The position numbers and the translations under genes are program-made. A model generated the notes under the pieces. The model was not told the DNA's origin. It was given only the letters and a program-made list of their open reading frames with translations, and searched no databases. Source: Flavobacterium oreochromis (GTDB lineage: Bacteria; Bacteroidota; Bacteroidia; Flavobacteriales; Flavobacteriaceae). Taken from it: 64,000 nucleotides of DNA. Below are positions 1-64,000 of this stretch, piece by piece (the stretch's first letter is position 1; every line of letters begins with the position of its first letter). The stretch is from assembly GCF_019565455.1 (NCBI RefSeq), contig NZ_CP067377.1:3230001-3294000 (forward strand), read 5' to 3'.

Positions 1-459
1 TACATTTAACTGATCACCGGGCGACAACATTTCAGTAATACTGATATTATTTTCTACAGCTATTGCCAAAATACCGCGTAAGGTTCCGCAATGGTGCAAA
101 GTGAAATCTAAAAGGCTTTGGTTATGTAGGATTGTTTTTTGCATTTTTGAGCTGTTTATTTTCTTTTTTAACTCCGTTATCTCTCTTTCAAGAAGCCTAA
201 TTTTACGGTCTTTTAACTGGTTTTCCTCCTCTAAAATCTGAACCTTTCTTTGCATAATTTGTTCAAACTCGATATACTTTTTTTCATATCGTCGCTCCAA
301 ATCGTCAAGCATACCCCGGTAATGGTTTGATAGTTTTATATCATTTTCAATAGCTGTGTTTTCTACATCAACTTTATACTTACTTCGAGTAAATAAAAAT
401 GTAATAATCCCTGCACCGCCTGTCGACGTTAAAAGTGCCGTAAAAAAAGTTAAACTCAT
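1..459 (-). CDS. Membrane-anchored coiled-coil phage tail-region protein (partial)
   Basis: An open frame runs from ATG at 457-459 to the window edge (153 codons, no stop), so the C-terminus is missing. Residues about 3-23 form one hydrophobic segment, and residues about 45-115 are charged and heptad-like, a probable coiled coil. The last 35 visible residues (NQSLLDFTLHHCGTLRGI, then ITEMLSPGDQL) resemble the short LysM-like tail domain seen near baseplate genes of other Bacteroidota Mu-like phages; that comparison is from memory. It lies 2 bp downstream of the gene at 462-686 and belongs to the leftward late operon. Function is unknown. Confidence 0.6.
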   Translation of the reverse strand, partial: MSLTFFTALLTSTGGAGIITFLFTRSKYKVDVENTAIENDIKLSNHYRGMLDDLERRYEKKYIEFEQIMQRKVQILEEENQLKDRKIRLLEREITELKKKINSSKMQKTILHNQSLLDFTLHHCGTLRGILAIAVENNISITEMLSPGDQLNV

Positions 460-461
460 AG

Positions 462-686
462 TTAAGTAATTGTATGCGTTATTGTTCCAGTAACCGGACC
501 ACCACCTGACGGGGCGACTAAACCGGTCGTATAATTTATTTTTGCTTCTTTAATTTCTTCAATAATTGCCTTTGCCAATTTTGAGGCAAAGTTTTGTTTT
601 GAGGCATTTGGATTATCATTTTCCTGTTGGCACTCGTCCAATATGGCGACAATCTTATTTGTTAATCTTTGCTCGTTTAAAGGCAT
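462..686 (-). CDS. Small phage protein, unknown function
   Basis: This 74-residue protein has a predicted helical N-terminal half (residues about 5-50, with a lysine/alanine-rich stretch) and a Gly/Thr/Pro-rich C-terminal tail (APSGGGPVTGTITHTIT). It sits between the spike-like gene (stop to start 7 bp) and the membrane coiled-coil gene, all on the - strand with tight spacing, so it is part of the late tail/baseplate operon. A tail-fibre, spike-tip or assembly role is possible from position only. No family was recognised. Confidence 0.6.
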   Translation of the reverse strand: MPLNEQRLTNKIVAILDECQQENDNPNASKQNFASKLAKAIIEEIKEAKINYTTGLVAPSGGGPVTGTITHTIT

Positions 687-693
687 TTTAAAA

Positions 694-1227
694 TCATTTT
701 AAAAATTGATTAATTCGGTTTTCAACATCAACGAAATCGGCAATATTTACAAGTTGAATTGTAGAGCCGGTATTTGTCGTAAATTTTAATTTCTTACACG
801 CTTTTACTAAATCGGCCATTATTTTTTTAAGGGTTTCGTTTTCCTTTTTAAGAAGAAAACCCTCTTGGTCAATCTCAAACTCTACCTTATCGCGTTTAAA
901 CAAAAATTTATCTTTATCAATAAATAACTGCGATTGTTCAATGTTAAAATCTAAACTTTCAACCTCAGAGTATGCCTCAATATAAAGCTGCTTTAAATCC
1001 TCATTAATTGGGCTTACTAAAACAGAGCTCCCGACTTTAGGAAACAAGAAAAACGCTTTCCCGTTTGCCTTTATAACAGATGATAGTCTTACGTTTGTGT
1101 ATTCGAGAGCATCGTCTTTAACCTTACAGGTTCCGGACGATTTATCAATTGAGATAACTTCAACCGGGAACGTATCGACGTCCCTTTGTTTAAGTTTTCT
1201 AAATGCGTCTTGTAGCTCTTTTTCCAT
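694..1227 (-). CDS. Baseplate spike-like protein (gpV / Mu gp45 position)
   Basis: A 177-residue protein. The N-terminal 95 residues look like an OB-fold typical of phage spike proteins (VEVISIDKSSGTCKV, then PKVGSSVLVSP), followed by a repetitive beta-rich region and a helical C-terminus. In Mu and P2 the spike (gp45/gpV) follows the hub gene, and here the ATG overlaps the hub stop by one base (TAATG). The call rests on fold-like pattern and gene order; sequence similarity to gpV itself is weak. It would act as the central spike at the baseplate tip. Confidence 0.6.
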   Translation of the reverse strand: MEKELQDAFRKLKQRDVDTFPVEVISIDKSSGTCKVKDDALEYTNVRLSSVIKANGKAFFLFPKVGSSVLVSPINEDLKQLYIEAYSEVESLDFNIEQSQLFIDKDKFLFKRDKVEFEIDQEGFLLKKENETLKKIMADLVKACKKLKFTTNTGSTIQLVNIADFVDVENRINQFLK

Positions 1228-2192
1228 TACAGTCTATTACCTATCGTTACCTTTCGACGAGCTCCTCCGGTTCCAAACGTGGTGACTACTTTTTTAATAA
1301 AATAGTTTCCCTCTCTGTTTGGGTGTTCGCTGTCCAAAATTTTTGCTTTCATTCCCCTGGTGGCGAATGGAATTAAAAAGCCTGTAACATCGCCCTCGAA
1401 ACCGTCATATTTCAATTTTTCAATTTCGGCTTTTGCCATTTCCTCCAATTTTTTAGTGTCAGAAATAACAGAGGTATGGTAAGTTCTTTGCTCCCCGTCA
1501 GGGTCACCAACTTCAATACTTTGCCGCTTGTTTTCTTTGTCTATGTACGTGTACTTAATTTTTATTTTCCTGTCCTCTTTGGTTTTAAACTCGAGGTTAT
1601 TTTCAACTAAATTGTAGTTTAGATCATAAACCACAGTTTGGCTAACATTTGTGAGTTGTTCTAGACCGCAATACAATTTGCCCGCGTCATCAATGAAAAC
1701 AGACATTAGTAAATCTTTTTTCAAACTCTCAAGAACCTGAGCACCGTTTGCGTTTTTGATAATCCATTTATCTAACTTAACGTGCGGTATATTATCGGCC
1801 AATTGTACCGGAGTATCTTTTACAACCTCCTTTAAAATTTCTTTCATTGTGGTACTTTCCCAACTCTTTGTTATGTTCTTACGTCTAAGCAACCAAAGGG
1901 AGTCCTCGCAATGAATTTCAAGAGGTGTTTTAGGGCTAATCTTTTTTACAAAACCGGTAAACTCAACACCGGAGTATTTTCCCTCATAGGCCAAAGTGAT
2001 AACAACTTTGTCGCCCACTTTAATTGCGTTTTCGGTATATTTTTGCTCGTCGTTCTGCCTTACTTTAAAGCGCGTTGGCAATTTTATTACTGCCGTGTCA
2101 CTCATATCCTCAACCGATTTTGTTATTTCGATTTCGTGAATAGAGTTAAAAACGTACTCCCCAATTTCTACCTTACTATCAAGTATAAACAT
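1227..2192 (-). CDS. Baseplate hub protein (gpP/gpD-like, late control D family)
   Basis: A 321-residue protein with the layout of contractile-tail hub proteins (Mu gp44/P, P2 gpD): an N-terminal beta domain (FILDSKVEIGEYVF, then KVGDKVVITLAYEG), a central LysM-like helical part around residues 120-165 (TMKEILKEVVKD), and a C-terminal domain ending in RRKVTIGNRL. It follows the 199-codon gene with overlapping stop and start, and precedes the spike. It should form the hub beneath the tail tube. Intact. Confidence 0.7.
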   Translation of the reverse strand: MFILDSKVEIGEYVFNSIHEIEITKSVEDMSDTAVIKLPTRFKVRQNDEQKYTENAIKVGDKVVITLAYEGKYSGVEFTGFVKKISPKTPLEIHCEDSLWLLRRKNITKSWESTTMKEILKEVVKDTPVQLADNIPHVKLDKWIIKNANGAQVLESLKKDLLMSVFIDDAGKLYCGLEQLTNVSQTVVYDLNYNLVENNLEFKTKEDRKIKIKYTYIDKENKRQSIEVGDPDGEQRTYHTSVISDTKKLEEMAKAEIEKLKYDGFEGDVTGFLIPFATRGMKAKILDSEHPNREGNYFIKKVVTTFGTGGARRKVTIGNRL

Positions 2193-2790
2193 TAGCCTAA
2201 TAAATTATTTTTCTCCGTGTCTTTTTCGTTTAAATCAGCGTAAAAATCTTGGTCGCTAATTGCCGAAATCGTGTAACTCTGTAGCCCTGATTCCCCAACC
2301 ATTTCGTCAAACTTAATGTCTTCAATTGCTAGCTTTCTAATTCCAAAGAGCTCAAAAAAGGCATTCGATTCAATCTCGAGGGCATCGTCAATCTCGTATA
2401 TATCGTTTAATATCGCCACTTGGTCAGCCGGGTAAAGTTCCGGTTCATCAATATTGATACAAACCCCTTTTATATTAATGACCTCGTCGTCTTTAGTAAT
2501 AAATTCCTTTACGGTTCCTTTTCTTTTTTACCAACGGTGACCGTTTTAACAATGGTTTTAGTTCGAGAGATAGAAACTAACGGCTCATTTGGAAGCTCGA
2601 AAACTTGCCCTTTATAAGACAACTTTAGTTGCATAAAGTACTTGCCGCCTTTAACCTGCTCCGAATTAATGCCTCTTAAATCAGGCAATTCGAAAAACTT
2701 CTTGTTTGTTTTCCACCATTCCGGGAAACTTGGCCCGATATAATCATAAAATATACGGTACGTTAGTTGCCTTAAATCAATATTTGCCAT
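2192..2790 (-). CDS. Phage tail-region protein after tape measure (frameshifted)
   Basis: Two open frames (2790 down to 2509, and 2419 down to 2192) read as one protein of about 199 residues if one base is missing near 2505-2525: the first ends KKEKEP and the other frame continues VKEFITKDDEVINIKG without a break. The start ATG overlaps the tape-measure stop. A conserved-looking start includes YDYIGPSFPEWW. By position it could correspond to the Mu N/P region (tail tip adaptor or DNA circularisation protein), but I do not recognise the family. The shift is most likely a sequence error. Confidence 0.6.
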
Positions 2791-4602
2791 TATCCTGTTT
2801 GCATTTGGTTTACGCTGTTAACAGCTCTTAATAACATTTCTTGAACTTTCTCGCCCAAATTGCTTAAGCCTTTCTCTGTACTTTCAACATAAATTTTAGT
2901 ATCATCTTGAAGCTTTTCTATGTTGATTGTTATGTGAGTGATTTTAGAGCCTCCGGAAACAATAGAGTCCTTTTCTTTTTTCCCTTTACTGTCAGCTTTA
3001 TCTTTTCCAAGACCTCCGCCTTTTTGTTTACTGAGAAAATCGTCATAAGCTCCTGTCCCGGTATCTTTTTGGCCCAAACCTCTAAACTTGTTTTTAAGCC
3101 CGGCGAAGTCTTTTTTTAATTCCCTCAGTATCGACTTTTATTCCTGCTTGGTTAAACTCATTTTTGGCGTTTTTGGCCGAGTCAAGCATTTTCTTATAAC
3201 CGTCAGCAATTGACTTTTTACGGGCTTCAACATCGTTGTTTATTTCGGCAATCATCTTTTGATTTTCCGAACTGTCGCCCATACCAACGGCCTCCTTAAA
3301 CTTATACCAACCGAGTTTAATTTTATCGATTCCGATCATTAAAACATTGACAAGAGTGTTGAAATTTGCCTTTACATAATCAGTATAAGCCTGCCAAAGA
3401 AATTTAGCCCCATTAACGGTATGCCTCCAACTTTCGCCCCAACCACTTGTATATTTTACGACCATTCCAATAACCATAATTATTGCCATTATGGCCATAA
3501 CAATCCAACCTAATGGCGATATAGCAAAAACCAAATTCAAAGCCGCCCAAGCTATCACAGCCGCATAGATATAATCCGAAAAAGGCATTAACCATCCAAT
3601 AACCGTAACTAAGCCGGTCGTTAACCAATCGATACCAACTAAAACCCAAGTCATAATATCCCCAAAGGATTGCATTGCGGTACCAGCGTCGGTAAACCCA
3701 AAAACGGCTTTTATTAGCTCACCCAAGGCAATTACAACCGGCTCAATCATTGTCCAAAGGATATTAAACCACTCTGATATATAAGGTAAATACTCCGTTA
3801 AAAAACCGAGACCGGCACTTAGTATTGAAATCACGGCCGTGAAAATCCCTCCAGATTCACCACCAACGGCAACTAAAAAGCTATTCCATTGGTCTCCTAA
3901 ATTTGATATTTTACCCCCTAAAGTTTTAGAGATTGCCTCCATTGAACCGGCAACTCCTGTCATTTGTCCGTACTGCATTAAAGCGTCACGTATTGCCGAC
4001 TCATTATTTTTAACCTCTTTGGTGACTCCTTTAAAAGATAAGGTTACTTTATCACCACTTTTTGAGGCTTTAATTCCGAACTCTTTTAGCCTTTCAAATT
4101 CACCTGTTTGAGCGTCGAGCATTGCTTCAGTTAATTGGTCAAAACTTTTGCCCTGAGAGCTTGCCAAATCGCCGAGTTTTGTCATTTCGTTTTTAGTTGG
4201 GTTGAAACCCCGGTTAACTAATTTGACAAATGCCCCGGTTAACTCGTTCAACTGGAACGGCGTTTTAGCTGCAAAATCGGTGAGCATATTTAAGGCGGCC
4301 GCTCCAACCTTATCGGATTGGAATGTATTGGTAAGAACTGCGTTAAACTTTTCATACTCCGACCGCGCCTCGATGACTTTGTTTGTAAATGAAAACACGG
4401 CGGCAATTGCAAAAACTGAGGCAATTAAGTTTTTTAGTTTGCCCAATGTATTGCCCAAGCCCGCTGATGTTTTATCAACTTTTTTCAAAGAGCCGTCCAT
4501 ACCGTCAATTTTATTCGTGGTAATGCCTACGGAACTAGCCAAGCTTCGCACGGCGGAGCTCGCATAGTCTTTCATTTTAATCATAAATTCGTAAGCATTC
4601 AT
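2790..4602 (-). CDS. Tail tape measure protein (one-base insertion near 3111-3117)
   Basis: About 603 residues once a +1 insertion in the 7-T run at 3111-3117 is corrected: the first frame ends GIKKRLRRA, while the other continues GIKKDFAGLKNKF to the stop at 2790. The N-terminus is helical with the tape-measure core pattern (TPFQLNELTGAFVKLVNRG and LTEAMLDAQTGEFERLKEFGI). The centre (residues about 250-390) has several hydrophobic segments, as usual for these proteins. It sets tail length and lies just after the tail chaperone gene, as in nearly all long-tailed phages. It is short for the family, which would mean a short contractile tail. Confidence 0.85.
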
Positions 4603-4612
4603 TTTCTTATGG

Positions 4613-5349
4613 CTATATTTGTGAGCTTTTCTCCTCGTTCGTTCTTATGTAATGTAATTCTTGTATTGCCTCAGCCCATTCCACGTCGTTCAATTTATTA
4701 GGCTTAGGAATGTGCATGTAATACTTTAAATAGGCGTCAAATAATCTATAGTTGATATTTTCGGCCAGTTTAAAGGCCGAGGGGTCATTTTTGTCGATAA
4801 CCGCCTCTTCTAAAGCTTTTTTAGGATTGCAACTTTTTTATTTTGTAGCTTTTCAATGGCTTGATAAAGTGGCATTCTAATTGAGGCGTCGTTTGTATCG
4901 TTAAAAGCGTCGTCTTTTTCAATACAAACCATATCAAATAATTTCTCTTGAGTAACAAAGGCTTTATTTGATGGATTTTTCTTTTCCGCGATTTTAATAT
5001 CATCACGGCCAATAACTCTAATTTTACATTTAGCCTCACCAATTGTAATAATTGAGTTGTAACCTTCTTTTGTAATTTGTGCGTCATCGTAAATAAAGAA
5101 TTCTTTTAACTCTTTACGTGCCGGGAAGAAATAATCATCATTTGTTTTAATTTCCTCGTCACCGCCAACGAACAATAAGTTTAGTAGAACCTCTCCAAAG
5201 GCAATCTCACCGTCATTTTGTAAAGCCGTAAATGCTCTTTTATAATCGGTCATTTTTGGCGTTCTTAAATACGCCTTTTTATCTTCAACCGGAAGCTCGT
5301 AAATGTCTCCGTGTTTTTCTTTTAACTCGTTAATTTGTTTTGGTGTCAT
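4613..5349 (-). CDS. Tail assembly chaperone, with -1 frameshift extension (gp41/gp41'-like)
   Basis: The 0-frame product (5349 to 4810) has 179 residues and ends KKVAILKKL. A -1 shift at the heptamer A AAA AAG (4816-4822) fuses it to a 66-residue extension (KALEEAVIDKNDPSAFKLA to EEKSSQI) ending at 4613, giving about 245 residues. The position immediately before the tape measure is where lambda G/GT and Mu gp41 make chaperone pairs by -1 frameshifting. The fusion product would bind the tape measure during tail assembly. A sequencing deletion would look the same, and the window has many, but the exact slippery heptamer in this family favours a programmed event. Confidence 0.7.
4816..4822 (-). 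promoter_or_regulatory. Programmed -1 frameshift slippery site A AAA AAG
   Basis: Read on the - strand, the 0-frame codons are CTA AAA AAG CTT TAG. The heptamer A AAA AAG is in the correct 0-frame register for tandem P/A-site slippage and is the most efficient bacterial -1 slippery sequence known. The 0-frame stop follows one codon later (4810-4812), and the -1 frame is open for 66 codons to just before the tape-measure ATG. Confidence 0.6.
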
Positions 5350-5366
5350 TTATAAGTTGTTTTAAA

Positions 5367-5394
5367 AAAAGCCGCTCGCTTAAAGCGGCTTTTT
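5367..5394. terminator. Bidirectional-looking hairpin terminator
   Basis: AAAAGCCGCT pairs with AGCGGCTTTT across a short loop and is flanked by A and T runs. It lies between the tail tube gene (ends 5415) and the chaperone gene (starts 5349), both on the - strand, so it probably reduces transcription from abundant tube/sheath genes into the chaperone and tape measure. Confidence 0.75.
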
Positions 5395-5414
5395 ATAGTT
5401 ATGATCTAAATTTT

Positions 5415-5833
5415 TTATTGTTGTGGTTTTACGTCTAAAGCAATAAAAGGAAGCTCAACGGTCATGTTCTTATCACCTTGTTTCATGCCTTTTTATACTC
5501 TGTAAATTCGCAAGTTTGAATAACGTCCGTGACGCTTGGGTCTGATGGCGTAGCCGCAAAACTCCAAATAATATCGAAAGTCAATTTAAGGATGTCCTTG
5601 TCCGGGGCGTCGGCAGCCATTGCCTCAAGCTCGCTTTGCCAAACTGTAATTTTACCCTCGACATTGACGTCTCCCCTTAAAATCCTATGCCCTTTACTGC
5701 CTCGACCTCTCAATACTGACTTATCTTGTTTTTTGGTATATTCAACTTCAGAACACCCCTCAATAATTCTACCACCTATCGCAATGGAAATGTCATTCCA
5801 ACCGAATTGTGCGCTGCTAACTGTATCTGCCAT
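5415..5833 (-). CDS. Tail tube protein (C-terminus after a one-base shift)
   Basis: The first frame gives 116 residues ending EFTEYKKA. Adding one base to the 5-T run at 5490-5494 continues as KKGMKQGDKNMTVELPFIALDVKPQQ to the stop at 5415, giving about 139 residues. A small beta-rich protein directly after the sheath gene is the tail tube in contractile-tail phages (Mu gpM). The pattern GGRIIEGCSEVEYTKKQDK and a VEGKITVW strand fit a tube fold. The extension is preferred because it fills the space before the terminator. Confidence 0.75.
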
Positions 5834-5834
5834 T

Positions 5835-7010
5835 TTATTCTATTTTTGTTGTGAATCCGATATTAATTGTAATAAAATCGCTATACCCAACCGGCAATAA
5901 CTGTAACTGAATAACTATTTCGTTATTAGTTAAAACGGCCTGATTTTCGTCGATAAAGGCTTTCGCACTTGAAAGTTTTCCGACTTGAATCATATTTCGG
6001 TTAATGTTACTTTCGATTTTATTTTGCCACCCTTTAATGATTGCCGGGTGTACAGTTCCTGACTCAGTTACTGGGATTTCATCCGACAACTCCTCAATCA
6101 TTGTATCATAGGCAATTAAAACAGCCTCGTCCATTACCAAACCACGCGATTGTATTTTAAAGTCATCCGTTGGAAGTGTTAGAGTTTGGTCTCCAGTTAA
6201 CCAATAACCTGAGCGATTCGCAAAGCCTCTCAAAAAGATGTAGTTCTTATTTGATATTGCGTCCCAAGCGGTGTCTAATGATTCCACAGGCCCCCCGTTA
6301 GTGAAATAAGCCGCTAGCGGTTCAATTGCACCGTCTTTAACTCGGGATACTTTTCTTTGGCTTGGAATAATTGCGTGTCGGCCTAAAAACAAACCAATTG
6401 AGGCCTCTTTTGAGCCGTCGTTATTTGCCAATAAAATTGATACACGGTTAAACTCCGTAGTAGAGTAATCCTTTAAATCGGCTACAGTTCCCGAAAACTT
6501 ATTCCCGGAGATTACTGTACGAACTGGAAAGTATCTACTTGCAAAGTCATCGGCTAACACCTGAGCTTTAACAACTGCCGTATGTACATCAGCGTCTAAA
6601 CCGTCGGTGATTGTTTCCGTTGTTCCCGATTTTTTCAAGAACCCTAAAACACGAATTTTACCTTTTGCGTCAGATAATAGCTTCTTTGCGTATGGGTTGG
6701 TTAAATCGGCCATTTCGGTAAGTGTAATAGTTCCCGGAACAACCATAAACCAAAGCTCGGCACCTTTTTGGGCTTCGCCGTAAAACGCCGCTATGTGCTT
6801 ATGCGCAAAAGCGTTGGTTCCTGTCGCCTCAATACCTAAGTTTTCGGCCTCCTCAAGCGAGAAGATTTGGTAAGCAACGCCAGCCGTAACCTTGTTAGTT
6901 CCTGATACAGTAACACCGGTTAAAATAAGACCAGGTATTTTTTGTATTTCGGCAGTTGCCAATCCCAAACCGTTCTTTGAGATGTTAAATTTTATGTTTG
7001 GTAAACTCAT
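5835..7010 (-). CDS. Contractile tail sheath protein (DUF2586-like)
   Basis: An intact 391-residue protein. It has an N-terminal Gly/Val-rich domain (GLILTGVTVSGTNKVTAG), a central domain with DYSTTEFNRVSILLANNDG, and a C-terminal domain around YWLTGDQTLTLPTDDF and FITINIGFTTKIE. The arrangement and position before the tube match Bacteroidota phage sheath proteins. It would polymerise around the tube and contract on infection. It starts 4 bp inside the end of the spanin gene. Confidence 0.8.
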   Translation of the reverse strand: MSLPNIKFNISKNGLGLATAEIQKIPGLILTGVTVSGTNKVTAGVAYQIFSLEEAENLGIEATGTNAFAHKHIAAFYGEAQKGAELWFMVVPGTITLTEMADLTNPYAKKLLSDAKGKIRVLGFLKKSGTTETITDGLDADVHTAVVKAQVLADDFASRYFPVRTVISGNKFSGTVADLKDYSTTEFNRVSILLANNDGSKEASIGLFLGRHAIIPSQRKVSRVKDGAIEPLAAYFTNGGPVESLDTAWDAISNKNYIFLRGFANRSGYWLTGDQTLTLPTDDFKIQSRGLVMDEAVLIAYDTMIEELSDEIPVTESGTVHPAIIKGWQNKIESNINRNMIQVGKLSSAKAFIDENQAVLTNNEIVIQLQLLPVGYSDFITINIGFTTKIE

Positions 7011-7498
7011 ACTATTCTGAAAAATTTAAGTAGATAACAAACCGCAAATCCCGCTATAAAAGCCCAAATCAAATAAAGAAATGTGAACCCGGTTTTTTTA
7101 GTTGTTCCCTTTTGGTTGTTTTTACTTTCCCTTTGCATTTCTTTAATGAGCTCGGTTTTAATTTGAGCTCGAAGTGCTAAACTATCACAGGTGGCAGTTG
7201 CGTAAATTGTATCGTGTACAATCCGAATTTTAACTTTTGCTTGGCCGTTTTTTTGGGTGTAGCTATTCGGCTTTGAAACGGTGTTTAAACCGGGTTTAAT
7301 TCCCAATTCACTAACCGGAATTTTAAGGCTTGTTTCGGCCTTTGGCGCAAACAAAGTAGTGTCTTTATAGGTTACTGATTTCTCAGATGTAGCCTTTGTT
7401 TCGGTTTCTATTTTTTGAATTTCCTGCCGTGTAGTTCGGCAGGAAATCATCAAACAACTAACACAAAACACTAATAAAATGAGCGTTTTCTTATACAT
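7007..7498 (-). CDS. Probable unimolecular spanin (lipoprotein with C-terminal membrane anchor)
   Basis: About 163 residues from the ATG at 7496-7498, chosen because it gives a clean signal (MYKKTLILLVFCVSCLMISC) ending in a lipobox cysteine at residue 20. A charged periplasmic stretch with several beta-like segments follows, then one C-terminal membrane segment (FLYLIWAFIAGFAVCYLL) and a short basic tail. An outer-membrane lipid anchor plus an inner-membrane C-terminal anchor is the defined topology of u-spanins, which join both membranes at lysis. It overlaps the end of the amidase gene, completing a lysis pair. No holin was identified nearby. Confidence 0.65.
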   Translation of the reverse strand: MYKKTLILLVFCVSCLMISCRTTRQEIQKIETETKATSEKSVTYKDTTLFAPKAETSLKIPVSELGIKPGLNTVSKPNSYTQKNGQAKVKIRIVHDTIYATATCDSLALRAQIKTELIKEMQRESKNNQKGTTKKTGFTFLYLIWAFIAGFAVCYLLKFFRIV

Positions 7499-7900
7499 TT
7501 TTATATTCTGTTTTAGCGTCAAAACTTGGACATGCCTTTTTCACGTCTGGAAAATCTCTATGCCCTTGAATTATCGCGGTTGGAAATTTCTTTTTAAGTC
7601 CTTGAGTAATTTTAATAAGCTTACCTTTTGTGCTTCAGTTCTATTATCTTTTGGCTTTCCTTTTCCATCAACGCCTCCTATGTAGGAGATATTTATAGAT
7701 ACGCTATTAAAGCCTTTCACGCCATTGGAAACCTCCTCAATTGGCAATAATGGAACCACAGTCCCGTTTGGCATTATTATAAAATGATAGCCGGGCTTTT
7801 GCCATCTAAGATGTTCACGCCAATAATTTTTAATGTTTTCAACGGTTGCACTCTGTGCCGTTGCGGTGCAATGCACGGCTAAATATTTTATAATTCTCAT
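7491..7900 (-). CDS. Endolysin: N-acetylmuramoyl-L-alanine amidase (frameshifted)
   Basis: The N-terminal frame (109 residues) shows the amidase_2 pattern: YLAVHCTATAQS with zinc ligand His10, and PGYHFIIMPNGTVVPL. One base missing in the T run at 7591-7595 stops it. The other frame restores FPTAIIQGHRDFPDVKKACP, holding the second zinc His and the Cys ligand, to the stop at 7491, for about 136 residues. It cleaves the amide bond between muramic acid and the stem peptide. No signal peptide is present, so it needs a holin or other export. Confidence 0.85.
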
Positions 7901-7902
7901 GT

Positions 7903-8310
7903 TTACTTTTGGATTTTGTCTTTATATTCCTGTAATGCCGTAATTAAAGTTTCTGCTTTTCCGTCAACTACATTAATATTTAAAGCCTTAATAAGGGCTT
8001 TCATCTCGGGGTAGTTTTTACTTAACAATTCGGTAGCTAATAACTTTTTTTCATCAGCGGAAAGGACATTATTAGTTTCTATAACCTCTTCAACCTCCAA
8101 ATCAATTTGTAAAGGATTTTTAAAGGTGTGGACTTGTTTTCCCTCCAATGTCTGAGCATGATCAGCGGCAAAATTTCTTTTTAGGAAAATAAATCCGTCG
8201 TCAGTTAAGTGTAATTCTTTGACTTTTTTATTTTCTTCAAAATATTTGTAGGCTTTTGATTTTAAGTCCACTTCGGTTAAAGTGGACTCATTTAAGTTTT
8301 CTTTACTCAT
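7903..8310 (-). CDS. Phage structural-region protein, unknown
   Basis: An intact acidic, mainly helical protein of 135 residues (SKAYKYFEENKKVKELHLT, NYPEMKALIKALNI). It lies between the capsid and amidase genes with 2-3 bp gaps, so it is co-transcribed. Proteins at this place in related prophages are head-tail or capsid-associated, and a HeH/LEM-like helical C-terminus (LSKNYPEMKALIKAL, then DGKAETLITAL) is possible. Function is not assigned. Confidence 0.65.
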   Translation of the reverse strand: MSKENLNESTLTEVDLKSKAYKYFEENKKVKELHLTDDGFIFLKRNFAADHAQTLEGKQVHTFKNPLQIDLEVEEVIETNNVLSADEKKLLATELLSKNYPEMKALIKALNINVVDGKAETLITALQEYKDKIQK

Positions 8311-8313
8311 AGG

Positions 8314-9156
8314 TTACAGAATTGCTCCTAGATATTTAGGATTTGTTGCACGAATGTTACCCACAAGAGCTCTTTGAGCAAATGAAAGCTCATCAGATTG
8401 AGAAGCGGCCGATGCTAAAGTCTCATACATATCTGTGTCACCAAAACAACGGAAAACCTCGTCTTTACACCAAGTAAAAGAGCAAACTTTATCACCTGCC
8501 TCTTTAACAGCTCCAAAAGGTTTTTTTACACCCGCAGAAGTATAAAGAGCGTTTTTGTTGTATCTGTAAACTTTAAACCCAAACATCTCATTTGTGTTCA
8601 AAACTTCTTTATGCAGAACTTTATTCTCTTTTTTGATTCGAGCCATATGCTCAGCAGTCAAACAAATATTTAACCCATCATAAATATCAAGGCCATTGTA
8701 AAATGCCTCCATATCAATAATTGCGTCGATAATTGAGTCATTAGCTCCTAGATTAGCGATTTTATTAAACGTGTTACTTGCTGTAGGAGACCATGCATAA
8801 GCAGCTCTCACACCCATGTTTCTAGCTAAAGATGTTTTGTGACGTCCAATAACACTCATACGCTTATTATAGCTTAACTCAACCTCTTGTAATTTTCTGT
8901 GGCGAGTTCTTGCAGTTGAATACGTCTTTAAAACTACCTCATTAGGTATGTCCGTAATTGCTTGTAATGGCAAGTCATTTTCGTTGCCTGCAAAATAGTC
9001 CTCGTAAACGTCCGGCTCGATTCCGGCTTCAGCAAGGTGTAGCTTATTGTTTTCTACATATTCGGATTTATCAACCGACGCGAAAACGAAACTGTTATCC
9101 GGGATTGGGTTTTCTTGAATACCTGCAATCCATACTTCTTTTTGTAATCCTGGCAT
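8314..9156 (-). CDS. Major capsid protein
   Basis: An intact 280-residue protein directly downstream of the protease/scaffold gene, where HK97-fold capsid genes lie. Internal segments such as KLQEVELSYNKRMSVIGRHK, LTAEHMARIKKENKVLHKEV and the C-terminal RALVGNIRATNPKYLGAIL are typical of Bacteroidota Mu-like phage capsids. It would form the T-number shell after scaffold removal. No separate decoration protein was recognised. Confidence 0.75.
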   Translation of the reverse strand: MPGLQKEVWIAGIQENPIPDNSFVFASVDKSEYVENNKLHLAEAGIEPDVYEDYFAGNENDLPLQAITDIPNEVVLKTYSTARTRHRKLQEVELSYNKRMSVIGRHKTSLARNMGVRAAYAWSPTASNTFNKIANLGANDSIIDAIIDMEAFYNGLDIYDGLNICLTAEHMARIKKENKVLHKEVLNTNEMFGFKVYRYNKNALYTSAGVKKPFGAVKEAGDKVCSFTWCKDEVFRCFGDTDMYETLASAASQSDELSFAQRALVGNIRATNPKYLGAIL

Positions 9157-9174
9157 TTGTCTATTTTTAAGTTA

Positions 9175-10175
9175 TTATTTATCTTCTTTGTGTCTTACTC
9201 CGTTAGCGTAGTCTTTTGCTAATTGCTCATACTTTGCCGGATCGTCTTTTCGGATTAGGCCAAGTTTCACAGGATTGTGTTTTTGCAAATAGTCGAAAGT
9301 TTCCTCGGTAGTTGTGACTGCCTGTTTTCCTTTTCCTGAAAGAACAACCTCTTTGACTGCTTTGTGCGTTTCTGATTGAGTGTCATCGCCCTCTTTTTCT
9401 TCAATTAATTTTGAAAGAATGGCTTTTTGTACCTCATGGTTAGCCTCAAACGCTTTGATTTGAGTATCTTTTAAGCTCTCAGGAATTAAACCTAAAGACA
9501 CCGCTTTATCTGTTAAAGCTGTAGCCTCTGCCGTTTGAATTCCTTTTAACTGATTTTCGAAGCCTGTCGCCTTATCCTCAGCCGCTTGTTTTGCTAACTT
9601 TAGAGATTGGACTTCTTTTAAAATTGTGTCCTCCGGGCTATCCGCCGAAAGGCCTAATGCTAATGCAACTGTTTTAAATTGTGACATATCTGATTTTTTT
9701 TCTGAATTAAGTTTTTTAAGTTGTACCTGCTCCAAGTGCTTTTTATTAAGTTTTAAAGCGTCATCGTTGCCGCCTATTTCTACAATTGAAATCTCAACCA
9801 ACTTACAAGCGGTTACAGTTTCAAATATTTGTCCGGGCATAATAAGCTCCGGGTCTGACGATGCAGTTATTACGTCGGCATACATTGAGGCCATTTTGAT
9901 AAAACCGCGATCAACTTTACCCGCAATTTTTGCCGCAAATTCATCGGCCATGTCAAACTCAATCGAGGCTATTAATTCAGTCCCTCGAGTCCAAAGTTTT
10001 ATACATCTACCTATTACGGCCGTGCCTTTATTATCTGAGTCTTTATCGTATTCTCTCTCGTGCATAAACAATACAACCGGGTTACGCATATACTGCGTGT
10101 AATCAATTCGGATGTTAAAACACGGTAGTAGTACTCGTTTACATTTTCGGTATTTATGATAAAATCGTAAGTCAT
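9175..10175 (-). CDS. Prohead protease fused to scaffold (Mu I/Z-like), frameshifted near N-terminus
   Basis: The start chosen is ATG 10173-10175 (MTYDFIINTENVNEYYYRVL). One base is missing near 10105-10110, after which the main frame runs IDYTQYMRNPVVLFMHERE to the stop at 9175. Total is about 333 residues. The protease part (to about residue 145) has MHERE for the catalytic His region, RGFIKMASMYADV for the nucleophile region and LVEISIVEIGGNDDAL, the usual closing motif of prohead proteases. The rest is a charged, coiled-coil scaffold (QSLKLAKQAAEDKATGFENQ). It starts the leftward late operon. Confidence 0.75.
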
Positions 10176-10267
10176 TTTTTAAGTACTGTTTGTTCTGATT
10201 TCTGAGGCAAAATTGTATCGATTTTGAAGTAAAAAAAAATCGGTTTCCAATGCTTGTGCCTTTTAAA

Positions 10268-10295
10268 TACAAGGTTTGTACAACTTTTATACAAG
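10268..10295. promoter_or_regulatory. Divergent late control region with TTGTACAA palindrome
   Basis: The 170 bp between the two divergent late operons hold a perfect 8-bp palindrome TTGTACAA (10276-10283) flanked by two direct copies of TACAAG (10268-10273 and 10290-10295). Symmetric placement between the two start points suggests a binding site for a late activator of the Mor/C type. No factor is proven. Confidence 0.35.
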
Positions 10296-10345
10296 CGTTG
10301 AAATTGAAATTTTATAGTAGTTATTGTTAGCCGAATTTTGCCTTT

Positions 10346-10633
10346 ATGAACGATATACTTTTAGACAGTAATGGCGATTTAAGTTTCAAGAATGGGGACT
10401 TAGAAATAGGATACTCCAACAACCAACATCAAGAGCATATTTTGATTGCCAACAAAGGAGAATTTAGGGAGTTCCCTGAGCTTGGTGTCAGCATTGTTCA
10501 AATGCTTGACGACGACGACTATATGAGCGTATTAATTGAGGCCAAAAAGAACCTTGAGTATGACGGTATGAAAATCAACAACATCAAATTTGAAGCTAAC
10601 GGAAATTTAAACATCGATGGGGATTACAAGTAA
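10346..10633 (+). CDS. gp25/gpW-like baseplate protein (candidate)
   Basis: A 95-residue protein with a pattern like the gp25 family: an acidic start with DSNGDLSFKNGDLEIG, then HILIANKGEFREFPELGV, then a helix and a C-terminal strand. In gp25/gpW the middle segment is the conserved region. It is the first gene of the rightward late operon and overlaps the next gene by 17 bp. It is separated from the other baseplate genes, which lie on the opposite strand. Intact; family call moderate to weak. Confidence 0.5.
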   Translation: MNDILLDSNGDLSFKNGDLEIGYSNNQHQEHILIANKGEFREFPELGVSIVQMLDDDDYMSVLIEAKKNLEYDGMKINNIKFEANGNLNIDGDYK

Positions 10634-11144
10634 AAAATTAAAGCCGATTGAGGAGGAAACTAACGAGAATAATTTAAGTAGTGGCAGGCTTAAAAACTCC
10701 GAAAGAGATAAAAAAATGCAAGACGCTCTTGGCCTGTACATTCGCGGATATTCTTTGCAAACGATTTCCGAAATGGAAACAATTCGAGTAGGTGTTAAAA
10801 CATTAACGGCTTGGAAAAAAGCTCATAATTGGGATGAGGAGAAAAGCCTCCAAAATATCTCGCCAAACGAAATCAAAAAAATGATTCGCTCAAATATTGC
10901 AGCAATTAAAACGGGTAAACAAATGCCATATAAACCGGATGATATTTCAAAGTTAGCGGCAGCATGGGAAAAAATGGACGACAATAAGAAAAAGGCGGTT
11001 TACTCAATGGAGGCTTTCGACAGCTTTGTTGATTGGTTTACCGACATAGTGGCTAAATCAAAAGGGGCAAAAAGGGATAAAAACCTCGAGATTTTAAAAA
11101 CCGTTAGAACATTACAAGACAGTTACATTGAAACCTTAATATAA
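10617..11144 (+). CDS. Terminase small subunit (HTH DNA-binding)
   Basis: A 175-residue protein directly before the large terminase gene (overlapping ATG). Residues about 40-75 form a helix-turn-helix (ALGLYIRGYSLQTISEME, then VKTLTAWKKAHNWDEE), the usual fold in small terminases, and the C-terminal half is helical and would support oligomerisation. It should recognise phage DNA ends for headful packaging, as in Mu. Intact. Confidence 0.7.
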   Translation: MGITSKKLKPIEEETNENNLSSGRLKNSERDKKMQDALGLYIRGYSLQTISEMETIRVGVKTLTAWKKAHNWDEEKSLQNISPNEIKKMIRSNIAAIKTGKQMPYKPDDISKLAAAWEKMDDNKKKAVYSMEAFDSFVDWFTDIVAKSKGAKRDKNLEILKTVRTLQDSYIETLI

Positions 11145-12698
11145 TGACAGCAACCGAATTTAAAACGGCTTTAGAAAACTTTAAAATGAAGTCAAAGCAA
11201 ATACAGGAGCTTACTTACAACTCAATAGTAAAAGAAACTATTGAGGAGCAAGAGGAGCGAATTGCGTATTTACTTAGACCTGAAAATTACACTAAATTCT
11301 TTGATTATTATTTTGGGGTTGGGGTTGCTTTTTCTTTGGCCGATGCACCTTGCGCAGATTTTCACCAAAGCTCATACGAAAAAGTATTTAATGATCGGTT
11401 TATTGTTCAATTAAGAAAGTGGTATCGAGGTAGCGCAAAATCAATCCATACTAACGTTGGAAATATGTGTCATCTAAAGCAAAACGACGAGCTTTACTTT
11501 GGTGTGTTAATTGGTAAAAATGAAAATTTAGCCAAAATCCTTTTATCAGATTTGCAACAACATTTACAGTTTAATGAAAGGTATATCAAAGATTTTGGTA
11601 TGCAAATGAGTTACGGTAGTTGGGCAGATGGCGAGTTTGATACAACCGACAATAAGAAATTTAAGGCCTTGGGGCTTAATCAACCGTTTAGGGGTTTAAG
11701 GTCAGGAGCCAACCGTATTGACTTCGCCTCAGTTGATGACTGCGAGGACAGAAAACAGGCTAAAAATATCGAGCTAACACGAGAGAACGTTGAAAAAATT
11801 ACAGGTGATTTAGGTAAAGCTTTTCACTTGAGACGTGGCCGTTTATTGGTTCCAAATAACTACATAGTAAAAGGCGGAATTCTCGACGGAATTAAAGATG
11901 CTTTTAAAAACTCCAAACACTTTGACGAGTCCATAGTCAACCTATCTGACGAAAATAATAACCCAAGTTGGCACCAAAGATTAAGTAAAAAGATGTAATC
12001 CAAATAAACAAAAAAACAGACTACTACACGTCGCAAAGAGAGGACTACAATAACCCAATTGAAAAAGGAAAATTATTTAAAGCTGAGTGGCTTAAATACG
12101 TCGATATTCGGGCGATATGATGTGGGACGGTCTTATAGCGCATTGGGATTTATCTTATACGAGAAACGGGGATTTTAAAGCCTGTGCGATTGTAGGCTTT
12201 AAAAGTGGTAAGGCTTATTTATTAGACGTTTTTTGTCGTCAATGTGATTTACCGGAGGCAATGGAGTGGCACTTTTCTAAAATGAGGGAATACACCTCTA
12301 AAGGGGTTTCTGTTTTGTCGTTTTACGACGCAACAGTATCACAAGCGGCCGTTTTTTCAACTGCTTGGCTATCTACGGCAGAGCGTGAAAAATACGCCTC
12401 AGTTCCTTTGCCAAATCATACAAACTCAGATAAGCACATAAGAATTGAGGCCACATTAACGGACGTATTTTTCAACAAACTGCTTAGTATAAATAAAGGC
12501 TTAAAAGATACGGCAGACTGGCAAAGTGCAGAGGAGCAAATATTATCATTTGAAAAAGGAACTAAAGCACACGATGACTTTCCCGACACATTAGAAAACG
12601 CCGTAAGGTTAGGCCGAAACTATTTCGGCTATTCTCAAGACGCCGTAAATAACTCGAGGCCAGTAATAGGCACAAGAAACAAAAAACGCAGAGTATGA
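11144..12698 (+). CDS. Terminase large subunit (gp28-like), two one-base deletions
   Basis: Three consecutive frames join into about 518 residues. The ATPase part (11144-11990) has RKWYRGSAKSIHT as the Walker A-like site. A missing A at 11989-11994 shifts to INKKTDYYTSQREDYNNP, and a second missing base near 12113-12118 leads into the nuclease part (AHWDLSYTRNGDFKAC, SFYDATV, and HDDFPDTLENAV near the end), which supplies the RNase H-like acidic residues. It pumps DNA into the prohead and cuts it. The gene looks complete apart from the two indels, which are probably sequence errors. Confidence 0.85.
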
Positions 12699-13180
12699 CA
12701 CCAAGAAAAGAACTTTTTATAAAGGTTAAACAGGCTTTAAGTGATAATGTCCCGGAGCTTGAAAAAGTGGATTTACAGAGAAAGCAATTTTCTAACCCAG
12801 AGAGTGAATATGGTACAGTATGGACGGCGGCTTTAATTGCTATTTCCTCAATCCGTTGGGAAAGTATGGTCGAGCAAAAACAAGAGGGCACTTGTACGGT
12901 TGACGTTACGCTTTATTGTAAAGACGGTTGGCTTGACCAACACAACGGAACCGCAGACGACGAGCACGGTTTAATCGAGATTGATTTAATTGATAAAATG
13001 GTCGAGAGCTTACAATTTTTGCAGGGCGACTATTTTAAAGTGTTAGAGCTAAGCGAGGAGGTGGCCGGTGAAGAAAACGGAATTATGACTTACACGCTTT
13101 CCTTTACCACGAATATTTACAGGCGAATAAATCCAAAATACGGCAAGGCATCATTAAGTATAAACCAACCAACACCTTAA
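12695..13180 (+). CDS. Phage head-tail/tail completion protein candidate
   Basis: An intact 161-residue acidic protein overlapping the terminase end by 4 bp (ATGA). A helix (ELFIKVKQALSDNVPEL) is followed by beta strands (GTCTVDVTLYCKDGW, IMTYTLSFTTNIYRR). This helix-strand pattern and position resemble minor tail or tail-terminator proteins, but I cannot place it in a named family. It is co-transcribed with the terminase and gp36-like genes. Confidence 0.6.
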   Translation: MTPRKELFIKVKQALSDNVPELEKVDLQRKQFSNPESEYGTVWTAALIAISSIRWESMVEQKQEGTCTVDVTLYCKDGWLDQHNGTADDEHGLIEIDLIDKMVESLQFLQGDYFKVLELSEEVAGEENGIMTYTLSFTTNIYRRINPKYGKASLSINQPTP

Positions 13181-13184
13181 AACT

Positions 13185-13617
13185 ATGTTTTTAGAAAAAA
13201 GCGAATTAAAGACCGTTGCAACGGACGAAATAATCAATAAAATCATCAATAACGATGATTCAATTGTAACCAATATTATTGACGAGAGTATCGACTTAAT
13301 GTCCGGTTATTTATACCAGTATTATAATACTGAAACAATTTTCGGGGCCACAGGAGACGCCTCGAAATAAAACCATTTTAAAACAACTTAAAGGAATCGT
13401 TATACACGAAATATACATTCGCCGTACTAAGACTTTCAACGAGGTTGCAAAAACAAGATACGACGAGGCTATGTTATGGCTTGAGAAAGTATCAGAGGGA
13501 AAAATTAAGCCACCTTTGCCGATCAGGTTAAACGACACAAACGGCGATGGAACTCCCGACACTCCGGCAACATTTATGAAATGCGGTAGCCGTAAAAACT
13601 ATAAAAATCACTTTTAA
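13185..13617 (+). CDS. DUF1320 / Mu gp36-like protein (frameshifted)
   Basis: The first frame (FLEKSELKTVATDEIINKI to about 13360) has the DUF1320 start and the SGYLYQYYNTETIF motif. A +1 change between about 13335 and 13362 moves to the second frame (RNKTILKQLKGIVIHEIYIR to the stop at 13615-13617), for about 143 residues. In Mu, gp36 is a head-tail connector gene. The stop abuts the ATG of the next gene. The indel could lie in the GGGG run at 13344-13347. Confidence 0.7.
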
Positions 13618-14112
13618 ATGGCCAGTTTAGCAGACTTACAAAACTTATTAAATAAGGCGGCAAAAGAAATGCCGGATAAAGCCTTACGGATTATTGGTGT
13701 TGAGGGTTTGAACTTCATTCAAAAGAATTTTAGAGACGAGGGCTTTACTGACGTGAGTACAAAAAAATGGGAAGAAAGAAAAACCGAAGACAATCGAGGC
13801 CGAGACATTACCCGTTACAGAACCAACCGACGAGGGAAACAGGGAAATCTTAACCGATACGGTAGCAAGAATAAAGACCGGGCAATATTGGTCGGTCATG
13901 GAACTGGAGGCGATAAACTAAAGAGCTCATTCCGGCACCGAATAAGTTTAGGCAGCTCCTCAGTAAGTTTTTACACTTATAAAGGTTATGCCGCAAGACA
14001 TAACGAGGGATTAGACGGAATGCCAAAACGTCAATTTATGGGTAAATCTGAATATTTAAACAAGCAGATTGCCGCGAAAATTAAAAAGGAATTAGATAAA
14101 TTATTACGATAG
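13618..14112 (+). CDS. Phage virion morphogenesis protein (Mu G-like tail completion)
   Basis: An intact, very basic protein of 164 residues. Segments WEERKTEDNRGRDITRYR, ILVGHGTGGDKLKSSFRHR and YAARHNEGLDGMPKRQFMG match the virion morphogenesis family (gpG of Mu, gpS of P2), in which an N..H..G.. PxRQFMG motif is conserved. It acts at tail completion and head joining. The ATG directly follows the previous stop. Confidence 0.75.
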   Translation: MASLADLQNLLNKAAKEMPDKALRIIGVEGLNFIQKNFRDEGFTDVSTKKWEERKTEDNRGRDITRYRTNRRGKQGNLNRYGSKNKDRAILVGHGTGGDKLKSSFRHRISLGSSSVSFYTYKGYAARHNEGLDGMPKRQFMGKSEYLNKQIAAKIKKELDKLLR

Positions 14113-14113
14113 T

Positions 14114-15281
14114 ATGTTAAGCAAAATATTTGGAAGTAGAGGACAACAAGCAGTTGAAAAAACAACCGCAAGACCAACAAAAAACACGGTTCATTTATCT
14201 GGCAACGCTTTGGGGGAAAAAAGTAAACCTTTCCGGCGGTGATGCCCATAATATTGAAAAGGTTACTCAATTAATGGTTGACGTAATTCGTCGTCAAAGG
14301 AGGCTTTGGCGTAAAGAGTTGAACGACTGGACGGCGCCAAGATATGCACGTTATCAGGCCGAAATACCTAAAACTTACCCGATGCAAGAACTTTATCAAG
14401 ATGTTATGCTTGACGGCCATTTAACGGGTATCACGGGAAACCGAACTTTACGAACAACAAACAAAGATTACATTTTTACCATTGATGGCATTAAAGACGA
14501 CGCTTTAACAGAACTTATAAAGGATAAGGAATGGTTCGAAAACGTTATTCAATGGGCGCACGAATCAACTTACTACGGATATTCTCTAATTTGGGTAAGT
14601 GATTGGGCAAAAGGAGAAATTAAAAAAGTTGAGCTCATCGATAGAGGTATCGTTATACCTGAGCATAGTGTGCTTTTATATGACGTTAACTCGGATAAGG
14701 GTATCGATTACAGCGAAATAAAAGACATTCTTTTATATGCCCAATTTTACGATAATATAGGTTTATTAGAAAAGGCCGCCGTTTATACAATTCTAAAACG
14801 TCACTCGTGGGGAAGTTGGGACGAATTCGAGGAGCTTTTCGGTATTCCGATCAGGATTGCAAAAATTGCCTCTCAAAGTGAAACCGTCAAAAATGAGGTT
14901 GCCGGTTGGCTTGAGGAAATGGGGTCAGCTCCTTATGGTGTTTTCCCAATTGGTACAGAGGTTGACATTAAAGAAAATAGTAAAACGGATTCTTTTAACG
15001 TATTCTTTCAAAAGATTAAAGCATTGGACGCTGAGCTTTCAAAGTTAGTTTTACATCAAACAATGACTACCGAAAACGGCTCAAGTAAATCACAGGGGGA
15101 AGTACACGAAAACACCTTAAACGAGGTTATTTATGCAGATGAAAAGAAAGAGCTTGCTTTCTTAAATAATAAGTTGGTTCCGGCAATGCGCCTACTTGGT
15201 TATAAAATACCTGACAAAGCAAAAATTGCAGTTGAAAAAACTACCGACCCGAAAAGCAAATTAAAATCGATAGCCAATTAA
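14114..15281 (+). CDS. Portal protein, DUF935 (Mu gp29-like), one-base shift near N-terminus
   Basis: The true start is probably ATG 14114 (MLSKIFGSRGQQAVEKTTAR). A +1 insertion in the GGGGGAAAAAA stretch at about 14212-14222 separates it from the main frame (GKKVNLSGGDAHNIEKV onward), for about 388 residues in all. DUF935 features are LYQDVMLDGHLTGITGNRTL, SLIWVSDWAKGE and SWGSWDEFEELFGIPIRIAK. It forms the dodecameric DNA gate of the capsid. The stop overlaps the next ATG (TAATG). Confidence 0.8.
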
Positions 15282-15403
15282 TGTCTAATGGTTACATATT
15301 AAAACAAAAATATGTAGAGGGAACTTACGGAGTAGAGGTTGAATTTATGCCATCCCCAGGAGACGGAAAAAACTCTAAGCCGGACAACTCAAAAAAGCCC
15401 TAA
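15281..15403 (+). CDS. Small open frame; possible N-terminus of the F-like head protein
   Basis: A 40-codon frame (MSNGYILKQKYVEGTYGVEV to SKPDNSKKP) starts by overlapping the portal stop. If one A is missing from the run at 15391-15396, it would continue as KKALSLLKLFYRTN, directly into the following F-like protein, which otherwise lacks an ATG and would need TTG at 15415. I list it separately because the join is inferred. Confidence 0.45.
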   Translation: MSNGYILKQKYVEGTYGVEVEFMPSPGDGKNSKPDNSKKP

Positions 15404-15414
15404 GCCTGCTTAAA

Positions 15415-16690
15415 TTGTTTTACCGTACGAATTGTTGTAGTACGCCTATACAATTAGATAAAACGGATAAAATCGACTTAAGCGGGCTATTTGAGGACTA
15501 CATTAAGGAAATATTTGGAACTCGTGAAATAAGCTCGGAAAACCAACAAAAAGCCGTTGAGCTTTATTATAACACTTTTGCTAAAGGTGTCGATGTTGGT
15601 TACAGTCCAAGCTTGGAAATGTACGACCCGGCTTTAGCTCATTCGTTAAAATACAACATTGCTCAATTTTCTGCTCTCAAAGAAACGAGCTTTAGAAAAC
15701 AATTAGAGGCCGCTCTTGTAAAAGACGGTAAAATTGTGCCGTGGTCAGAATTTAAGAAAGTAGCGGATAGCCTTAATATAGACTATAATCGCCGTTGGTT
15801 AGAAACTGAATATCACCATACAGTTGCGGCCGCCAATATGGCCGAAAAATGGCAAGATTTTGAGGCCGATGCAGACCTGTATCCAAACCTTAAAATTGTA
15901 ACCGCCGGTGATGCTCGAGTAAGGGATTCGCACAGGGTTTTAGATGGCGTGATTTTACCAATTAATCACCCTTTTTGGAAAACACATACACCGCCTTTCG
16001 ATTGGGGTTGCCGCTGTATAATTATACAAACAGACGAGGAGCCGGACGAAAAGGCACCGAATTTTAAGTTTAAAGAGGAATTTAAAAATAACCCCTATTA
16101 TAGTGGAAAAGTTTTTAAAAGTAATCCTTACGCTGATGGATTAAGAAACGACGAAATAAAAGAGGCCAAGAAAAACCTCTCTACTTTCTTGGAGTCTGAA
16201 ACAAACTTAATAAATACTAAAAACTCACGTGTTAAAATTAGTTTAGGAGCCGATTATCAAGACTTAAGAAGAAACTACCAAGTTGCCGACATTTGCTCTA
16301 AAAAGCTAAATATTGATTTCTTAATCAGAACGCACTCAGAGCTCAAAGGACTTACTAACCCGGAGTATTTAATTTTTAATAAATTTCTTGGTGATCGTAA
16401 ATCAATTGATGGTTTGAATAATATGCGCGGAGTTATTGACGACGCCAAAAAAACAAATGCTAAACAAGGCAGTTAACCCGGAGCAAATTCCGTATTACAT
16501 TGTTTGGGATTTTGACAAAATTAAAGGTCTCGACGTTGACGAGATTATAAGAACCTTACAACGCAAAATTACAAGCGAGAGGGGTCGGTCAATAAAAGGA
16601 ATGATTTTTCAGTATAAAGGCAAAGCGGCTCATTTAACCCGAGAGCAAATTATTAAAAGAGATTTCAAAAACCTTGACGTATTAAAATGA
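15415..16690 (+). CDS. Mu F-like head morphogenesis protein with extra C-terminal nuclease-like domain (frameshifted)
   Basis: Residues about 1-225 are the phage Mu F/SPP1 gp7 family, with ETEYHHTVAAANMAEKWQ, GDARVRDSHRVLDGV and the typical PPFDWGCRCII motif. A +1 insertion in the 7-A run (16447-16453) splits the C-terminus; joined, the protein has about 424 residues. The last 160 residues form a separate domain (AADICSKK-like region, IRTHSELKGLTNPEYLIFNK, ending LTREQIIKRDF) resembling the small toxin-type nuclease domains (PBECR type) often attached to phage head proteins. It would be packaged and delivered with DNA; this role is inferred. Confidence 0.75.
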
Positions 16691-16691
16691 C

Positions 16692-16714
16692 AAAAGCCCC
16701 GTAAAGGGGCTTTT
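16692..16714 (+). terminator. Terminator of the rightward late operon
   Basis: AAAAGCCCC, a 5-base loop, then GGGGCTTTT begins one base after the stop of the F-like gene. The stem is GC-rich and ends in T residues. It closes the + strand packaging/head block. Confidence 0.85.
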
Positions 16715-16815
16715 ATCGTTCGGGCTGTCTCAGTTTACACCTCGACTGCATTTTTATACTGAATTGTAGTAGACTTATTTATAATGCAAATATATGAATT
16801 CTTTTTAAATGGTTT

Positions 16816-17055
16816 TTAAATACCGTTAAAAATTGATAATTGATTACTTTTTTGAGGTGTAGCTTGGTCGTTATAAATACCCTCATAATTAATAATCGCC
16901 TCGACCGTTCTGTTAGATAAAAATACTTTTTTTGCAACCTCCTCAATAACCGCATCAATCCTCCATTTTGGATTTTTAGCAAGTAAATCATAAAATAATT
17001 TACGTACTTGTGAGTTTCTTTCGGTAAGTCTTTGTTTTCTAGCGGCCATATGCAA
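16816..17055 (-). CDS. Small HTH protein, possible late-gene regulator
   Basis: 79 residues (or 77 from the second Met). A basic N-terminus (AARKQRLTERNSQVRKLF) is followed by a helix-turn-helix-like segment WRIDAVIEEVAKKVFLSNRT at residues about 31-50. It is the last gene of the leftward early operon, close to the late operons; in Mu the middle/late activators Mor and C occupy the end of the early/middle region. A regulatory role is inferred from fold and place only. The alternative overlapping frame lacks any such pattern. Confidence 0.6.
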   Translation of the reverse strand: MHMAARKQRLTERNSQVRKLFYDLLAKNPKWRIDAVIEEVAKKVFLSNRTVEAIINYEGIYNDQATPQKSNQLSIFNGI

Positions 17056-17103
17056 ATATAATGAGTTGACATAAATCTTACAAATCGAATTTTTTATTAT
17101 AAA

Positions 17104-17130
17104 AAAAAGCCCACCATTTTGGTGGGCTTT
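17104..17130. terminator. Hairpin terminator
   Basis: AAAAGCCCACC pairs with GGTGGGCTTTT across a short AT loop, lying 8 bp past the stop of the lipoprotein-like gene at 17138. It separates that gene from the HTH gene downstream, which must then have its own promoter or depend on read-through. Confidence 0.8.
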
Positions 17131-17137
17131 TATAATG

Positions 17138-17521
17138 TTAATTACATCGGCTTTCTCCTAAAAGAACTCCATAGGCGTTGTCTTTGTCCGGACTGTTTGT
17201 TGTTCCGAATTCTACAACTTTAACCGCGTCAATTTTGGCCTTGTTTTCTTTTAACGTTTCGCAGATGTATGAGGCGTAACCACTTCGGTCAGTTCCGTCA
17301 CTCTCTACAGCTACGTACAATATGTTTGCATCTGTTAAAAAGGCGTCTTTAACTTTTGGCTCTTTTTTGATTACTTCGACAGCGGCTTTATTTATTGCCT
17401 CGGAATTGTCTTTTTTAACTGTCTCCTGGGGAACACTTTCGCTTTCTCCTTTACAGGCTTTTACACCGCCTAAAACGGCTACAAATAACACGGCTCCGAT
17501 GATAAGTTTTGTTTTGTTCAT
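17138..17521 (-). CDS. Secreted or lipid-anchored small phage protein
   Basis: 127 residues with an N-terminal hydrophobic signal (KLIIGAVLFVAVLGGVKAC) ending in a cysteine at about residue 23, so a lipoprotein is possible although GVKAC is an atypical lipobox. The mature part has a compact alpha/beta pattern (AVEVIKKEPKVKDAF, ILYVAVESDGTDRSGYASYI) and two Cys. In an early phage operon such a protein could act in superinfection exclusion; that is a guess from location. Intact. Confidence 0.6.
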   Translation of the reverse strand: MNKTKLIIGAVLFVAVLGGVKACKGESESVPQETVKKDNSEAINKAAVEVIKKEPKVKDAFLTDANILYVAVESDGTDRSGYASYICETLKENKAKIDAVKVVEFGTTNSPDKDNAYGVLLGESRCN

Positions 17522-17524
17522 TTT

Positions 17525-17848
17525 TTACAATTTTATAATATGATGTTTACTTGATTCTTTTGGGTTAAAATACTTGTTATAAATTACTATTTCATTCTGA
17601 TAGTTTGGCAGTACTTCATAGCCATAAATCTCTTTATTCTTATGTGGCGAGTTTATTGATATATTTTGCCTGTTATAAGCCTCAATTAACTCTCTTAACC
17701 ACTCCGGCATTAAAACTTTTATGTTTTCCTGTCGTCCATCTGTATTATCTAAAACATCAAATGTTTTTTGCCCAATTTCAGTAATTAAATTGTGTAATTT
17801 ATCCGCCGTTGTTTCGTATGTAATATATTTTTTATAAATGTCTCTCAT
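17525..17848 (-). CDS. Hypothetical early phage protein
   Basis: An intact 107-residue protein with a helical N-terminal half (KLHNLITEIGQKTFDVLDN, MPEWLRELIEAYNRQ) and a beta-rich C-terminus rich in Tyr and Asn. It lies 3 bp upstream of the lipoprotein-like gene and just after a terminator, so these two may form a separate unit. No family was recognised. Confidence 0.55.
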   Translation of the reverse strand: MRDIYKKYITYETTADKLHNLITEIGQKTFDVLDNTDGRQENIKVLMPEWLRELIEAYNRQNISINSPHKNKEIYGYEVLPNYQNEIVIYNKYFNPKESSKHHIIKL

Positions 17849-17872
17849 GGCTCAAATATAGTTAAAAATAAA

Positions 17873-17907
17873 AAAAGGCGAACGGTGTACAAAGTCGTTC
17901 GCCTTTT
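17873..17907. terminator. Hairpin terminator
   Basis: AAAAGGCGAAC pairs with GTTCGCCTTTT around a 13-base loop. It lies between the 42-residue membrane protein (stop 17918) and the downstream - strand gene at 17848. Confidence 0.8.
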
Positions 17908-17917
17908 CGAGTCTAAT

Positions 17918-18046
17918 TTAAAAAATAAAAAAATGTATAATTGTCATAACCAAAAATGAAATAATTACTCCAAAGGCAGTTCCAATGCAAAAAATAATTT
18001 TTTTTTCAATTGTTTTTAAATCGCTATGTGTTTCAAATAGTCTCAT
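17918..18046 (-). CDS. Small single-pass membrane protein
   Basis: 42 residues starting MRLFETHSDLKTIEKKII, followed by one membrane segment (IIFCIGTAFGVIISFLVMTI) and a short aromatic C-terminus. It is placed correctly in the leftward operon, 24 bp after the preceding small gene, and ends just before a terminator. It could be a holin-like or signalling peptide, but nothing in the sequence decides this. Confidence 0.45.
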   Translation of the reverse strand: MRLFETHSDLKTIEKKIIFCIGTAFGVIISFLVMTIIHFFIF

Positions 18047-18070
18047 TTGTAAAAGTATAAAGTTTATAAA

Positions 18071-18205
18071 TTAATTCTTTACGGATTCACGTAATTGTTT
18101 TTGAATTTCCCGTTTTCTAGTGACCAGTTTCTCATCATTTGAGCCACAGGCTAAAAGCTCCTCTAGTTGCTCCTCAATAATTTTAAGTTCCTCCTCTAGT
18201 TCCAT
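18071..18205 (-). CDS. Small coiled-coil protein
   Basis: 44 residues, almost entirely charged helix (MELEEELKIIEEQLEELLA, then KLVTRKREIQKQL), a probable short coiled coil, with one Cys in the middle turn. It begins 4 bp after the ASCH-like gene stop in the same operon. Function unknown. Confidence 0.5.
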   Translation of the reverse strand: MELEEELKIIEEQLEELLACGSNDEKLVTRKREIQKQLRESVKN

Positions 18206-18209
18206 TACT

Positions 18210-18753
18210 TTAGTATTTTAAATCAGTCCAATGGATTATTTTTCCAACAAAATCAGTATTGAAGTACGTAAAAAAATCATCTACGCTATCGAAACCATCA
18301 TTTTGTGACAAAGACTTTATTTCTTCATTATTCAACCGCCTTTTACCAATAAATACCGCCTTTTTTTGTAGCAAGTCATTAACAAATGTTTCCCTATTGT
18401 GATAATACACTATCTCAATTTCCTGTGTGCTAACCACCCGGCAGAACCGGAGCGAAGCGAAACATATCAGGTTTACGAGAGTTTATAAAGAAATCTATTT
18501 TAACGCCGAGCTTCCAACGTTCTTTTTTGTCTTCACGAATAGTGTGAATTTTCGGGGTTGATTGGTCAACCACTTGAAGTATACAATCTGCAGAATGATA
18601 ACCCGTAAACTCGCCGTAATTATAAATAAAATCGGGGACCTCTTTAAATAATTGATTTTCTTTAATCTCATACTCCTTTAACAATCCCGACAATATTTTC
18701 TCAGGAAAAAGCGTTGGATGCCCCTTTAATTGTGTGCTAAATGATAGTATCAT
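18210..18753 (-). CDS. ASCH/PUA-like phage protein (one-base insertion)
   Basis: Two frames join into about 180 residues once one extra G in CCGGG (18437-18443) is removed: the first ends FRFAPVLPGG and the other continues VVSTQEIEIVYYHN. Motifs PKIHTIREDKKERWKLGVKI and a final DFVGKIIHWTDLKY are characteristic of the ASCH-like proteins common in Bacteroidota phages. ASCH domains are PUA-related and thought to bind RNA or modified nucleotides. Its stop is 4 bp before the next small gene and its start overlaps the preceding gene. Confidence 0.7.
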
Positions 18754-18929
18754 ACTTCCTGCATTAAATTAGTCCAGTTACCCAAAAAGTCATAAATGCT
18801 TTTGTATGGAATTTTCACTTTTCCCACATTGACAATCATTGAATTTTTATTTACTTGGATAATGTAAGTTTTACCATTTACAATATCATTAGTTGTTTTT
18901 CCTGTGTAAGTTGCTGATATACTTTGCAT
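18750..18929 (-). CDS. Small hypothetical phage protein (KOW/SH3-like pattern)
   Basis: 59 residues from Met at 18927-18929. The upstream Met codons lie inside the previous gene and would add a non-conserved hydrophobic stretch. The sequence is a run of short beta strands (SATYTGKTTNDIVNGKTYII, VNVGKVKIPYKSIYDFL), suggesting a small barrel. It overlaps the ASCH-like start by 4 bp (ATGA). Confidence 0.5.
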   Translation of the reverse strand: MQSISATYTGKTTNDIVNGKTYIIQVNKNSMIVNVGKVKIPYKSIYDFLGNWTNLMQEV

Positions 18930-18933
18930 ATTA

Positions 18934-19221
18934 TTAATGTGTAAAATCAATTGATACTTTATAAACTTGTATAATGATAACATCATCAACTATAAAAGTG
19001 GTTGTATTGTTATCGGGTTGGTACTCCCTTAATTCTGGGAGCTTTGCCCGGCCATTGTATGAGTTAACACCCGAGTTGAAGTTCTTTTTAATCATTTTCT
19101 TTGCCGCTCCAATGTCAGAGGAAAGAGTATGATCTAAAATTATAAGGCTATTTAAAACCAATTCCTGTACTCTGTTTTTGGTAGAGTAACTTTGTGTTAC
19201 TTTAATGAAGTCTTTTGACAT
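18934..19221 (-). CDS. Hypothetical early phage protein
   Basis: 95 residues, intact. A helical N-terminus (RVQELVLNSLIILDHTLSSD, AAKKMIKKNF) is followed by a beta-rich end (TTTFIVDDVIIIQVYKVSI). It starts 1 bp after the stop of the zinc-ribbon frame and ends 4 bp before the next gene. Not recognised. Confidence 0.55.
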   Translation of the reverse strand: MSKDFIKVTQSYSTKNRVQELVLNSLIILDHTLSSDIGAAKKMIKKNFNSGVNSYNGRAKLPELREYQPDNNTTTFIVDDVIIIQVYKVSIDFTH

Positions 19222-19222
19222 G

Positions 19223-19400
19223 TTAAAATAGTTTTAGTTGAATGTTATTATTAATTTCAATTCTTATAAAATCGTCTGAGGCATAGTTAACCTCTTTTTT
19301 GCACCCAATACAATGAAAGTGACCCTCAAAAAAGTGCTGCCATAATCAAACTTATGCCTATAAACACTTTTGCAACCACAGTTAAACAAATGAATTTCCA
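19223..19400 (-). CDS. Small zinc-ribbon protein (frameshifted)
   Basis: With one base added to the 6-A run at 19328-19333, the frame from ATG 19398-19400 reads MEIHLFNCGCKSVYRHKFDY, then FFEGHFHCIGCKKEVNYASD, to the stop at 19223, for 59 residues. The CxC and CxxC pairs suggest a single zinc ribbon. Without the correction the frame ends early and loses the second pair. It fits exactly between its neighbours. Confidence 0.5.
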
Positions 19401-19452
19401 TATTACATTTACACCGGTGTAAGACTTATATTTAAAAATACTTTCTTTTTGT

Positions 19453-19893
19453 TTAGTCATCCCACCAACCACCTTTAATGAATACCTCCGCATAAGGAAA
19501 CGATGTACCCTCTTTGGTTTTTAATTTTTTATACTCTGGGAGCTTCATAAGCAGTTTAATCTTTTGAGCATCCTTGAGCTTTTCCCACCGCTCTTTTGCA
19601 GTTTTCTTTTTACTTAGCGGGTTGTATGGGTATAGTTTCCAAAATACATCGAAGTCAAGAACCGGCTCCGCTTTTATGATTTCAAAGTTTTCTTTTAGTT
19701 TTTCTCTCCAAGAATCAATCATACTTTGTACACCCGGAAACTGACCGGAGTTAAAAAGCCAATTATATTGCTTTGGGGATAACTCACCATCAAGTACTTC
19801 AAAACTTCTAAAAACGCCGTTTAAATTGTATTTAAATACCCATATAAAACAGTCCATTTTGCTTTTTACTGTGTAGGTTGTTACTTGCTCCAT
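19453..19893 (-). CDS. Replication-type hypothetical protein
   Basis: 146 residues, intact. The C-terminal half has FDVFWKLYPYNPLSKKKTAK, a W-x-K-L-like helix and a final SFPYAEVFIKGGWWDD. This layout (FW.LYP ... KK.A ... W ... YP ... F...WED) recurs at the C-terminus of many phage replication or DnaT-like proteins. The start overlaps the stop of the gene before it (TAATG). Role in replication is inferred. Confidence 0.55.
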   Translation of the reverse strand: MEQVTTYTVKSKMDCFIWVFKYNLNGVFRSFEVLDGELSPKQYNWLFNSGQFPGVQSMIDSWREKLKENFEIIKAEPVLDFDVFWKLYPYNPLSKKKTAKERWEKLKDAQKIKLLMKLPEYKKLKTKEGTSFPYAEVFIKGGWWDD

Positions 19894-20224
19894 TATGCCA
19901 ATTTTTGATTTATTTGATTAATAACTCCTTGGAGTTTCGTTTTAATAAATTCGTCATTGACGGTTTTTATTTGGTCAATGAGTAAAAGCTCTAGCATATC
20001 GGCCTCGTGATGCTTTAGTGATACCGTTACTTTCTTTTTGGGCTGAATATTGTTTGCTGTCCTTTTAAATTACAGGCCTTACTTTCCAATTTCTTAGAAA
20101 CGTCAAAGGCGATTGATAATGTTGACTTTTCTCTACGAGTATGAGCTCTTGTATTATAAACCGGCTGTAATGTTAACGAAACTAGTAATAACGTTTCGGG
20201 TGTTAATATTATAGATATTTTCAT
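19893..20224 (-). CDS. Hypothetical early phage protein (frameshifted)
   Basis: The start chosen is ATG 20222-20224 (MKISIILTPETLLLVSLT), which overlaps the previous stop (ATGA). The first frame ends FSPKRK. Adding one base in the run near 20035-20040 continues SPKKKVTVSLKHHEADMLEL to the stop at 19893, overlapping the next ATG, for about 111 residues. Predicted mostly helical; no family known. Confidence 0.5.
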
Positions 20225-20348
20225 ACACAATCAGTTTTAGGTTTTGTTAATTGTTCGTTACAGTCCTCGCAAAAAACGGCGGTTGTTTCGCACGTTGCCG
20301 CCACTTCGAGGACTACTGTTTTTTTTTTTCGTGGACGCAATTTTCCAT
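20221..20348 (-). CDS. Small Cys-rich protein (indel in 11-A run)
   Basis: From ATG 20346-20348 the frame reads MENCVHEKKK, then, if the 11-base T run (20319-20329 on +) is adjusted by two bases or one, TVVLEVAATCETTAVFCEDC and NEQLTKPKTDCV to the stop at 20221. The CxxC (FCEDC) and other Cys suggest a zinc ribbon. The long homopolymer makes the true length uncertain, and it could also vary naturally. Confidence 0.4.
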
Positions 20349-20833
20349 TTACTTAAATCTGCTTTGAATTATACCGTTTAATGCCGTTATTATTTTATCC
20401 AGTTCAAACGGTTGCATATCTTTTAAAGGCTTTTTAATGGGAGATTTATCACTCTTTAAAAAGTTGCTCAGGCGTTCCAAGTCCGGTAGCTCTCCGCGGC
20501 GGTCATTTGGTACCGTCCATTGCAGTTGATACAGACAGGAAAGTATAACACGGTGTTTTTGGTTATTTTTATCGAACATCGCCCAGTTTTCGGAGGCGGT
20601 TTTTGGTTCGTTTACCGGTGTTGAACCCTCTTGAGACATTATTATTTTTTTGCTTGAGCTTGGGTTATTGATTTTAAGCTCGTATTCTTTACATCACCGG
20701 TTACCCATTGCACCCATTCGGCTTTAATATCCTTCTTGTAATGGACGTTTTTCATTATCCGGTTAACTTGCCAAGTAAGTATTGGTAAATGGTCGCCTAT
20801 GGTCTCATTTGGCTTTACTTTAGTTGTCGCCAT
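20349..20833 (-). CDS. GemA/Gp16-region phage protein (frameshifted)
   Basis: Two frames join when one A is added at 20641-20648: KSITQAQAKK continues as IIMSQEGSTPVNEPKTASE, giving about 161 residues. The pattern HRVILSCLYQLQW, then LERLSNFLKS and DKIITALNGIIQ, is like the C-terminal part of GemA (Mu gp16) proteins, which modulate host gyrase in Mu. The relation is weak by eye. The start lies 14 bp inside the preceding gene. Confidence 0.5.
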
Positions 20834-20996
20834 ACTTTTTTAAGATTAAAGAGTTACCGACTCTTACATATCGGTAGCCATTGTTTATTTTTTCTTGCTC
20901 CTGCGCTTTTGCTTTAGCCAATGCCTGTGCGGCAATTGGCTTGTGAGCTTTCATAAATTCCTGTGGTGATTGGTTTGCTTCTGTTTTTGTTGCCAT
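20820..20996 (-). CDS. Small hypothetical phage protein
   Basis: 58 residues from Met 20994-20996. It is Ala/Lys/Gln-rich and helical in the first two thirds (FMKAHKPIAAQALAKAKAQE), with a short beta end (YRYVRVGNSLILKKYGDN). An earlier Met at 21023 lies inside the previous gene and is less likely. Co-transcribed; unknown function. Confidence 0.5.
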   Translation of the reverse strand: MATKTEANQSPQEFMKAHKPIAAQALAKAKAQEQEKINNGYRYVRVGNSLILKKYGDN

Positions 20997-21015
20997 GGTT
21001 ATCTTATTTAGTCGG

Positions 21016-21363
21016 TTAGTCAATTTCTCCTTTTGCTTTCATTTCTGAGTGTTGCTGTGCCATAATTGGCCACAATTCGTCCCAACAATCGTGGCATAAG
21101 TAATTATCGCCTGCGTCCTGTGCCATTTTACTTATATCAAAATCATTTTCGCAACTTTCACATTTCTGCAAACAGATATTAGGGTTTTCCAAAAGGCCGT
21201 AGAACTCGTTATTTTTGCATTGAGGACAAACGTGCTCTAAAAATCCGTTTTCAATTGGCTTCATTGCTTTCTCGTCATCTGTACCCGCCCATTTGCATTT
21301 TCTATTTGTGCACTCATAACCTTTTGGGGTTTCGCCGCTTTTAGTATATTTTCTTTTAGCCAT
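21016..21363 (-). CDS. Double zinc-ribbon phage protein
   Basis: 115 residues, intact, with four cysteine pairs: CTNRKC, CPQC, CESC and CHDC. This would bind two zinc ions, one ribbon in each half. The sequence between is acidic. Proteins of this kind in early phage operons may bind nucleic acid or host factors, but no partner is evident. Confidence 0.6.
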   Translation of the reverse strand: MAKRKYTKSGETPKGYECTNRKCKWAGTDDEKAMKPIENGFLEHVCPQCKNNEFYGLLENPNICLQKCESCENDFDISKMAQDAGDNYLCHDCWDELWPIMAQQHSEMKAKGEID

Positions 21364-21368
21364 TTTGT

Positions 21369-21632
21369 TTAAATTAAAATTGGTATGTTATTACTTGAAA
21401 TTATTTTTTTAATGTCTTCAAACAGTAGCTCCGATGTTATTTCCATAAATGTCAAATCTCTGTCCTCCTCGTTATTGAAAGCAATTTCATAGCTAAACTC
21501 AACATGGTCTCTTAAACGAGTATACCTGTATACTGTCACTACAATTACATCTTTTTCGCCTTTACCTATTCTTTTTAAAAGTGTACACTGTAATAAATTT
21601 GTAAAGTCAAATAGTTTTACCCTTTTTTCCAT
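21369..21632 (-). CDS. Hypothetical early phage protein
   Basis: 87 residues with alternating beta strands (KDVIVVTVYRYTRLRDHVEF) and a C-terminal helix (ITSELLFEDIKKIISS). It lies 5 bp upstream of the zinc-ribbon gene. Intact; family not recognised. Confidence 0.5.
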   Translation of the reverse strand: MEKRVKLFDFTNLLQCTLLKRIGKGEKDVIVVTVYRYTRLRDHVEFSYEIAFNNEEDRDLTFMEITSELLFEDIKKIISSNNIPILI

Positions 21633-21681
21633 TTTGTTGTTGTTTTGATAGGACTCGAACCGCTCCGTATGCCTTGCGGGA

Positions 21682-22346
21682 TTATACTGTAAATCTGAAC
21701 TCTATTTTTTTAGGTAGTCCGTTATGCTCGATGAACTTCCAACCGGAAACGTACATACTGTTTTGACGACGTTGTTGTGCGTTTAATATGATGTCGATTC
21801 CCTCGCTAAACCTTTCGTTATTAAACTCGTCACGGAGTTTGCTTAATTCGATTATTTTTGACGGATTTAACATCCCGGTTTTTGCGTTTGGTTTCAAAAA
21901 AGTGTTAACCATTTTTGACAACCTCTTTACATTCTCGTCATCTGTGGCCAATGAACTGATAAACTCTTTTATAATTTCAACTCCGGCGCTTTCTGTACCG
22001 TCGAAACCGATTGTTACATTATAGCCTATTGTTATTGATGCGGAACCATCAGATAGTGTACTTGTGTGACTGTCTTGTGCGTTTTTCTCAAGTCCGTAAA
22101 TCTCCGCTTTCATTTCCTTGATGGTATTATAATCTTCAAAAAGGTTTATGATCAGATTTTCCACTTTTTCCTGTTGGAAAACAAGGTCATCAATATTGCC
22201 CCTTACGAAATCCTCAGAAAGCTCTTTTAATGCTTTCACGTTTTCTTTTTCTCCTCTTTCTGTTTTTTGTTAAGGTCTTTCGCCTCCTCGATAAGTGCCG
22301 CTCTTTGTTCCGGCGTTAAGTCTGTTAAATTGATTGTTGCGCTCAT
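21682..22346 (-). CDS. DUF3164 family protein (frameshifted near N-terminus)
   Basis: The main part (22239 down) has the DUF3164 layout: an N-terminal helix, then TLSDGSASITIGYNVTIGFD, a helical middle (LATDDENVKRLSKMVNTFL), GMLNPSKIIELSKLRDEFN, and a C-terminal strand set (SMYVSGWKFIEHNG). A short frame from ATG 22344-22346 (MSATINLTDLTPEQRAALIE) provides the usual N-terminus if one A is added near 22238-22242, for about 221 residues. DUF3164 genes are hallmarks of Mu-like early regions; function unknown. Confidence 0.75.
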
Positions 22347-22642
22347 ATTTCTGAAATATTAAATTTGTACGGTTTTGGCGCCCAAAAGGTTAATTGAATG
22401 GTTTTTAAAATGGTTTGAACTTTAATTTCTATTTCCTCCGGTACTTGGTATTTACGAGTTTGTTTTTGCTCTAAAAAACCGGAGTTGTAATTTTGGTTAT
22501 CGAACAAAGAGCCCCGCTCTTGGTTGATAAGAATTCGCTCCCAAACTGTTAGCTCACTTTGTTCTGAGTCATACATTAAAACTGAGTAAAGGTCACTAAG
22601 TCGATTGTCTATGTTTTCCGGGGTGTACTCAAACTCTACCAT
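22343..22642 (-). CDS. Hypothetical early phage protein
   Basis: 99 residues, acidic, intact, overlapping the DUF3164 start by 4 bp (ATGA) and the preceding small gene by 14 bp. Segments LSDLYSVLMYDSEQSELTVW and EIKVQTILKTIQLTFWAP suggest helices. No family recognised. Confidence 0.5.
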   Translation of the reverse strand: MVEFEYTPENIDNRLSDLYSVLMYDSEQSELTVWERILINQERGSLFDNQNYNSGFLEQKQTRKYQVPEEIEIKVQTILKTIQLTFWAPKPYKFNISEI

Positions 22643-22775
22643 TCTCGGCCTCTGTTAATTGTTCGGTTAATTTTCTTAAATCCCCCTCAATAGTTGTTCT
22701 ATTTGGGTGGTTTACGTTGTGCTCAAGCCAATACTTGAGCTCTCCGATTTTGTTTTTAATTTGCTGCAATGTCAT
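22629..22775 (-). CDS. Small helical protein, unknown
   Basis: 48 residues (MTLQQIKNKIGELKYWLEHN to TEQLTEAENGRV). It overlaps both neighbours by 14-20 bp, as expected in this tightly packed operon. Helical and amphipathic; may be DNA- or protein-binding. Confidence is limited by length. Confidence 0.45.
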   Translation of the reverse strand: MTLQQIKNKIGELKYWLEHNVNHPNRTTIEGDLRKLTEQLTEAENGRV

Positions 22776-23106
22776 AAGCTATAATGATTGGTTTTTTAGC
22801 GTTAATGATTAAACTTTTTGGGTATTTGTTAAAGATTGAAATTGTAGATCGATTAAAAGCCTCTTTAACGTCTTTCGGTTTAATGTTTGGCTGATTCTCG
22901 TACTCTTTCATAATGTTTAAAAACTCTCTTTCGCACTTAGCAAACTCCGTTTTGAAGTAATTAAATACTGGCGCGTTTTGTACAATCTTTTGCAGGTCAT
23001 TTTCATAGTTTGTTGCAAAGTCCATGGACCAACGTAAAAAAATGTCTAAGACTTCAAACTCGTATTGCTCTTGTGTAATGTTCAGGTTTACTAAAATTGC
23101 GTTCAT
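22756..23106 (-). CDS. Hypothetical early phage protein
   Basis: 116 residues, intact and mostly helical (QYEFEVLDIFLRWSMDFATN, CEREFLNIMKEYENQ). It starts 4 bp after the RecA-like ATPase stop. The regular helices and position suggest a partner of the ATPase, but this is inference. Confidence 0.5.
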   Translation of the reverse strand: MNAILVNLNITQEQYEFEVLDIFLRWSMDFATNYENDLQKIVQNAPVFNYFKTEFAKCEREFLNIMKEYENQPNIKPKDVKEAFNRSTISIFNKYPKSLIINAKKPIIIAYDIAAN

Positions 23107-23109
23107 TTG

Positions 23110-23739
23110 TTAATTGTTTTTGATTTTACTCCCGTGAAATAACATTGCTGTTTGTTCATCTACTACGATTTGGCCTCCCGGACATCTACCGGAAACAAAA
23201 GCGGTTAATCCTACTACTCGAATGATTACTTTTGCTAACTTCTTACATAACTTGGCCGTAGAGGTATAAGGTTCGTTTTTGTCCTCGTGAGCCATGAAAA
23301 TAAAAGTGATGTTTGGGAACTCCTCTTTCAAGGTGTAAAGCTGTCCGTTTTTAAGCTCGCTCACATAAACCGTTATATTGTCTATTATTACAATTTTTGG
23401 GCTTTGTCGCTTTCTTAATTTCGTTTTTAGCGTTTCCAAATCAATGTATTCAATGAACTTTAATCGTTTAATTTTGGGGTCTAATTTTGCCCTCTCTGCA
23501 TTTGCTTGAAACTCTTTACCAGTTCCCTCCTCGGCAGATACATAAAGGACACTTTCAAACTTGGTTAAATACTCGGCGAGTTTTAGGGCGAAAAGCGTTT
23601 TGCCGTTTTTCTCGTTCCCATATATCAACCAAAATCCCCCTTTTGCGATAACTCCAAGAACTAAGAGCCAAATCCCGTCGAACTCGAAGTTCTTGTATAT
23701 CTTTTCTAAAAGTGATTTTGTTGAAATTGCTCTTGCCAT
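23110..23739 (-). CDS. RecA/RepA-like ATPase (AAA_25 type)
   Basis: 209 residues with a Walker A motif YGNEKNGKTLFA at residues about 40-51, a Walker B-like KIVIIDNITVY at about 115-125, and ITFIFMAHEDKNE, like the sensor segment of RepA/KaiC-type ATPases. It directly follows the MuB gene (2 bp). Classical Mu has no such protein here. It may load helicase or support replicative transposition. Intact. Confidence 0.7.
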   Translation of the reverse strand: MARAISTKSLLEKIYKNFEFDGIWLLVLGVIAKGGFWLIYGNEKNGKTLFALKLAEYLTKFESVLYVSAEEGTGKEFQANAERAKLDPKIKRLKFIEYIDLETLKTKLRKRQSPKIVIIDNITVYVSELKNGQLYTLKEEFPNITFIFMAHEDKNEPYTSTAKLCKKLAKVIIRVVGLTAFVSGRCPGGQIVVDEQTAMLFHGSKIKNN

Positions 23740-23741
23740 AG

Positions 23742-24621
23742 TTAAGCTCCTATCTTTATCAGGGTTTCTAAATATCTAAGTGTCGCCTCTTTGTTTATAC
23801 ACTTGTTTATAAGAGGTTTTACTTTTGTTTGGTCTTCCACGTTGGCACTTGCGACGGTTCCAATTAGGTCACTATAAAAAGCCTGCCTTTCTGTTTTTCC
23901 GTTTGGTACCAGTTTGATAAACTCGTCAGAGAAACGGCTGAAAATTTCGGCGTAACCAACTTTTTTGCCTGAGATACCTTTCTCAATTTTTGAGCGTAAC
24001 CCATCGGCTCCAATCATATACCAACCGCAAACGCCGTCGGTACCATTCCACAACTCTTTTACTTCTAAAAATGCGCTGTACTCTAAATCTCCAGCCTCGT
24101 CAAGTATGATAAGAGGTTTTTCAAGTGTGGTTAAGTAGTATTTTAGATTTGCCTTTACATCAATATATTTTCCGGCATTGTCTATACCCACAGTTTTTGC
24201 AATAAGTCTAATAAACTGCTGTTTGGTTTTAGCTTGGGAACAATCAACGTAAAAGGTGTTTTTCATTTTTCGGCTGATGTGTTTTGCGCAGGCCGTTTTT
24301 CCTATTCCACAATCGTCAACTAACATCATTGACTTACTCAATTCTTTGCAAAAGTTTAAGCTGTCCTCCATATTGGCGTAAACAGATGTGCGAGTAATTT
24401 TCCAAGTGTCCTCATAAACTTTTACTTGTAATTCGCGTCCAAGTGATATCCAAGCGGTGTCAGATAAAAGGCGCTCAGTTTCCCCCGTTTTTAAGCCTTG
24501 AGAAAATAGCCGGTTTTATGCCTTTTGATTTTGCGTAATCTGAATCGGAACCACCGTAATTTTCTCTTTGCTCTAAAAGTGCGTTTACTACTTTTTGTCT
24601 GAATTCATTTGTTAGGTTCAT
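23742..24621 (-). CDS. MuB-like transposition target ATPase (one-base insertion)
   Basis: The N-terminal HTH part starts at ATG 24619-24621 (MNLTNEFRQKVVNALLEQRE, YAKSKGIKPAIFSRLKNG). One extra G in the run at 24482-24486 breaks it from the ATPase part, which continues ETERLLSDTAWISLGRELQV. About 293 residues. Walker A is VDDCGIGKTACAKH and Walker B is PLIILDEAGDLE. MuB binds target DNA with ATP and activates MuA, and gives target immunity. Position directly after the transposase gene matches Mu. Confidence 0.85.
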
Positions 24622-24632
24622 AATTAATTTTT

Positions 24633-26663
24633 TTAAAGGTTAAAATTTGAGCGCCATTCTGTTGGCCGTTGATTTGTGTTATATGCGTATTCCTCTTGTA
24701 ATTCATCGTCGAAAACTTCAGCGGGCTCCTCGTTTAATTCAAAGCGTTTTAGGTTTGGAATTCTAAAGCCATTGTTAAGCGTTTTAGGAGTGCTATCAAT
24801 GATGTTAATGTTTTCGATGTTGTTTCGTTTTCTCTTGGCGAAAGCCTCTACCGATGCAACATAAGCACTTTGTAAAAGTTGAGCCTCTTTGTCCGCTTCG
24901 GTTCTATTCATTGACGCCCTGTTATATCTTGGCATTTCCATAATTTCACAGATAAGACGATCTTTGTAGTAAACCAATGCTTTAAGTACTGAGCCGTCGT
25001 TTGCGTCAAGCCAATAAACGTCCACATCTTTGCCCTCAATAATTTTCATTTGTTGTATTAAGGCCTCACCTGTTAGGATTTTCCCGTTTTCTGCAATGGC
25101 TCTTTTACGGCCTTGTAGGTTTACATATCCTAAGTGGCAAGAGGTTGGTGTTTTGTGACCAAGTACCGGAAGTATTGCCGCCCAATTTGTTGGTTTTAAG
25201 TTCGGGGCTTGATTTGCTTGGAAATATTCCCAACGTGTTAGCTCTTTATTTTCCGGGTGAGGCATATTATTTGACATTTCAATATCTAAAAGCCTTTCAT
25301 TAACCAATGTGTCGTAAGGAATGATCAGTTTTTTATCTGTACGTTTTTGATTTGCCTCTGCTTTTGCGTGTGGCCTTGCTAACCAACCTAAATTTTGTTT
25401 TTCGACGTTATTTCTTAGGGTTCCAAAAGCTCGCTCGATATATTTTCCTCGGGCGTTGTTAGCCTCAATTCTTACGGCATCAAACATTGCTCCCGGACGT
25501 AATAAATTGTTTTTAAAACTGCTGTTTAATGAACTCTCACACTCTAACTCATACGGCAAGCAAAATCCCCATTCTGTATAATTGCGTACCATTTGACGAT
25601 AAAACTCCAATATTAATCCCTCTTTAGTTTTCCCGTAAACGAATGTTGTAAAACAACGGCTCGCTACATCTAGCCCTAAATAAAACCACATTCTGTCACC
25701 GTTTTGGTTATAAACGAATGGCGGTTGTCTATCATCGATTGAAATAAGTTCACCGGCCAACGTTGGTAAATCTAATTGATGGTGTGGTTTGTATTTTCCC
25801 ATGAATTTTTGACGATCTCCACTTCTTTCGTGGTGAGTGGCGATTCTGTTTTCCCACTTGTTTATATAATTTATAATTGTGGCCTGTGAAAGTTTCTTAA
25901 ATTCCTTTGGGTTGTAAAGTTCTCCGGTGTCCTCATTAAAAACTTGCGCGTATCCATTCAAAAACGCCTCGTAATTGCGCGCAACTTCTGTCGGGGTAGG
26001 TTTGTGTATCTGATTCTTAAAAAGTGCGTTAAAAATCATTTCTACGCGTTCGTCAACTTTTCGGGCGTTTTGCTTACCGGTTCCGTTCGGGTCTTTTATT
26101 AGCGAATAATAACTATTTTCTTTAAAATCCTTTAAAGCATCTTTAAAGCGTTTTGAAGTTGGGAGAGTGTGCTCCGTTTTATACTTGACTTTTAAAGTAT
26201 GTTGGAAGCTCTCAACATCATAAATCAAAGTTTCCATTATTCCGCGAAGTGAGCCTCTCATTCTGATTCGCTCCTCAATTCTTTTTTGCTCTAACTTAAT
26301 AACGGCCTGCATTACACTAGCGTTGATTATATATCGCTCTTGCTCGTCTGATTTTAAAGCCGAACCGTTTCTTTTAAACGCGGCGTAATATCTTACGGCC
26401 TCAGCATCAAATTGAAAAAATAAGTCTAATGGATGATTTACTTTTCGAGGGTCACCAAGTGCCTCCTGATATTCCGGTTTAAGGCTGTCAAAATTGATTA
26501 AAGGAATACCGTTTAAAAAAGCGTTCTCAATACGCTTGATTCCGTAAGGTTTCTCTTTGTATCTCCAAAGCTCTTGATATAAACTTTTTGATTTACTCCA
26601 AAATCTTGGAACAAGCTCCTCAATTTCGACAGCAACAACGTTATGTGAGTATTCAAATGGCAT
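24633..26663 (-). CDS. MuA-like DDE transposase
   Basis: 676 residues, intact, close to MuA in length. Residues about 305-430 hold the rve catalytic core: ELISIDDRQPPFVYN with Asp310/311, LPYELECESSLNSSF where the second acidic residue appears as Glu (374 or 376), and RIEANNARGKYIERAFG with Glu410. The region after the core is the mu-transpos C-terminal beta barrel, and the last about 75 residues would contact MuB. The N-terminal 300 residues include DNA-binding helices for end recognition. It performs strand transfer in integration and replicative transposition. Confidence 0.92.
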   Translation of the reverse strand: MPFEYSHNVVAVEIEELVPRFWSKSKSLYQELWRYKEKPYGIKRIENAFLNGIPLINFDSLKPEYQEALGDPRKVNHPLDLFFQFDAEAVRYYAAFKRNGSALKSDEQERYIINASVMQAVIKLEQKRIEERIRMRGSLRGIMETLIYDVESFQHTLKVKYKTEHTLPTSKRFKDALKDFKENSYYSLIKDPNGTGKQNARKVDERVEMIFNALFKNQIHKPTPTEVARNYEAFLNGYAQVFNEDTGELYNPKEFKKLSQATIINYINKWENRIATHHERSGDRQKFMGKYKPHHQLDLPTLAGELISIDDRQPPFVYNQNGDRMWFYLGLDVASRCFTTFVYGKTKEGLILEFYRQMVRNYTEWGFCLPYELECESSLNSSFKNNLLRPGAMFDAVRIEANNARGKYIERAFGTLRNNVEKQNLGWLARPHAKAEANQKRTDKKLIIPYDTLVNERLLDIEMSNNMPHPENKELTRWEYFQANQAPNLKPTNWAAILPVLGHKTPTSCHLGYVNLQGRKRAIAENGKILTGEALIQQMKIIEGKDVDVYWLDANDGSVLKALVYYKDRLICEIMEMPRYNRASMNRTEADKEAQLLQSAYVASVEAFAKRKRNNIENINIIDSTPKTLNNGFRIPNLKRFELNEEPAEVFDDELQEEYAYNTNQRPTEWRSNFNL

Positions 26664-26704
26664 AGTTTAAATCTTGATTAAATCGTTTTTAATTGATTTT
26701 GTTT

Positions 26705-26932
26705 TTAGTACAATTCGCTTTTTAGCTTTTTTTTGAATTTATCTAGAGTTTTATCTAACTCACTTTTTAATCCCTTGTACTCTTTACGAATTGTATCAGC
26801 CGTTATACTTTCTCTATTGCCGCTTAAACATTGTCTAATGTATTGAGCGCTAAAACCGTGTTTTACAACCAAAGCCGAAATAATTTCAGGGCTATACGTG
26901 TATTTCTTGTTTTTTGTGATACCTTTGTTCAT
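26705..26932 (-). CDS. Small HTH protein (Ner-like position)
   Basis: 75 residues, basic, first gene of the early operon. YSPEIISALVVKHGFSAQYI is followed by RQCLSGNRESITADTIRKEY, a helix-turn-helix pattern. In Mu the equivalent gene is ner, which represses early and repressor promoters. Its start lies across an intergenic control region from the repressor. Intact. Confidence 0.65.
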   Translation of the reverse strand: MNKGITKNKKYTYSPEIISALVVKHGFSAQYIRQCLSGNRESITADTIRKEYKGLKSELDKTLDKFKKKLKSELY

Positions 26933-26965
26933 CGCTTTAATTGTTTCTTATTATGTAGCAAATAC

Positions 26966-26981
26966 ATAGAGTGTATTCTAT
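26966..26981. promoter_or_regulatory. Candidate repressor operator between divergent promoters
   Basis: The 90-bp gap between the Ner-like gene and the repressor holds an inverted repeat ATAGA-GTGTAT-TCTAT. Next to it on the - strand, TGTATTTG resembles the Bacteroidota -7 element TAnnTTTG, so the palindrome would overlap the early promoter. This is the expected place for repressor binding. Confidence 0.45.
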
Positions 26982-27022
26982 ATAAAAAAATAAAATTGAG
27001 TAAATAATCTAAATTTAACAAA

Positions 27023-27661
27023 ATGATTGTTGATAGAATTCTGCAAATAATTGATTTTAAAGGAATTAGTAAGAATAAATTTTATAATGAAACCGGTCTT
27101 TCGAATGGCTTTTTAGACAAAGTAAAGGATGTTGGGGCGTCTAAAATTGAGAATATACTCAATACATACCCGGATATTAGCCCCGATTGGTTACTTATGG
27201 GAAAAGGTGCTATGACTAAAAGCGAGGGAAATATCGCAATACCTGCAAATGGTGTTGTAACCGGAATTCCTTTAGTTGCAGTAACGGCAATTGGTGGATT
27301 TGGAAACTCGACTTTTTCAATATCAAATCAAGATGTTAGAGATTATTACGTAATACCAAAATTTAAAACCAAAAAAATTGACTTTATGATTGAGGTTGAG
27401 GGTAGTAGTATGTATCCGAAATATAGTAGCGGGGATATTGTGGCCTGTACTGTGATAAACGAAAGCTCTTTCATACAATGGAATAAAACCCACGTTATAG
27501 CAACAAAAAATCAAGGTATTATTATCAAGAGAGTAAAAAAGGGCTCAACTGATAATACTTTATGCATGATTTCTGACAATCAAAGTTATGATCCGTTTGA
27601 AGTGCCAAAAGAGGAGATTGTCGGCTTCGCGTTAGTTGTTGGAGTTATAAGATTAGAGTAA
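27023..27661 (+). CDS. Phage repressor, S24/LexA-like
   Basis: 212 residues. Residues about 1-65 are a helix-turn-helix domain typical of Bacteroidota phage repressors (FKGISKNKFYNETGLSNGF, then PDISPDWLLMGKG). The C-terminal S24 domain has VEGSSMYPKYSSGDIV with nucleophile Ser129 and IIIKRV with Lys169. The GG pair around 91-92 could be the self-cleavage site, so induction through RecA is possible. It is divergent from the early operon and controls lysogeny. Intact. Confidence 0.9.
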   Translation: MIVDRILQIIDFKGISKNKFYNETGLSNGFLDKVKDVGASKIENILNTYPDISPDWLLMGKGAMTKSEGNIAIPANGVVTGIPLVAVTAIGGFGNSTFSISNQDVRDYYVIPKFKTKKIDFMIEVEGSSMYPKYSSGDIVACTVINESSFIQWNKTHVIATKNQGIIIKRVKKGSTDNTLCMISDNQSYDPFEVPKEEIVGFALVVGVIRLE

Positions 27662-27904
27662 AAACTCTAAATATTTAGATTATTCACTAACATTTTATAA
27701 AATAAAGAGTATTATTATTAATATAAATAACTGATATTCAATAAGTTAAATTGTTTTTATTTTATAGAGTAAATGCAATTATCTTGCGTGAGTTCTGCGT
27801 TTTGTTGCTAAAAATCCGGTTTTTTGCATTTAATCAAGCCGTGTTTTATAAAATAAAACACACATTTGTAGTAAATAGAGTAGTAAATAATGTAGAAAAT
27901 GACA

Positions 27905-27936
27905 CAAATCGTTATTTTTTTAGGTTATAACGATTT
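27905..27936. repeat. 10-bp perfect inverted repeat near prophage end
   Basis: AAATCGTTAT (27905-27914) and its exact complement ATAACGATTT (27927-27936) flank a 12-base T-rich loop. It may be the terminator of the repressor gene 240 bp upstream or part of the transposase end-binding region. The stem is AT-rich, and the loop rather than the 3' side carries the T run, so a binding site is at least as likely. Confidence 0.5.
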
Positions 27937-28310
27937 GGTATTAAAACCTGATAAATATTAAGGGTTTTTAAAGGCATTTTTAGGGCTTAACTGCTTGTAT
28001 ATAGTAGTATGTAGCAGTTAATCAACTAAAACGGAAAATAACAGGGTTTAAATAGTATTTAAAGAATAATTAACAGGTAATTAAACGTCAATTAATTATA
28101 CATTTTTGCACAATTTGAATTAAACAAAAAAAAGGCCTTTTTAGGCCTAATTACTTGTTTTTAAAGGGGTTTTCGGGGTTTTTTATATATTATATTTATT
28201 ACATTTTAATTATTAGCCCATAAAAAACAACTATATTAAATAATTAAAAGAATAAAATAAAACAATATATAGGTTATTATAAAAGCAAAAATAAAGTCTA
28301 TTTTAAAGGA

Positions 28311-28341
28311 AATGAGCCCGATAAAAAATATCGAGCTCATT
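28311..28341. terminator. Terminator downstream of the host membrane gene
   Basis: AATGAGCCCGATA pairs with TATCGAGCTCATT (one mismatch) around five A residues. It lies 68 bp after the stop of the - strand gene at 28409 and is followed on that strand by A/T-rich sequence. It probably marks the edge of host DNA. Confidence 0.65.
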
Positions 28342-28408
28342 ATAATAAAAAATTAAATTTAAATCTGTCTAAACTTTCTTGAGTAGTAAATGATAAATAC
28401 TCTTTATT

Positions 28409-29122
28409 TTAATTCATCATATACTTTATATTGTATCGCAAAGTAAAATGGAAAACTAAAAAGATTCCTATAAAAAAAGCAAAAAATCCTAAATAGCCAA
28501 AAACTACTGATACAATAATTAATATAAATATTTTACCAAAATTAAAAAAACAATCTTTAAAACTTTTAGTTATTCCATCCATTGGTTTTAAATCGCTAAA
28601 AATAACATTTGGTAGTGCTGTAAAAGTAAGTATGGAAGTAGATGCAGAAGTAAAAAATGAAAAATAGTTTCTAAGAATATCATTACTTATTAATCCTTCT
28701 AGAATTATAGTAAAAAATAAACCTAATACACTAATTAACAAAGTAACAAGAACTATTGAAAAATAATAAGGACTGTTAATATAATAATAAAAAGTTTTAA
28801 TACTCATTTTGTTACCTTCTTGAGCATCTTTCATCATTTTTAAGATTCCTGCATTAAAAGGTGCAACTAAAACAACAATTATACTTACTGCTAATAAATA
28901 TAAAAATTTAGCTTGCATTGAAAATTTTTCAGGATTAAAATGTTTTAAATATTCTAATAAACCATCTCCTTTATACAGTGTTTTAATCCCAATATTAAGT
29001 AAACTAACTAATACAATTGTTAGAATTAAAAAAACAAATCCAACAAGAAATATATTTTTTTTATACAATTCTATACTTTCTTTAATTACTTGATATAAGT
29101 CAATTTTTTTAAATTTTTTCAT
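28409..29122 (-). CDS. Multi-pass membrane protein (flavobacterial, function unknown)
   Basis: 237 residues with about six membrane segments (for example IFLVGFVFLILTIVLVSLL, LYLLAVSIIVVLVAP, FILIIVSVVFGYLGFF). A short cytoplasmic N-terminus begins MKKFKKIDLYQVIKESIELY. Similar flavobacterial proteins are often labelled beta-carotene monooxygenase, a label with no support in the sequence. It follows the aldehyde dehydrogenase gene by 6 bp and ends near a terminator. It may be a DUF975/DUF4013-type integral membrane protein. Confidence 0.7.
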   Translation of the reverse strand: MKKFKKIDLYQVIKESIELYKKNIFLVGFVFLILTIVLVSLLNIGIKTLYKGDGLLEYLKHFNPEKFSMQAKFLYLLAVSIIVVLVAPFNAGILKMMKDAQEGNKMSIKTFYYYINSPYYFSIVLVTLLISVLGLFFTIILEGLISNDILRNYFSFFTSASTSILTFTALPNVIFSDLKPMDGITKSFKDCFFNFGKIFILIIVSVVFGYLGFFAFFIGIFLVFHFTLRYNIKYMMN

Positions 29123-29128
29123 TTTTAA

Positions 29129-30447
29129 TTATAGCCATTTTAAGATTTTTTTTACCATTTTAAATTTACCTTTATAAGGTGCATATCGAAATGGTAAATC
29201 AATCCAATTTGATTTTTTTACTATTGATTTTTGATGTGAAAATGTTTCAAAGCCTAATTTACCATGATAGGCTCCAATACCGCTCTGTCCTACTCCTCCA
29301 AAAGGTAAATTTTTATTAGAAAAATGTGACAATGTATCGTTAACACATCCTCCCCCAAAAGAGAATTTAGAAAGCAATTCTTTTTCAAAAGATTTATCTG
29401 TTGTAAATAGATATAAAGCGAGTGGTTTTTCAAAATGATTAATAAGATTATATAATTCTTCTTCAGTAGTATAAGAAATAATTGGTAGAATAGGACCAAA
29501 TATTTCTTCTTGCATAACTAAACTATTTAAAGTTGGTTCATCTAAGAGAGTTGGTGCTATATATAGATCAGCCTGAGTTGTTTGACCTCCAAATAATATT
29601 TTTTGATTTTCTAGTAAATTCAGTTGACGTTTCCAATTTTTTAGATTAATGATGCGAGCAAAATCATCTGATTTTTCTATAGTATCTCCTAATGCTTTTT
29701 TTATTTCTTCTATTAAATAAGGAATAAGTTTTTCTTTTACGCTTTTATGAACTGCTAAATAATCAGGAGCAATACAAGTTTGTCCAGCATTAAATAATTT
29801 TCCCCATATAATTCTTTTAGCCGCTAACTTTAAATCTGCTGTTTGATCTACTATACAAGGGCTTTTTCCTCCTAGTTCTAATGTAACAGGAGTAAGATGT
29901 TCTGCTGCTGCTTTAGCTACGATTTTTCCTACTGATACACTTCCTGTAAAAAAATATAATCCCAACGCTTACTTAATAAATCTTGCGCAATAGTATAATC
30001 TCCTGTTATTACAACTACTTGCTCTATTTCAAAAGACTCTCTAATAATTTTAGAAATAATAGAAGAACAATTTGGAGTAAGCTCTGAAGGTTTTAATGTT
30101 ACTTTATTGCCTGCTGCTACTGCTGCAATTAGCGGTGAAAATGCTAATTGAATAGGGTAATTCCAAGGACTGATAATAAGAATTTTACCATATGGCTCAG
30201 AATACAAATAATCCATTGATGGAAAATTAAGTAATGATGGAAATACTCTTTTGGGTTTTGCCCATGAATCTAGTTTCCTTATTGTATATCTTAATTCATT
30301 AATAATATATTCTGTTTCTGAAACCATACTTTCAAAATAAGGTTTTTTAAAATCCTTATATAGGGCTTCTTGCATATCAGTTTCATATTTTACTAGATTA
30401 TCTAGTAACTTTTTTAAAACTTTTTTTCGTTGGGTTACGGTATACAT
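29129..30447 (-). CDS. Aldehyde dehydrogenase, NAD(P)+-dependent (frameshifted)
   Basis: Two frames join if one T is added to the run at 29947-29953: KRWDYI continues FFTGSVSVGKIVAKAAAEH. About 439-440 residues, usual for the short fatty-aldehyde dehydrogenases (ALDH3 type) that lack the mitochondrial-type N-terminus. Motifs include ISPWNYPIQLAFSPLIAAV, LELGGKSPCIVD with the catalytic Glu, GKLFNAGQTCIAPDY with the catalytic Cys, EEIFGPILPI and NLPFGGVGQSG. It oxidises aldehydes to acids. The C-terminus (WIDLPFRYAPYKGK) is typical of this subgroup. Confidence 0.9.
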
Positions 30448-30456
30448 AGTAATATT

Positions 30457-31149
30457 TTATTCTATTGATTTCCAAATAACATCGTCAGGTACAGGAGCTA
30501 TAATATTAATTTTTTCTTTTGATACTGGATGAATTAATTGTAAATTACGTGCGTGTAAGTGAATTCCACCATCTATATTACTTCTATCAAATCCGTACTT
30601 TAAGTCCCCTTTTATAGGACAACCAATAGCACTTAATTGTGATCGTATTTGGTGATGTCGTCCTGTTTGTAAATTTATTTCTAAAGCAAAATAATTATTT
30701 AATTCTTTTATAATTTTATAATCTAAAATAGCCTTTTTACTATCCGGGATTTCTTTTATATAGGCTTTAGATGTATTTTTCTGAGGATTTCTTTTCAAAT
30801 AATGTATAAGAGTTGCCTCCTTTTGGTCTGGTTTATTTTTAACTACTGCCCAATAGGTTTTTTGGGTTTCTCTATTTTTGAAAAGATCATTAAGTCTACT
30901 TAATGCTTTTGATGTTTTAGCAAAAAGCACAATTCCCGTTGTAGGCCTATCTAAACGATGTACTACTCCTAAAAAAACTTCCCCAGGTTTATTATATTTT
31001 TCCTTGATATATTCCTTTACTACCTCTGACAAAGGCTTATCACCCGTTTTGTCCCCTTGTACTATATCACCTACCCGTTTATTAATTACAATTAGATGAT
31101 TATCTTCATACAGAACATTTAGGTTATTCTTATCTGAAACTATTTTCAT
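30457..31149 (-). CDS. RluA-family pseudouridine synthase
   Basis: 230 residues, intact. VVHRLDRPTTGIVLFAKTSK contains the catalytic Asp of the HRLDxxTSG motif, and LQTGRHHQIRSQLSAIGCPI plus GGIHLHARNL are the other RluA signatures. There is no S4 domain, so it is the short type acting on rRNA or tRNA. It converts uridine to pseudouridine. It is followed after 9 bp by the aldehyde dehydrogenase. Confidence 0.9.
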   Translation of the reverse strand: MKIVSDKNNLNVLYEDNHLIVINKRVGDIVQGDKTGDKPLSEVVKEYIKEKYNKPGEVFLGVVHRLDRPTTGIVLFAKTSKALSRLNDLFKNRETQKTYWAVVKNKPDQKEATLIHYLKRNPQKNTSKAYIKEIPDSKKAILDYKIIKELNNYFALEINLQTGRHHQIRSQLSAIGCPIKGDLKYGFDRSNIDGGIHLHARNLQLIHPVSKEKINIIAPVPDDVIWKSIE

Positions 31150-31246
31150 TTTTCAATGATAAAAATTATAGTAAAAAAACAATATTTAGTTATTTATTAA
31201 AATACTACTTTTATGCAATTTTACTATAAATATAAGTTATATACTC

Positions 31247-32066
31247 TTAATACTGTTCATTAGGATTTGGAAAATCTACAGCTTTAACATCTGCTACATA
31301 TTGCCCTATAGCTTGTGTCATTTCTTCATATAAATTCATATACCTACGTAAAAAACGAGGACTGAATTCGTGTGTCATACCGATCATATCATGTAAAACA
31401 AGTACTTGTCCATCTACTCCGCTACCTGCTCCAATTCCTATGACAGGGATTGAAATACTTTCTGCTACTTTTTGAGCTAAATGCGCTGGTATTTTTTCGA
31501 GAACTAAAGCAAAACAGCCTACTTTTTCTAATAGTTTTGCATCTTCTATTAATTTTTCTGCCTCTGTATTTTCTTTGGCTCTTACAGTATATGTTCCAAA
31601 TTTATAAATAGATTGTGGTGTGAGTCCTAAATGTCCCATTACAGGAATACCTGCTTGTAATATCTTTCTTATAGAATCTTTAATTTCTTTACCTCCTTCT
31701 AATTTTACAGCATGACCACCACTTTCTTTCATAACTCGAATAGCAGAACGTAATGCTTCTTTAGAATCAGATTGATAAGATCCAAAAGGTAAATCCACAA
31801 CTACTAATGCTCTTTGAGCCGCACGAACAACTGAAGAAGCATGATAGATCATTTGATCTAATGTTATAGGCAATGTTGTTTCATGACCTGCCATGACGTT
31901 ACTAGCTGAATCTCCTACAAGAATTACATCTACACCTGATGAATCCACAATTTTAGCCATTGTATAATCATATGCAGTTAGCATTGAAATTTTTTTCACC
32001 TTTGGCTTTCATATCAAATAACGATTTCGTAGTTACTCTTTTGTAATCACTTTTAGCTGTTGACAT
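31247..32066 (-). CDS. panB: 3-methyl-2-oxobutanoate hydroxymethyltransferase (one-base insertion)
   Basis: First step of pantothenate synthesis: transfers a hydroxymethyl group from methylene-THF to 2-oxoisovalerate. The normal flavobacterial start [20 protein letters not shown] begins at ATG 32064-32066 and is separated by one extra A (run 31990-31996) from the remainder, which begins [20 protein letters not shown]. About 272 residues. Metal and substrate motifs [33 protein letters not shown] and [15 protein letters not shown] are all present. Confidence 0.92.
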
Positions 32067-32140
32067 AATTCTATAATATTTTAGAGGGTAAAAGTAATAA
32101 AAAGAATAGATGTAACAAATTTGTTATAAAATAGAATAAT

Positions 32141-32171
32141 AAAAACCTCAAGCAAAATACTTGAGGTTTTT
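32141..32171. terminator. Terminator between mscL and panB
   Basis: AAAAACCTCAAG and CTTGAGGTTTTT form a 12-bp stem around a 7-base loop, 29 bp beyond the mscL stop on the - strand. Confidence 0.85.
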
Positions 32172-32199
32172 ATATAAGTTTAAAAGAAATTTTATTTAA

Positions 32200-32582
32200 C
32201 TATTTTTTTAATAAATCTCTAATTTGAATTAATAATTCTTCTTGTGTAGGACCTGCTGGCGCAGCTGATGCTGGTGCAGCCTCTTCTTTTTCTTTAATGA
32301 ATTAATACTTTTTACTAAAATAAAAATAACAAAAGCAATAACCAAAAAGCTAATAATAGCTGCTAAAAACTTACCATATAAAATTCCTCCGTCTGTTTTT
32401 AATTCAGCTAAATTTTCTACTTGTGCAGCTTTTAGAGCTGGATTTAATAAGGCAGGAGTAATAACATCTGCTACCAAAGAGTTTACAATAGCACTAAAAG
32501 CACTACCAATAATTACTCCTACCGCAAGATCCATTACATTTCCTTTTGCTATAAAATCTCTAAATTCAGAAATAATACTCAT
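32200..32582 (-). CDS. mscL: Large-conductance mechanosensitive channel (frameshifted at C-terminus)
   Basis: About 127 residues with one missing T in the run 32287-32291 corrected: INSLKKK continues [18 protein letters not shown], then [10 protein letters not shown] to the stop at 32200. The N-terminal [20 protein letters not shown] is the MscL signature, with two membrane helices (residues about 16-45 and 70-97) and the C-terminal bundle helix. It is a pentameric emergency valve released by membrane tension. Confidence 0.92.
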
Positions 32583-32646
32583 AATTGTAATTGTTTTTTT
32601 AGTTAATTAAAGTTACAAAACTAAAATTTAAATAACAAGTTAAGAA

Positions 32647-35088
32647 TTATTCTCTGTAGAAAATCCTCGACACACGACGTGAAATACCTGTTAATATCTC
32701 GTAAGGAATAGTGTCAATAGCAGTAGCTATAACTGTTACAGGCAAATCTTTTCCAAAAATAATTACTTCATTTCCTTCTGCACAAGCTATATTTGTTACA
32801 TCTATCATAAGCATATCCATACAAATACTTCCTAAAATAGGTGCTTTTTGACCATTAACTAAAAGATAACCAACTCCTCTCCCCCATTTTCTAGATATTC
32901 CATCTGCATAACCAACTGGAATTACAGCCATACGCATTGGTTTTTCTACAACAAAACGACGATTATACCCAACGGTATCACCTATTTTTAATGTTCTAAT
33001 TTGTGAAATAACAGATTTTAAGGTTCCTACTGTTTCTAAATATTTCATTTCAGTTAAATCATTAGAAACCCCGTACATACCTACTCCTAATCGAACCATA
33101 TCAAACTCACCTTCAGGATAATTACTAATTCCAGAAGAATTACAAATATGACGGATAGGTTTATAATCTAAAACATTGATAATTTGATTGGAAAGAATAT
33201 CAAACAATCGTATTTGTTTTAAACTAAACGTTTTATCAATAGCATTATCACTTTCAGCAAAATGGGATAAAATTGTTTTGATCTTAATCCATTTATTAGT
33301 TTGAATTACCTCTATTAAGTCTGGAATTACTTCTTCATCAAATCCTAGACGATTCATTCCTGTATTAATCTTAATATGTATAGGATATTGCTCTTTCTTT
33401 TTTTCTTCTAAAATTTTTATAAAAGCTTTTAAACCACGTAAACTATAAATTTCAGGTTCTAACCCATGTTTAATAATTGATTTAAAACTTGTCATTTCAG
33501 GATTCATAACCATAATAGGAACTTCAATTCCTGCTTTTTTCAATTCTATCCCTTCATCTGCGAAAGCTACCCCTAAATAATCAACTTTATGATGTGCTAA
33601 TAATTTAGCTATTTCAAAGCTTCCACTTCCATAACCAAAAGCTTTTACCATTCCCATTATTTTGGTTGTTGATTTTATTTTAGTTTTATAATAATTAAAA
33701 TTATGACTTAAGGAATTTAAATTAATTTCTAAAACAGTTTCATGCTTTTTTTCCTCTAATAAGGAAACAATCTTTTCAAACTCAAAAACACGAGCTCCCT
33801 TAATCAAAATAGTTTCATCTGAAAAATCAAGAGTATCAAAGGTATTAACAAAAGAAGCTGTTGATTCAAAAGAAATAGTATTTAAAAATAAATTTTTAAA
33901 TTTAGTAATTGTACTTCCAATACAAATAACTCTTGTAATCCTATTCGATACAATAAGCTGTGCTACTCTAGAATACAACTCTTCATCAGGTAATCCTGAT
34001 TGAAAAATATCTGAAATAATAAGGGTTCTTTTTTATGTTGTCTCTGATTTTGCAAAAATCTAAAGCAATTTTTAGTGACTCAAAATCAGAACTATAACTA
34101 TCATCAATTAGAGTACAATTATAAATACCATTTTTGATTTTTAGCCTCATTTCTACAGGATACAATTCAGCTATTCTTTCTTGAATTATATCCTGATCAT
34201 ACCCTAAATACAACATTGTTAAAATACAATGTATACTATTTTCTAATGATGCTTCATCTATGAAAGGAAGTTGTATTTTAAAACTAAAATCCTTATAAAA
34301 AGGGTAAAAATAGTATTTTGACCAATAATTTTTTTTTGAAAAAATACATCAGCACTTTTATCCTCTGTACTCCATGTAAAAGTTTTTATGGACTTATTTA
34401 AACAGTCTTCTATTACTTGACTTTTATTTAAAATTAGAACTTCAACCTTATCAAAAAGTTTTAATTTTTCTCTTATTTTTTGAGAAATATTTAAAAAACC
34501 TTCATCATGAGCTGAACCAATATTAGTTAAAATCCCTATAGTTGGTTGAATTATTTTTTGCAAATTACGCATTTCATTAACAGTAGAAATTCCTGCTTCA
34601 AAAATTCCTAAATTATGCATTTCATTAATACCTATTATTGAAAGAGGTACTCCAACTTGTGAATTATAACTTTTTGGACTTCTTATAATTGTATAATCTG
34701 GACTTAACAAAAAGTTTAACCATTCTTTTACAATTGTTTTGCCATTACTACCTGTAATTCCTATTACTGGAAATGAAAATAAACTTCTATAATAAGCAGC
34801 AAATAATTGTAAAGCTTCTAAGGTATCTACTACTTTTAAAAAATTAGCTTTACCTAACCATTTTTCATCAACTGTTTGTACTACAAATGATTTTACTCCT
34901 TGTGCTATTAAAGTTTCTATATATTGATGCGCATCATGATGGGGTCCTACAAGAGCAAAAAAAAGTGTAGATTCTGCATTCTGATGTGATCGACTATCTA
35001 CTGAAATTGTATTAATTAAAATAGAACTGTCTAATTCTATAAATTCACACGACAATGCTGTTACAATTTGTTTAAGTATCAGAGCCAT
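32647..35088 (-). CDS. murF-alr: Bifunctional MurF / alanine racemase (three single-base deletions)
   Basis: About 814 residues when three missing bases (runs at 34297-34301, 34054-34058 and 34029-34034) are restored. The MurF half has the ATP site VIGITGSNGKTIVKEWL and DSRSHQNAESTLFFAL at the N-terminus; it adds D-Ala-D-Ala to UDP-MurNAc-tripeptide. The Alr half (from about residue 375) has GMVKAFGYGSGS with the PLP lysine, MVRLGVGMYGVS, GYADGISRKWG and EVIIFGKDL; it makes D-alanine. The fusion is characteristic of Bacteroidota. Both activities are essential, so the breaks are almost certainly sequence errors. The start overlaps the tdk stop (TAATG). Confidence 0.93.
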
Positions 35089-35714
35089 TATTTATCCTTT
35101 TCTTTCTTTATAATTTGTTCATCAACTACTTCAATATTATTACGCATAGCATTAAAATAAGCGGCTCTACTTAAAGGCTCATATTCTTCCTTTTCTCCTA
35201 AAAGTACTAAACTGTTGTTAGCTGTTTTTCTATGACTATAATGCGCTAAATTTCCTGTACGAGTACATACCGCATGTACTTTTGTAACATATTCTGCCGT
35301 AGCCATTAAAGCTGGCATAGGACCAAAAGGATTTCCTTTAAAATCCATATCTAAACCAGCTACAATTACTCTTACACCTGCATTTGCTAAATCATTGCAA
35401 ACAGATACTATTTCTTCATCAAAAAATTGCGCCTCATCAATACCCACTACATCACAACCTTGAGCTAAAATACGAATATTAGCAGCTGCTGGCACAGGGG
35501 TTGAACGAATCTCATTTTTATTATGAGAAACTACCATTTCATCATCATAGCGTGTATCAATACTTGGTTTAAAAATTTCTACCTTTTGTTTAGCAAACTG
35601 AGCTCTTTTTAATCTACGGATTAATTCTTCCGTTTTTCCTGAAAACATTGATCCACAGATTACTTCAATCCATCCAAACTGTTCTTTTGGGTTTACTGTA
35701 TTTTCTAAAAACAT
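35088..35714 (-). CDS. tdk: Thymidine kinase
   Basis: 208 residues, intact. P-loop [18 protein letters not shown], Walker B-like [27 protein letters not shown] and a zinc-binding C-terminus (VHAVCTRTG) in which the usual second Cys pair is reduced, as in other flavobacteria. It salvages thymidine to dTMP. It shares an overlapping junction with murF-alr, so the two are co-transcribed. Confidence 0.93.
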
Positions 35715-35858
35715 TTTTTAATTTTATAATGATAAAAATGAATAGTTTTTATTACTTTGTAACTCGCAAAATTATTAAAAAAGACTGGTTGTTTTACAGC
35801 TTAACTGATAAAGTTATTAATAAATTTTAATTCTTTCATCACTAAAAATTTAAACGCA

Positions 35859-36711
35859 ATGAAAAAGAAATTGGAAGCCGAATTGATTAGTATTGCCCAT
35901 AAAGTTTTACAATTAAAGCATAAAGAAGATGTACGTGAATTACATCGTGAGGCACAACGATTATATGAAAAACTTTCTGTTTTACTATTTGTTGAAGAAA
36001 ATTTTAGTGATATACAACCTACTATTGGAATAAAACAAATAGAAGAAAAACTAGAACGTACTTTTGATTATGATAATAAAGTAATAATAGCCGAACTAGA
36101 AGAAGAAGAAGAAGAAATTACTGAAAATCAACCCATTGAAACTTTTCAAGAATCAAGTCTCCAAATTGAGGAAACTATAACAAACCAAGAAAAAATAGAT
36201 CTTAATAGAGAGATCGAAATTATTCCACAAATAATTGAAAATAAAGAAGAAATTGAAAATATATCTATAGATGATTTTCTTAATCAAATACATTCTAAAT
36301 CCGTTTCTGAAAAAAATAAATATAGAATCAGATGAAAAAATAAACGAAATAAAAAATACAGTTAATGAAATAAACACATCACCTGTAAAAGAAATTTTTC
36401 CAGATTTTATGCCTAATTTCAATGAAATTACTTTTGAACGTGTAATAGAAAAACCTTTAAGTAATTTAAATGACAAAATTTCGAGATCCGTTGGCCTATC
36501 ATTAAATGATCGTATGGCATTTGAGAAACATTTATTTGATGGAAGTACAGAAGATTTAAATCGTGTTTTATCACAACTAGAAACATTTAAAAGTTATCAA
36601 GAAGCTAAGGATTTTATAGAAGAAATGGTAAAACCAGATTATAATAACTGGTTAGGGCGTGAGGATTATGAAGAACGCTTTATGGAATATATAACAAGTA
36701 AATTTGTATAA
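35859..36711 (+). CDS. Conserved flavobacterial protein of unknown function (frameshifted)
   Basis: Two frames join to about 284 residues if the A run at 36310-36316 carries one extra base: KSVSEK continues INIESDEKINEIKNTVNE. The N-terminus is helical (ELISIAHKVLQLKHKEDVRE), the centre a long acidic linker with EEEEEE, and the C-terminal about 75 residues a compact helical domain (ISRSVGLSLNDRMAFEKHLF, then NNWLGREDYEERFMEYI). It lies between tdk and rsmI and has its own terminator. Function unknown. Confidence 0.75.
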
Positions 36712-36746
36712 TATTATTTTACAAATTTAATACATTAAATACATCT

Positions 36747-36777
36747 AAACAGTCGGAATAAATTATTCCGACTGTTT
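36747..36777 (+). terminator. Strong hairpin terminator
   Basis: AAACAGTCGGAATAA pairs perfectly with TTATTCCGACTGTTT around a single base, 36 bp after the stop of the upstream + strand gene and 90 bp before rsmI. Confidence 0.85.
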
Positions 36778-36867
36778 GCTTTCATTATAACAAAATACAG
36801 TTGATTAATTAATATTTTTAGTAAATAAACTAAAATTTATTTCAACTAGATAAAATGAATTTAAAAA

Positions 36868-37542
36868 ATGAGTAAATTATACATAGTTCCTACACCTATT
36901 GGTAATTTAGAAGATATGACTTTTAGAGCTATAAGAATTCTAAAAGAAGTAGATTACATATTAGCAGAAGATACGCGTACGAGTGGAAAACTTCTTAAAC
37001 ATTTCGAAATTACTACTCCTATGCAAAGTCATCATATGCACAATGAACATAAAACAGTTGATCAAATAGTACAACGCTTACAAACAGGGCAAAATATAGC
37101 ATTAATTAGTGATGCTGGTACTCCTGCCATCTCTGACCCTGGGTTTTTATTAACACGTGCTTGTATAGAAAATGGTATAGAAGTAGAATGCTTACCTGGC
37201 GCAACAGCATTTGTCCCAGCATTAGTAAATAGTGGTTTACCTAATGACAAATTTGTTTTTGAGGGTTTCTTACCTGATAAAAAAGGAAGACAAACCCGTT
37301 TTTTACAATTAACTGAGGAAACCAGAACGATAATTATATATGTTTCACCTCATAAATTAATTAAAACATTAACTGAATTTGTTCAATATTTTGGTCCTGA
37401 TCGTTTGGTAAGTGTTTCTAGAGAACTTTCTAAACTTCACGAAGAAACAGTAAGAGGTAAAGCAGAAGAAGTATTAAAACATTTTGAAACAAAACCTCCA
37501 AAAGGTGAAATTGTAATTTGTATAGCAGGAAAAGCTAAATAG
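36868..37542 (+). CDS. rsmI: 16S rRNA 2'-O-methyltransferase (C1402)
   Basis: 224 residues, intact. KLYIVPTPIGNLEDMTFRAI at the N-terminus, YILAEDTRTSGKLLKHF, ALISDAGTPAISDPGFLLTR and ECLPGATAFVPALVNSGLP are the RsmI (tetrapyrrole methylase fold) signatures. It methylates C1402 of 16S rRNA using SAM. It is the last host gene before the cassette array and is convergent with it. Confidence 0.93.
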   Translation: MSKLYIVPTPIGNLEDMTFRAIRILKEVDYILAEDTRTSGKLLKHFEITTPMQSHHMHNEHKTVDQIVQRLQTGQNIALISDAGTPAISDPGFLLTRACIENGIEVECLPGATAFVPALVNSGLPNDKFVFEGFLPDKKGRQTRFLQLTEETRTIIIYVSPHKLIKTLTEFVQYFGPDRLVSVSRELSKLHEETVRGKAEEVLKHFETKPPKGEIVICIAGKAK

Positions 37543-37555
37543 TAATTTCTTTTTT

Positions 37556-37862
37556 GAATTAGACTTGAGATAGAACAAATCATTCTTAAAATACATGAGT
37601 TTAATATAATTTTATTTAAAAAAATTAATTGTTTTACACTAATAAAGTTGTTTTGTAATAGTGCACATTTTATAGCAAGTTCGAAATTAAATTCTGATGT
37701 GTTTTTCGAGGCATTAATTATTTCAAACACAACACTTCCTATATGATTAATGTATTCAATTTTTTGGCCAGGATTTTGTCCGCCATATGTTTGTCCACTA
37801 TGTAAAATACTAACTTTTCCCCATAAATCTTGCAAATCGTCAATTGTAAAAGTATCGTTCAT
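37556..37862 (-). pseudogene. Truncated HD-domain phosphohydrolase remnant (cassette 5)
   Basis: From ATG 37860-37862 the frame gives a recognisable N-terminus of an HD-family guanosine-polyphosphate-hydrolase-like protein (VSILHSGQTYGGQNPGQKIE, YINHIGSVVFEI, AIKCALL). At CALLQ, where the family has the catalytic HD pair (LLHD), the sequence departs and becomes a low-complexity Ile/Leu frame that runs antisense into rsmI. It has lost the active site and everything after, so it is a remnant. Its truncation point, about 37665, may be the edge of the array. Confidence 0.65.
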
Positions 37863-37895
37863 TTTGTCTATATTTTAGTGTATAATGATGTCCAA

Positions 37896-38259
37896 CGCCA
37901 GTCTGTGAAAAAACTTCACAGCATCAGCCAAATATAGCTAAAATAATTAGTAGAAAAAGAAGTGGTTTTGTGTTTTTAATGATGCAACATATTCAAGGAA
38001 TCTCGTACGATAGTTACATTTATACAGTTTAGAAGATAAGTTAGTATGCCAAAAAATGAAGGAAAACATTTAAAAAAACCTCTGAAACAGATTCTTGTAT
38101 ATCATTAAATTTTTGGTTCAAGATTCCTATAGTCGATGAAATTGAATCGGTTCCGTTCAACAGAGGTTTACTTCACTGAGTTTCTATTTTGTTTTGGTGT
38201 TCAGTGATTACAATTCATTATTGGCTCTTCGAGCCCAACGAAACCTTAGCTGTTAACTG
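37896..38259 (-). repeat. attC-like site after cassette 4 (364 bp)
   Basis: Half-site CAGTTAAC (38259-38252) at the end of cassette 4 and GTTGGACA (37896-37889) at the start of cassette 5 bound the site. The body is a diverged copy of those at 38897-39367 and 40505-40896: AGCTAAGG next to the first half-site, TGAACGGAACCGATT, and the hairpin TGTGAAGTTTTTTCACA near the second. The internal GAGGCAC terminator seen in the other two has decayed here. Confidence 0.65.
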
Positions 38260-38264
38260 TAGTT

Positions 38265-38564
38265 TTATTCTTGAATTCTATTTTTTAAATCCATTCTTGA
38301 ATGTAAGATTCTAGTTATTTCAATTTCGTGAGCATTTAAAATTCTGTAAAAAATTAGGTGTTTACCAGATTGGTAACTGAAAACTTCATTTTTTATTTCT
38401 TCATAATTTTTACCCAATATTTGATTTTCTGCTAATTCTTGACAGTCATTTAAGAGTTCAAAATAATATTTGTCTGCTTGTTTTTCTGACCAGACTTCGT
38501 ATGTATAATCCCAAATTTTTGATAAATCTTCAAGAGCTTTGTTAGTTAGGAAATATTTAGCCAT
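38265..38564 (-). CDS. parE: ParE/RelE-type toxin
   Basis: 99 residues, intact. KYFLTNKALEDLSKIWDYTY at the N-terminus, an ELAENQILGKNYEEIKNEVF middle and a C-terminal HLIFYRILNAHEIEITRILH with the final SRMDL are typical ParE. ParE toxins poison gyrase, while some relatives cut mRNA. Its start overlaps the ParD stop by 8 bp, so the two are co-translated. Toxin-antitoxin pairs are common in chromosomal cassette arrays, where they stabilise the array. Confidence 0.88.
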   Translation of the reverse strand: MAKYFLTNKALEDLSKIWDYTYEVWSEKQADKYYFELLNDCQELAENQILGKNYEEIKNEVFSYQSGKHLIFYRILNAHEIEITRILHSRMDLKNRIQE

Positions 38565-38805
38565 TTCTTTTTCTGGCTTTTAATGTTTCAAGATGCTCTT
38601 TTGGATTAAAATCTTTTACAATTCCACTTTCAATTCCTTCATTAATTGCCTTTTTAAGTGCAATTATTTTGTTTTCTTCTTCTTCTAATAATCTTAGACC
38701 AGCACGAATAACTTCGCTAGCGTTTTTAAATCTACCTTCAGTGATTCTGTTGTCAACAAAAGTCTCAAAATAATTACCTAAAGAAACAGATGTGTTACGT
38801 CCCAT
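38557..38805 (-). CDS. parD: ParD-type antitoxin
   Basis: 82 residues from Met 38803-38805 (MGRNTSVSLGNYFETFVDN); the Met 30 bp upstream would add a non-family extension. A ribbon-helix-helix N-terminus (NTSVSLGNYF ... FKNASEVIRAGLRLLEEEE) binds the operator, and the C-terminal EGIESGIVKDFNPKEHLETL wraps the toxin. It is the first gene of cassette 4, 91 bp after the cassette junction, leaving space for its own promoter. Confidence 0.88.
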   Translation of the reverse strand: MGRNTSVSLGNYFETFVDNRITEGRFKNASEVIRAGLRLLEEEENKIIALKKAINEGIESGIVKDFNPKEHLETLKARKRNG

Positions 38806-38896
38806 AATTTTAAATATTTTTCGTAAAGTTACCAAAATTTGGTAACAATTAAAAAATAAATCCTCTTTTTTTCGTTCGGCGAAAAATTACAGTTAA

Positions 38897-39367
38897 CGTC
38901 AGTCTGTGAAAAAACTTCACAAACCCTGTCAAATATAGCCAAAATAGTTTGTTAAAAAAATCGAGTTTTCGTATTTTTAAAATACAACACATCCAAGGAA
39001 TCTTGCGTAATCAGTTACATTTGTCCAGCTTAGAAGACAAGTATTGATACCCAGTATCAAAGGGAAACAATAAAAAACTCCGAAATACAGACTTCAAAAA
39101 AGAGGCACTCTGTGCCTCTTTTATATCATTAAACTTTTAGTTTGAAATTCCCATAGTGAGTGGATGGAATGCAATCGGTTCCGTTCAACAGAGGTTTACT
39201 TCACTATTTTTATATTTTTCATAGGTGTTCATTAACCCGAGCCATAGGCAAATTGACGAAGTATTGTAATTCATTGTTCGTGCTTCGCACGCAACGACCC
39301 ACGGAGTGATGATGAATACCTATAAAAAAACAATATAAACGAATGAATACACCTTAGCTGTTAGCAG
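38897..39367 (-). repeat. attC-like site after cassette 3 (471 bp)
   Basis: It is bounded by CTGCTAAC (39367-39360) and GTTAACTG (38897-38890). It contains the hairpin TGTGAAGTTTTTTCACA near the second half-site, a strong intrinsic terminator GAGGCAC/GTGCCTC with T run (about 39104-39122) and TGAACGGAACCGATTGCATT. About 110 bp near the first half-site (39230-39345) are unique to this copy. Similarity to 40505-40896 is near identity over more than 250 bp. Confidence 0.7.
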
Positions 39368-39377
39368 TAGTTGTTAT

Positions 39378-39842
39378 TCAGCAGCCAAATTCTCCCTTGA
39401 TTTTATATTCGATTTCTTCGGACTTATTGTTTATTTTTAAAGTTCCTTTACAAAATCCTCCTTCATCATATTGTTTTATCATTTTGGTTTTTAAAGTTGC
39501 TTTATATCCATTTCCGCTGTAGATTTCTATGTATTCGTTTTTAGAAATTTCTTTACTATTTATTGTGTCTTTTTCCAAAAACACGTTTTTGCCGTTAACT
39601 TTTATAATTGCAAAACTGGATAGATTTGATAGAAATATATAATTCTGATCAACTGATTTTTCATTTTCGAGTGTGAAATAATCTCCGCATCCGTCAATCG
39701 TGTCGGGAATAGTTTTAAAAAAATCAAGCTTAAATACAGTTTTATTTTTTGCTTTATCATTTTCAATTATTTCAGATTTTCCATTTTTATTGCAAGAAAT
39801 CAAAGTAATAATCAAAAATGTATGTAAAAGTTTATTTTTCAT
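39378..39842 (-). CDS. Cassette-encoded lipoprotein, unknown function
   Basis: 154 residues from Met 39840-39842; the Met 15 bp upstream would lengthen the signal's n-region needlessly. Signal MKNKLLHTFLIITLISC with lipobox LISC, then a Lys/Asn-rich linker and a beta-rich domain with four more Cys or Gly turns (TIDGCGDYFTLENEKS, GFCKGTLKINNKSEEIEYKI) ending in Cys. It is the only gene of cassette 3. Orphan lipoproteins are typical array cargo. Confidence 0.7.
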   Translation of the reverse strand: MKNKLLHTFLIITLISCNKNGKSEIIENDKAKNKTVFKLDFFKTIPDTIDGCGDYFTLENEKSVDQNYIFLSNLSSFAIIKVNGKNVFLEKDTINSKEISKNEYIEIYSGNGYKATLKTKMIKQYDEGGFCKGTLKINNKSEEIEYKIKGEFGC

Positions 39843-39867
39843 TTCGTTTTTATACAATTACTGCTAA

Positions 39868-39978
39868 CGTCTTGTGGCTTCATGAAGTGGCGGACTCGTG
39901 ACCGAGTTCTTTCTGCTAATATAATATTTCTTGTGAAATGTAAACGTGAATTTACTACAAAATTCTCCCTCTTGGCAA
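39868..39978 (-). repeat. Short attC-like site after cassette 2 (111 bp)
   Basis: It is bounded by TTGCCAAG (39978-39971), complementary to the TTGGCA start of cassette 2, and GTTAGCAG (39868-39861). Its body is unrelated to the long sites and includes the hairpin ACTCG-gtca-CGAGT. The length is within the usual attC range, and the sequence is of a second subtype. Confidence 0.6.
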
Positions 39979-39998
39979 ACCGCTATTAAAAGTAGGTT

Positions 39999-40470
39999 TT
40001 ATTTTTTATAATAGTCATATTTCCCCACAAAGCATCTTACAGTGTCTATTATTACTTTATTCCAATTTATATATTTTGATCGTTCAGCTAAAAAGTCAAT
40101 ATTATCAAGTTTATCTGACTTGGTGTTTATATCATCATAACTATAGTTTTCACTTAAAAATAAAGCAGGAAATAATTTATAATCGTGTTCTTTTATAAAA
40201 GTTTGCCTAATATTCTCGTATTTTACTTGTCTTTTTGAATTAAAATCTAATATCATTTGTTTTAATTCATTTGAGGATTTTGGAGGATTTTGGATGATTT
40301 TTAACTAAGATTATTTCATCAATTCTATTTTCAATAGTGTCAATTCTCGTCAGGTGATTAAGGACAATGAATTCTGTTTTGTTGAAAAAAATATAATTTA
40401 TAGAAATTAAAAAAAAGACAAATATAATTAGCCCAATTAATTTCATTTTATGTTTTTTTAATAGATACAT
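39999..40470 (-). pseudogene. Cassette-encoded membrane-anchored protein broken by a 10-bp tandem duplication
   Basis: The N-terminal frame (MYLLKKHKMKLIGLIIFVF, one membrane segment) ends 40267; the second frame continues to 39999 (KQMILDFNSKRQVKYENIRQ). They join perfectly if one copy of the duplicated 10-mer CCAAAATCCT (40274-40293) is removed: HPKSS continues NELKQMILDF, giving about 153 residues. The break is therefore a real duplication rather than a homopolymer error. One hydrophobic N-terminal helix is followed by a soluble domain; no family recognised. Confidence 0.6.
40274..40293. repeat. 10-bp perfect tandem duplication
   Basis: AGGATTTTGG occurs twice in tandem (40274-40283, 40284-40293). 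Removing one copy restores the reading frame of the cassette 2 gene. Confidence 0.85.
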
Positions 40471-40504
40471 TAAATTTTACAACGTTTTTTATAATTACTG
40501 CCAA

Positions 40505-40896
40505 CGTCAGTCTGTGAAAAAACTTCACAAACCCTGTCAAATATAGCCAAAATAGTTTGTTAAAAAATCGATTTTTCGTATTTTTAAATAAACAACACAT
40601 CCAAGGAATCTCGCGTAATCAGTTACATTTGTCCTGCTTAGAAGACAAGTATTGATACCCAGTATCAAAGGGAAACAATAAAAAACTTCCGAAATACAGA
40701 CTTCAAAAAAGAGGCACAGAGTGCCTCTTGTATATCATTAAACTTTTAGTTCGAAATTCCCATAGTGAGTCGATGGAATGCAATCGGTTCCGTTCAACAG
40801 AGGTTTACTTCACTGAGTTTCTATTTTGTTTTGGTGTTCAGTGATTACAATTCATTGTTCTTGCTTCGCACGCAACGAAACCTTAGCTGTTAGCAG
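40505..40896 (-). repeat. attC-like site after cassette 1 (392 bp)
   Basis: It is bounded by CTGCTAAC (40896-40889) and GTTGGCAG (40505-40498). It contains AGCTAAGG beside the first half-site, an intrinsic terminator GAGGCAC/GTGCCTC (about 40711-40731), TGAACGGAACCGATTGCATT, and the TGTGAAGTTTTTTCACA hairpin beside the second half-site. Nearly identical to the site at 38897-39367 over its left part. Confidence 0.7.
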
Positions 40897-40902
40897 TAGT
40901 AC

Positions 40903-41582
40903 TTATTTTCCTAACGCAAAATAAGATGGATGCTCTATATATCCCAAATCAATGATATTTTGTCTTTCAAAAAGATTTTTTAAAACATCTATAATATCTG
41001 ATATAAGGCTCAAAGAAAAATTATCTTTTAAAAATTCTGGACTTTTACCATATTCAAATACATATTCTTTTCCTTTATATTCAATCTTTCGACCTTCTTC
41101 TTTTACAAAATATATTCCTCCAGTATGAATTGTGTTTCGCAAAGTCCAAAACAATACAAGAAACTTGCAATCTTCATTCTGCCAATTATTTTCTGAATCA
41201 TCAAAAAGAGTTGCAATAATTTTAAAAATTTTTTTTCACTTCCAGGAGTTAATCCTGTTATTTTTGAGTAGTAAAATCTAAAAATTAATTCTGTTTGAAA
41301 AAGTATTGTATCAATAATATTTTTATTTAGATTTTGAGTCAAGTTGAATGAATAATTTTGTGCTTGAATAATATCATCATTAAATATTTTTAAAAATTCG
41401 TTTCTATTTTCTGTTGAAAAACGAACGTTTATATCATAATTTATGTAAGCAACTGTTATTTCACTTTGGAAAAGTTCAATGTGTTTTCTTCTTATGTCTT
41501 TTTCAGGTAGATGTTTAAAGTTTGCAACATTGTTTTTTGCTTTTAAATATAAATCATATAGTAAATTCAATACTTCGGGCAT
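40903..41582 (-). CDS. Cassette 1 protein, unknown; HEPN-like RNxxH motif (frameshifted)
   Basis: Two frames join to about 226 residues with one base added to the T run at 41229-41236: SEKK continues IFKIIATLFDDSENNWQNED. Helical throughout the N-terminal two thirds (LYDLYLKAKNNVANFKHL, IIDTILFQTELIFRFYYSKI), then LFWTLRNTIHTGGIYF, which recalls the RN..H active-site motif of HEPN-type RNases. If that holds, it could be a defence or toxin protein. Motif only; not verified. It starts 28 bp after the first cassette junction. Confidence 0.6.
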
Positions 41583-41603
41583 AATTTTTTGTTCTTCTTG
41601 GTA

Positions 41604-41640
41604 GTATTACTGCTAACTCATAAATAGGCGAACCTATCTT
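41604..41640 (-). other. First cassette junction; possible attI-like site
   Basis: The first cassette begins at GTTAGCAG (41617-41610), preceded on the - strand by GGTTCGCCTATTTATGA. No matching CTGCTAAC half-site lies upstream of it, unlike all later junctions. An attI site has only one such core, so this position, between the recombinase gene and the first cassette, is where an attI would be. Confidence 0.4.
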
Positions 41641-41663
41641 AATCGTTTTTATTGTTATTATTG

Positions 41664-41703
41664 AAACAATTTAAAAATATGTACTTCGTATTTTAAATTG
41701 TTT
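41664..41703. terminator. Hairpin between recombinase and array
   Basis: AAACAATTTAAAA (41664-41676) and TTTTAAATTGTTT (41691-41703) form a 13-bp AT-rich stem, 31 bp past the recombinase stop. It would separate recombinase transcription from the cassettes. Confidence 0.55.
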
Positions 41704-41733
41704 TTAATCTTTTCATCTAAATATATAACTTTT

Positions 41734-42800
41734 CTACAAGTTATCTAAAGGACTAATAATTTTTCTTAAACTCATATCTGTCAATTTTGTATAAATTAAA
41801 GTCATTTTTATATCATTGTCACCTAACAACTCTTGTATAAATCGAATATCTGTTCCATTTTCTAATAAATGAGTAGCATAACTATGTCGTAAACTATGAA
41901 TTCCTATAGGTTTACGAATACCAGCTTTACATAATGCTTCTTTAAAAATTTTTTGAATACTTCTTATAGAATACTGCCCTCCATACTGCCCTTCAAATAA
42001 ATATTCTTTGGTTTGTACTCATGATAATATTTTCGTAACTGAGATAAAATACTTTCTGGTAAATTTACATATCTATCTTTTTACCTTTCCCTTTTGAACA
42101 TGTACTCTCATATTTTTACTATCAATATCATAAATTCTCAATTGTACAATTTCTGAAACCCTAAGCCCCATTCCATAACAAAGTTTTAAAATGGTATTAT
42201 GCTTCAAATTTTCTGTGACATTAAAAATAGCTTTGATTTCAGTACTATGTAATGCTTTAGGTAGTTTTAATTGCTTTTTTGGTCTTGGAATTTCAAGTAC
42301 AATCTTTGGTTGTTTCAATATTTCTTCAAAGTAAAATTTAATACCATTAATTCTACTATGAATTGTATTTTCTTTTAATTTTAAAGCACTTAAACAGTGC
42401 AAAAGAAATTCTGTAATATCTTCAAGTTTACATTTGCTAGCTTTTTTATCCTTTATAAAATATAAAAATTGAGCGAGTTCTTGTACATAACATCTTATTG
42501 TACTTTGACTATAACCTAACAAATTTAATTGATTAACCATTTTGTTAAGTTCAATTTGATTATCTGGATAAATTTTAGAATGAATTAATTGACTGACTTG
42601 ATAATCTATTGTTAAACCAAAAAATTTCCGATATTGAAGTACGTCAGGAACATACCAAGCTAATTGCGATTGACTCCAACGACTACCTTTTAAAGATCTA
42701 ATAGGTAAAATTAAAGAATCTCTTTTTTCAAAAGTTATGAAAATTACCTTTTGGTTGCGATGCGAACCTAATCGAAACTGTAGGGCTTTAAATCAAACAT
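41734..42800 (-). pseudogene. Degraded tyrosine recombinase (Xer/IntI-like)
   Basis: Joined frames give about 355 residues: an N-terminal arm (MFDLKP ... RWSQSQLAWYVPDVLQYRKF), a SAM-like core-binding domain (YSQSTIRCYVQELAQFLYFI), and a catalytic domain with Arg in GMGLRVSEIVQLRI, HSLRHSYATHLLENGTDIRF, and IYTKLTDMSLRKIISPLDNL carrying the Tyr. At least three shifts (near 42770, 42080 and 42010) break it, and the conserved LLGH is LLGD, removing the usual second catalytic His. The SPLDxL end is like integron integrases, but the extra IntI helix before HSLRH is absent. It is directly upstream of the array and in the same direction. Confidence 0.75.
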
Positions 42801-42957
42801 TTTGGCATATAATTATACACCAAAAATAACAAAAAAGTCACTCTAGATCAAGTATTTAAAATTAAATAACAAAATTATTAGAAGTATTTAATATGATTTT
42901 ATACTGGGTTTCTATAAATTTTAAACTTTAATACTTGATTTTTCTCTATAATAAAAT

Positions 42958-44985
42958 TTAGAGTAATCCGTTATATTTCCTAGTAAACCACTCAGTACTT
43001 AATAAGACTATTAACAAAATTAATCCATAAACCCAATCTATAAAAGGAGCCTTTTTAACAACTTCTTTTTGTACAGGTTTATATTTTTCTAATTTTTCTA
43101 AATAATTAATAAGTTCATGTATTTGTTTGGGAGTATATACAAGTCCTTCTGTATTTTCTGCTAACTGTTTTAATCGAATTAAATCAGCATTAACAAATTG
43201 CTTCTCTGCATCAAAATACAAGATATGAAATCCCCCTATATACTGAGTTCCTGATTGTTTTTCTTTTACTATAAAATTATAATTACCCGCATCTAAATCA
43301 TCAAAAGCAACAGAAAAATCAGTATTTCCCTTAACAAAATCATATATCTTTGTTTGTTTTGTATTGTTATTCTTTAGCTGAATCGTTAATTGTGCATTTT
43401 CATCAAACTCATAATTTTTATTAAAATATTGAGCTGAAAGTATAAGTGTTTCACCTGAATTATAAAAATTCTCATGGTTTACAACTAAATTTTTCTTTTT
43501 AGAATTTGAAGCTACATATTGAATCATTTTATCGAAAAAAACATCAAATTTCTCAAAAGATTTCTCTCTTAAATAAGATTCTAATCGCCACTTCCAAATA
43601 TTTTCTCCAAATAAAAAAGCATTTCTATTAATACCACTTTCACTAAAAGCTAACAAAGGATTTTCAGTAGAAACTGTTCTTATACGCGCATTAAGCAAAG
43701 GATTTACATTAGATTTAGATATAATCGTTCCAAATGGATTTTCTAAAGGAGGGAATTGTTCAAAACCAAAATTATCAATCGAAAAAGAATTAAAATTACT
43801 ATTAAAATTAGCTGAATAATCCTCTTTTTGACTAGATATCTTAAAGTCAAATTGATTATAATACTGTGATAACAAATTAAAATCAGTATTAAGTCCTGTA
43901 ATAATAAAAGTATTAATCTTATTACTTTTATTTTGCTCTAAAATAGATTTAAATTCTGAATTTGGTTGATAAAGAAACAAGACACTGAAATCTGCTAAAT
44001 TTTTAATATCTTTTGGTTTAACTAAAGTTACCTTTCGTTGTACATTGGATTCTATAGCTCTTCTAATGGCTCCTAAATCAGGATGAACAATAGAAGATAC
44101 TAAAGCAACTTCTGTGCGTTGATCAATTACTTCTACAGCAAAATTTTTAGTATTATTAATTTTATTTTTTTCGTTTTCACTAGAAGTGATAACTGCTTTA
44201 TAAGTATGGACTCCTACTCTATCAGCATTTAATAATACAGATATAATTTCTGATTTTTTATTAGCTGAAAATGAAACATTCTGTTTATAAATAGTTTTAT
44301 CAGTTGTTTGTATACTTAAATTAGCATTTATTGATTTATTACCTGTGTAATTTAAAAATATTTCTACAGGAAATTTATTCTTTAAAAAAGCGTATTTATT
44401 AGTATTTAATTGATTAATTTTTAAATCTAAATGTTCAATCGTATCACCTAAAACAACAGGAAAAACATTTGTATTCTGCTGAATATTAAAGACATAATCA
44501 TTTCCTTGTGTTTGATTTCCATCTGTTAATAAAACTACTGGATGATTTTGCGTACGATATAGTTGCTTTAAATTTTCAAAAACTTTATAAATATTTGATT
44601 GTTTTCCTTTAAAGTCAAGTGGTTGATTTATATTTAAATCTTGATCAAAGGAAAATAATTGTACTTGATATTTTTCTTGAAGTTTTGAGTTTTCAAAAAT
44701 CTTTTGAGATACCTCTTTTGCTATTTTATTTTGATTCAAAAATTCTATTGATTCTGAATTATCAACAATTATAGGTAAAGGGGTTTTTGTCGTTTCATAA
44801 GTAGTTTTACTAATAATTGGATTAATCAATAGTAATAAAACTAAAAATAAAGAAGCAAAACGCAAAAAAGCCAAAAACAAATACAAACGCGATTTGTAAT
44901 TGGCTTTATATAAATATTGATAAAAAGCAATTCCAGCAGAAACTATTATTGCTAAAAGTAAAAGTAAAATTGTATTTATCGACAT
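42958..44985 (-). CDS. Membrane-anchored VWA-type protein of unknown function
   Basis: 675 residues, intact. Two N-terminal membrane segments (residues about 5-25, 38-60), then a periplasmic region with a von Willebrand A-like start (LPIIVDNSESIEFL) and HPVVLLTDGNQTQGNDYVF, further beta domains, and a C-terminal membrane helix (IDWVYGLILLIVLLSTEWF). This is the layout of Bacteroidota VWA/aerotolerance-operon-like proteins with a class I glutamine amidotransferase-like middle. It stands alone, 79 bp upstream of nothing else in the operon but after fabG on the same strand. Confidence 0.75.
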   Translation of the reverse strand: MSINTILLLLLAIIVSAGIAFYQYLYKANYKSRLYLFLAFLRFASLFLVLLLLINPIISKTTYETTKTPLPIIVDNSESIEFLNQNKIAKEVSQKIFENSKLQEKYQVQLFSFDQDLNINQPLDFKGKQSNIYKVFENLKQLYRTQNHPVVLLTDGNQTQGNDYVFNIQQNTNVFPVVLGDTIEHLDLKINQLNTNKYAFLKNKFPVEIFLNYTGNKSINANLSIQTTDKTIYKQNVSFSANKKSEIISVLLNADRVGVHTYKAVITSSENEKNKINNTKNFAVEVIDQRTEVALVSSIVHPDLGAIRRAIESNVQRKVTLVKPKDIKNLADFSVLFLYQPNSEFKSILEQNKSNKINTFIITGLNTDFNLLSQYYNQFDFKISSQKEDYSANFNSNFNSFSIDNFGFEQFPPLENPFGTIISKSNVNPLLNARIRTVSTENPLLAFSESGINRNAFLFGENIWKWRLESYLREKSFEKFDVFFDKMIQYVASNSKKKNLVVNHENFYNSGETLILSAQYFNKNYEFDENAQLTIQLKNNNTKQTKIYDFVKGNTDFSVAFDDLDAGNYNFIVKEKQSGTQYIGGFHILYFDAEKQFVNADLIRLKQLAENTEGLVYTPKQIHELINYLEKLEKYKPVQKEVVKKAPFIDWVYGLILLIVLLSTEWFTRKYNGLL

Positions 44986-45064
44986 ATTTTAAAAAGTGTT
45001 GGATGTTCAGTTAATAAGACTCAGTTTATAAATTGTATTAATTTCCTAAAACTGTTATTACCTA

Positions 45065-45811
45065 CTAAGTTAACATTCCTCCATCTACATTTAATACTTG
45101 ACCTGTAACATAAGCACTCATATCAGAAGCTAAAAACACACAAGCATTTGCAATATCTTCTGGTTTACCACCTCTTCTTAAAGGAATTGTATCTCTCCAG
45201 CCTTGTACCACTTCTTCGTTTAATTTAGCTGTCATTTCTGTTTCAATAAAACCTGGAGCTATAGCATTACAACGAATATTTCGAGATCCTAATTCTAATG
45301 CTATCGATTTAGTAAAACCAATCATACCTGCTTTAGAGGCAGCATAATTTGCTTGACCAGCATTTCCTTTTACTCCTACTACACTACTCATATTAATAAT
45401 GGATCCAGCACGGTTTTTTAACATTGTTTTTTGTACTGCTTTGGTCATATTGAATACAGACTTTAAGTTTATATCTATTACTGCATCAAAATCTTCTTCT
45501 GACATTCTCATTAATAAGTTATCTTTTGTAACTCCTGCATTATTTATAAGAATATCTATTGTACCAAATTCAGCTAAAACATCATCTATTAATTTTTGTG
45601 ATTCAGTAAAATCAGCAGCATTCGATTTATATCCTTTTGCTTTAACCCCTAACGCAATTAATTCATTTTCTAATGCTAATGCGCTTTCTGCAGATGAACT
45701 ATAAGTAAAAGCTACATTAGCTCCGTTTTTAGCAAATACTTCTGCTATCCCTTTACCAATACCACGACTAGCACCTGTAATAATAGCTACTTTTCCTTCT
45801 AATAATTTCAT
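45065..45811 (-). CDS. fabG: 3-oxoacyl-[acyl-carrier-protein] reductase
   Basis: 248 residues, intact. It is a short-chain dehydrogenase with the NADPH site GASRGIGKGIAEVFAKNG, INNAGVTKDNLLMRM, the catalytic set Asn/Ser (NMSSVVGVKGNAGQ) and YAASKAGMIGFTK, and the tail YVTGQVLNVDGGM. It reduces beta-ketoacyl-ACP in fatty acid elongation. Confidence 0.93.
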   Translation of the reverse strand: MKLLEGKVAIITGASRGIGKGIAEVFAKNGANVAFTYSSSAESALALENELIALGVKAKGYKSNAADFTESQKLIDDVLAEFGTIDILINNAGVTKDNLLMRMSEEDFDAVIDINLKSVFNMTKAVQKTMLKNRAGSIINMSSVVGVKGNAGQANYAASKAGMIGFTKSIALELGSRNIRCNAIAPGFIETEMTAKLNEEVVQGWRDTIPLRRGGKPEDIANACVFLASDMSAYVTGQVLNVDGGMLT

Positions 45812-45974
45812 TTTATTTTTTTAATATGTATTATAATTTGTTTGGTCGAACAAATATAAAAATACTTTAATATTATTCTATAAGATTTTAAATTTAAAAT
45901 TAAACCTTTCTATTTTTCTTCAGTCATATATGTAACAGTACTAAAAGCTCTTAATCACCTAAAATTCAAACCTC

Positions 45975-47168
45975 ATGAAAAAACTAACCTACTTATCATT
46001 ATGCTCAATCTTTAGCATAGCTTGTGAGTCTAATAATAACTCATATCTAAAAATCCCTGAAACAACAGAAGCTTATCCTAATGTTGTATCTACTTTTAGC
46101 AATAAAATAGACTTAAACAATCTATATAACTATGCTAATCAAACAATTCCTCAATATATAACTAAATCTAACACAGGTTCAAATCTTATAACTGATAAAG
46201 GGGCTACTTTAGGAAGAGTATTGTTTTATGATAAAAATCTTTCTTCTAATAATACTATTTCTTGCGCTAGTTGTCATCAGCAAATCAACGCTTTTAGCGA
46301 TACTGAATTAGCAAGTAAAGGAGTTAATGGCACTACTGATAGACATTCTATGCGACTAGTTAATAATCGTTTTGCTAATGAAACAAAGTTTTTTTGGGAT
46401 GAACGTGCTACTAGTCTAGAATTTCAAGTTACTCAACCAATCAGAAATCATACTGAAATGGGATTTAGTGGTACAAATGGTGATTTAGATTTTAATGCAC
46501 TAATAAGTAAATTAAATACAATTTCTTATTACAAAGAACTTTTTAAGTTTGTATATGGTTCTGAAGAAATTACTGAAACAAAAATACAACTTGCTCTAGC
46601 TCAATTTGTAAAAAGTATACAATCTTTTGATTCTAAATATGATATAGGTAGAGCACTTGTTGCAAATGACAACCAATCATTTCCTAACTTTACAACGCAA
46701 GAAAATGTAGGGAAAAATTTATTTCTTACACCTTCAACATTTGATGCCACAGGAAATAGAATAAGTGGAGGACTTGGCTGTGCTTCTTGTCATGCTGCTC
46801 CAGAATTTGACATAAATCCTAATAGTAAAAATAATGGTATAGGAGGATCTATTAATGGTGGATCAGATTTTACTATTACCAAAGCCCCTAGCTTAAGAGA
46901 TTTAGTCAAAACAGATGGAACTGTAAATAGTCCTATGATGCACACAGGAGTTATTACAACTTTACAAGCAGTTATAGGTCATTACGGAAACTTAACTCAT
47001 GCTGCTGTAAATAATCCTAATCTTGATAACAAATTAAAACCTAATGGTTTTGGACAACAACTTCATCTTAATACAACTGAGGTTAATGCTGTTATTGCTT
47101 TCTTAAAAACATTATCTGGAACTAATGTATATACTGATCCTAAATGGTCTACTCCTTTTAAAACTTAA
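45975..47168 (+). CDS. Di-haem cytochrome c peroxidase, lipoprotein
   Basis: 397 residues, intact. Lipoprotein signal with SIFSIAC (Cys17), first haem site C97-ASCH101 and second C269-ASCH273, with RHSMRLVNNRF and APSLRDLVKT typical of the MauG/CcpA family. It would reduce periplasmic H2O2 with electrons from cytochrome c, although MauG-like oxidation of other substrates is possible. It is divergent from fabG and followed by a terminator. Confidence 0.88.
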   Translation: MKKLTYLSLCSIFSIACESNNNSYLKIPETTEAYPNVVSTFSNKIDLNNLYNYANQTIPQYITKSNTGSNLITDKGATLGRVLFYDKNLSSNNTISCASCHQQINAFSDTELASKGVNGTTDRHSMRLVNNRFANETKFFWDERATSLEFQVTQPIRNHTEMGFSGTNGDLDFNALISKLNTISYYKELFKFVYGSEEITETKIQLALAQFVKSIQSFDSKYDIGRALVANDNQSFPNFTTQENVGKNLFLTPSTFDATGNRISGGLGCASCHAAPEFDINPNSKNNGIGGSINGGSDFTITKAPSLRDLVKTDGTVNSPMMHTGVITTLQAVIGHYGNLTHAAVNNPNLDNKLKPNGFGQQLHLNTTEVNAVIAFLKTLSGTNVYTDPKWSTPFKT

Positions 47169-47237
47169 TCTTTTCTCCATTAAATAAAATTTCAAAAAAG
47201 ATTTATCATAAAAATCCTCTTTTTAGGTTACCGCCCC

Positions 47238-47261
47238 AAACGGAGGTTTCGATCTCCGTTT
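47238..47261. terminator. Shared terminator between convergent genes
   Basis: AAACGGAG and CTCCGTTT form a stem around 8 bases, in the 98 bp between the peroxidase (+) and the flippase (-). Confidence 0.75.
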
Positions 47262-47266
47262 ATAAA

Positions 47267-48790
47267 TTAAAATTCTTTTTTTAAAAATTTATTAATTCTA
47301 TATGTTAAATCACTCAATATTGGATTTGTTGCTACCTTATTCTTTTTTAATTCATTAAAAGAATATTTTATACTAAATAAGAATATAAAAAAAGATACGA
47401 TATAACTCCAATAAGTTGATTTTTGACAAATAAATATCAAAACAACAATGGCTAACAAAAACATCATGACGATGCTATTTTTTAAAATTGATCGCTCAAA
47501 TTCAAACGAATAACGTTTTTTAACTATCAAATAAATTAATATATTGTATTGAAAAAAGTGAATTAAATAAGCAAATCCTAAGCCATTAATTCCATGATAG
47601 ATATAAAAATAGATATAAAACACTAGTTTAATTAAATTTCCATATACACCTTCAAAAAGAAGATAAAATATTTTATCACTTTTAGCAAAAGAGATATATC
47701 CCATACAATAAGAAACTAATTGAAAAAAAGTTGCAAAAGAAATTAATCGAATTAATAAAACAGAATCAATAAATTCTTTAGATAAAAATAATTGTACTAA
47801 AAGAGGTGCTAAAATTATTAATAAAATTAATAATGGAGAAACTAACAAAACAACCACATCTGTTTGCTCATTAACTAACTGTTTAATTTTATCATTATTT
47901 TTAGACACCATAGACAATCTAGGAAAAAAATCAGTTGCTAATGCTGTTAATAGAAAACCTACATATTGAGTTGTCAATGAAATAGCAGCTGAATACAACC
48001 CTAAATCCTTTAAACCTCCTCTTTTTTCTATAAAAACATTTATTATTTGATTCGTAACTAAGGCTAAAAGAGAAGCTATAATTAAAACAAAACCTAACTG
48101 TATAATTTTTTTAGCATACAATAAAACGGTACGATCCAATTTAAAATTTACTTTTATTTTATTTTTTAGTAAATAAAAAAATGAAATTATAAAACTGATA
48201 AATGCTGAGCCTAAAATTGAATAAATGACGCCTTGCTCTTTATTAGTGTAAAAGAAGAAACTTGATAATAAAAAACTAAAAATAGAAATATAGATACTTG
48301 AGATAATAATATCTCTTATCATTTGTAAGGATTTGAAAATAGTTTGTATACCTTTTCCTAAAATCGTAAACAATACACATAATGACAAACAAACAAACTC
48401 ATTATAATATCTAAATGAATTAAAGGTAAACAAACTTAATTGTTTAGCAAAAATTAAGGTCAATAAGGCACCAAAAAAAGCTGAAAATAAAAACAATAAA
48501 ATAGAAATATTAGTACTTTTTTCTAACGCCTTTTTATCATCATATTCCAAATTATTTGATATTTCCCGTACAACACTTAGCTCTAAACCAAACAAACTAA
48601 AAGTAGAAACAATATTTAGGGTAGAATTAAAAAGATTATTTAAAGCAATACCTGAAGGTCCTAAAAAAACAGCCATTATTTTACCTTTAAATAAGGCAAT
48701 TACAACATTTATAAACTGTACAAGTCCAAAACTTAGTGTATTAACGAAGGTTTTATTATAACTTTTAATATTTAGGTTTTCTTCTTCCAT
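47267..48790 (-). CDS. Polysaccharide flippase (Wzx-like)
   Basis: About 507 residues from Met 48788-48790 (MEEENLNIKSYNKTFVNTLS); the Met 21 bp upstream adds a hydrophobic stub with no family match. About 14 membrane helices in the MATE/PST order, beginning SFGLVQFINVVIALFKGKIM and FLGPSGIALNNLFNSTLNIV. It moves lipid-linked sugar repeats across the inner membrane for O-antigen or capsule. It forms a group with the next two genes. Confidence 0.82.
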   Translation of the reverse strand: MEEENLNIKSYNKTFVNTLSFGLVQFINVVIALFKGKIMAVFLGPSGIALNNLFNSTLNIVSTFSLFGLELSVVREISNNLEYDDKKALEKSTNISILLFLFSAFFGALLTLIFAKQLSLFTFNSFRYYNEFVCLSLCVLFTILGKGIQTIFKSLQMIRDIIISSIYISIFSFLLSSFFFYTNKEQGVIYSILGSAFISFIISFFYLLKNKIKVNFKLDRTVLLYAKKIIQLGFVLIIASLLALVTNQIINVFIEKRGGLKDLGLYSAAISLTTQYVGFLLTALATDFFPRLSMVSKNNDKIKQLVNEQTDVVVLLVSPLLILLIILAPLLVQLFLSKEFIDSVLLIRLISFATFFQLVSYCMGYISFAKSDKIFYLLFEGVYGNLIKLVFYIYFYIYHGINGLGFAYLIHFFQYNILIYLIVKKRYSFEFERSILKNSIVMMFLLAIVVLIFICQKSTYWSYIVSFFIFLFSIKYSFNELKKNKVATNPILSDLTYRINKFLKKEF

Positions 48791-48852
48791 AATTATAAAA
48801 ATATAAAGCAAGAATAATACATTTAATAAAACTTATTAATGTAAAATTAATA

Positions 48853-49934
48853 CTAAAAAGCATTTAATATTTTAATTACATAATTCACTTCCTCCTCGCT
48901 CATTACAGGACTTATTGGTAAACTAAGTATTTCATCATGAATTTGTTCTGTTATAGAAAAACTTAAATGATTCCACTCACTCATTCCTTCCTGTTTATGC
49001 GGTGGAACAGGATAATGGATAAGTGTTTGAATTCCTTTATCCTCTAAATATTTCTGTAACACATCACGTTCTTTAGACCTAATAACAAATACATGAAATA
49101 CATGTTCTGTTATAGCTGTAATTTTAGGAAGAATGATTTTAGAATTTTGAATATTTTTTAAATAAGAATCTGCTATCCTCCTTCTCGCATTATTATCACA
49201 ATCTAATTTTGGCAACTTAATGTTTAAAAATGCAGCCTGTAATTCATCTAATCTAGAATTAAAACCCTTTAATTCATTATAATACTTCTTTGAAGAGCCA
49301 TAGTTACGTAGTTTTTGTATAGTTTTTGCAATGAATTCATCATCTGTCACAATAGCCCCTCCATCTCCCAAAGCACCTAAATTTTTACCTGGGTAAAAAC
49401 TAAAAGTACGTGTATGATTTCCTTTAAACTTTAAGCCATGAGCCTGAGCACAATCTTCTATGACCAACAAATTATGATGACAACTTATTTTCATAATAGC
49501 ATCCATATGAGCTAATTGACCGTATAAATGAACGATCAACAAACCTCTTGTTTTAGAGGTGATTTTTTCTTCTATTTTAGAAGGATCAAGTGTATACGTA
49601 TCTATTTCAGGTTCTACTAATACCGGGATAAGACCCGCTTGTATAATCCCTAAAATAGAAGCTATATAAGTATTAGCTGGTACTATAATTTCATCTCCTT
49701 TACTTAAACTACCTTTTTCTATATATGCTAAAAAAGTAAGTGTTATTGCATCAAGTCCATTCCCTACTCCTACACAATAACTAGATTCACAATATCTAGC
49801 AAATTGTTTTTCAAACAAAGTCACTTCTTTTCCTAAAATATACCATCCTGATTGCAATAATTCTTGCAATTTATCTTGAAAAAGCATTTCATAAGGCTCA
49901 TTTATTTTCTTTAGATCCAAAAAGAGACATTCAT
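48853..49934 (-). CDS. DegT/DnrJ/EryC1-family sugar aminotransferase (one-base shift at start)
   Basis: About 360 residues. The likely start ATG 49932-49934 (MNVSF) is separated by one missing base in the A run at 49919-49923 from [20 protein letters not shown]; a further ATG at 49964 in the same frame is possible. [58 protein letters not shown] with the PLP Lys, and [18 protein letters not shown] are the family signatures, closest to dTDP-3-amino-3,6-dideoxyhexose transaminases (FdtB/QdtB type). It makes an amino sugar for surface glycan. Confidence 0.88.
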
Positions 49935-50001
49935 TAAATTAGGATTAGGTTCTATATAGTTCATAAAATTTTAATTTCTATTATACAATCATTTTTTGAA
50001 T

Positions 50002-50955
50002 TTAATTAACTGTATTTCCAATTTCAATTTTATATGTATCTAAATTATAAATTGAACAGCCTAATTCCTTTTTTTGTTGTAGTAAACCTATATTATACCC
50101 TAAAGAACTACTATTACTAACTGTTCCCATATCAAAAAAATGAAATGAATCTTTATACTTTTGAATTAATTTGATAAATAAAAAATCAAGTGCTCGGTAT
50201 TTCTCCCCTAATACAGTAGTAGCTCCATATTGTGATTTTATTCCTCTTTCTGATATAAAAAGTGTAATTCCAGCTATAATTTTATTTTCAAAATAAACAG
50301 AATATTGTACAATATTAGAAGGAAATAAATCTCGCAATTTCTGAATTTCTAATAAGGAATGAACTGGTTTTGTTTTATAACGTTCCATTAGTCTAGGTGT
50401 TAAAACATTAGTCCAAAAAGGCATTAAACTGGTTTCTTTTCTTATTTCTAACCCTAATTTATCTAATTTATTAAAGCGCTTCATTTTACTCTTTGAAATT
50501 GAAAATAATGTTCTATAATTAATCATTAAGTTCATTTCTCGTTTAACTAATAAAGACTTATAACGATTAAATAAAAGAAAATCTATTCCTTGGTGGTATT
50601 GTAGATATAAATTTGGAATTTGTTTTAATATAATTTCCTTTATGTTGTTTTCATTTAAAAAATGAAAAATATCTTGAAGAATTATTTCTATTTTATCCAA
50701 AGTTAATTTTGATGAAAAATAAAAACCTCCATAGGTTAATCCTTGATGAGAGTATAATACTTCATCTATCCTATTAGCTGGCAAGACTCCTACTAATGTT
50801 TTATGATCGAAAATCATTAATGAAAAATCTTCAAAACGCTCTTGATGATATTCCATATAATCACGATGAAATAAAAAAGTAGCATTTTCGGATGTTTCAA
50901 TAAATCGATTCCAAATAGTATAGTAATTAGAATTATATAATACGATTGTAAACAA
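50002..50955 (-). CDS. FemAB/GNAT-like acyltransferase of the polysaccharide group
   Basis: 317 residues, intact. Residues about 45-95 (FSLMIFDHKTLVGVLPANR) and 215-300 (QYSVYFENKIIAGITLFISE, GEKYRALDFLFIKLIQKYK, FFDMGTVSN) form a double GNAT pattern as in FemAB-type enzymes. Such genes beside amino-sugar transaminases often N-acylate the amino sugar. Substrate inferred from context. Confidence 0.65.
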   Translation of the reverse strand: MFTIVLYNSNYYTIWNRFIETSENATFLFHRDYMEYHQERFEDFSLMIFDHKTLVGVLPANRIDEVLYSHQGLTYGGFYFSSKLTLDKIEIILQDIFHFLNENNIKEIILKQIPNLYLQYHQGIDFLLFNRYKSLLVKREMNLMINYRTLFSISKSKMKRFNKLDKLGLEIRKETSLMPFWTNVLTPRLMERYKTKPVHSLLEIQKLRDLFPSNIVQYSVYFENKIIAGITLFISERGIKSQYGATTVLGEKYRALDFLFIKLIQKYKDSFHFFDMGTVSNSSSLGYNIGLLQQKKELGCSIYNLDTYKIEIGNTVN

Positions 50956-51060
50956 ACTTAAATTTTAAAAATTAAAATCGAAAGTACACATTTTAATATG
51001 CCAATACAAATTTTAACATCTCAGTTTTTTTAGATAATTTTGGTTTTTATTTAAAATACA

Positions 51061-51846
51061 ATGAAACAAATTAGCTCAATTCAAAATTCTTATATCAAGT
51101 CATTAAACTTACTACAAGAAAAAGCAAAAGAAAGAAAGAGAACAGGAAGTTTTTTAATTGAAGGAATACGTGAAATAGAATTAGCTAAAAAAGGTGGTTA
51201 TCAAATAGATACCATTTTAACATGTACTGAAATAATACCCAAATTTAATAGCTCTGAATTTGAATACAATCAAATTATTGAAATATCAAAAGAAGTATAT
51301 CACAAATTAGCCTATCGTGATACTACTGAAGGAATTCTTGCTGTTGCCAAAACAAAATCATTTAAATTAGAAGATTTAAAACTACCTAATAATCCTTTAA
51401 TACTAGTTGCAGAAGCTCCTGAAAAACCAGGAAATATTGGAGCCATACTTCGTACAGCAGATGCAGCTAATTTAGATGCTGTAATTATTGCTAATCCTAA
51501 AAGTGATCTTTACAACCCTAATATTGTAAGATCTAGCGTAGGATGTCTTTTTACAAATCAAATTGCTACAGGTACGACTAATGAAATTATAGAATTTCTA
51601 AAAACTAACCATATTAATTTTTATGCAGCTACCCTTCAAAATTCAACACATTATCACATACAAGATTATACAAAACCAACTGCCCTTATAGTAGGTACTG
51701 AAGCTACAGGATTAAGTGAAAAATGGAGAACGGAAGCTACTCAAAACATAATAATACCTATGCAAGGAGCCATAGATAGTATGAATGTATCCGTTGCAGC
51801 CGCTATCCTAATTTTTGAAGCAAAAAGACAACGTAACTTTAAATAG
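51061..51846 (+). CDS. TrmH/SpoU-family RNA 2'-O-methyltransferase
   Basis: 261 residues, intact. An N-terminal substrate-binding domain (SFLIEGIREIELAKKGGYQ, KLAYRDTTEGILAVA) and a SPOUT knot with EAPEKPGNIGAILRTADAAN, VRSSVGCLFT, ALIVGTEATGLSEKW and IPMQGAIDSMNVSVAAAIL. It is an rRNA or tRNA ribose methylase of the RlmB/TsnR type. It is divergent from the polysaccharide group. Confidence 0.9.
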   Translation: MKQISSIQNSYIKSLNLLQEKAKERKRTGSFLIEGIREIELAKKGGYQIDTILTCTEIIPKFNSSEFEYNQIIEISKEVYHKLAYRDTTEGILAVAKTKSFKLEDLKLPNNPLILVAEAPEKPGNIGAILRTADAANLDAVIIANPKSDLYNPNIVRSSVGCLFTNQIATGTTNEIIEFLKTNHINFYAATLQNSTHYHIQDYTKPTALIVGTEATGLSEKWRTEATQNIIIPMQGAIDSMNVSVAAAILIFEAKRQRNFK

Positions 51847-52301
51847 TATAACTTTTTTATTACACCCCAATCACTTCATATCAATTCCTTAATACAAAAA
51901 GAGTTTTTTACACTAGATTATAACTTATATTTAAACATTAAAAGATTAATGTTTGATAAAAACACAATATGTTATACACTTTATCTTTTTACATAACGCG
52001 ACTTACTTATTTTATATAAAAAACTAAATATCAGCAAATTAAAGAATTAAAAACAATCGTATTTTATCCTTTAGAATACTTATTTTTTAATTTTAATATA
52101 AAATTAATGTAAAAATATTGTTAAACAATTAATTCTTTTTAAAGATCATGATGCCATTACAAATTTTGTCAATAAATTTGATGGTATTATATAAAATGTT
52201 TTAGTTAATTTTTTATTTCTTATTGTATTCTCAAACAATTCTAAATTAAATAAAACTAAACATTAAATCATCAATAGTAGCAAAAGAAATAAAGTATATA
52301 T
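51847..52301. other. Gene-free AT-rich stretch before ppk1
   Basis: 455 bp without a convincing frame on either strand. No clear hairpin with GC-rich stem was seen. It probably contains the promoter of ppk1-ppx, but I could not assign a Bacteroidota -33/-7 pair with confidence. Confidence 0.5.
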
Positions 52302-54414
52302 ATGCCAAATAATGAAAATAGATATATAGACCGTGAAAAAAGCTGGTTAGCATTTAACTTTAGAGTATTACAAGAAGCAGGTGATGAAAAAGTACCTTTA
52401 TTAGATCGTTTACGGTTCTTAGGAATTTTTTCAAATAATTTAGACGAATTCTTCCGCGTTCGATATGCCGCCATTAGAAGACTTGCTTTAGAAGGAAAAA
52501 CAAATGAAGAAATTTTAGGAGGAATATCATTACAACAATTAATCAAAGACATTACAGATACAGTTATAGAACAACAATCTGAAAGTCTTAGAATATTAAG
52601 CATTATTGAAAAAGAACTAGGAAAAGAAGGTATTTTTATCATTAATGAAACTGAAATAAACAAAGAGCAACAAAATTTTATTAGAGACTTTTTTATTCAA
52701 AAAGTAAGCCCTGAATTAGTAACTATCATATTAAATGATTTAGATGAATTTCCTTTATTAAAAGACACATCAGGATACTTAGCAATAAAAATGGTCATGA
52801 AACCAAAAGAAGAGTCTTCTATTTTGGAAAAAATAAAATTCAAAAAAGATGTTCGATATGCCGTAATTGAAATTCCTAAAACTATTAATCGTTTTGTCGT
52901 TTTACCTTCAAATAATGACAAACAATATATCATCATGCTAGATGATGTAATACGCTATAATATTCATCAAATATTTACCATTTTTGATTACGATAGCATA
53001 ACTGCTCATATGATTAAAATTACTCGTGATGCAGAATTAGAACTTGATACTGATTTAAATAAAAGTTTTTTAGAAAAAATTTCATTAGGAGTCAAAGACA
53101 GACGAATAGGAGAACCTGTACGCTTTGTATACGACCAGACGATTGATAAAGATACCCTTAAATTTTTCTTACAAAAAATGGGGATAAATTCAAAAGACAG
53201 CTTAATTCGGGTGGACGATACCATAATCGTCGTGATTATATGGATTTTCCTAATTTAGGTCGATTTGATCTATTATATAAATCAAACGTTCCTTTATCTG
53301 TAAAAGGATTAAGCATAGAAGGTAGCTTTTTAAAAAAAATTGAACACAAAGATTACTTAATAAATGCTCCTTATCAGTCTTTTTCTTATATAATAAAATT
53401 TCTTAGAGAAGCTGCATTAGATCCTTATGTTACAACAATTAAAATTACCTTATACCGCTTAGCAAAAAACTCACAAATAGTAAGCTCCTTGATTAATGCT
53501 GCTAAAAATGGAAAAAAAGTCATCGTTCAAATAGAACTTCAAGCTCGATTTGATGAAGCTAGTAACATTTCCTATGCAGAAATAATGCAAACAGAAGGTA
53601 TAGAATTAATTTTTGGAGTAAAAGGTTTAAAAGTACACAGTAAAATATGCTATGTTGAAAGAATTGATGAAAGAGGAAAATTAAAACGCTATGGAATTAT
53701 CTCTACAGGTAATTTTAACGAGTCTAGTGCTAAAATATATACAGATGTTACCTTATTTACGGCACATCAAAAATTTTAAAAGACATGGTTAAAGTCTTTG
53801 AATTCTTTCAAATTAATTATAAAGTACATCGTTATAAACACTTAATTCTTTCACCTCATTATACCCGATCAAAATTTTGTAAATTAATTGATCGTGAAAT
53901 ACTTAATGCTTCATTAGGAAAACCCGCTTATATAAAACTCAAAATGAATAGTTTATCTGATTATAAAATGATAGATAAATTATACGATGCTAGCAGAGCA
54001 GGTGTAAAAATACAATTAATCATTAGAGGTATTTGTTCATTAATTCCTGGTATAAAAGGAATGAGTGAAAATATAGAAGCTATTTCTATAGTTGATGCTT
54101 ATTTAGAACATTCTAGAGTTTACATTTTTTGTAACGAAAATAATCCTGATGTCTTTATCTCATCCGCTGATTTTATGACTAGAAATTTAGATGCCCGAGT
54201 AGAAGTATCATGCCCTATTTATGATGAAGATATAAAAGAAGAATTAATAAATACTTTTGATATAGGCTGGAAAGGCAATGTTAAAGCCCGTTTTCACTCA
54301 GAAAAATTAGATAATAAATATCGACTAAGAGGAAATAATCCTGTTTTCAGAGCACAATTAGAAACCTATCAATATTATCGAAATAAAATAGAAGTTATAG
54401 AAGAAATAATTTAA
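52302..54414 (+). CDS. ppk1: Polyphosphate kinase 1 (two one-base deletions)
   Basis: About 704 residues, normal for the family. A missing C near 53208 (SLIPGGRYHNRRDYMDFPN spans the join) and a missing A at 53769-53773 (TAHQ continues KILKDMVKVFEFFQ) break it. Domain order: N (RYIDREKSWLAFNFRVLQEA), head, then two phospholipase D-like halves with the catalytic His in GLKVHSKICYVER and LEHSRVYIFC, and RVEVSCPIYDEDIKEELINT. It polymerises phosphate from ATP. It is followed after 10 bp by the Ppx gene, a pairing common in bacteria. Confidence 0.92.
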
Positions 54415-54424
54415 ATCAATTCAA

Positions 54425-55314
54425 ATGATTAATATAAAAAAATATGCAGCAATAGATATAGGATCTAACGCTGTCAGGTTACTAATTATGAACATAGTAG
54501 AGCAAAAAGGAAAAGAAACTCAATTTAACAAAAGTGCTCTATTTAGAGTACCTATCCGATTAGGACAAGATGCTTTTACTGTAGGAGAAATTACTCAGGA
54601 AAATATTAATCGAATGATAGATGCTATGAAAGCCTATAAATTACTAATGGGAGTCTATAAAGTAGAAAAATATAAGGCCTGTGCAACTTCAGCCATGAGA
54701 GAAGCTTATAACGCAAAAGAGGTCGTAGAATTAATAAAAAGAAAGCTGAAGTAAAAATTGATATTATTGATGGAAAAAAAGAAGCAGCCATAATAGCAGC
54801 TTCTGATTTACACTCTTTTATAAAAACAGAACAAACCTATCTATATGTGGATGTAGGAGGAGGAAGTACTGAATTTTCATTATTTAGTGAAGGAAGAATG
54901 ATGGCTTCTAAATCATTTAAAAATGGAACTGTACGACTACTAAATGAAATGGTAAATAATGTTGTATGGGAAGAAATTGAAAAATGGATAAAATGTGTTA
55001 CAGAACCTTATGAAGAAATTACCTTAATTGGCTCTGGAGGTAATATCAATAAAATATTTAAACTATCTGGTAAACAACAAGACAAACCTTTATCCTATAT
55101 TTATTTAAATACACAATATCAATATCTTTCCTCATTATCTTACGAAGAAAGAATTGCAGAACTAGGATTAAATACAGACCGAGCAGATGTTATCATTCAT
55201 GCCCTTAGAATTTATTTAAATGCAATGAAATGGAGTAAAGCAAATAAAATTTATGTTCCTAAAATAGGTCTTTCAGATGGAATTATAAAAGCCATGTATC
55301 ATGAAAAAATATAA
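54425..55314 (+). CDS. ppx: Exopolyphosphatase/guanosine pentaphosphatase, Ppx/GppA (frameshifted)
   Basis: About 296 residues with one A added at 54736-54740 (VELIKKKAEVKIDIIDGKK). Actin-like ATPase fold: YAAIDIGSNAVRLLIMNI, YKACATSAMREAYN, YVDVGGGSTEFSLFSEGR, ITLIGSGGNINKIFKLSG. It is the short form, lacking the HD-like C-terminal domain of E. coli Ppx, as usual in Bacteroidota. It cuts polyphosphate or pppGpp. Confidence 0.88.
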
Positions 55315-55331
55315 TTTCATACACTATCGAT

Positions 55332-55370
55332 AAAAAAGTTTAACCTTTAGAAAGAGGTTAAACTTTTTTA
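55332..55370 (+). terminator. Terminator of ppk1-ppx
   Basis: AAAAAAGTTTAACCT pairs with AGGTTAAACTTTTTT around a short loop, 17 bp past the ppx stop. Confidence 0.9.
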
Positions 55371-55530
55371 TAAAATCTTTAAAATTATTACAGCTTTTAA
55401 AAAAATATTCTAACTAAGATTAGAGTTATAAATTAAGAGATACAGTTTTTTATTTACTCTTTAAAAAATCCTTATATCATTTTAGTAAAGTGAGTATTAA
55501 ATTAATAGAATGCTTTCAGTAAGTAAATAA

Positions 55531-56583
55531 TTACGATAAAAAAGTATTTATAAATTTAGAACTCCATTCTTGAGAAGGATTATATGATAAAAATCCATTA
55601 CTAACCACTAAAGGACAATCAATATTATTGAGATATAAAGCACCAGTACCCAAACCTTGTGGTGTAAGTTTTTTCTTCATAAAAGTATATTGAGCAATAG
55701 CATTGAGCCCTATATTAGATTCTAACGCGGAAGTAATCCACCAACCTATATTATATTTTTCAGCTAATTGTATCCATTCATCAGTACCTTTAAACCCTCC
55801 TATAAAACTAGGTTTTAATATAATATACTGAGGTTTTATTTCTAACAAAAGAGCTTCTTTTTCTCTTAATGAAAAAATTCCTATTAATTCTTCATCTAAA
55901 GCAATAGGTAATTGAGATTGACTACATAGTTCTTTCATTTCTTTTCTTTGTCCTTTAGATATAGGCTGCTCTATACTATGAATAGACAAATGAGCTAATT
56001 TATGTAATTTATCAGATACAGTTTCATGATCAAAAGCTCCATTTGCGTCTACTCGTAATTCTATCTGTTCCTTTGAAAAATTGGAGCGAATGAATTTTAA
56101 TAATTTATATTCAGCATCAAAATCAATAGCTCCTATTTTCATTTTTATACAATAAAAACCTAGATTAATTTTTTCTTCTATTTGTTGCTTCATAAAAGCT
56201 TCATCTCCCATCCATATTAAACCATTAATAGGAATAGCAGCTTCTCCTTTTGTAAATTTAGAAGGAAATAACTCAAAAGAATTGGTAGATTCTAATGATT
56301 TAAAAGCCATTTCAACTCCAAATTGTATTGAAGGAAATTCTAAAAGCTCATTCCAAAGTTTATCTTTTCCTAGATGAATATTTTGACAAACCCATTTTAG
56401 TTTTTCTTCATAATCAGGTCGATCATCTACTGATAATCCGCGAAGTATTCCACACTCTCCTATTCCTTTTTTTTTATTTTCTTCTAAAATAAGAAACCAT
56501 GTTTCTTTCTGATTTAATACCCCTCTTGAAGTTCCTGCAGGACGTTTAAAATCTAATAAATAATTTATATAAGTAGCTTTCAT
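55531..56583 (-). CDS. menC: o-Succinylbenzoate synthase
   Basis: 350 residues, intact; enolase superfamily. Catalytic Lys in YCIKMKIGAIDFDAEY, metal ligands in ELRVDANGAFDHE, SIEQPISKGQ and IALDEELIG, and the second Lys in YIILKPSFIGGFKGTDEW. It dehydrates SHCHC to o-succinylbenzoate in menaquinone synthesis. It is the last gene of the men group read leftward. Confidence 0.9.
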   Translation of the reverse strand: MKATYINYLLDFKRPAGTSRGVLNQKETWFLILEENKKKGIGECGILRGLSVDDRPDYEEKLKWVCQNIHLGKDKLWNELLEFPSIQFGVEMAFKSLESTNSFELFPSKFTKGEAAIPINGLIWMGDEAFMKQQIEEKINLGFYCIKMKIGAIDFDAEYKLLKFIRSNFSKEQIELRVDANGAFDHETVSDKLHKLAHLSIHSIEQPISKGQRKEMKELCSQSQLPIALDEELIGIFSLREKEALLLEIKPQYIILKPSFIGGFKGTDEWIQLAEKYNIGWWITSALESNIGLNAIAQYTFMKKKLTPQGLGTGALYLNNIDCPLVVSNGFLSYNPSQEWSSKFINTFLS

Positions 56584-56605
56584 TTTTGGATTACAGATAC
56601 TAAAA

Positions 56606-57817
56606 TTAATTATATAATCTCCAAATCTTATCTATATTTTCTTGTGGTAAAGAAGAAGATACTTTAAATTTTTCTAAATCATTTACCACCTTATTAATCC
56701 ATGTTTGCTTGGCTGAAATGTTTTGAGTTTTATATTTTTTATGAATCTCTTTAGACTTAGATACTTCATCTAAAAACATATAAACATGCGCTAAGTTTAA
56801 TTTGATTTTCAACTCGCTTTTATCTTTATCTTCTGCTAAGAGTAATGTTTGCAATGATTTTTCAAATTGATTTGTATTCATATACATTTCTGCTAAAAAA
56901 TTATAATCTAAAGCAGTAGCATATTCTGTACTAATTAATCTATTTTGAATCCAATTAATAGCCTCTTCTTCTTTTTTACTTTTAAATAAGTTTTCAGCTT
57001 GTTGGCAGATTAAATTATTATAAAAAGGCATACAATTTGCTTGTTTAAAACATATTGCATCATTTTCTTCTATAAAAAGAATTTGTTCTTGTTTACTTAA
57101 GTTTAAAAAATCTTGAAAACGATATTTATCCATTACTTTATTAAGTAAACAAAAAGCAATTGTATTAGATAAATCTATTTTTAAATTTTTAGATAAAGAG
57201 ATTTGTTTAATATTTTCTATAGCTATTTCCTTATTATTCTTAGTCCATCCTCTACTCGCTATATTATCAACCCAAGGGATTACCTCTAATATTATCTTTT
57301 CACTCATTAACCAATTTTGGCTTTTAAAAGTAAACCAAAGGTTTTTAGTATTTTCATTCAGACATGCTGATTTTAAAGAAATTAGTTTGCCATCCTTACT
57401 AACAGGATTTTTTTGATATAAACAAGCTTTTTGAATTGATTCTGTTTTAATAAATTCATTACTAGACGACTCATCTATAAATATAGCATAGGTACATTTA
57501 TCTATCCCTGAAATAGATGATACTAATGAAATAGCACTTCCTGTACCTTTTCCTATAAAATAAGGATCAGGAATTGCTTTTAATACAGAAGCAAGATCAT
57601 TTACCATTTTTTGATTTTCATCAAGCAAAGTAATCCTGTAAGCAATTTCAGTTGTTCCTACAGGCAAATCTTGTGTTTTTACAATTAATTTTTCACCAGC
57701 AGAAAGATTTATTTCTTTAGTAGTTCCTCTTTGATTATCCCAATAACCAGATGGAGACTGTGTATATGCTGTAATATAACTTAAAATAAAAAATACTTTA
57801 TAAAAATAAAATTTCAT
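56606..57817 (-). CDS. Secreted TPR protein of the men region
   Basis: 403 residues from Met 57815-57817 (MKFYFYKVFFILSYITAYTQ), a signal peptide; the upstream Met is less likely. The N-terminal half is beta-rich (IAYRITLLDENQKMVNDLAS). The C-terminal part has TPR-like helices (EEEAINWIQNRLISTEYATA, LDYNFLAEMYMNTNQFEKSL). It lies 22 bp before menC. Probably periplasmic or cell-surface; its link to menaquinone is only positional. Confidence 0.65.
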   Translation of the reverse strand: MKFYFYKVFFILSYITAYTQSPSGYWDNQRGTTKEINLSAGEKLIVKTQDLPVGTTEIAYRITLLDENQKMVNDLASVLKAIPDPYFIGKGTGSAISLVSSISGIDKCTYAIFIDESSSNEFIKTESIQKACLYQKNPVSKDGKLISLKSACLNENTKNLWFTFKSQNWLMSEKIILEVIPWVDNIASRGWTKNNKEIAIENIKQISLSKNLKIDLSNTIAFCLLNKVMDKYRFQDFLNLSKQEQILFIEENDAICFKQANCMPFYNNLICQQAENLFKSKKEEEAINWIQNRLISTEYATALDYNFLAEMYMNTNQFEKSLQTLLLAEDKDKSELKIKLNLAHVYMFLDEVSKSKEIHKKYKTQNISAKQTWINKVVNDLEKFKVSSSLPQENIDKIWRLYN

Positions 57818-57979
57818 CTGAATCCTATCAAATATTAAAAAAATAAACTGTTCAAAAGTCAAAAATAAATAAAATAATACTTACTTTTTGTCTTATAGAT
57901 AAATCTCTATTTACTAAAAAATAATTTATTTTTTAACTTTTAAACAGCCTTTAATATATATTTTATTGGTTTAATCTAA

Positions 57980-58743
57980 CTATCCAAATAACTTTTTCCA
58001 AAGACTCTTTTTTTCTATTTTAGGAATAGGAACGTCTAACTCTGTTTTTCTAAGTGGTTTTTCTTGTTTTGATAGACCATTCTGAGGTGCAAATTGCAAA
58101 CTTTGAGCATCACAATTTTCTATAACAATATCACTTACATCATTTGAAGAAACTAAAAAATCTTTGTTTATTATACCTACAGCTTCTAGTATTCCTAAAT
58201 TATTTGATTTAGCATATTCTAAACTATTTAAAAAAATAGTGATATACTCACCAAAAAAAGAATTTAAATCATTTTGTACACTCCCTTTTTACCATAATCT
58301 TGTAGCAATTCTATTACTTTATTATAAGGAATATAGACACCTCCACTCTTTTCTCCTGAAATCTTATTATTAACGTTCAGAAGTATATCTTTTTCTTGAT
58401 TTACTATTTCTTGCCATTTTTTTGTATATCGCTCGAAATAAGATTTTTTGTCTATTAATTTTGAAAAAGAAAAATCTTTTAAATAAAAATATTTCCTAAA
58501 AAGACCTTGAACAAGGGCTATGTTGTAACCATGAGCTTCATCAAAATTATTTTTTGATTGGGCATTTTTAGCTGCCATTTTCATTATTTCAACATAGGAC
58601 TTTAAACTTTCTTCACCAAGATTAAAACGTCTACCATTTTTTACAATTTCATAATATACATGATCCAATATACTTTGAAATTTCAAATCACAATACCATT
58701 CGTTTATTTCTTTTTCTGTAATTGGATGATAACTACAATTCAT
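57980..58743 (-). CDS. Conserved flavobacterial protein between menA and menC (frameshifted)
   Basis: The first frame ends KGVYKMI at 58264. One base added in the T run at 58286-58290 continues GKKGSVQNDLNSFFGEYI to KKSLWKKLFG and the stop at 57980, for about 254 residues. Helical N-terminus (EKEINEWYCDLKFQSILDHV), no signal peptide. The ATG overlaps the menA stop. Unknown function. Confidence 0.6.
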
Positions 58744-59654
58744 TATTGATTAAAAATTAATGTTAGTGATAATATTAAAGATATTAAAAAAGTACTTATT
58801 GCTAATTTTTTCAATTGAGGATCTAGCGTTCTATTGTCAGGACAATTATAAACAGTCATAAGATGACTTATCAAAGGGAAATAGGCCACTAAGAAAAAAT
58901 ATTGTTCCCAATTAAAATTAGATAAATATGCAAACACGAGAATTAATAACATAGCTGTAATAATCAAAAAATAATGGTATTTTTTCGCATTATTACCTCC
59001 CATTTTTACAACTATTGTATTTTTACCTGATCGACGATCTAAAATTTCGTCACGCATGTTATTTAAATTTAATACTCCTGCACTGAGCATACCAATAGCT
59101 GATGCTGGTAAAACTAATAAGATACTAAAATCTTTTGTAAATAAAAAATTAACTCCTAAAGTACTTACCCATCCAAAGAAAATAAAAACAAAAACATCGC
59201 CTAATCCTCTGTAACCATAGGCAAAATTCCCAACAGTGTACTTTATAGCAGCTATAACACAAATTACTCCTAATCCAAGAAAAAATAAAGAATAATTAAG
59301 ATACATCCCTTTAAAGGAAGTATAAATAAGTAGACATGCTGATAGAAGACTAATTATTGCAGTAACATATACAGCTATTTTCATTTGTTTAGGAGTTATC
59401 TCTCCGCTTGCTACTAATCTTTTTTCTCCTATTCTATTGGCATCAGTACCTTTAATTCCATCCCCATAATCATTTGCAAAATTAGAGAGCACTTGAAATC
59501 CTATGGTTGTAAAAATAGCTAATATAAAAATTTGCCAATCAAACAATTCATTAGTAAATCTACTTGTTTTATAAGCATACATACTACCTATTAAAATACC
59601 TGACAACGATAAAGGTAAAGTTCGTAGGCGTGCGGCTTGTATCCAGTGTTTCAT
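58743..59654 (-). CDS. menA: 1,4-Dihydroxy-2-naphthoate polyprenyltransferase
   Basis: 303 residues from Met 59652-59654 (MKHWIQAARLRTLPLSLSGI); the upstream Met adds nine non-family residues. UbiA family, about nine membrane helices, with the first Asp motif NDYGDGIKGTDANRIGEKR and the second in NNMRDEILDRRSGKNT. It attaches the prenyl tail to DHNA. Intact. Confidence 0.9.
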   Translation of the reverse strand: MKHWIQAARLRTLPLSLSGILIGSMYAYKTSRFTNELFDWQIFILAIFTTIGFQVLSNFANDYGDGIKGTDANRIGEKRLVASGEITPKQMKIAVYVTAIISLLSACLLIYTSFKGMYLNYSLFFLGLGVICVIAAIKYTVGNFAYGYRGLGDVFVFIFFGWVSTLGVNFLFTKDFSILLVLPASAIGMLSAGVLNLNNMRDEILDRRSGKNTIVVKMGGNNAKKYHYFLIITAMLLILVFAYLSNFNWEQYFFLVAYFPLISHLMTVYNCPDNRTLDPQLKKLAISTFLISLILSLTLIFNQ

Positions 59655-60024
59655 ATATTTTAAATAAACAATAACCAACAAATGCTAATCAATTAATATA
59701 CAAAATATTAGCAATTAAATTATTTAGGCTACAAAATTAATAATTCTTTTAAAATGAGGTCAAAATTATAAATTCGACGAAAAACTACAAGTTCCTAAGA
59801 TTATTTAGGAGAAACTAATTAGTATAAAATCAGATATTAGTAGAAATAATGGAGGCAATAGGTCAAATATAATAAAAAAATACGAACCTCCTTATATACT
59901 CTATAATTTTCAAACCCTAATTTTCTAATAGCATTCATTATGACTAATATAAAAAATCATAATGAAAATACCTCTAACTCTATATATGAATACAAAGGGT
60001 TAGAAGTAATTTAAAATATTATTC
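59655..60024. other. Gene-free AT-rich stretch between menA and menB
   Basis: 370 bp without a gene. A short inverted repeat GATTTTTTATATTAGTCAT/ATGACTAATATAAAAAATC (about 59938-59961) could be a terminator for menB. Nothing else stands out. Confidence 0.45.
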
Positions 60025-60863
60025 CTATGGAATATATTTTTTTCAAAATTAGGTTTACGTTTTTCTAAAAACGCATTTCTTCCTTCAATAGCTTCGTCAC
60101 TCATATAAGCTAATCGCGTGGCTTCACCAGCAAAAACCTGCTGCCCTACCATACCATCATCAGTTAAATTCATTGAAAACTTCAACATTTTAATCGAAAT
60201 AGGTGATTTTTCTAATATTTCTTGAGCCCATTGATATGCTGTTTCTTCTAATTCAGCATGTGGTATCACAGCATTTACCATTCCCATTTCGTATGCTTCT
60301 TGTGCAGAATAATTTCTACCTAAAAAGAAAATTTCACGCGCTTTCTTTTGTCCTACCATTTTAGCTAAATATGCAGAACCATACCCTCCATCGAAACTTG
60401 TAACATCAGCATCTGTTTGCTTAAAAATTGCATGTTCCTTACTTGCTAATGTTAAGTCACAAACTACATGTAAAGAGTGTCCTCCACCAACAGCCCATCC
60501 TGGAACCACAGCAATAACAGCTTTTGGCATAAAACGAATTAAACGTTGTACTTCTAAAATATTTAATCTATGATATCCATCTTCCCCTACATAACCTTGA
60601 TGTCCTCTTGCTCGCTGATCTCCTCCACTACAAAAAGACCAAATACCATCTTTAGAAGAAGGTCCTTCAGCAGATAATAATACTACACCTATTGATGTAT
60701 CTTCATGGGCATCTTTAAAAGCAACTAATAACTCTGAAGTCGTTTTGGGTCTAAAAGCATTACGAACATCTGGACGATTAAAGGCAATTCGAGCAACACC
60801 GTTACATTTCTTGTAAGTAATATCTTCAAATTCTAGGGCTGTTTCCCATTGTATTTTACTCAT
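60025..60863 (-). CDS. menB: 1,4-Dihydroxy-2-naphthoyl-CoA synthase (indel in last codons)
   Basis: About 280 residues, crotonase family. GVARIAFNRPDVRNAFRPKT, IWSFCSGGDQRARGHQGYVG, VVPGWAVGGGHSLHVVCDLT, and TSFDGGYGSAYLAKMVGQKK are specific for MenB. At the end, one missing base in the T run 60037-60043 changes the normal EKKYIP end into a longer unrelated tail (to 60000); the corrected stop is at 60025. It closes the second ring of the naphthoquinone. Confidence 0.93.
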
Positions 60864-61247
60864 AACAATACAGTTATTTTATTATAAAATTATTAATAAT
60901 TAACACTTAAAAAATAAAACCAAAACTATTAGATTTTATCATGCGTTAGGCAAAAATACTTCAATTTTATCGTATATAGCAATCCACAGTATATAAAATT
61001 TATTATTTTGTTACAAAACCCAAACTAAACAATTATATATTATTGTATAAAAAAATAAAAAACTATAACTTACTAAAACTACCTTATAAATCGACTACTA
61101 TGATTTCTTTTAAAAATTAACCATTCTAAGAGGTTATAAACATTAGATATTAAAAAAGGAATAAAAAAATATTATTAATAAAAAACAATTCTAAATTTCG
61201 TTTTCTAAAATTATAGTTACCTTTGACCCTAGCAAATAATTCGTTTT
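60864..61247. other. Gene-free AT-rich stretch
   Basis: 384 bp between divergent menB and the PRiA4-like gene. No frame, hairpin or repeat of note was seen. It must hold promoters for both sides; no element was assigned. Confidence 0.45.
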
Positions 61248-61784
61248 ATGATTTACAAATTCAGAGTTATCCTTGATGCTGAAGAGGATGTGTTTAGAGA
61301 TATAGCTATTGAAGAAAATGATAGTTTAGAAGATTTACATAACGCTATTGTCAACGCTTTTGGTTTTGATGGTATGGAAATGGCAGCTTTTTATACCTGT
61401 GATGATCAATGGAATCAAGATCAAGAAATTCCTTTATTTGACACAAGCGATAACCCAGGTGAAGGGTTAACGATGGCAGATCATGTCTTATCATCTACTT
61501 TTGATAAAAACAACACAAAAATAATCTACGTATACGATTTCCTTAATATGTGGACTTTCTTTGTTGAATTGGCTGCGATTGAAGAACCTGAACAAGGTAT
61601 TGCTTATCCTGATTTATTATTCTCACACGGAATATTACCACTTACAGCACCAGATAAAGATTTTGATTCTGAACAAGATGATTTTTATAGTGATTTTGAA
61701 GATGATTATGATGATGAAGATTTTGATGTGTTTGATGGTGATGATTCATTTAATGATTTTGGGTTTGAAGAAAACTGGAATTAA
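61248..61784 (+). CDS. Plasmid pRiA4b ORF-3-like protein
   Basis: 178 residues. The N-terminal about 140 residues match the PRiA4_ORF3 fold (YKFRVILDAEEDVFRDIAIE, LEDLHNAIVNAFGFDG, YVYDFLNMWTFFVEL). The C-terminus is a very acidic Asp/Phe tail (DDYDDEDFDVFDGDD). The family is widespread and uncharacterised. Intact. Confidence 0.8.
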   Translation: MIYKFRVILDAEEDVFRDIAIEENDSLEDLHNAIVNAFGFDGMEMAAFYTCDDQWNQDQEIPLFDTSDNPGEGLTMADHVLSSTFDKNNTKIIYVYDFLNMWTFFVELAAIEEPEQGIAYPDLLFSHGILPLTAPDKDFDSEQDDFYSDFEDDYDDEDFDVFDGDDSFNDFGFEENWN

Positions 61785-61890
61785 TTCTTTTTAAAAGAGT
61801 TAAAAAATAATTTTAAAAACACCATAAAACCTAAGAAAACAAATATTTAAAAAATAATTTATATAAATATTTGTTCGTTTATTATAAAAT

Positions 61891-62949
61891 ATGATTAATC
61901 TTTTTAATACTCAAATAGAAAACCTATCTATTCATCGTGTAGGAAATAAAAGCAGAAATGAAGCTATATTTTTATCAGATCAACCTTATGGTTTAAATGA
62001 TGAAATCATGCCTTTACTAAAAGAGTTCTTCTTCAAACCTTTTAGAGAAAAAGAAGAAAATTACTATCAGTTTGCACATGATGTAGATTTAGAGTACAAT
62101 GAAATGTACAATCTAGCAACCGAAATTTTTTCAAATCCTGCTAACATTCACGATCTTTCAAAAAAAATAACAAAACATCTTTTTGAGCAGTCTAACCATC
62201 CGCATATCAAGAATGGTGAAGTATACATTACCTATCTAACAAACGTTTCAATTGACAATAAACCAGTAGATGCAATTGGTGTTTTTAAAAGTGAAATAAA
62301 ATCAGATTTTCTTCAATTTGAAGAAAAAGGAACTAATCTTGAGATGATTTTGCAACAAGGAATTAACTTACAAAAGTTAGATAAAGGTTGTCTTATTTTT
62401 AACTACAAAAAAGAAGAAGGTTATAAAATTCTAACGGTAGATAGTAATCGCTATGATGCCCGTTATTGGTTAGAGCATTTCTTAAGTGTTGATGCTTTTC
62501 AAGATGAAAATTTTATGACTAAAAAATATTTAAAATTCTGTCAAGATTTTGCAAAAGAAGTAGTTTTACCAGCTGAAGATAAAAAAGAAGAAGTTCTTTT
62601 TATGAACCGAGCTGTAAATCATTTTGCTAAAAATGATAATTTTGAAGAATCAACATTTTTAAATGACGTATTAGATAATCCTGATTTAATTTCTGAATTT
62701 AAAAATTACAAAGTTGATAAAGGAGAAAAATATAGTATTGAAGATTTAACTAATTTTCCAATTGCTAATCAAGCCGTAACAGATGTTCGTAGAAAAATGA
62801 AAAATGTAATAGAATTAGATACGAATATTCAAATAAAATTAGATTTCGTAAACCCAGAAAGTGCTGAAAAATTTGTAGAAAAAGGTTGGGATGAAGAAAG
62901 ACAGATGTATTATTATTTAGTGTATTTCAATAAAGAACAAAAATCGTAA
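61891..62949 (+). CDS. Nucleoid-associated protein (NdpA/YejK family)
   Basis: 352 residues, intact. Segments such as IHDLSKKITKHLFEQSNHPH, GEVYITYLTNVSIDNKPVDA, GVFKSEIKSDFLQFEEKGTN and KGCLIFNYKKEEGYKILTVD are typical of the 37-kDa nucleoid-associated family. It binds DNA non-specifically. It is followed after 3 bp by pepT, so the two may be co-transcribed. Confidence 0.8.
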   Translation: MINLFNTQIENLSIHRVGNKSRNEAIFLSDQPYGLNDEIMPLLKEFFFKPFREKEENYYQFAHDVDLEYNEMYNLATEIFSNPANIHDLSKKITKHLFEQSNHPHIKNGEVYITYLTNVSIDNKPVDAIGVFKSEIKSDFLQFEEKGTNLEMILQQGINLQKLDKGCLIFNYKKEEGYKILTVDSNRYDARYWLEHFLSVDAFQDENFMTKKYLKFCQDFAKEVVLPAEDKKEEVLFMNRAVNHFAKNDNFEESTFLNDVLDNPDLISEFKNYKVDKGEKYSIEDLTNFPIANQAVTDVRRKMKNVIELDTNIQIKLDFVNPESAEKFVEKGWDEERQMYYYLVYFNKEQKS

Positions 62950-62952
62950 TTT

Positions 62953-64000
62953 ATGCAACATATCATAGATCGCTTTATAGGCTATGTAACAATAGATACA
63001 GAAGCAGACCCAAATTCTAATACAACACCAAGTTCTGCTAAACAATGGGATTTAGCTAACAAATTAGTAGAAGAGTTAAAAAACATAGGAATGCAGGATG
63101 TAAGTATAGACGATAAAGCCTATATTCAAGCTACTTTACCTTCTAATATCAACGAAGAAGTCCCTACTATTGGTTTTGTTTCACATTTTGATACAACACC
63201 TGATTTTACAGGTGCTAATATAAAACCACAAATTGTACCTAACTATGATGGTAAAGATATTGTTTTAAATCAAGAAAAAAACATCATTCTCTCACCTAGC
63301 TATTTTGAGGATTTATTGCTATACAAAGGGCAAACGCTTATTACTACGGATGGGACTACCCTATTAGGTGCTGATGACAAAGCAGGTATAACTGAAATTA
63401 TGACTGCGATGGAGTACTTAATTCAAAATCCACAAATTAAGCACGGTACAATAAAAGTAGGATTTACTCCTGACGAAGAAATAGGTCGTGGTGCTGATTT
63501 CTTTGATGTAGAAAAATTTGGTTGCGACTGGGCCTATACCATGGACGGTAGTCAAATAGGTGAATTAGAATATGAAAACTTTAATGCTGCTGGTGTAAAA
63601 CTTACATTTAAAGGTAAAAGTGTTCATCCTGGTTATGCAAAAGGTAAAATGATCAATTCAATGCTTTTGGCTAATAAATATATTAGCAAATTACCTAAAA
63701 AAGAAGTACCAGAAAGAACAAAAGATTATCAAGGTTTTTTCCATGTAGTTGATATAAAAGGTAGCATAGAAGAAACAACCGTTCAACTAATTATTCGCGA
63801 CCATAACCGTAAAAAATTTGAAAAACGCAAAAAAATAGCACAAAAACTAGCTGATAAAATCAATTCAAAATATAAAAAACAATTTGGTGACAATATTGTA
63901 GATATAGAAATAAAAGATCAGTACTATAATATGCGTGAAAAAGTAGAACCAATGATGCATATAGTAAAAATAGCCGAAAAAGCTATGAAAAATTTAGGCA
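62953..64000 (+). CDS. pepT: Peptidase T (3' end beyond window)
   Basis: From ATG 62953 the frame is open to the edge (349 codons of about 410). M20 family metallopeptidase: zinc ligands in GFVSHFDTTPDFTG (His-x-Asp), TTLLGADDKAGITE, and VGFTPDEEIGRGADFF with the general base Glu. AGVKLTFKGKSVHPGYAKG lies in the dimerisation lid. It removes the N-terminal residue from tripeptides. Confidence 0.92.
   Translation, partial: MQHIIDRFIGYVTIDTEADPNSNTTPSSAKQWDLANKLVEELKNIGMQDVSIDDKAYIQATLPSNINEEVPTIGFVSHFDTTPDFTGANIKPQIVPNYDGKDIVLNQEKNIILSPSYFEDLLLYKGQTLITTDGTTLLGADDKAGITEIMTAMEYLIQNPQIKHGTIKVGFTPDEEIGRGADFFDVEKFGCDWAYTMDGSQIGELEYENFNAAGVKLTFKGKSVHPGYAKGKMINSMLLANKYISKLPKKEVPERTKDYQGFFHVVDIKGSIEETTVQLIIRDHNRKKFEKRKKIAQKLADKINSKYKKQFGDNIVDIEIKDQYYNMREKVEPMMHIVKIAEKAMKNLG

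Follow-up and report, generated by a model that had tools for sequence, protein, structure and literature searches.

A probable integron-like cassette array with a non-IntI tyrosine recombinase in Flavobacterium oreochromis

The window, a stretch of 64,000 nucleotides from the Flavobacterium oreochromis genome, carries an integron-like cassette array on its reverse strand, running from position 41617 to 37543. Five G|TT junctions had been claimed here, and all were found in the window sequence, with their G at forward-strand coordinates 41617, 40505, 39868, 38897 and 37896. Cassette 1 (40505..41616, on the reverse strand like all the others) was delimited from the list of open reading frames (ORFs) and a 15-nt arm match; it holds ORFs 41582-41103 and 41154-40903, probably a single gene of unknown function split by a frame change, and closes with a long attC core (40888-40505) and the R'' box CTACTGCTAAC. 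Cassette 2 (39868..40504), with ORFs 40470-40267 and 40256-39999, ends in a core of normal length (39984-39868). Cassette 3 (38897..39867) contains ORF 39857-39378 and a long core (39359-38897), again with a 15-nt arm match. The product of this ORF, of unknown function, appears lipoprotein-like by eye. Cassette 4 (37896..38896) encodes a ParD antitoxin (38835-38557; PF03693, 3.5e-24) and a ParE toxin (38564-38265; PF05016, 2.7e-18), followed by a long core (38251-37896) with matching arms. Cassette 5 (37543..37895) is truncated: it begins with GTTGGACATCATTAT, abuts the 3' end of a convergent gene (36868-37542), and showed no R'' in 37543..37895, so that its end was not located. The cores of cassettes 1 to 4 measure 383, 116, 462 and 355 nt, and an Rfam scan of the window gave zero matches.

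The start and the end of each complete cassette had been described as complementary. This holds for cassettes 1 (GTTAGCAGTAATACT / GTTAGCAGTAGTACT), 3 (GTTAGCAGTAATTGT / GTTAGCAGTAGTTGT) and 4 (GTTAACTGTAATTTT / GTTAACTGTAGTTTT), where the pairing is longer than claimed and position 11 is the sole mismatch. For cassette 2 the proposed TTGGCA/TGCCAA pair had to be abandoned; TGCCAA falls within an L''-like box, AGCGGTTTGCCAAG. The true R'' of this cassette is likely CCTACTTTTAAT, directly before the L''-like box (read as AGCGGTTTGCC), and it is called decayed because only 6 of its 10 positions pair in our reading. When the 15-nt arm rule was applied to six regions of the same genome, 14 hits were obtained, ten of which have 4/4 outer positions and fall in L051, L052, L053 and L056; the remaining four weaker hits are taken as chance, five mononucleotide shuffles having given 1, 0, 1, 3 and 2 hits of any kind.

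Adjoining the array is a tyrosine recombinase gene, overlooked in the original prediction, of XerA/IntI-like type (41734..42789, reverse strand). It faces the array, and some 117 nt separate its stop codon from the first G|TT. The product matches PF00589 with 118 bits and the A1 profile with an E-value of 6.2e-152, and a 155-aa piece shows a SAM-like N domain plus Phage_integrase. The frame is interrupted by one TGA and one TAG, and by eye an Asp stands where 18/18 rows of alignment A2 have the second catalytic His; the gene in this genome is either broken or badly sequenced, and its relatives include intact homologues. As had been predicted, a typical IntI is missing: no match at E<=1e-70 was found in the genome, which has 36 PF00589 matches, many besides the window recombinase. 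Against the curated TIGR02249 model (cut-off 265), the 155-aa piece scores 92 bits, and six relatives (L058, L059, L061, L063, L064, L065) score 199.9-211.8 bits with the match split in two stretches. Between GKGxKxR and HxLRH, 14/14 IntI have 100 residues. Of 25 cassette recombinases, 18 could be measured by this motif (seven could not); they have 58-63 residues there and therefore lack the IntI insertion of about 42 residues (I2, near patch III). In a 93-row tree, a clade supported at 100/100 unites all 12 IntI with 8 others, and none of the 25 cassette recombinases lies inside it. Alignment A4 comprises 51 of 71 references. An AlphaFold model of a named relative (pLDDT 85.6, pTM 0.55) has XerA and IntI4 as best matches and shows an extra N-terminal domain of about 65 residues. 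Beyond sequence, little was gained from this model.

Between the recombinase stop and the first G|TT lies an attI-like leader (41617..41733, reverse strand) ending in CGCCTATTTATGA|GTT. It is one of three in the genome; the same leader occurs at L051:5780 and L053:4166, where the arrays have no recombinase in the stretch read. Relatives have comparable boxes downstream of their recombinases. Of the neighbourhoods below L244, 78 had 1 kb or more of downstream sequence, and in 64 of these an attI-like box was present when called without reference to R''. The weights of this box were set by eye, and the box itself carries no null. The exact reverse complement of an array's own first 10-mer was recovered in 30/64 arrays, as against 0.9% of 4014 cross-array comparisons, and with at most one mismatch in 43/64 as against 13.2% of the 4014; for 21/64 blind attI calls no R'' was found within one mismatch. 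An attI site adjacent to the recombinase is thus indicated, as judged from sequence alone. TAnnTTTG is the Bacteroidota-type promoter consensus. Among 58 loci with candidate junctions, some of these junctions false, 26 have this box after the recombinase stop, compared with 3.8% of random windows; the window copy is one base off. As a general feature of attC the box was rejected (39/167 forward, 5 reverse, 8.3 in shuffled sequence), the occurrences inside attC being mostly in L120, L125 and L133.

Arrays of this kind recur across Bacteroidota. Of the 98 neighbourhoods around related recombinases (L120-L159, L185-L242), 28 gave chains of two or more consecutive cassettes, the longest with 17, as against none of 42 for L243-L284. 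Upstream and same-strand control stretches gave single-step hits and no chain of at least two cassettes, the upstream controls often being shorter than the downstream stretches. Among the 28 chains, four (L120, L156, L188, L238) have a false first step or start at a distance not usual for attI. Many of the 70 neighbourhoods that fail the two-cassette test do so for want of DNA; others, among them L126, L129 and L137-L143, lack an array despite ample DNA, and some members of the recombinase family may therefore do something else. An attC model, R1, matched 12/12 named Bacteroidota and 0/20 other genomes; seven of the twelve had contributed rows to the model, and the remaining 5/5 match too. The system looks common: of 121 genomes from the window's genus, 108 have attC-like sites matched by R1.

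Altogether 191 cassettes were chained, of which 167 fall in the main core-length bins; the other 24, with cores outside 105-125 and 146-155, were dropped from the arm, folding, motif and bulge counts. The suggestion that the sites far exceed usual attC in length is correct for three cores in the window (383, 462 and 355 nt) and fails as a general rule, 137/167 cores measuring 116-122 nt. The arms match over 15 nt, not 7: agreement is 96-100% at positions 1-9, 72% at position 10, 2% at position 11 and 91, 89, 82 and 72% at positions 12-15, reaching background from position 16, with positions 1-10 having been part of the cassette selection. Position 11 is unpaired, A standing opposite a non-T in 164/167; the base is A in 166/167 and its opposite is C in 140 and G in 20. 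In the L stem, 94.3% of cells are paired compared with 53.9% after shuffling (0/500) and at most 48.6% in slid controls, and 11/11 pairs changed on both sides, among sites chosen partly for arm complementarity. The bottom strand folds more stably in 154/167 attC, as against 41/157 control windows from cassette bodies; by folding energy, the bottom-strand hairpin is preferred. Unpaired bases average 5.42 on the R'-L' arm and 1.56 on the R''-L'' arm, and are more numerous on R'-L' in 160/164 attC (3 of 167, with no main arm, being excluded). The picture is one of tandem cassettes with AAC/GTT attC and complementary R and L boxes; in L133, 15 cassettes have 15 distinct arms and 4 cores. A 7-mer chain search of eight IntI loci (L292-L296, L170, L181, L184) found nothing, and the classical attC side of the comparison is taken from passages of PMC2727003.

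The cargo of the cassettes includes genes for toxin-antitoxin pairs, restriction and metal transport as well as resistance-like genes; 116 of 147 cassette ORFs were scanned for protein families. Of 150 cassettes with an ORF of at least 60 aa, 147 have their largest ORF in the direction of the array; 11/161 lack such an ORF, and 6 further cassettes over 2.5 kb were left out of this count. PADLOC matched the 116 proteins to 47 families, with one member each in the best 25 of 47. Among the matches listed, a 1.3-kb Sul3-like cassette is 98.9-99.2% identical in L154, L188 and L197, within unrelated flanks, and the identity ends at G|TT or within 30 nt of it; the carriers belong to different families, one in the window's genus and two outside its class. 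Among the same matches, a cassette of about 1.43 kb is shared at 97% by L120 and L125, its start also being found at a junction in L154 (94%), and a 442-bp cassette is present twice in L159 at 100%. The proposed exchange of cassettes with paired half-sites is thereby strongly supported: near-identical cassettes have unrelated neighbours, identity stops at or close to G|TT, and the same site type with different cargo occurs in at least many Bacteroidota among the matches listed. Neither blocks fixed with the same genes nor target duplications were seen.

The long attC of the window contain DNA derived from insertion sequences. A terminator-like hairpin, inverted repeat I3, lies inside the first (40707..40729, reverse strand), and a second copy inside the third (39100-39122). 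The 3' end of the latter (38897..38960, reverse strand), with a TATATTTG box and TTTTTTCACAGACTGAC up to G|TT, resembles the end of a transposase-bearing element. An antisense transposase is present in elements that share ends with these sites (PF05598 in both L051 and L053, PF13751 in L053); left ends start directly after an attC-like end in two cases, L053 and L055, and the right end reads ..CAGACTGACG|TT, with a Pfam transposase in L053. IS1182-type, L and R box, and CALIN are used here as customary terms.

With high confidence, the window array is a partly decayed copy of a Bacteroidota integron-like cassette system with a non-IntI tyrosine recombinase, and the adjoining recombinase is its natural partner. 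A circular cassette would carry one attC, whose bottom strand, by computed structure, would form a hairpin pairing R'' with R' and L'' with L'. From its position just before the array, the recombinase would bind this hairpin and an attI-like site some 40-200 nt past its gene, joining them at G|TT. Cassettes may enter at attI and be excised or copied between attC, as suggested by cassettes common to several genomes (among the matches listed) and duplicated within an array; folding energies point to a single-strand route. The genes point away from attI and may be driven by the promoter box after the recombinase stop and, in some lineages, also by promoter motifs within attC.

That insertion sequences or hairpin transposons end in these repeats and carry the gene modules as cargo is extremely unlikely. 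The long window sites do share ends with the elements bearing antisense PF05598 or PF13751 transposases, yet cores of 116-122 nt (137/167) leave no room for a transposase, and the arms differ among modules and match within them, whereas transposon ends are fixed. In two cases the element appears to lie at the G|TT of an attC already in place, and so would use the site.

The arrays might otherwise be CALIN-like relics of IntI integrons, the adjacent recombinase being unrelated and IntI lost or acting in trans. Bona fide IntI above the cut-off does occur elsewhere in the phylum (107/392 genomes), and the window recombinase is broken; this account is nevertheless very unlikely. An IntI match was obtained in 108 genomes, of which just one belongs to the window's class and none to its order, yet attC are present in most genomes of the genus (108/121); a non-IntI recombinase repeatedly adjoins an attI-like box and an array, and cassettes about 99% identical across families, among the matches listed, argue that the arrays are not relics. 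A third account, in which host XerC/XerD or another recombinase moves the cassettes and the adjacent enzyme uses only its own leader, is quite unlikely. One trans-acting enzyme, for which the 36 PF00589 matches offer candidates, would explain the recombinase-free arrays of L051 and L053; such arrays are, however, normal in chromosomal integrons, and in many lineages the adjacent recombinase gene has the attI-like box after its stop codon.

More broadly, the evidence leans towards a separate integron branch across much of Bacteroidota, whose XerA-like recombinase, lacking I2, recombines folded single-stranded attC of opposite asymmetry. If so, single-strand recombination of cassettes would not in general require the I2 helix, and integrons would either have had more than one origin or predate I2. 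According to passages of PMC7790495, integron integrases gained single-strand recombination by acquiring the I2 helix, which no other protein has and without which cassettes are not captured; passages of PMC9668308 call the domain defining. The same architecture without I2 makes the claim of necessity, as worded in those passages of PMC7790495, directly testable. A gene-trading system of wide distribution may so far have escaped notice, and tools that seek IntI would miss its recombinase.

No account of non-IntI cassette arrays in Bacteroidia was found in the literature searched, subscription papers and preprints lying outside it, and an earlier description is possible. Integrons reported from Bacteroidota in passages of PMC8618304, PMC2426708 and PMC9668308 have IntI. 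The Salinibacter ruber integron, which shares with the present system its placement in Bacteroidetes, is the one complete integron named for Bacteroidetes proper in a passage of PMC9024848, and it was found with an IntI-based tool. In passages of PMC8138268, the insertion is not fully conserved among members of an 'integron-like' subgroup of tyrosine recombinases, so enzymes like that of the window may belong to it; the same passages, however, call the insertion essential for integron function, and arrays without it are not described there. The Treponema chromosomal integron, in passages of PMC3607928, likewise has intI transcribed towards attI and in the cassette direction, whereas the enzyme here fails the IntI tests. 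In classical attC, as given in PMC2727003 passages, the R arm has 9-11 consecutive pairs and the extrahelical bases lie on the R''-L'' arm; here the R arm spans 15 nt with position 11 unpaired, and the unpaired bases lie on R'-L', with no R''-L'' spacer. IntI integrons share with the present system a recombinase gene with attI and one-direction tandem cassettes joined at G|TT, the R''/L''/L'/R' layout with a bottom-strand hairpin (here by folding), and a cargo of toxin-antitoxin, resistance-like and unknown genes; the recombinase here differs in lacking the IntI insertion, in lying outside the IntI clade and in facing the array. Xer recombinases act at dif in dimer resolution. XerA and archaeal-type Xer (NF040815; PDB 5hxy, 4a8e) are close relatives in sequence and fold, but the gene here goes with cassette arrays, and the relative that was modelled carries its additional N-terminal domain.

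The array on the minus strand of the window (41617-37543), originally predicted to be integron-like, is real and represents a widespread, integron-like cassette system, as shown by its architecture, covariation, distribution and cassette sharing. It is preceded by a tyrosine recombinase gene (42789-41734, minus strand) and a leader of about 117 nt up to the first G|TT. All five predicted junctions are present after this leader, with their G at 41617, 40505, 39868, 38897 and 37896 (minus strand). Matching arms at both module ends were confirmed for modules 1, 3 and 4 and were not found for module 2, whose end has decayed; module 5 is truncated and ends near a convergent gene (36868-37542). Cassette 1 carries a split gene of unknown function, cassette 2 a gene that is short or split, cassette 3 an ORF resembling a lipoprotein gene, cassette 4 a ParD/ParE pair and cassette 5 a truncated ORF. 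The product of cassette 1 (41154-40903) has an RNTIHT motif resembling that of HEPN ribonucleases; a protein family search returned no HEPN-type match for it.

The recombinase gene contains an in-frame TGA and TAG, which may be sequencing errors, because several further window genes look split by eye. Conserved genes of this appearance between 28400 and 55300 include those for aldehyde dehydrogenase (29129-30447), murF/alr (32647-35088) and polyphosphate kinase (52302-54414), among others, and point to sequencing errors or decay. Positions 1-27661 look by eye like a Mu-like prophage: some ORFs resemble tail, baseplate and capsid genes, and the one at 24633-26663 resembles a DDE-type transposase gene.

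The distribution of such arrays was assessed in neighbourhoods of related recombinases, 60 chosen by genome and 80 from a scan of genome contigs. A fixed chain rule was used: a GTT 40-420 nt past the recombinase stop; 150-4500 nt further on, an R'' ending in AAC that is the reverse complement of the first 10 nt at that GTT, with at most one mismatch; and after that a partner GTT whose arms are complementary. Runs of at least two consecutive cassettes occurred in 28 of 98 neighbourhoods (L120-L159 and L185-L242, a few with non-Bacteroidota titles) and in none of the 42 in L243-L284 (40 non-Bacteroidota by title). Two control stretches per locus never gave chains of at least two cassettes, and single steps do turn up in them. 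Array holders include Flavobacterium aciduliphilum (L211), Algoriphagus ornithinivorans (L209), Algibacter (now Cognatitamlana) onchidii (L216), Winogradskyella ursingii (L218), Seonamhaeicola aphaedonensis (L227) and Aquiflexum sp. (L226). A Chryseobacterium plasmid (NZ_CP041688.1, L297) has a recombinase at 67.7% identity and a four-step chain whose first junction lies 276 nt past the stop. The attI-like box in the leader, picked without R'' and with weights set by eye from the very loci tested, matched its own array exactly in 30 of 64 cases and nearly in 43 of 64, against 0.9% and 13.2% of 4014 cross-array comparisons.

Other layouts were also observed. Relatives in L126, L129 and L137-L143 have ample downstream DNA and no convincing attI-like box or array; they may be a side branch with a different job or may have lost their arrays. 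In L128 (oriented), a 2.5-kb element carrying a second tyrosine recombinase ORF occurs three times between AAC and GTT (4287-6788, 7916-10417 and 11785-14285; 95-99% identical), and the L298 array holds an IS91 transposase and tyrosine recombinase pair. Tiny ORF-less units, GTTGGGAAAAAT..ATTTTTCCCAAC with a 134-nt core, are repeated in the plasmid array (L297:13186-13320, 15281-15415 and 17662-17796), and a similar one lies 3' of the recombinase in L156.

The chained cassettes numbered 191, with 167 sites within the main core-length bins. Core length is 116-122 nt in 137 of the 167, and 110 distinct first 10-mers occur; the 15 cassettes of one array (L133) have all arms different and four cores only. 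Each site agrees with its own arm at 96-100% over positions 1-9, 72% at 10, 2% at 11 and 91, 89, 82 and 72% at 12-15, reaching background from 16. An A occupies position 11 in 166 of the 167 sites, opposite C (140), G (20), A (4) or T (2); A opposite C is a mismatch on the top strand and a T-G wobble on the bottom strand. The L stem covaries: both sides had changed in 11 of 11 pairs, and 94.3% of cells were paired, versus 53.9% when shuffled and at most 48.6% in slid versions. Folding of sites modelled as circles made the bottom strand more stable in 154 of 167, whereas control windows from cassette bodies had the reverse bias (top 114, bottom 41, of 157). The R'-L' arm has more unpaired bases in 160 of 164 sites, typical interruptions being a 4-nt bulge on that arm (131) and a 1-1 mismatch (159).

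The window's long attC-like element occurs at several further places in its genome (one contig, 3.54 Mb). Under a 15-nt arm rule, six regions of this genome gave 10 good cassettes (in L051, L052, L053 and L056; none in L054 or L055) and 4 weak ones, with 1, 0, 1, 3 and 2 matches in shuffled DNA. Among the regions read, the leader is present in three copies (window, L051 and L053), one of them beside a recombinase. The last ~150 nt of the long sites recur in further species (10 of 100 genomes, own counted). TCAGGCTGTG comes after an attC-like end in both L053 and L055, the far ends being TTTTTTCACAGACTGACG|TT; in L053 the DNA between them encodes a transposase (PF13751 and PF05598) in antisense orientation. 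Such transposase-bearing elements (DUF772/DDE; L053:4697-6259, L051:9408-10229 and L055 near 8195), which we take to be IS1182-type, adjoin attC-like sites where these end in G|TT. They appear to be the origin of the long attC and are possibly an attC-targeting IS family: a site would have taken up an element at its junction and lost most of it, and the altered site would have multiplied along with cassettes. The long attC keeps matching R arms, and inside it the terminator-like hairpin may stop one transcript and the TATATTTG box may initiate the following one.

Megablast of the arrays revealed, among the matches listed, cassettes common to different genomes in unrelated surroundings. A 1.3-kb cassette starting GTTGGGCGCAATTA (L188:3918-5229) is, among these matches, 98.9-99.2% identical in L154, of the window's genus, and in L188 and L197, which kinship labels place in other families outside the window's class, making it ~99% identical in three genomes from different families. 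Between L154 and L188 identity begins at the junction and the flanks beyond differ; with L197 it reaches up to ~30 nt past the junction because the neighbouring attC ends are alike, and flanks differ beyond. Its product is a dihydropteroate synthase nearest Sul3 (352.9 bits, cut-off 475), and plasmid sul3 is 66.5% identical across 46% of the cassette. The GTTAGTGGCAAGGCT cassette is 97% identical between L120 and L125 and, among matches listed, 94% identical to L154, starting at the junction and continuing until the L154 stretch ends; L159 holds one 442-bp cassette twice (100% identical). The first cassette of L196, which is also that of L199 (97.5%), could instead be inherited, because both copies are at attI.

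With a covariance model (R1) built from 51 linear sites, attC-like sites (E<=0.01) were detected across the genus in 108 of 121 genomes, frequently with values at the scoring ceiling (25). Of 32 genomes reached via loci, all 12 Bacteroidota matched, including 5 of 5 without a row in the model, and none of the 20 non-Bacteroidota, many of them GC-richer. Median cassette length is 793 bp; 11 of 161 cassettes have no ORF, and the largest ORF follows the array direction in 147 of the 150 having one. At least 74 of 116 cassette proteins have no Pfam family at E<=1e-5; the matches cover 38 families, four with two members and the others with one.

Relatives of the window recombinase occur in 9 of 100 relative genomes at E<=1e-25 (own genome counted). 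Within the genus, a profile from one family alignment (A1, E<=1e-60; a broad family) matched 175 of 299 genomes; within the phylum, one from a second alignment (A2) matched 120 of 392, of which 58 belong to the window's class or are closer and 62 lie outside it. Six relatives fall near XerA and integron integrase in NCBIfam, under both cut-offs, and one of them has V. cholerae IntI4 as its top PDB sequence match, aligned in two stretches. Acinetobacter plasmids, and one uncultured record annotated TnpF, encode a recombinase that is 52.9% identical to the query across its C-terminal part. Two catalytic motifs are separated by 100 residues in 14 of 14 IntI but by 58-63 in array-linked recombinases (18 of 25 measurable), which therefore lack the IntI insertion. 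In a 93-row tree, which has some long branches, all 12 IntI fall in one clade (support 100/100) containing none of the 25 array-linked recombinases; the latter are spread over several Bacteroidota lineages, intermixed with relatives outside the array-linked set. Among the phylum's 392 genomes, 107 have a genuine IntI above cut-off; 108 have any IntI match, of which a single one belongs to the window's class and none to its order. The cassette enzyme is very probably the adjacent recombinase, and this protein probably acts on the folded bottom strand.

In the portions available of the works cited here, Salinibacter ruber is named as having the complete integron found in Bacteroidetes (PMC9024848), and Bacteroidota (or Bacteroidetes/Chlorobi) are among integron holders (PMC8618304; PMC9668308; PMC2426708). 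The same portions treat the I2, or additional, domain (PMC7790495; PMC9668308), an integron-like subgroup whose insertion is "not fully conserved" yet essential (PMC8138268), and Treponema integron orientation (PMC3607928); those of PMC3414803 and PMC7370490 hold nothing about a non-IntI Bacteroidota cassette system, and among the publications listed in our literature search none names one. Classical attC sites, as described in the part available, pair 9-11 consecutive nt in R and have extrahelical bases on the R''-L'' arm (PMC2727003), whereas here these lie mostly on R'-L'. The system agrees with IntI integrons in architecture, sites and sequence behaviour, but its enzyme and the side of its extrahelical bases place it outside them.
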